A DNA stretch of 16,193 nucleotides from an uncultured Clostridia bacterium (GTDB lineage Bacteria; Bacillota; Clostridia; Oscillospirales; Ruminococcaceae). Position 1 is the stretch's first letter; every line of letters starts with the position of its first letter. Made by a program: the position numbers and the translations under genes. The notes below the pieces were generated by a model. The model ran no database searches. It saw nothing but the letters and a program-made list of their open reading frames with translations, and was not told where the DNA came from. The stretch spans positions 1 through 16,193 of the forward strand of contig CAMVBT010000020.1 in the NCBI GenBank assembly GCA_947165805.1. The letters are read 5' to 3'. Positions 1 through 16,193 of this stretch are shown here, piece after piece.

Positions 1-701
1 ACGGCTATCTCGACTGCGCCATAGCGGGCGGTTCCGAAGCGTGCAGCATAGGGTTCGCTCAGGCGGGCTTCAACAATATGCACGCGGTTACGAGGAGCAC
101 CGACCCCGACAGAGCGTCGATACCTTTTGACAAGGAGCGCTCGGGCTTCGTGCTCGGCGAGGGTGCCGGTATAGTGATACTTGAGGAATATGAGCACGCG
201 AAAGCCCGCGGCGCGAAGATATACGCGGAGATCGCCGGCTACGGCGCTACCAACGACGCCTTCCACGAGACCAGCCCCGACCCGTCCGGCGATGCGGGCG
301 CAAAGGCGATAGAATTTGCGGTGTCCGAAGCTATGGTGCCGTTCAACACGATCAACTACTGCAACGCCCACGGCACGTCCACAAAGCTCAACGACAGCAC
401 CGAGACCGCGGCGCTGAAAAAGGTGTTCGGCGACCACGCCTACAAAATGGCAGTCAACTCCACGAAGTCCATGACCGGGCATCTGCTCGGAGCGGCGGGC
501 GGCCTTGAAGCCGTGGCTGTGGCGTTACAGATGAAGGAGAGCTTCGTTCACCCGACGGCGGGACTTGCCGTTGATGACGAGGAATGTGATCTTGACTGCT
601 GCAAGGGCGGCACAAGGGAAATGAAGATCACCGGAGCGATAAGCAATTCGCTCGGTTTTGGCGGACACAACGCTGCGCTGTGTTTCCTGCCCGTAGAATG
701 A
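1..701 (+). CDS. fabF: beta-ketoacyl-ACP synthase II (FabF), 3' part
   Basis: Condenses malonyl-ACP with acyl-ACP in type II fatty acid elongation (cytosolic). The gene enters from the left edge: reading is open from base 3 and only the C-terminal 232 residues (of about 410 in the family) are present. Visible family motifs are CAIAGGSEA near the start, FDKERSGFVLGEGAG, the first active-site His in NAHGTST, the Lys/His pair in STKSMTGHLLGAAGG, and the C-terminal NSLGFGGHN loop. The catalytic Cys lies upstream of the window. The ATG at 78 is internal, because the residues before it align well with FabF. The stop is TGA at 699-701, 21 nt before accB, so the two are probably co-transcribed. FabB/FabF ambiguity is small; Firmicutes normally carry FabF in this position. 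Confidence 0.95.
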   Translation, partial: GYLDCAIAGGSEACSIGFAQAGFNNMHAVTRSTDPDRASIPFDKERSGFVLGEGAGIVILEEYEHAKARGAKIYAEIAGYGATNDAFHETSPDPSGDAGAKAIEFAVSEAMVPFNTINYCNAHGTSTKLNDSTETAALKKVFGDHAYKMAVNSTKSMTGHLLGAAGGLEAVAVALQMKESFVHPTAGLAVDDEECDLDCCKGGTREMKITGAISNSLGFGGHNAALCFLPVE

Positions 702-722
702 TTATCTGAAAGGGACTTATGT

Positions 723-1175
723 ATGCAGTACGAAAACGACAAGCTTATCGACGTCGCGAAGGAATACATACAGCTCATGAAAGACAGCGGGCTGGGGTAT
801 TTCCGCATAAAGAACGACAAATTTGAGATAGAGCTGGGCGACAAGCACCCGCACTTCATGCCGCCCATGCCTCCCGTGATGCAGCAGCCGGGTCAGCAGT
901 CCGCGCAGGACGCTCCCGCTCCGCAGGAAAAGGAGAAGCCCGGAAACATCGTGACCTCCCCGATCGTAGGTACGTTCTATGCCGCTCCGTCACCGGAAAA
1001 GCCGCCTTATGTGAGTGTCGGCAGTCAGGTGCACAAGGGCGATGTGCTGTTCATCATCGAGAGCATGAAGCTGATGAACGAGGTAACGAGCGAATACGAC
1101 GGCGTGGTAGCAGAGATAATGACCGACGACGGCGAGACCGTCGAGTTCGGTGAGCCGATAATGCGGATAGAATAA
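723..1175 (+). CDS. accB: acetyl-CoA carboxylase biotin carboxyl carrier protein (BCCP)
   Basis: Carries the biotin that shuttles CO2 from AccC to AccDA in malonyl-CoA synthesis. The 150 residues match the usual BCCP length. An N-terminal helix region (1-40) is followed by a Pro/Gln/Met-rich flexible linker (about 42-73) and a biotinyl domain (77-150). The biotin acceptor is Lys116 in ESMKLMNEV, and the BCCP 'thumb' segment SPIVGTFYAAPSPE lies at 79-92, which separates it from other biotinyl or lipoyl domains. The start at 723 is preceded by a GAAAGGGA ribosome binding site (708-715) with 7-nt spacing. An ATG four bases earlier (719) is out of frame. The stop TAA overlaps the ribosome binding site of fabZ. 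Confidence 0.96.
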   Translation: MQYENDKLIDVAKEYIQLMKDSGLGYFRIKNDKFEIELGDKHPHFMPPMPPVMQQPGQQSAQDAPAPQEKEKPGNIVTSPIVGTFYAAPSPEKPPYVSVGSQVHKGDVLFIIESMKLMNEVTSEYDGVVAEIMTDDGETVEFGEPIMRIE

Positions 1176-1187
1176 GGAGAAAGCGCT

Positions 1188-1613
1188 ATGAAAATGGACA
1201 TAGAGCAGATAAAGGAAATAATCCCGCACCGTGACCCGTTCCTGCTGATAGACGAGATCGAGGAGATCGAGGTAGGGCAGAGAGTGGTCGCGCTGAAGCA
1301 TATCAAGGCGGACGATTTCTGGTTCAAAGGACATTTCCCGGATTACCCGGTAGTACCCGGCGTGCTGATCCTTGAAATGCTCGCGCAGGCCGGAGCCGTG
1401 GCTATGCTGGCTCTGCCCGAGAACAAGGGAAAGATCGGATTTTTCGGCGGCGTCAAGGAAGCGAAGTTCCGCAGACAGGTAGTCCCCGGCGATACCCTGC
1501 GCCTCGAAGTAGAGATAATCAAGGTCAAGGGCCCCGTAGGAGTAGGCAAGGGCATAGCCACCGTCAACGGAGAAAAGGCCTGCACCGCAGAAATTACATT
1601 CGCAATTAAGTAG
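1188..1613 (+). CDS. fabZ: 3-hydroxyacyl-ACP dehydratase FabZ
   Basis: Dehydrates (3R)-hydroxyacyl-ACP to trans-2-enoyl-ACP in each fatty acid elongation cycle. The protein has 141 residues and the hot-dog fold signatures of Fab[13 protein letters not shown] near residue 11, then [19 protein letters not shown] with catalytic His49 and Glu63, and a central [18 protein letters not shown] segment. The start at 1188 has AAGGAG at 1174-1179, overlapping the accB stop, with 8-nt spacing. ATG at 1194 is an in-frame alternative with a worse distance. Its position between accB and accC is the common Firmicute order. The stop TAG (1611-1613) abuts a dispersed repeat: its last base is the first base of the repeat unit. 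Confidence 0.96.
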
Positions 1614-1752
1614 TCGCTTCGCTCGAGAACGGGAACAAGAAGCCGCTTACGCTCGAGTTGCCTCCGGCGGCCAGCCCTTTTAAAAAAGGGCCGGCTCCTA
1701 AAACAAATCGCTTCGCCTTGCAGCGGGGGTAGGTAGTGCGCCTTTTGAAGAT
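1613..1752 (+). repeat. composite intergenic repeat, copy 1 (fabZ-accC gap)
   Basis: Fills much of the otherwise unexplained 215-bp gap between fabZ and accC. Three modules are visible in order. First come two units of the type GTCGCTTaCGCTCGAG (1613-1627, one base shorter, and 1642-1657). Second is an imperfect hairpin with arms 1670-1681 and 1684-1695 (11 of 12 pairs, AA loop). Third is CGCTTCGCCTTGCAG (1709-1723), then AGGTAGT (1731-1737), then CCTTTTGA (1741-1748). The same three modules in the same order and orientation recur at 5830-5982, with identical spacing inside module three. No T-run follows the hairpin, so it is not an obvious terminator. It contains no ORF worth calling. Confidence 0.8.
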
Positions 1753-1828
1753 ACCTGACAGGTAAAACCCTGAGTTGTAAGTGACCGGAAAGCACCCATA
1801 AAAAAGCTTGTATAAACGGAAAATAAAG

Positions 1829-3172
1829 ATGATAGATAAGATACTTATTGCCAACCGCGGCGAGATAGCGCTCAGAATTATCCGAGCGTGCCGCGAGCTC
1901 GGCATCGAGACCGTAGCGGTGTATTCCACCGCGGATAAAAACGCGCTCCACGCGCAGATAGCCGACAGATCGGTCTGCATCGGCGGCCCCAGAAGCACCG
2001 AAAGCTACCTCAATTCGAGAGCTATTCTCGCCGCCTGCGAGATAACCGGCGCTCAGGCTATACACCCGGGCTTCGGATTCCTGTCCGAGAGCAGCCGCTT
2101 CGTGCGCCTCTGCAATAAGTGCGGCATCAAGTGGATAGGCCCCGGTGCCGACGCCATGGACTCCATGGGCGACAAGGCCAACGCCAAGCTCACGATGATG
2201 AATGCCGGAGTTCCCGTGGTCATGGGCTCCGAGGGCGTGGTAAAAGACCTCGATGAGGCAAAGCGCATCGCTAAGGAGATAGGCTACCCCGTACTCGTCA
2301 AGGCAAGCGCGGGCGGCGGCGGACGCGGCATCAGACGTGCCGACAGCGAGAAAGAGCTGGAGCCCGCGGTCACTGCCGCGAAGCAGGAAGCTCTGCGCTT
2401 CTTCGGCAACGACGATATATATATAGAAAAGTTCATCGTGAACCCGCGTCATATCGAGATACAGATACTCGCGGACGAGCACGGCAACGTGATACATCTC
2501 GGCGAGCGCGACTGCTCCTGCCAGAGACGGCGTCAGAAGGTGCTCGAGGAATCCCCGAGCCCGATAATGACCCCGGAGCTCCGCGAGAAAATGGGCGAGG
2601 CAGCCGTGAAGGCCGCAAAGGCGTGCGGCTACACCAACGCCGGAACGGTGGAATTCCTTGTTGACAAGGACAGGAATTTCTATTTCATGGAAATGAACGC
2701 GCGCATACAGGTCGAGCACCCCGTCACGGAAATGGCGGCGGATATCGACCTTGTGAAGCAGCAGATACTCATTGCGAGCGGTCTGCCGCTGGATATAAAG
2801 CAGGAGGACGTGCACCTGAGCGGTCACGTCATCGAGTGCCGCATAAACGCCGAGGATCCGAAGAACGGCTTCAGGCCTTCCCCGGGAAAGATAGAGTCCA
2901 TACACGTCCCCGGAGGATTCGGCATAAGGATAGACACCGCGGCTTATCAGGGCTATGAGATACCGCAGTATTACGACAATATGATAGCAAAGCTGATCGT
3001 CCGCGGCAGGGACAGAGCCGAGGCGATAACGAAGATGAAGGTGGCTCTCGGCGAGATGCTCATAGAGGGCGTACAGACCAACATAGACTATCAGCTCAGC
3101 CTGCTGCGGGACAGCGAATTCATGAAGGGTCAGTTCGACATAGGCTTCCTTGACCGCAAGGACTTTTCATAA
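1829..3172 (+). CDS. accC: acetyl-CoA carboxylase, biotin carboxylase subunit
   Basis: ATP-dependent carboxylation of biotin on AccB with bicarbonate, the first half-reaction of acetyl-CoA carboxylase. From the ATG at 1829 the protein has 447 residues, as usual for AccC. The order is an N-terminal biotin carboxylase domain (IDKILIANRGEIALRIIRA, IHPGFGFLSE), an ATP-grasp domain (Lys116 in MGDK, Gly-rich KASAGGGGRGI at 158-168, His208 in PRHIEIQ), then the catalytic loop MEMNARIQVEHPVTE with Glu288, Asn290, Arg292 and Glu296, and Arg338 in ECRINAEDP. A TTG at 1808 would add seven residues but has no suitably placed ribosome binding site. The chosen start has only a weak GGAAAA (1818-1823). No convincing promoter was seen in the preceding gap. 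Pyruvate carboxylase is excluded by length and by the neighbours. Confidence 0.96.
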   Translation: MIDKILIANRGEIALRIIRACRELGIETVAVYSTADKNALHAQIADRSVCIGGPRSTESYLNSRAILAACEITGAQAIHPGFGFLSESSRFVRLCNKCGIKWIGPGADAMDSMGDKANAKLTMMNAGVPVVMGSEGVVKDLDEAKRIAKEIGYPVLVKASAGGGGRGIRRADSEKELEPAVTAAKQEALRFFGNDDIYIEKFIVNPRHIEIQILADEHGNVIHLGERDCSCQRRRQKVLEESPSPIMTPELREKMGEAAVKAAKACGYTNAGTVEFLVDKDRNFYFMEMNARIQVEHPVTEMAADIDLVKQQILIASGLPLDIKQEDVHLSGHVIECRINAEDPKNGFRPSPGKIESIHVPGGFGIRIDTAAYQGYEIPQYYDNMIAKLIVRGRDRAEAITKMKVALGEMLIEGVQTNIDYQLSLLRDSEFMKGQFDIGFLDRKDFS

Positions 3173-3193
3173 CGAACGGAGTGGATTATTTAA

Positions 3194-4102
3194 ATGGCAT
3201 TGGAGGATCTTTTCAAGGTCGTAAAGGACAGATCCAAGGCAGACGTAAAACCGAAGGAGCCTAAGGCGAAGAAGCCCGGCGCCGGCGTTGAGATACCGCA
3301 GGGACTTCTGTTCAAGTGCCCGAGATGCGGCTCGGTGTCGTACAGGGACGACTTCGAGCGCAACAAGTCGGTTTGCGGCGCGTGCAACTACCATGCGAGG
3401 ATAAGCGCGAGAACGCGTCTGGAGATGACCGCGGACAAGGACACTTTCACCGAGCTTGACGCGGGACTGACTTCGATGAACCCGATAGACTTCCCCGGCT
3501 ATGAGGCGAAGATATCCGCTCTGCGCGAGAGCTGCGGGATAAACGAAGCCGTTATAACGGGCGTGTGCCGCATACACCGCTACAATACCGTCATAGGCAT
3601 CATGGACAGCAACTTCATGATGGCGAGCATGGGCAGCGTTGTGGGCGAGAAGATAACAAGAGCATTTGAATACGCCACCGAGCACGAGCTCCCCGTGGTG
3701 CTGTTCACGGCATCGGGCGGCGCGAGAATGCAGGAGGGCATAATCTCCCTCATGCAGATGGCGAAGACCTCGGGCGCCGTGGCAAGACACAGCGCGGCAG
3801 GCCAGCTCTATGTAACGGTAATGACGGACCCGACGACGGGCGGCGTGACCGCTTCGTTCGCGAGCCTCGGCGATATAATAATAGCCGAGCCCAAGGTGCT
3901 GATAGGCTTCGCGGGCAGGCGCGTGATACAGGACACGATAAAGCAGCAGCTCCCCGATGATTTCCAGTCCGCCGAGTTCATGCTTGAGAACGGCTTCGTG
4001 GATATGATCGTAGAGCGCAAGAATATGCGTTCGACGCTCTCAAAGGTGTTCAGGACGCACAACTACACCCGTGACGGTGATTATGTGGGAGGCGGCAGAT
4101 AA
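3194..4102 (+). CDS. accD: acetyl-CoA carboxylase carboxyltransferase subunit beta
   Basis: With AccA it transfers the carboxyl group from carboxybiotin to acetyl-CoA, giving malonyl-CoA. At 302 residues it has the normal length. The N-terminal zinc ribbon characteristic of AccD is intact (Cys42, Cys45, Cys61, Cys64; CPRC...CGAC). The crotonase-fold core follows, with TASGGARMQEGIISLMQM, MTDPTTGGVTASFASLGDI and EPKVLIGFAGRRVIQ. The start at 3194 is 21 nt after accC, with GGAG at 3178-3181 (12-nt spacing, a little long). The stop codon shares one base with the accA start (TAATG), which suggests translational coupling and equal synthesis of the two subunits. Confidence 0.97.
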   Translation: MALEDLFKVVKDRSKADVKPKEPKAKKPGAGVEIPQGLLFKCPRCGSVSYRDDFERNKSVCGACNYHARISARTRLEMTADKDTFTELDAGLTSMNPIDFPGYEAKISALRESCGINEAVITGVCRIHRYNTVIGIMDSNFMMASMGSVVGEKITRAFEYATEHELPVVLFTASGGARMQEGIISLMQMAKTSGAVARHSAAGQLYVTVMTDPTTGGVTASFASLGDIIIAEPKVLIGFAGRRVIQDTIKQQLPDDFQSAEFMLENGFVDMIVERKNMRSTLSKVFRTHNYTRDGDYVGGGR

Positions 4103-4908
4103 TGAACGATCTTACGGCTACCGAAAGACTTGCCGTTATCCACATGAAGGGCAGACCCACGGTAAGAGACTACATACCCGCGCTGTTCGGGAACTTCCTT
4201 GAGCTTCACGGAGACAGGCATTACGGCGACGACGCGGCCATAATCGGCGGAGTCGGGACATTCGGCGGAAAGCCGGTCACAGTCATCGCGCAGGTGAAGG
4301 GACGCAACCTTGAGGAGAACAAGCGCTCGAATTTCTCGATGCCGCATCCCGAGGGCTACCGCAAGGCTCTGCGCCTTGCGAAGCAGGCCGAGAAATTTCA
4401 CAGACCCGTTATATGTCTCGTCGATACACCCGGCGCTTTCTGCGGCATAGAGGCCGAGAAGCGCGGACAGGGCGAGGCTATAGCCCGGAACCTTATGGAA
4501 TTCATGACGCTGAAAACGCCTATCATCTCCATAGTGCTCGGAGAGGGCGGCAGCGGCGGAGCCCTTGCTCTCGCGGTCTGCGACGAGCTGGCGATGCTGG
4601 AGAACGCGCTTTACTCGGTCATTTCGCCCCGCGGATTTGCTTCCATACTCTGGAAGGACGCTTCCCGCGAGTCGGAGGCTGCCGAGCTGATGAAGATAAC
4701 CGCCGAAGATCTGGTAAAATTCGGCGTGTGCGAGCATATAATAGATGAGCCGGACGGCGGAGCTCACAACGACCCCGCGCTCACTTCCGAGAACATCTCC
4801 GACTATCTCGCCGACGCGATACAGCGGCTCTCCGCCATTGACACGGATAAGCTGCTTGAACGGCGATACGAAAAATTCCGGAAAATAGGCGTTTTTGCCG
4901 AAAGCTGA
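4102..4908 (+). CDS. accA: acetyl-CoA carboxylase carboxyltransferase subunit alpha
   Basis: Partner of AccD in the carboxyltransferase half-reaction. It has 268 residues, the short form common in Firmicutes; the roughly 50-residue N-terminal helical extension of the E. coli protein is absent. Landmarks are YGDDAAIIGG, SMPHPEGYRKALRL, the oxyanion-forming VDTPGAFCGIEAEKRGQGEAIARNL, IVLGEGGSGGALAL and SVISPRGFASILWKD, then GGAHNDP near the C-terminus. The start at 4102 overlaps the accD stop by one base and is served by GGGAGG at 4087-4092 (9-nt spacing). It is the last gene of the packed acc operon. Downstream lie 154 non-coding bases with the acpP promoter. Confidence 0.97.
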   Translation: MNDLTATERLAVIHMKGRPTVRDYIPALFGNFLELHGDRHYGDDAAIIGGVGTFGGKPVTVIAQVKGRNLEENKRSNFSMPHPEGYRKALRLAKQAEKFHRPVICLVDTPGAFCGIEAEKRGQGEAIARNLMEFMTLKTPIISIVLGEGGSGGALALAVCDELAMLENALYSVISPRGFASILWKDASRESEAAELMKITAEDLVKFGVCEHIIDEPDGGAHNDPALTSENISDYLADAIQRLSAIDTDKLLERRYEKFRKIGVFAES

Positions 4909-4917
4909 CAGGTAAGA

Positions 4918-4941
4918 TGTGCAATGTGCTTAAAATGCACA
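4918..4941. promoter_or_regulatory. dyad between accA and acpP
   Basis: Inverted repeat TGTGCA (4918-4923) and TGCACA (4936-4941) separated by 12 bases, just after the accA stop. No clear T-run follows, so it is a weak terminator candidate. It could equally be a protein binding site about 50 bp upstream of the acpP -35 box. It does not resemble a FapR consensus that I can recall. The function is unassigned. Confidence 0.3.
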
Positions 4942-4964
4942 GATAAATTTGTTGTAAATTGCTA

Positions 4965-5018
4965 ATTTTTTAAAAAATACAAAAAGCTATTGATTTTTTG
5001 CGCAGTATCATTTATAAT
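4965..5018 (+). promoter_or_regulatory. sigma-A promoter of acpP with AT-rich upstream element
   Basis: -35 TTGATT at 4990-4995, 17-bp spacer, consensus -10 TATAAT at 5013-5018; the predicted start is near 5025. A perfect A/T palindrome, ATTTTTTAAAAAAT (4965-4978), sits just upstream of the -35 box in the position of an UP element. This gives acpP a strong promoter independent of the acc operon. The leader is about 38 nt and ends with AAGGAGG at 5048-5054, 8 nt before the start codon. Confidence 0.85.
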
Positions 5019-5062
5019 GATATTGCGATAAGAACAAACATAAATATAAGGAGGCAGCAATT

Positions 5063-5296
5063 ATGATTTTTGATAAGGTTAAGAGCATCATCGCAGATCA
5101 GCTCGACGTGGAGGAGGATAAGATCACACAGAGCTCCAACATACAGGACGATCTCGGCGCGGATTCCCTTGATATAGTTGATCTCGTTATGAGCTTCGAG
5201 GACGAATTCGATATCGAGATACCCGACGATCAGGTTGAGAATATCAAGACTGTCGGCGATATCGTAAAATATATCGAAGAGAACACCGAAGACTGA
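5063..5296 (+). CDS. acpP: acyl carrier protein
   Basis: Small acidic carrier (77 residues) that holds acyl chains on a 4'-phosphopantetheine arm during fatty acid synthesis and phospholipid assembly. The attachment Ser35 lies in the canonical [15 protein letters not shown] motif before helix II. The rest, [10 protein letters not shown] and [12 protein letters not shown], fits primary-metabolism ACP rather than polyketide or D-alanyl carrier proteins. The ribosome binding site AAGGAGG (5048-5054) is ideal. It has its own promoter upstream and its own terminator immediately downstream, so it forms a monocistronic unit that can be expressed well above the acc genes. This agrees with ACP being among the most abundant proteins in bacteria. 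Confidence 0.96.
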
Positions 5297-5309
5297 TAAA
5301 AAGCAGAGC

Positions 5310-5340
5310 CCGCCCGGTATGACCGGGCGGTTTTTGTTTT
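5310..5340 (+). terminator. Rho-independent terminator of acpP
   Basis: A 9-bp perfect GC-rich stem, CCGCCCGGT (5310-5318) with ACCGGGCGG (5322-5330), a 3-nt loop, then TTTTTGTTTT (5331-5340). It starts 13 nt after the acpP stop and ends about 20 nt before the glycosylase start, so the next gene must depend on readthrough or on a promoter not visible here. Confidence 0.93.
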
Positions 5341-5359
5341 CAGAGAGGAGCCCCGTCCT

Positions 5360-5854
5360 ATGCAGTATGAGCACATAACCCACGGCTTTCCGCCCGTGTA
5401 TGAAGAAAACAGCAGGATACTGATACTCGGGAGCCTGCCGTCCGTCAAGTCCCGTGAGCAGCAGTTCTACTACGGACATCCGCAGAACCGTTTCTGGAAA
5501 GTCCTCGCCGCGGTAACAGACGACGAGCTCCCGCAGACGACCGAGGAAAAGAGAGCCTTTCTGCTGAAACACCGCATAGCGCTCTACGACGCGATATACG
5601 AGTGCGACATAGCGGGTTCGTCGGATTCGAGCATACGCAATATAGTCCCCACAGACCTCAAACCCATACTCTCGGCAGCACACATAGCCGCGATCTTCAC
5701 CAACGGCGGCACCGCCTCCCGCGTATATAAAAAGTATCACCTGCCCGTCACCGGCATCGAGGCCGTCCCCCTCCCCTCCACAAGCCCCGCCAACGCCGCG
5801 TGGAGCCTGAACAGGCTGATGACAGAATGGTCGCTTGCGCTCGAGAGTCGCTGA
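5360..5854 (+). CDS. DNA-deoxyinosine glycosylase (uracil-DNA glycosylase superfamily, family 6-like)
   Basis: Predicted base-excision repair enzyme that removes deaminated bases (hypoxanthine, possibly uracil) from DNA. It has 164 residues. The fold motif ILILGSLPSVKSREQQFYYGHPQN covers about residues 20-43, with a candidate catalytic Asn43 in GHPQN, equivalent to the Asn of hypoxanthine-DNA glycosylases. The second conserved loop is PSTSPAN at 139-145. GSLPS in place of GxDPG separates it from classical family 1 and 4 UDGs. The start at 5360 has GAGGAG at 5345-5350 (9-nt spacing). The last seven residues (158-164) and the stop are encoded by units of a dispersed repeat, so the native C-terminus may have been altered. 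Substrate preference is inferred from the family. Confidence 0.85.
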   Translation: MQYEHITHGFPPVYEENSRILILGSLPSVKSREQQFYYGHPQNRFWKVLAAVTDDELPQTTEEKRAFLLKHRIALYDAIYECDIAGSSDSSIRNIVPTDLKPILSAAHIAAIFTNGGTASRVYKKYHLPVTGIEAVPLPSTSPANAAWSLNRLMTEWSLALESR

Positions 5855-5982
5855 CGCTCGAGAGGTCGCTTACGCTCGAGCCCGGGGGAAAACTTTTCTG
5901 AAGAAAAGTTTTCCCCCGGACCCCCTTTCAAAAGACTTTGACCGCTTCGCCTTGCAGATTCGTCAGGTAGTACCCCTTTTGA
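5830..5982 (+). repeat. composite intergenic repeat, copy 2 (3' end of the glycosylase gene)
   Basis: Three units of GTCGCTTrCGCTCGAG start at 5830, 5847 and 5865; the middle one reads GTCGCTGACGCTCGAG. Next is a perfect 18-bp inverted repeat with arms 5882-5899 (CCGGGGGAAAACTTTTCT) and 5902-5919 and a 2-nt loop. Then come CGCTTCGCCTTGCAG (5943-5957), AGGTAGT (5965-5971) and CCTTTTGA (5975-5982). Module order and the spacing within the last module match copy 1 at 1613-1752. The first unit and part of the second lie inside the glycosylase reading frame. The very strong hairpin is not followed by a T-run, so its effect on transcription is uncertain. Confidence 0.85.
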
Positions 5983-6009
5983 GGGTAAAGGGAATGTAAA
6001 CTATAAAAA

Positions 6010-6043
6010 AACTGCTCCTGTCGAAAGGAGCAGTTATTATTTT
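6010..6043. terminator. bidirectional terminator between convergent genes
   Basis: Stem AACTGCTCCT (6010-6019) with AGGAGCAGTT (6026-6035) and a 6-nt loop. It is followed on the + strand by ATTATTTTA and, read on the - strand, by a run of T from the A-run at 6005-6011. It could end both the glycosylase transcript and any nifJ readthrough. Confidence 0.8.
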
Positions 6044-6070
6044 ACTCGGACTTTTCCTTCTTCCCCCAAG

Positions 6071-6099
6071 AAAAAACGCTCCCTGCGAACAGGGAGCGT
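6071..6099 (-). terminator. Rho-independent terminator of nifJ
   Basis: Read on the - strand: a perfect 10-bp stem ACGCTCCCTG / CAGGGAGCGT closed by a TTCG tetraloop (arms 6090-6099 and 6076-6085) and followed by a T-run from the A-run at 6071-6076. It begins 12 nt beyond the nifJ stop codon. The UUCG loop makes this an especially stable hairpin. Confidence 0.92.
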
Positions 6100-6111
6100 C
6101 TTCTGTGTTAC

Positions 6112-9100
6112 TTATGCTTTGTAGTAATCAACGAGTCTTACGAGATCGTCGTACTTATGCTTGCTGTTTTCGATAGCGATACCGAACAGCTTTTCAGCTC
6201 TCTCGGGGTTAGCACGTGCGAGGGAGTTGTAACGAACTTCACGCATCATGAAGGTCTTGTAGTCGCCTGTCGGAGCCTTGCTGTCGAGTGTGAACTTCTG
6301 CTCTGCGTCAGGATTGAATCTGAACAGGTGCCAGTAGCCTGCTTCAACAGCTTCCTTCTCTACCTGCTGAGCGATTGTAAGACCGCCCTTGATACCATGG
6401 TTGATGCACGGTGCATAGCAGATGATGAGCGAAGGTCCGTTGTAAGCCTCAGCCTCTGCGAACGCCTTGATGCACTGGTTTCTGTCTGCGCCCATAGCTA
6501 CCTGAGCAACATATACATAACCATACTTCATAACGATGCCTGCAAGATCCTTCTTCTTGACAGCCTTACCGCCTGCCGCGAACTGTGCTACCGCACCGAT
6601 GTTCGTAGCCTTGGAAGCCTGTCCGCCTGTGTTGGAGTAAACTTCGGTATCGAATACGAGAACGTTAACGTTCTTTCCGCTTGCGAGGACGTGGTCAACA
6701 CCGCCGTAACCGATGTCATAAGCCCAGCCGTCGCCGCCGAAGATCCAGACGGACTTCTTGGAGAGGTAGTTCTTGAGCTTCAGTACTTCTGCCTTCTCTG
6801 CGTTGTCGCAGTCGCAAGCCTCGAGCTTTGCTACGAGAGCTTCGGTAGCTGCAAGGTTGGCAGCGCCGTCATCAGCTGTCTCAAAGTACTTGTCGATGAG
6901 TTCCTTGGTCTCGGGCTTTGCTGTCTCTGCAAGAGCCTTGAGGTGCTGCTGAGCTCTGCCGCGGAGTGTATCCTGTGCAAGGAACATACCGAGACCGTAT
7001 TCTGCGTTATCCTCGAAGAGGGAGTTGCCCCATGCGGGACCGCGGCCCTGCTTGTTGGTCGTGTAAGGAGTCGAAGGCTCGGAACCGCCCCAGATGGACG
7101 AGCAGCCTGTAGCGTTGGCGATATACATTCTGTCGCCGAAGAGCTGTGTAACGAGCTTAGCGTAAGGAGTCTCGCCGCAGCCTGCGCAGGCGCCGGAGAA
7201 TTCAAGCAGCGGCTGCTTGAACTGCGAACCCTTGACTGTTGTGGGCTTGAACTTTTCGAGAACTTCGGGCTTGTCGGAAGTCTTGATAGCATAATCGAAG
7301 TACTTCTGCTCGCCTTCCTGTGTCTCGAGACCCTTCATAACGAGAGCCTTTGTCTTAGCGGGACATACGTTAGCGCAGACACCGCAGCCTGTGCAGTCCA
7401 GAACGGAGATGCCCATAGCGAACTTGTAGCCCGCCATACCGGTCATATCCTTCATCTTCATGCCCTCGGGAGCCTTGGCAGCCTCGTCAGCGTTCAGAGC
7501 GAACGGACGGATAACGGCGTGCGGGCAGGCCATGGAGCACATATTACACTGGATGCAGTTCTCGGGGATCCACTCGGGAACGTCAACGGCGATGCCGCGC
7601 TTCTCGAATGCTGCAGTACCCTGCGGGAACGTACCGTCAGCGATGTCAACGAATGTCGATACGGGTATCGAGTTGCCGCGCTGTGCGTTTACGGGGATCT
7701 GTACCTTGTTGATGAAGTCGATGAGGAACTTGTTGTCGCCCTCTGCGTGATGTGTCGGGAGTGTGCCCTCAGCGTTTGCCCACGAAGCGGGAACGTCTAC
7801 CTTGATAACTTCGCCTGCGCCCTTGTCGATAGCGGCGTAGTTCATGTTGACAACATCGTCGCCCTTCTTTGCGAACGACTTGTAAGCCATCTTTTTCATG
7901 TAGTCGATAGCGTCCGCAGCGGGAATGATGTTGGCGATAGAGAAGAACGCGGACTGGAGAACGGTGTTGGTTCTGTTGCCGAGGCCTATCTCCTTCGCTA
8001 CCTTGATAGCGTTGATGATATAGAAGTTGATGTTGTTCTTCGCGATATAAGCCTTAACGGGAGCGGGGAGCTTCTCGTCGAGCTCGTCAACTGTCCACTG
8101 GGTGTTCAGCAGGAACGAACCGCCGGGGTTAACGTCCTGTACCATATCGTACTTGTCGATATAGGACGGGTTGTGGCAGGCAACGAAGTCAGCCTTGTTA
8201 ACGAAGTATGTGGACTTGATCGGGGACTTGCCGAAGCGCAGATGCGAGATCGTTACGCCGCCGGACTTCTTGGAGTCATACTCGAAGTAAGCCTGAGCGT
8301 ACATATCGGTGTGGTCGCCGATGATCTTGATCGAGTTCTTGTTCGCGCCGACAGTACCGTCAGAACCGAGACCCCAGAACTTGCAGCATGTTGTGCCTTC
8401 GGGAGTGGTGTTCGGATTTTCGGTGATCGGGAGCGAGAGATTGGTGACATCATCGTTGATACCGATTGTGAAGCGGGGCTTCTCGGTATTGTTGTAAACG
8501 GAGATGATCTGAGCGGGGGTAACGTCCTTGGAACCGAGGCCGTATCTGCCGGTGTATACGGGAACGTCCTGGAACTTGCCTTCCTGCTTGAGAGCCGCAA
8601 CTACGTCGAGGTAGAGCGGTTCGCCTATGGAGCCGGGCTCCTTTGTTCTGTCGAGAACTGTGATCTTCTTTACAGTGGACGGGATAGCCGCAGCGAATGC
8701 GGAAGAAACGAACGGTCTGTACAGTCTTACCTTTACGAGGCCGACCTTCTTGCCCTGCTTGAGGAGGTAGTCGATTGTTTCCTCGATAGTATCGTTTACG
8801 GAACCCATAGCAACTATTACCTGCTCCGCGTCGGGTGCGCCGTAGTAGTTGAAGAGCTTGTAGTCGGTACCGATCTCGGCATTGACCTTGTCCATATACT
8901 CGGTAACTATGCCGGGTATCTTGTCATAGTAGGTGTTGGATGCCTCTCTTGCCTGGAAGAAGATGTCGGGGTTCTGTGCCGAGCCGTGGAGAACAGGCTG
9001 CTCGGGGTTGAGGGCTCTGTTTCTGAACGCGGCGACAGCGTCCTTGTCTACCATCTTGTCGAGTGTATCGTAATCCCATACCTCGATCTTCTGTATCTCG

Positions 9101-9633
9101 TGAGATGTTCTGAAACCGTCAAAGAAGTGGAGGAACGGTACTCTGCCCTTGATAGTCGAGAGATGAGCTACCGCGCCGAGGTCCATGACTTCCTGCGGGT
9201 TTGTGGAGCACAGCATAGCGTAGCCTGTCTGACGGCAAGCGTAGATATCGCTGTGATCGCCGAAGATCGAAAGAGCATGGGAAGCGAGCGCACGGGCCGA
9301 TACGTGGATAACGTTCGGGAGCAGCTCACCTGCGATCTTGTACATATTCGGGATCATCAGAAGGAGTCCCTGAGAAGCGGTGTATGTGGTCGTGAGAGCA
9401 CCTGCCGAAAGGGAACCGTGTACAGCACCTGCTGCGCCGCCCTCGGACTGCATCTCTACGATCTGCACTTCCTGACCGAAAATGTTCTTTCTGCCTTGCG
9501 TTGCCCATGTGTCCGTTACTTCTGCCATTACGGACGACGGGGTAATGGGGTAGATCGCCGCTACTTCCGTGAACGCGTACGAGACGTGTCCGGCAGCGTT
9601 GTTACCGTCCATTGTAAGTTTTTGTCTTGCCAT
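6112..9633 (-). CDS. nifJ: pyruvate:ferredoxin (flavodoxin) oxidoreductase, single-chain
   Basis: Oxidises pyruvate with CoA to acetyl-CoA and CO2, reducing ferredoxin; the central fermentative step in strict anaerobes. It has 1173 residues from ATG 9633, typical of the homodimeric enzyme. Domain I has Thr31 in YPITPSS, Glu64 in SEGGAAGA and Arg114 in SARALASH. Two 4Fe-4S sets follow: Cys693/696/699/703 and Cys747/750/753/757. The proximal cluster uses Cys816 and Cys819 (CAGCG), Cys844 (NATGC) and Cys1076 (CINHG). The thiamine diphosphate motif runs from GGDGWAYDIG (966-975) to Asn1001 in EVYSNTGGQ. The start at 9633 is fixed by AAGGAGG (9644-9650) and by the family N-terminus; the frame is open further upstream but not family-like. 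Codon choice (mostly ATC for Ile) suggests high expression. Confidence 0.97.
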   Translation of the reverse strand: MARQKLTMDGNNAAGHVSYAFTEVAAIYPITPSSVMAEVTDTWATQGRKNIFGQEVQIVEMQSEGGAAGAVHGSLSAGALTTTYTASQGLLLMIPNMYKIAGELLPNVIHVSARALASHALSIFGDHSDIYACRQTGYAMLCSTNPQEVMDLGAVAHLSTIKGRVPFLHFFDGFRTSHEIQKIEVWDYDTLDKMVDKDAVAAFRNRALNPEQPVLHGSAQNPDIFFQAREASNTYYDKIPGIVTEYMDKVNAEIGTDYKLFNYYGAPDAEQVIVAMGSVNDTIEETIDYLLKQGKKVGLVKVRLYRPFVSSAFAAAIPSTVKKITVLDRTKEPGSIGEPLYLDVVAALKQEGKFQDVPVYTGRYGLGSKDVTPAQIISVYNNTEKPRFTIGINDDVTNLSLPITENPNTTPEGTTCCKFWGLGSDGTVGANKNSIKIIGDHTDMYAQAYFEYDSKKSGGVTISHLRFGKSPIKSTYFVNKADFVACHNPSYIDKYDMVQDVNPGGSFLLNTQWTVDELDEKLPAPVKAYIAKNNINFYIINAIKVAKEIGLGNRTNTVLQSAFFSIANIIPAADAIDYMKKMAYKSFAKKGDDVVNMNYAAIDKGAGEVIKVDVPASWANAEGTLPTHHAEGDNKFLIDFINKVQIPVNAQRGNSIPVSTFVDIADGTFPQGTAAFEKRGIAVDVPEWIPENCIQCNMCSMACPHAVIRPFALNADEAAKAPEGMKMKDMTGMAGYKFAMGISVLDCTGCGVCANVCPAKTKALVMKGLETQEGEQKYFDYAIKTSDKPEVLEKFKPTTVKGSQFKQPLLEFSGACAGCGETPYAKLVTQLFGDRMYIANATGCSSIWGGSEPSTPYTTNKQGRGPAWGNSLFEDNAEYGLGMFLAQDTLRGRAQQHLKALAETAKPETKELIDKYFETADDGAANLAATEALVAKLEACDCDNAEKAEVLKLKNYLSKKSVWIFGGDGWAYDIGYGGVDHVLASGKNVNVLVFDTEVYSNTGGQASKATNIGAVAQFAAGGKAVKKKDLAGIVMKYGYVYVAQVAMGADRNQCIKAFAEAEAYNGPSLIICYAPCINHGIKGGLTIAQQVEKEAVEAGYWHLFRFNPDAEQKFTLDSKAPTGDYKTFMMREVRYNSLARANPERAEKLFGIAIENSKHKYDDLVRLVDYYKA

Positions 9634-9754
9634 TGGAAAACAACCTCCTTTAATTTTAACGGCGTGTTTTTTTGCTTCCGCGCCGTATTGCATTACCCTT
9701 CCGTGACTTTCTGACGCTTTTTCGTCATACCCTCTCAAAAGCGGTATGCACTAT
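9634..9754 (-). other. nifJ leader with possible upstream ORF
   Basis: About 120 nt separate the predicted transcription start (near 9754) from the nifJ start codon. The leader contains an 11-codon ORF on the - strand (9728-9693, MTKKRQKVTEG). Its TAA overlaps an ATG (9693) that is in frame with nifJ. It also contains a 6-bp inverted repeat (ACGGCG / CGCCGT) before the ribosome binding site. I recognise no riboswitch class here. The leader may simply be untranslated. Confidence 0.3.
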
Positions 9755-9768
9755 AACAATATCATACC
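9743..9768. promoter_or_regulatory. operator-like dyad over the nifJ -10 box
   Basis: Inverted repeat GGTATG (9743-9748) and CATACC (9763-9768), with 14 bases between, covers the nifJ -10 hexamer and the predicted start site. A repressor bound here would block initiation. It does not match the Rex consensus I know (TTGTTAA-type arms). The regulator is unassigned. Confidence 0.35.
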
Positions 9769-9789
9769 ACATTTTTACCAATTTGTAAA
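9761..9789 (-). promoter_or_regulatory. sigma-A promoter of nifJ
   Basis: Read on the - strand: -35 TTTACA (9789-9784), 17-bp spacer, extended -10 TGG-TATGAT (hexamer 9766-9761), with the predicted start near 9754. The spacing is ideal and a TGn extension is present, consistent with strong expression of a central metabolic enzyme. Confidence 0.8.
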
Positions 9790-9838
9790 CAGGAAAATTC
9801 AATTTTTTCTCGTTTTTTGAAAAATAATCCTCTCTCCA

Positions 9839-9867
9839 TTGACATATTTTTTTTAATAGTGTATAAT
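9839..9867 (+). promoter_or_regulatory. consensus sigma-A promoter of tRNA-Pro
   Basis: Perfect TTGACA (9839-9844) and perfect TATAAT (9862-9867) with a 17-bp spacer, about 30 nt upstream of the tRNA 5' end. It is divergent from the nifJ promoter, with about 50 bp between the two -35 boxes. Confidence 0.92.
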
Positions 9868-9897
9868 AGTACCACAATTCTTTTTTATATTGTATAT

Positions 9898-9973
9898 CGG
9901 GGCGTAGCGCAGGTGGTAGCGCGCCTGCTTTGGGAGCAGGATGTCGTCAGTTCGAGTCTGGTCGCCCCGACCA
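9898..9973 (+). tRNA. tRNA-Pro (anticodon UGG)
   Basis: A 76-nt cloverleaf including the encoded CCA. The acceptor stem is CGGGGCG / CGCCCCG (7 pairs). The D arm has GCGC stems around AGGTGGTA. The anticodon stem CCTGC / GCAGG has loop TTTGGGA, giving anticodon TGG. The variable loop is 5 nt. The T arm GTCAG / CTGGT has two G-U pairs and loop TTCGAGT, followed by discriminator A and CCA (9971-9973). UGG can read all CCN codons by wobble when suitably modified. It has its own promoter and terminator and is not in a tRNA cluster. Confidence 0.97.
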
Positions 9974-9994
9974 GCGCGGAGTCCGCGCCGACAA

Positions 9995-10028
9995 ACCGTC
10001 TGTTACTTTTCAGTAGCGGGCGGTTTTT
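9995..10028 (+). terminator. Rho-independent terminator of tRNA-Pro
   Basis: A 12-bp stem with three G-U pairs, left arm 9995-10006 (ACCGTCTGTTAC) and right arm 10013-10024, loop TTTTCA, followed by T's to 10028. Directly after the tRNA CCA there is also a compact GC hairpin, GCGCGG / CCGCGC (9974-9988), which may assist 3'-end processing or pausing. Confidence 0.85.
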
Positions 10029-10095
10029 CTGCCTCGCTGTCCGGAGTAAATATCTAAAGCGTTCGACAGAGACAGAAACGCCGCTAACGCGGCTC

Positions 10096-10130
10096 AGTGA
10101 ATAGTGAAGAGTGAATAGTTTATAGTGAAT
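10096..10130 (+). repeat. 7-bp tandem repeat (AGTGAAT)
   Basis: Five successive heptamers with exact 7-bp phase: AGTGAAT, AGTGAAG, AGTGAAT, AGTTTAT, AGTGAAT. They lie in the non-coding stretch between the tRNA terminator and the next gene. A small GCCGC / GCGGC hairpin (10080-10093) precedes them. No coding role is seen. Confidence 0.8.
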
Positions 10131-10143
10131 AATAAAAAGCAGC

Positions 10144-10221
10144 GTGACCGACGAGTACCTGTATGAGCTGTTTGCTATGAAAACCCGCGATATGATGATA
10201 CTCTTCGCCTCGAAAAGATAA
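10144..10221 (+). CDS. possible 25-codon ORF or 3' gene remnant
   Basis: A GTG-initiated frame of 25 codons (first residues MTDEYLYELFAMKTRD, end FASKR) ends two bases before the terminator stem at 10223-10255. The composition looks protein-like rather than random and uses codons typical of the neighbours. There is no ribosome binding site upstream, and the frame closes at a TGA at 10126. It could be the C-terminal stub of a lost gene or chance. I do not recognise the sequence. Treat as doubtful. Confidence 0.2.
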   Translation: MTDEYLYELFAMKTRDMMILFASKR

Positions 10222-10222
10222 G

Positions 10223-10255
10223 AAAACGGCCTCCGTTCTTTACGGAGGCCGTTTT
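10223..10255. terminator. terminator of the rlmB-membrane protein operon (bidirectional)
   Basis: A 14-bp perfect inverted repeat, AAAACGGCCTCCGT (10223-10236) and ACGGAGGCCGTTTT (10242-10255), with a 5-nt loop. It begins 5 nt beyond the stop codon of the - strand gene. T-runs are present on both sides, so it can act in either orientation. Confidence 0.9.
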
Positions 10256-10260
10256 GTTCA

Positions 10261-13200
10261 TCAGTATTTCCGGAAGCCCTGTACGAGCCTCATTATCAGC
10301 AGCCACGCAGTCTGCCATGCCATTATGATCTCGGGTATGAACGCCGCGGTGTTCGAGGTGAACGCCATGTAGATCATCAGCAGTACGCCGAGTATGATCC
10401 CGGCTATCGTGATGTTGCGCGAGACCGCCACGTCCTTTATCAGTTTCTTTGCGGAGTTGACGCCCTTGGCGAGCGATACGAAGCTGCCGGAGCAGGACAT
10501 CGCGCCGCAGCCGCTTGTCGTGTACTTCGTACATTCGCCGTACAGGTCGTGCAGGCTCGAGCCTATCATCTTGATCTTTTCGGGGTCCACGTCGAACAGG
10601 TCGGTTATCCTTCCTATCGTCATCAGCGAGTCGGTGGTCTTGAGTATCACCGATACGCCGCGGCCGGTGAGCTCTCTGATATTTGCCTTTACCACCGGGT
10701 TCGCGGTCAGCCTGATGAAGAATATCACCGCCAGCTCGCCGCCCACAGCGAGATATACGCTGTCCGAGCCGTTGCGCGAATACTTTGCAATCGCGCCGAG
10801 CTCCGGTATCTTTATGCTGTGGTGCTTCATGTGCTCACGGCTGCCCATGAATACGCGCTTGTTGCCGTACCAGCCCATGACGCCCATATTGTCCTCATAA
10901 ACACAGCCGTCGATGTCCGCCAGCATATCCTTGTTGCCGCCGATCATATCGAAGAACAGTCCCGAGAGCACCGAGCCGCTCTTTATCGCCAGCGACGCCG
11001 CAAGGATTATCGCCGTGTCGAGGGATATGTTGTTGATGGAATTCTGCTGCTTGCAGGGCTTTATGTTCGTGATCTCCACCGCCGACTTCGGGAACAGTGT
11101 GCTTGCGTCCATGAGCACCGAGTTTGTACCGGCGAATTCCTCCGCCGAGGTATACCCGAGCAGGGTGCAGCCGTTATGCAGCATTTTCTTTGTCGCGCGG
11201 CTGAACGGGGTGTTTACCATGAACATCATGGAGAACGGTGCCATAGCGCACAGGACTCCGGTGAGCACCGAGCTTGCCCAGTACATATTGTTGTCGAATA
11301 CATTCACGCCGTTTATCGTCACGCCCGAAGGTATGAAGTACACCAGCAGACCGATGACGGCAGCGGTTATCGCGGATATCGGAACGAGCCTTCTCGCGAC
11401 TCTGTCCGCCATATCCTCGCAGTAGCTCTTTTTCAGGAAATCCGTCAGCAGCTCGGTCTTGCGCAGGGTAACGAGATACGGCAGCTCGGAAACGACACCT
11501 TTCGCGAATGCCGACGCCTCGCTTTGTCCGTCGATGACCTCGGCGTAGTATTTTGCCGCGTCAGTGGATATGAAGCGGTAGTTCTTCTTTGCGCGGGATA
11601 TCATGCTCAGCTTTCCGAAGGAGTTGAACAGCAGCCCCAGCAGAGCCACGGGGATATAGATGAACGAGCGTCCCTGCTGCAAGTCGTTGGTATCGACCAG
11701 CTGCAGCACCGCCGCCAGCAGCGATATCACGCAGCTCACGGCGCATACGCTGTCGCAGTCCGAGCGATTCCGGAACAGCTTTGCAAGGCCTGTCCGTATG
11801 ACGGCGGAGCATATCACCATGCCTATGACTCCGCAGATGAGGTTCATATAAACGACGCCGTCGTTGCTGAGGAAGCCCAGCTCGTTGCCGAAAAATCCGA
11901 GCTTCTGCTTTATGAATATCCGCTGTGCTATATCGGCTCCGATGAGCCCCAGCGTCACGATCAGGAGCAGCGCGAACCGTATGCGCAGGCTCTTGTGTGT
12001 CTCAACGAGATCGGTCCATATCCCCGCGAAGTCCTCGTCAGCGGGCAGCTCGTCGGTATCGGAGTCAAAATCGACGTCTTCGTCCGAAATATCCTCCAGC
12101 ACGAAGTTTGAGATGCGGCGTCTGCGCTTTGCGGCGAGCTCCTTGACCTTCTGCTCCGCGACTGCGGGGTCATTCTTCGGTATCTCGCCCGTTCGCAGCA
12201 CCGTGCCGCCCTCGGAGTCGAGCCTTACCGTTCTCGTCGGTATCACTATCTTGTCGAAAGGCCCCGTGCCGATATCCGAAAGCGGGTTGGTATCCTGCTT
12301 TTCGGCCAGACGGTTCTGTTCAAGGGTACGGTTTATCGACTGTATTACCTGTTCTTCCTCCTCGGTGCGCTTGCGCACCTCCTTGGTGTCGTGGGTCTTG
12401 GGTATGAATTCCTTTATATCGTCGGCAAGCTCCATCGTCTTGTCCGGGTCCATGCCGTCGGGAGTGCTTTCCCGGCTGAGGTCGGGCATCACGCGGGTAG
12501 CGCCGTCCACGATGCGCTCTATCGGGCGGGTATCGTCCGGGACGGACTGCGCGGCGAGGGTCTTGAGCGCCTCGGGGTCAATAAGTCTCGTGTCACCGGA
12601 GAGCTGCTCGGCGGAGATCGTGTCGATCTGATCGGTCACGTCCGCTTTTTTTCCGAACTCATAGGGGTTCATAGCGTTCAGGAAGTCGTCCGGGTCATCG
12701 AGCTCGGTCTCCTTGATAAGCAGTTTCTGCGCGTCTATCTCGATCTTCTGCTGCCGCAGTGAGCGCTCGATCTCAAGCTGAATGGTGGTGGGCTGAACGC
12801 CCTCGCCGTCTTCTCCGGTCTCCGGCGCCCCGGGCATCTCTATCGGCGCGTCCGTGAGTATTATGCTCTTTGTCGCGAGGCGTCTTTCGGCTTCGTCGTC
12901 CGCTCTTCTGCGGCGCTTTTCCTCGCGTTCCTCTATTTTTCTGCGTTCTTCCTCGGTCTTTGCGGCCGCGGCATCTTCGACGGCCTTGCGGCGTTTGGCC
13001 TCCTCCGCGTCGAAGCGGCGTTTTTCCTCGCGCTCCTGTCTGCGTTTCTCTGCCTCGATGCTCTGGGCTTCCTTTTCTTCCTGCTTCTGCTTTTCCGCCA
13101 GCTTCGCCTGAGATATCTCATTAGCCTTGGCGGCTGCCGCCTCACGGCGCTTTCTTTCCTCCTCGGCCTCGCGGAGCCTGCGTTCGGCTTCCTCGCGTTC

Positions 13201-13644
13201 GCGGCGCTTTCTGGCTTCCTGCTCCCGGCGCTGTTTTTCCTCACGTTCGCGGCGTTTCTGTTCGGCCTGTTCTTTCCGGAGCCTTTCTTCCTGCTCGCGG
13301 CGGGCTTTCTCTTCCTGCTCTTTCCGCAGCTTCTCTTCCTGCTCACGGCGCTGCTTTTCCTCAAGCTCCATTCGCAGTTTTTCTTCGCGCTCCTGTTTTT
13401 CCTGCTGCTCCATGCGCAGCTTTTTCTCATCGGCGCCGTTTGCGGACGCGGGCTTTTCTGCGCCGAAGTTCAGTTCGGCTGTGCGCTCTTTGCGCTGTTT
13501 CAGGTTCCCGCGCATACGGTCGTCCGATCTCGACTCTTCGCCGAGTATCGAGCTCAATATATCATCGGCATCTATTTCTTCTGTTCTGCTGCCGTCTTTT
13601 TTTCCGTACTTGTCGAGTATATCGTCAAGTGAGAACTCGGACAT
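10261..13644 (-). CDS. large membrane protein: charged helix fused to a degenerate P-type ATPase-like module
   Basis: Not a gene I can name. It has 1127 residues. Residues 1-72 are acidic, with two DDIL motifs. Residues 73-257 form an Arg/Glu/Lys-rich helix with an 8-residue period. Residues 258-550 are a low-complexity linker. Membrane segments lie near 556-575, 598-616, 631-651, 661-675, 753-772 and 787-810. A cytosolic part (811-1075) and two more segments follow (about 1077-1096 and 1099-1117). The order resembles a P1-type ATPase: CAMAPFSM in place of the CPC helix, NSVLMDASTLFP where VVFDKTGTLT belongs (Asp846 kept, the rest lost), an N-domain-like GVMGWYGNKRVFMGS, and SVILKTTDS for the TGD motif. 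TGES and GDGxxND are absent, so ion pumping is unlikely. The ribosome binding site AAGGAGA (13654-13660) supports the start. It lies 31 nt after rlmB, probably in one transcript. The ATPase relation is inferred from motif order. Confidence 0.8.
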   Translation of the reverse strand: MSEFSLDDILDKYGKKDGSRTEEIDADDILSSILGEESRSDDRMRGNLKQRKERTAELNFGAEKPASANGADEKKLRMEQQEKQEREEKLRMELEEKQRREQEEKLRKEQEEKARREQEERLRKEQAEQKRREREEKQRREQEARKRREREEAERRLREAEEERKRREAAAAKANEISQAKLAEKQKQEEKEAQSIEAEKRRQEREEKRRFDAEEAKRRKAVEDAAAAKTEEERRKIEEREEKRRRRADDEAERRLATKSIILTDAPIEMPGAPETGEDGEGVQPTTIQLEIERSLRQQKIEIDAQKLLIKETELDDPDDFLNAMNPYEFGKKADVTDQIDTISAEQLSGDTRLIDPEALKTLAAQSVPDDTRPIERIVDGATRVMPDLSRESTPDGMDPDKTMELADDIKEFIPKTHDTKEVRKRTEEEEQVIQSINRTLEQNRLAEKQDTNPLSDIGTGPFDKIVIPTRTVRLDSEGGTVLRTGEIPKNDPAVAEQKVKELAAKRRRRISNFVLEDISDEDVDFDSDTDELPADEDFAGIWTDLVETHKSLRIRFALLLIVTLGLIGADIAQRIFIKQKLGFFGNELGFLSNDGVVYMNLICGVIGMVICSAVIRTGLAKLFRNRSDCDSVCAVSCVISLLAAVLQLVDTNDLQQGRSFIYIPVALLGLLFNSFGKLSMISRAKKNYRFISTDAAKYYAEVIDGQSEASAFAKGVVSELPYLVTLRKTELLTDFLKKSYCEDMADRVARRLVPISAITAAVIGLLVYFIPSGVTINGVNVFDNNMYWASSVLTGVLCAMAPFSMMFMVNTPFSRATKKMLHNGCTLLGYTSAEEFAGTNSVLMDASTLFPKSAVEITNIKPCKQQNSINNISLDTAIILAASLAIKSGSVLSGLFFDMIGGNKDMLADIDGCVYEDNMGVMGWYGNKRVFMGSREHMKHHSIKIPELGAIAKYSRNGSDSVYLAVGGELAVIFFIRLTANPVVKANIRELTGRGVSVILKTTDSLMTIGRITDLFDVDPEKIKMIGSSLHDLYGECTKYTTSGCGAMSCSGSFVSLAKGVNSAKKLIKDVAVSRNITIAGIILGVLLMIYMAFTSNTAAFIPEIIMAWQTAWLLIMRLVQGFRKY
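13171..13386 (-). repeat. 24-bp period coding repeat (8-residue ER/K units)
   Basis: Codes residues 87-158 of the large membrane protein. Nine consecutive octads follow the pattern E-E-K-x-R-x-E-Q, for example EEKLRKEQ and EEKARREQ, drifting to EARKRRER and EEAERRLR at the C-terminal end. The 8-residue phase, rather than 7, argues for a stable single alpha helix over a canonical coiled coil. The repeat structure at DNA level suggests growth by unit duplication. Confidence 0.8.
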
Positions 13645-13675
13645 TAAGGCATCTCTCCTTTCCGCTCATATATTT

Positions 13676-14407
13676 CTATGCTTTGTTCCTTATACGCACT
13701 ATCTCGTACATCAGTACCGCCGCGCTCACCGAAGCGTTCAGCGAATTTATCTTCCCGTACATATCTATCGAAACTATCCTGTCGCAGCTCTCACGCACAA
13801 GTCTCCCGAGGCCGCTGCCCTCGGAGCCTATGACGAGCGCTATCGGGCCGGACATATCCGCGTCCCTGAACGGCTCGCCGTCCATATCCGCGCCGTACAC
13901 CCACACGCCCCGATCTTTGAGCTGCTTTATGGCGTCCACAAGGTTCGGCACTCTCGCCGTCTTCACATAGCTCGCCGCTCCGGCAGATGTCTTGAACACC
14001 GTCGCCGTGAGCCCGACGCTCCTGCGTTTCGGTATTATGATACCGTCGGCACCCGCGGCTTCGGCGGTGCGTATTATCGCGCCGAGGTTGTGCGGGTCCT
14101 GTATCTCGTCCGCTATTATGATGAACGGCGGCTTGCCCTTGCGCTCCGCCTCCGCGAAGATGTCGTCGATATCCGCGTACTCCGCCGCCGACATGAGAGC
14201 CGCGACTCCTCCGTGCTTTTCTCCTCCGGACAGCTCGTCGAGCTTGTCCGCGGAAACGTCCTTCACCACGGCGCCGTTTTCCTTCGCGAGAGCTATCAGC
14301 TTCCCGAGGCCTCCGGCTCCGCGCTGGACATACACCGTGTCTATGGTTTTCCCGGCTTTCAGCGCTTCGGTGACCGCGTTTCTTCCGTATATGATCTGTT
14401 CCTGCAT
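13676..14407 (-). CDS. rlmB: 23S rRNA (guanosine-2'-O-)-methyltransferase, SpoU/TrmH family
   Basis: SAM-dependent 2'-O-methylation of an RNA guanosine, most likely in 23S rRNA (E. coli RlmB acts on G2251); substrate identity is inferred. It has 243 residues, the usual length. The N-terminal substrate-binding domain (IYGRNAVTEAL, about 1-75) is followed by the SPOUT knot domain. Motif 1 is DEIQDPHNLGAIIRTAEAAGA (100-120; Asn107, Arg113). Motif 2 is ALVIGSEGSGLGRLV (190-204). Motif 3 is INSLNASVSAAVLMYE (220-235; Asn224). The knot motifs are intact. The start at 14407 has a modest ribosome binding site (AAGGCAGG). Its own promoter lies about 90 nt upstream. The large membrane protein gene follows after 31 nt. 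Confidence 0.93.
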   Translation of the reverse strand: MQEQIIYGRNAVTEALKAGKTIDTVYVQRGAGGLGKLIALAKENGAVVKDVSADKLDELSGGEKHGGVAALMSAAEYADIDDIFAEAERKGKPPFIIIADEIQDPHNLGAIIRTAEAAGADGIIIPKRRSVGLTATVFKTSAGAASYVKTARVPNLVDAIKQLKDRGVWVYGADMDGEPFRDADMSGPIALVIGSEGSGLGRLVRESCDRIVSIDMYGKINSLNASVSAAVLMYEIVRIRNKA

Positions 14408-14433
14408 ACGACCTGCCTTATATGATCAATAAT

Positions 14434-14461
14434 TCCGGTGCGGCTGCGCCGCGTATCCGGA
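14434..14461. repeat. GC-rich hairpin in the rlmB leader
   Basis: Nested inverted repeat: outer arms TCCGG (14434-14438) and CCGGA (14457-14461), inner arms GCGGC (14440-14444) and GCCGC (14448-14452), with a 3-nt loop. In the rlmB mRNA it would form a two-part stem about 27-54 nt upstream of the start codon. The function is unknown. Confidence 0.55.
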
Positions 14462-14500
14462 TCGTGACTTCTGTTTCTTATAAACAATTATACATAATAC

Positions 14501-14529
14501 ATTATAGCATATATGGAAGAAAAAATCAA
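14501..14529 (-). promoter_or_regulatory. sigma-A promoter of rlmB operon
   Basis: Read on the - strand: -35 TTGATT (14529-14524), 17-bp spacer, extended -10 TGC-TATAAT (hexamer 14506-14501), with the predicted start near 14494. It lies just beyond the mscS terminator, so rlmB and the membrane protein form a transcription unit separate from degV-mscS. Confidence 0.88.
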
Positions 14530-14543
14530 TGGGAGAGCGCAAT

Positions 14544-14572
14544 AAAAAATCCCGTTTTGTTAAAAACGGGAT
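14544..14572 (-). terminator. Rho-independent terminator of the degV-mscS operon
   Basis: On the - strand: a 10-bp stem ATCCCGTTTT / AAAACGGGAT (14572-14563 and 14558-14549) with a 4-nt loop, then a T-run from the A-run at 14544-14549. It starts 6 nt past the mscS stop. Confidence 0.9.
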
Positions 14573-14578
14573 CTTTCT

Positions 14579-15517
14579 TTATTTCATGTGTACATCAAGC
14601 TGCTGATAAGGTATCTCGATGTTCTGCGCTATGAATTCGGCGCGTATCATCTCGATGATATCGAAATATACGTCCCAGTAATCCTCTGTATTGCACCATA
14701 CCCTCACCGCTATGTCGATGCTGCTGGTGTTGTGCGCGCACATACGGACAAACGGCTCGAAGCCCGGTTCGTCCAGAGCCTTCGGTATCCTGCCTATGGC
14801 TGTCTTTATCGCGTCGGCTGCCTTGTTGTAGTCCGTGTTATAGGATATCGAGAACACGTTGTCCACACGGCGCTTCGGAGCCTGCGTCACGTTGGTGAGC
14901 ACGGAATTGGCCGCTGTGCCGTTCGGTATGTAAACGGCGCGGTTATCCAGCGTCATGAGCTTCGTGTACAGGATATTTATGTCCGTGACCGTGCCCTCGA
15001 CACCCGCCACATTGATGTAGCTGCCGACTCTGAACGGCTTCGAGAACAGTATCAGGAAGCCCCCGGCAAGGTTCGACAGGCTGCTTTGCAGCGCCAGACC
15101 CACTGCCACGCCCGCGGTGCCTATGACCGCGATTATCGAGGTCGTCGGTACGCCGAGTACGGTAAGCACCACCGTTATCAGCACGGTATAAAGCACTATC
15201 TTTACTACCGAGCGCAGGAACTTCGTCACAGTCAGATCGAGCTTCGACTTGTCCAGCGCCTTGCCCATGAGCTTGACCGTTATCTTCGATATGATGATGC
15301 CGATTATAAGCAGTATTATCGCGAATATGATGACCGGCAGCTTTTCGAGAAAACTCTGCCACAGATCATTGAGTATCTTCTGGAGCCCCGAGATGTTCTC
15401 CGTGAGCTCCTCGCCGAGAACAAGGCTCATAGTCTCCCCGGGGTCTGCGGCGGGTTCGGGAGCCGCCGCTGCCGCTGTCTGAACGGCAGTCTCCGCGGCA
15501 AGCAGTTTATCAAGCAT
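14579..15517 (-). CDS. mscS: MscS-family small-conductance mechanosensitive channel
   Basis: Inner-membrane channel that opens on membrane tension to release solutes after osmotic downshock. It has 312 residues, close to E. coli MscS (286). An Ala/Pro-rich N-terminal extension (7-27) precedes TM1 (about 61-80), TM2 (about 104-122) and the pore-lining TM3 (about 126-160; AVIGTAGVAVGLALQSSL then LAGGFLILFSKPFRVG). The beta domain (INVAGVEGTV, AVYIPNG) and alpha/beta domain (YNTDYNKA, VRVWCNTEDYWDVYFDI) follow, ending in the family's PYxQxDVHMK tail. The start at 15517 has AAGGAGA (15524-15530) at 6-nt spacing; Met30 is a weaker alternative. Only 16 nt separate it from degV, so the two are an operon. 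Gly/Ala spacing in TM3 follows the MscS pattern. Confidence 0.94.
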   Translation of the reverse strand: MLDKLLAAETAVQTAAAAAPEPAADPGETMSLVLGEELTENISGLQKILNDLWQSFLEKLPVIIFAIILLIIGIIISKITVKLMGKALDKSKLDLTVTKFLRSVVKIVLYTVLITVVLTVLGVPTTSIIAVIGTAGVAVGLALQSSLSNLAGGFLILFSKPFRVGSYINVAGVEGTVTDINILYTKLMTLDNRAVYIPNGTAANSVLTNVTQAPKRRVDNVFSISYNTDYNKAADAIKTAIGRIPKALDEPGFEPFVRMCAHNTSSIDIAVRVWCNTEDYWDVYFDIIEMIRAEFIAQNIEIPYQQLDVHMK

Positions 15518-15533
15518 CTGCTGTCTCCTTTGT

Positions 15534-16193
15534 TCAGTGTCTCTTCTCGCCCTTTACGAATACGCCGATGAAGCTTGTGCCGGCGTTGGCGGCAACGACG
15601 CTTCCGACGCTGTGTATCATGGCAAGCTTACTGCCGGACTTCTGTTCGTATTTCTTTATGAATTCGTCCTCGGCCTCGGTCGCCAGCGAGCGTCCCACGA
15701 TGAACGGCGTCTTCGGCACGGCCCTTGTCATCAGGTAATCGACGAGAGCGTCAACGGCCTTCTTCTCGCCGCGGGGCTTCGCGACCACGGCGGTGTTTTC
15801 GTCTATCATCTGCACTATGGGCTTAATGTTCATGAGCTCGCCCATTACAGCCGCAGCCGCCTTGATCCTGCCGGACTTCTTGGCATGGCGCAGGTTGAAC
15901 AGCATCAGATAGAGCTCGCAGCTGTCGAACCAGTCATCGAGGTACGCGAGCACTCTGTCCATGCTCTGACCCGCCTCGAGCTTCTTTGCCGCTTCTACCG
16001 CCGCGTAGCCGTAGCCGAGCGAGTATGTGCGGCTGTCAAAGATATGGAAGCTCGTGTCGCCCGCTTTGCCTTCTTCCTTCATGCGGGCGGCGGCGTTGAC
16101 GGCGTTCTGGTATGTGGCGCTGCCGGCGCCGTTTATCAGAATGACTATGACGTCCTTTATGCCTTCCTTCACGCACTCGGCGAACTTCTCCTC
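15534..16193 (-). CDS. DegV family protein (fatty acid-binding), 5' end outside the window
   Basis: DegV/FakB proteins bind a fatty acid and in many Firmicutes present it to the kinase FakA. The gene continues past the right edge: reading is open in frame to 16193, so the GTG at 16172 is internal. 219 C-terminal residues of about 285 are visible. Landmarks are the ligand-contact segment NGAGSATYQNA, HIFDSRTYSLGYGYAAVEAA, LRHAKKSGRIKAAAAVMGELMNIKPIV (the DegV core signature) and the C-terminal SVGSVVAANAGTSFIGVFV. Where the family usually has a His before GPG (HxGPG) this protein has NAGTS, so the carboxylate-binding His seems to be missing. Binding of fatty acid is therefore uncertain. It is co-transcribed with mscS (16-nt gap). 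Confidence 0.88.
   Translation of the reverse strand, partial: EEKFAECVKEGIKDVIVILINGAGSATYQNAVNAAARMKEEGKAGDTSFHIFDSRTYSLGYGYAAVEAAKKLEAGQSMDRVLAYLDDWFDSCELYLMLFNLRHAKKSGRIKAAAAVMGELMNIKPIVQMIDENTAVVAKPRGEKKAVDALVDYLMTRAVPKTPFIVGRSLATEAEDEFIKKYEQKSGSKLAMIHSVGSVVAANAGTSFIGVFVKGEKRH

Follow-up and report, generated by a model that had tools for sequence, protein, structure and literature searches.

The window analysed here, a stretch of DNA of 16,193 nucleotides from an uncultured Clostridia bacterium, carries an open reading frame (10261..13644; this and all other features described lie on the minus strand) for a protein of 1127 residues, in which a cytosolic arm (residues 1-544) is followed by a body (residues 545-1127; 10264..12012) that is predicted to keep the fold of a P1B ATPase and has lost the signature motifs of such pumps. 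On balance we think this protein is probably a conserved pseudo-P1B ATPase derived from a copper-type pump, serving most likely as a membrane scaffold with a DDIL-type peptide docking on a shared partner.

The preliminary description of this DNA, made from the letters alone, had proposed a degenerate P-type ATPase and had allowed that structure prediction might instead reveal an unrelated fold. The predicted structure of the body (pLDDT 89.5) was assigned by Foldseek and VIA-align to the P1B ATPases, and together with hydropathy and profile comparison it indicates P, N and A domains and eight transmembrane (TM) helices, including MA and MB; the same fold is predicted for a family member with 17% identity. 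Family profiles, a search for which had been recommended, do match the window protein, if faintly: Pfam E1-E2_ATPase reaches 10.4 bits (cut-off 28.1), and NCBIfam TIGR01525 reaches 40.8 bits (E 1.3e-10; cut-off 346). The common fold, the eight-helix order and the P and N domains are shared with the P1B copper ATPases (LpCopA, ATP7B; TIGR01525, PRK10671), whereas the pseudo-ATPase differs from these in having no DKTGT, TGE, GDGxND, CPC, HP or P-domain Lys in its body, a reduced A domain and an arm without a Cys-bearing metal domain.

The losses described from the letters alone (DASTL for DKTGT, TTD for TGD, and the absence of GDGxxND and of the actuator TGES) all hold for the window protein, in which DKTGT, TGD, GDG and CPC were searched for as strings and none is present, and TGE occurs in the arm only, at 276 and 485. 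Profile comparison with canonical P-type ATPases places DASTLFP where DKTGTLT is expected (residues 846-852; 11089..11109), TTD at the position of TGD (residues 1003-1005; 10630..10638), and APF at that of the CPC metal site (residues 802-804; 11233..11241). The A domain is a remnant (residues ~693-744; 11413..11568) with a 35-residue deletion, beside which AKGV aligns with TGES. The GDGxND segment falls mostly inside a further deletion of 28 residues, and the P-domain Lys aligns with Leu. In the N domain (residues ~853-967; 10744..11088), delimited by structure alignment as well, SEHPL is replaced by SGSVL, so that the HP motif is absent and the nucleotide motif SEHP lacks its Glu and His; GxG reads N-M-G, its first Gly being Asn in the window. 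We note that the canonical ATPases used for comparison were chosen by their DKTGT, and the 17/17 score for this motif among them is thus by construction. The window's own genome has five P-ATPase matches, four of them with DKTGT and the fifth (L005) without it.

Three sets of sequences were compared: the window's set (121, the window included), a Butyricicoccaceae-like set (55) and an Oscillospiraceae-like set (120), the relatives used being the best 120 of 179 and the best 120 of 308. DKTGT within the last 620 residues and GDGxxND within the last 400 were each found in 0/296 sequences (the window and 295 relatives). Close homologues with intact motifs would have pointed to local decay; no relative of the 295 carries either motif in the ATPase body. 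One sequence with both motifs (P0176, 71.7 bits) was excluded for its low score, which is why 296 of 297 sequences were counted. Three arms contain such strings by themselves (DKTGT in L016 and L017, a GDGxxND-like string in L056), with none in the corresponding bodies. Five loci were omitted from the first alignment: L053, L059 and L060 possess DKTGT and have no rlmB upstream; L052 is an orthologue despite its omission, with rlmB upstream and a match in its genome (G050) at E 2.9e-74; and L032 is a copy interrupted by one TGA. The conserved pseudo-enzyme with a retained fold is thus borne out by the predicted P1B fold and by the lack of intact motifs in the relatives, and extends more widely than a single sequence could reveal. 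The scaffold or sensor role suggested by the preliminary description is an inference.

The fate of the catalytic Asp is less simple. Asp846, described earlier as kept, is indeed Asp in 120/121 sequences of the window's set (one has Glu), but in only 1/55 of the Butyricicoccaceae-like and 0/120 of the Oscillospiraceae-like sequences, and its presence therefore varies within the family. Judged from these alignments, a neighbouring Asp is common: the Oscillospiraceae-like set has Asp at 847 and at 849 in 120/120 sequences each, and the Butyricicoccaceae-like set has it at 847 in 40/55 and at 849 in 53/55. D1005 and two N-domain glycines, G921 and G934, are nearly invariant: each is found in 295/296 sequences, with a gap in the remaining one.

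The family is conserved across the order. A strong match (E <= 1e-130) was found in 34/35 genomes of the same genus, and 226/245 genomes of the order (the window's own included) have one match each at E <= 1e-50, as do 178/184 of those of good quality. In a survey of the class (391 genomes), matches spanning almost the entire body at E <= 1e-90 occur in 17/18 genomes of the same order, G388 being the exception at 3e-21; outside the order 0/373 Clostridia genomes fall below 7e-40 (best E per genome), and among the matches listed these cover only about positions 195-487, as ordinary P-type ATPases would. The named records of the two other sets belong to Butyricicoccus, Intestinibacillus, Agathobaculum and Pseudoflavonifractor, of which Intestinibacillus is assigned to the Butyricicoccaceae and Pseudoflavonifractor to the Oscillospiraceae in the NCBI taxonomy. 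We take the order to be the Oscillospirales of GTDB, which fits these names. The NCBI label is hypothetical protein; JGI labels one relative 'Cu+-exporting ATPase' and another 'cation transport ATPase'. The closest named records of the body come from metagenome-assembled genomes of the rumen and other gut sources labelled Ruminiclostridium or Oscillospiraceae (top identity 96%).

The body is under purifying selection, with dN/dS of 0.03-0.15 against five relatives, and values for the arm are 0.15-0.24 with the three relatives where it was computable. The motif loss and the low family scores might have raised the suspicion of local decay, of a pseudogene or of an artefact of assembly, but the single match in each of so many genomes of the order and these dN/dS values speak against this, and we give it practically no weight.

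The neighbourhood is conserved as well. An rlmB/SpoU-type methyltransferase gene (13676..14407; Pfam SpoU_methylase E 3.1e-44) lies directly upstream on the same strand, and the ATG of the pseudo-ATPase is 31 bases past its end. A same-strand rlmB within 1.5 kb upstream accompanies 21/22 order-level loci, the exceptional loci at this level being L049, where it is absent, and the interrupted copy L032, where it is 1.1 kb off; among the named loci it is upstream in 58/60, and the remaining two are contig ends. A single sequence joining a truncated RlmB to the body (P0172, 683 aa) looks like an in-frame deletion, and was not used as evidence.

Variability within the body depends on the depth of comparison. 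Over the 30 closer sequences the cytosolic domains are less variable than the TM helices (mean entropy A 1.17, N 1.25, P 1.32, TM 1.52). Over all 50 sequences the gap is small, with the N domain lowest (TM 2.34, A 2.32, P 2.25, N 2.14), and this counts against the scaffold reading. The only polar or special TM residues conserved in at least 40/50 sequences are R556, G619, P803 and P813.

In the arm, residues ~71-265 (12850..13434) form an ER/K-rich stretch with 56 E, 41 R and 26 K per 195 residues, 40 pairs of E(i) with K/R(i+4) and 39 of K/R(i) with E/D(i+4). The preliminary description treated this long charged helix as a defining part; it does not define the family, since long ER/K stretches (115-219 residues by window measure) occur in only 8/50 arms (those of the window and L007-L013), with shorter ones of 66-98 residues in 6/50 and none in the other 36. 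The ER/K form is not limited strictly to the clade of the window. What had been taken for a linker of roughly 290 residues (residues 266-544; 12013..12849) is not uniform: arm comparison shows the short blocks DPDDFLNAMNPY, SGDTRLID, SINRTLEQNR and ISNFVLEDI recurring in part of the genus. Arm length ranges from about 110 to 610 residues over the 50 arms, some near loci being cut by the locus end; the exception, L047 with 14 residues, may be a matter of its start site. P1B pumps usually bear metal-binding domains. The first 545 residues of the window protein contain no Cys, so that these domains are missing here, and we reject a metal-binding arm.

The part of the arm that, judged from its sequence, recurs across families is a peptide at its tip. 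In the window it reads EFSLDDILDK (residues 3-12; 13609..13638), fitting the pattern [FY]x[hydrophobic]DDIL near the N-terminus, and a second DDIL copy follows at residues 24-36 (IDADDILSSILGE; 13537..13575), with DDIL at 27 and no aromatic residue before it. The strict pattern occurs within the first 60 residues in 121/121 sequences of the window's set, 114/120 Oscillospiraceae-like and 4/55 Butyricicoccaceae-like sequences. A relaxed pattern, devised after inspecting the Butyricicoccaceae-like sequences, occurs within the first 120 residues in 119/120, 118/120 and, in the Butyricicoccaceae-like set, 44/55 (shuffles <=0.0007). In the 371 neighbouring ORFs there is one hit of the strict pattern within the first 60 residues and none within the last 30. 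At the order-level loci L031-L052 even the relaxed pattern is present in only 6/22, an observation that weighs against docking. The recurrent peptide offers a direct handle for a partner search.

A DNA pattern of the type [FY]xx with [DE][DE]ILx[DE] gave 22 matches in 10 genomes of the same genus against 1 in the reversed control; an earlier, narrower pattern gave 30 against 6 in 36 genomes, a weaker contrast. Six of the 22 are N-termini of the pseudo-ATPase, three are N-termini of ABC-2 permeases (L139, L150, L151; L150, the sole one tested, matches Pfam ABC2_membrane at E 4.7e-18) and two are the extreme C-termini of a second membrane protein (L144, L149). The other 11 lie inside enzymes (PfkB-like and MurC-like, by eye) or in short or unclear ORFs, one of them starting a 160-aa ORF (L145) in the window's own genome. 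Five examples of the second membrane protein were tested with the model of the SipW signal peptidase: three match weakly (E 4e-6 to 9e-5), whereas L171 and L182 have no match. The SDSM of the canonical-looking L190 (SipW E 6.9e-21) is, by eye, replaced with other residues in these five. At 20 loci of this SipW-like family a [DE][DE][ILV]L core is found in the last 30 residues of 16, and it is degenerate in L185. The peptide is present at just three of 18 ABC-2 loci, L153, L154 and L155, which are long-armed. Most checks of these two families were confined to one genus.

The SipW-like protein of the same genus (L171-L188) thus likewise has a long, disordered-looking tail tipped by a DDIL-type peptide, with its catalytic Ser apparently lost. 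It differs in its unrelated fold and in bearing the peptide at the C-terminus, N-terminal in the pseudo-ATPase, and we would regard the two as working alike at most. Neither the SipW-like family nor the peptide-bearing ABC-2 family has a match in the window's own genome, which is 80% complete, an observation that also counts against docking; for this reason, and because of the weaker control of the narrower pattern, we place slightly less trust than otherwise in both the scaffold reading and the docking hub considered below.

These features lead us to propose that the protein descends from a copper-type pump and, while retaining the eight-helix anchor and the cytosolic P/N head, has lost the signatures of the phosphorylation and dephosphorylation steps and of metal binding, and presumably its activity. 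In this picture partner proteins would be kept at the membrane by the folded head together with the long arm in the cytosol. The DDIL-type peptide close to the arm's tip may dock on a partner by which the same peptide would also be recognised on a small number of further envelope proteins, with a putative link to envelope biogenesis. It is conceivable, though we consider it doubtful, that the P/N head, or a partner held by it, is itself the receptor for DDIL-type peptides on the tails of envelope proteins. If this were so, a shared peptide code would gather envelope machinery (the pseudo-ATPase, the SipW-like dead peptidase and the polysaccharide-export permease) at the membrane, and a copper pump would have been converted to a hub across a whole bacterial order.

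The near invariance of D1005 and of the two N-domain glycines stands against the scaffold reading, as some ligand binding may remain. Alternatively, the protein might be a sensor, in which a nucleotide, a metal or some other ligand bound by the head would alter the state of the arm and of its partners. The same three residues, and the low variability of the N domain over all 50 sequences, would fit such a role; against it, the Glu and His of SEHP are gone, Asn takes the place of the leading Gly of GxG in the window, and the conserved glycines may be structural, so that we find a sensor unlikely, if still worth serious thought. The paired Asp of the loop in two families of the order (DxD.FP) resembles motif I of HAD phosphatases, and D847 with D849 is universal in the Oscillospiraceae-like set and common in the Butyricicoccaceae-like set. 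A HAD-type phosphatase nevertheless appears very improbable: profiles of both groups show the acidic motif IV segment deleted and the motif III Lys aligned with Leu, and a second Asp at 849 is missing from the window's set.

The strongest caution for the scaffold reading comes from ERMA/TMEM94, an animal ER protein for which Mg2+ transport is reported despite similar motif losses (DKQGI for DKTGT, GSSANL for GDGVND), its nucleotide pocket being inaccessible in available structures according to the authors (PMC13322241). The likeness lies in a P-type fold that lacks TGES and GDGxND and whose phosphorylation loop is degenerate (PMC13322241). ERMA/TMEM94 has 10 TM helices against the 8 predicted here, and the GMN motif named for it (PMC13322241) is absent from the window protein; unlike it, our family is bacterial, is P1B-derived and does not keep the loop Asp throughout. 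A non-canonical transporter of this kind, moving an ion or lipid by its degenerate site, perhaps via Asp846 or the adjacent Asp, would agree with the retention of the entire membrane part and P/N head, and with an Asp at or beside the catalytic place in most members. We rate it as quite unlikely in view of the cut-down A domain, a P domain without the GDGxND segment and Lys, the loss of the metal-site residues, the near absence of polar TM residues conserved across the order, and an Asp that moves by one column between families. We continue to favour the scaffold.

Among the matches listed in the open-access literature we found no bacterial P-type ATPase pseudoenzyme, the nearest being the animal ERMA (PMC13322241), and nothing on this family with rlmB in Faecalibacterium, on the order together with pseudoenzymes, or on the peptide strings. 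Pseudo-ATPases were likewise not met in the accessible part of a review of P-type ATPase enigmas (PMC10654040).

The pseudo-ATPase is a core gene, without an annotated function, of an order that includes butyrate producers such as Butyricicoccus and Agathobaculum, and its family represents a clean test case for the non-catalytic capacities of the P-type fold.

In two families of relatives of the pseudo-ATPase, a Butyricicoccaceae-like set (P0121-P0175) and an Oscillospiraceae-like set (P0177-P0296), the position of DKTGT is occupied by DxD.FP (columns 847-852 of the window protein). This loop resembles motif I of the HAD phosphatases but, unlike those enzymes, both families have lost the other HAD motifs. 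In one record of the first set, P0172, a truncated RlmB lies in frame with the pseudo-ATPase body, and this joined protein probably represents a deletion between adjoining genes. We note that five order-level loci (L032, L039, L041, L050 and L052) have, downstream of the pseudo-ATPase, a gene recognized by eye as coding for an EF-G-like GTPase. The source genome also carries, on contig C192, another degenerate P-type ATPase-like ORF that is unrelated to the pseudo-ATPase (L005:1165-3582, + strand; 806 aa, continuing past the end of the locus); it scores above the Pfam E1-E2_ATPase cut-off and, read by eye, has DKNGM at the DKTGT position, LTGSK at the A-domain TGES position and TGETATDSD close to the GDGxxND position.

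The remainder of the window (78-9973 and 14579-16172) looks like ordinary gene content, with fatty-acid synthesis and pyruvate:ferredoxin oxidoreductase genes recognized by eye, a UDG-superfamily protein, MscS and DegV genes, and tRNA-Pro(tgg) at 9898-9973.

Peptides of the DDIL type, like that of the pseudo-ATPase N-terminus, also occur in other membrane proteins. Four ABC-2 export permeases (L150, L153, L154 and L155) have one at the start of a long N-terminal arm, as in NFNIDDILAEY and KFSIDDILAEI, and most remaining ABC-2 relatives have no such arm. A SipW-like membrane protein, matched in 20 of the 41 genomes searched (L171-L189 and L190) and without a match in the source genome, ends its long tail with a DDIL-type peptide in 16 of the 20 loci; in the five sequences examined, the catalytic Ser seems to be gone. 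A 160-aa ORF on contig C124 of the source genome (L145; N-terminus MIFQFDDILID) is possibly another bearer of such a peptide.
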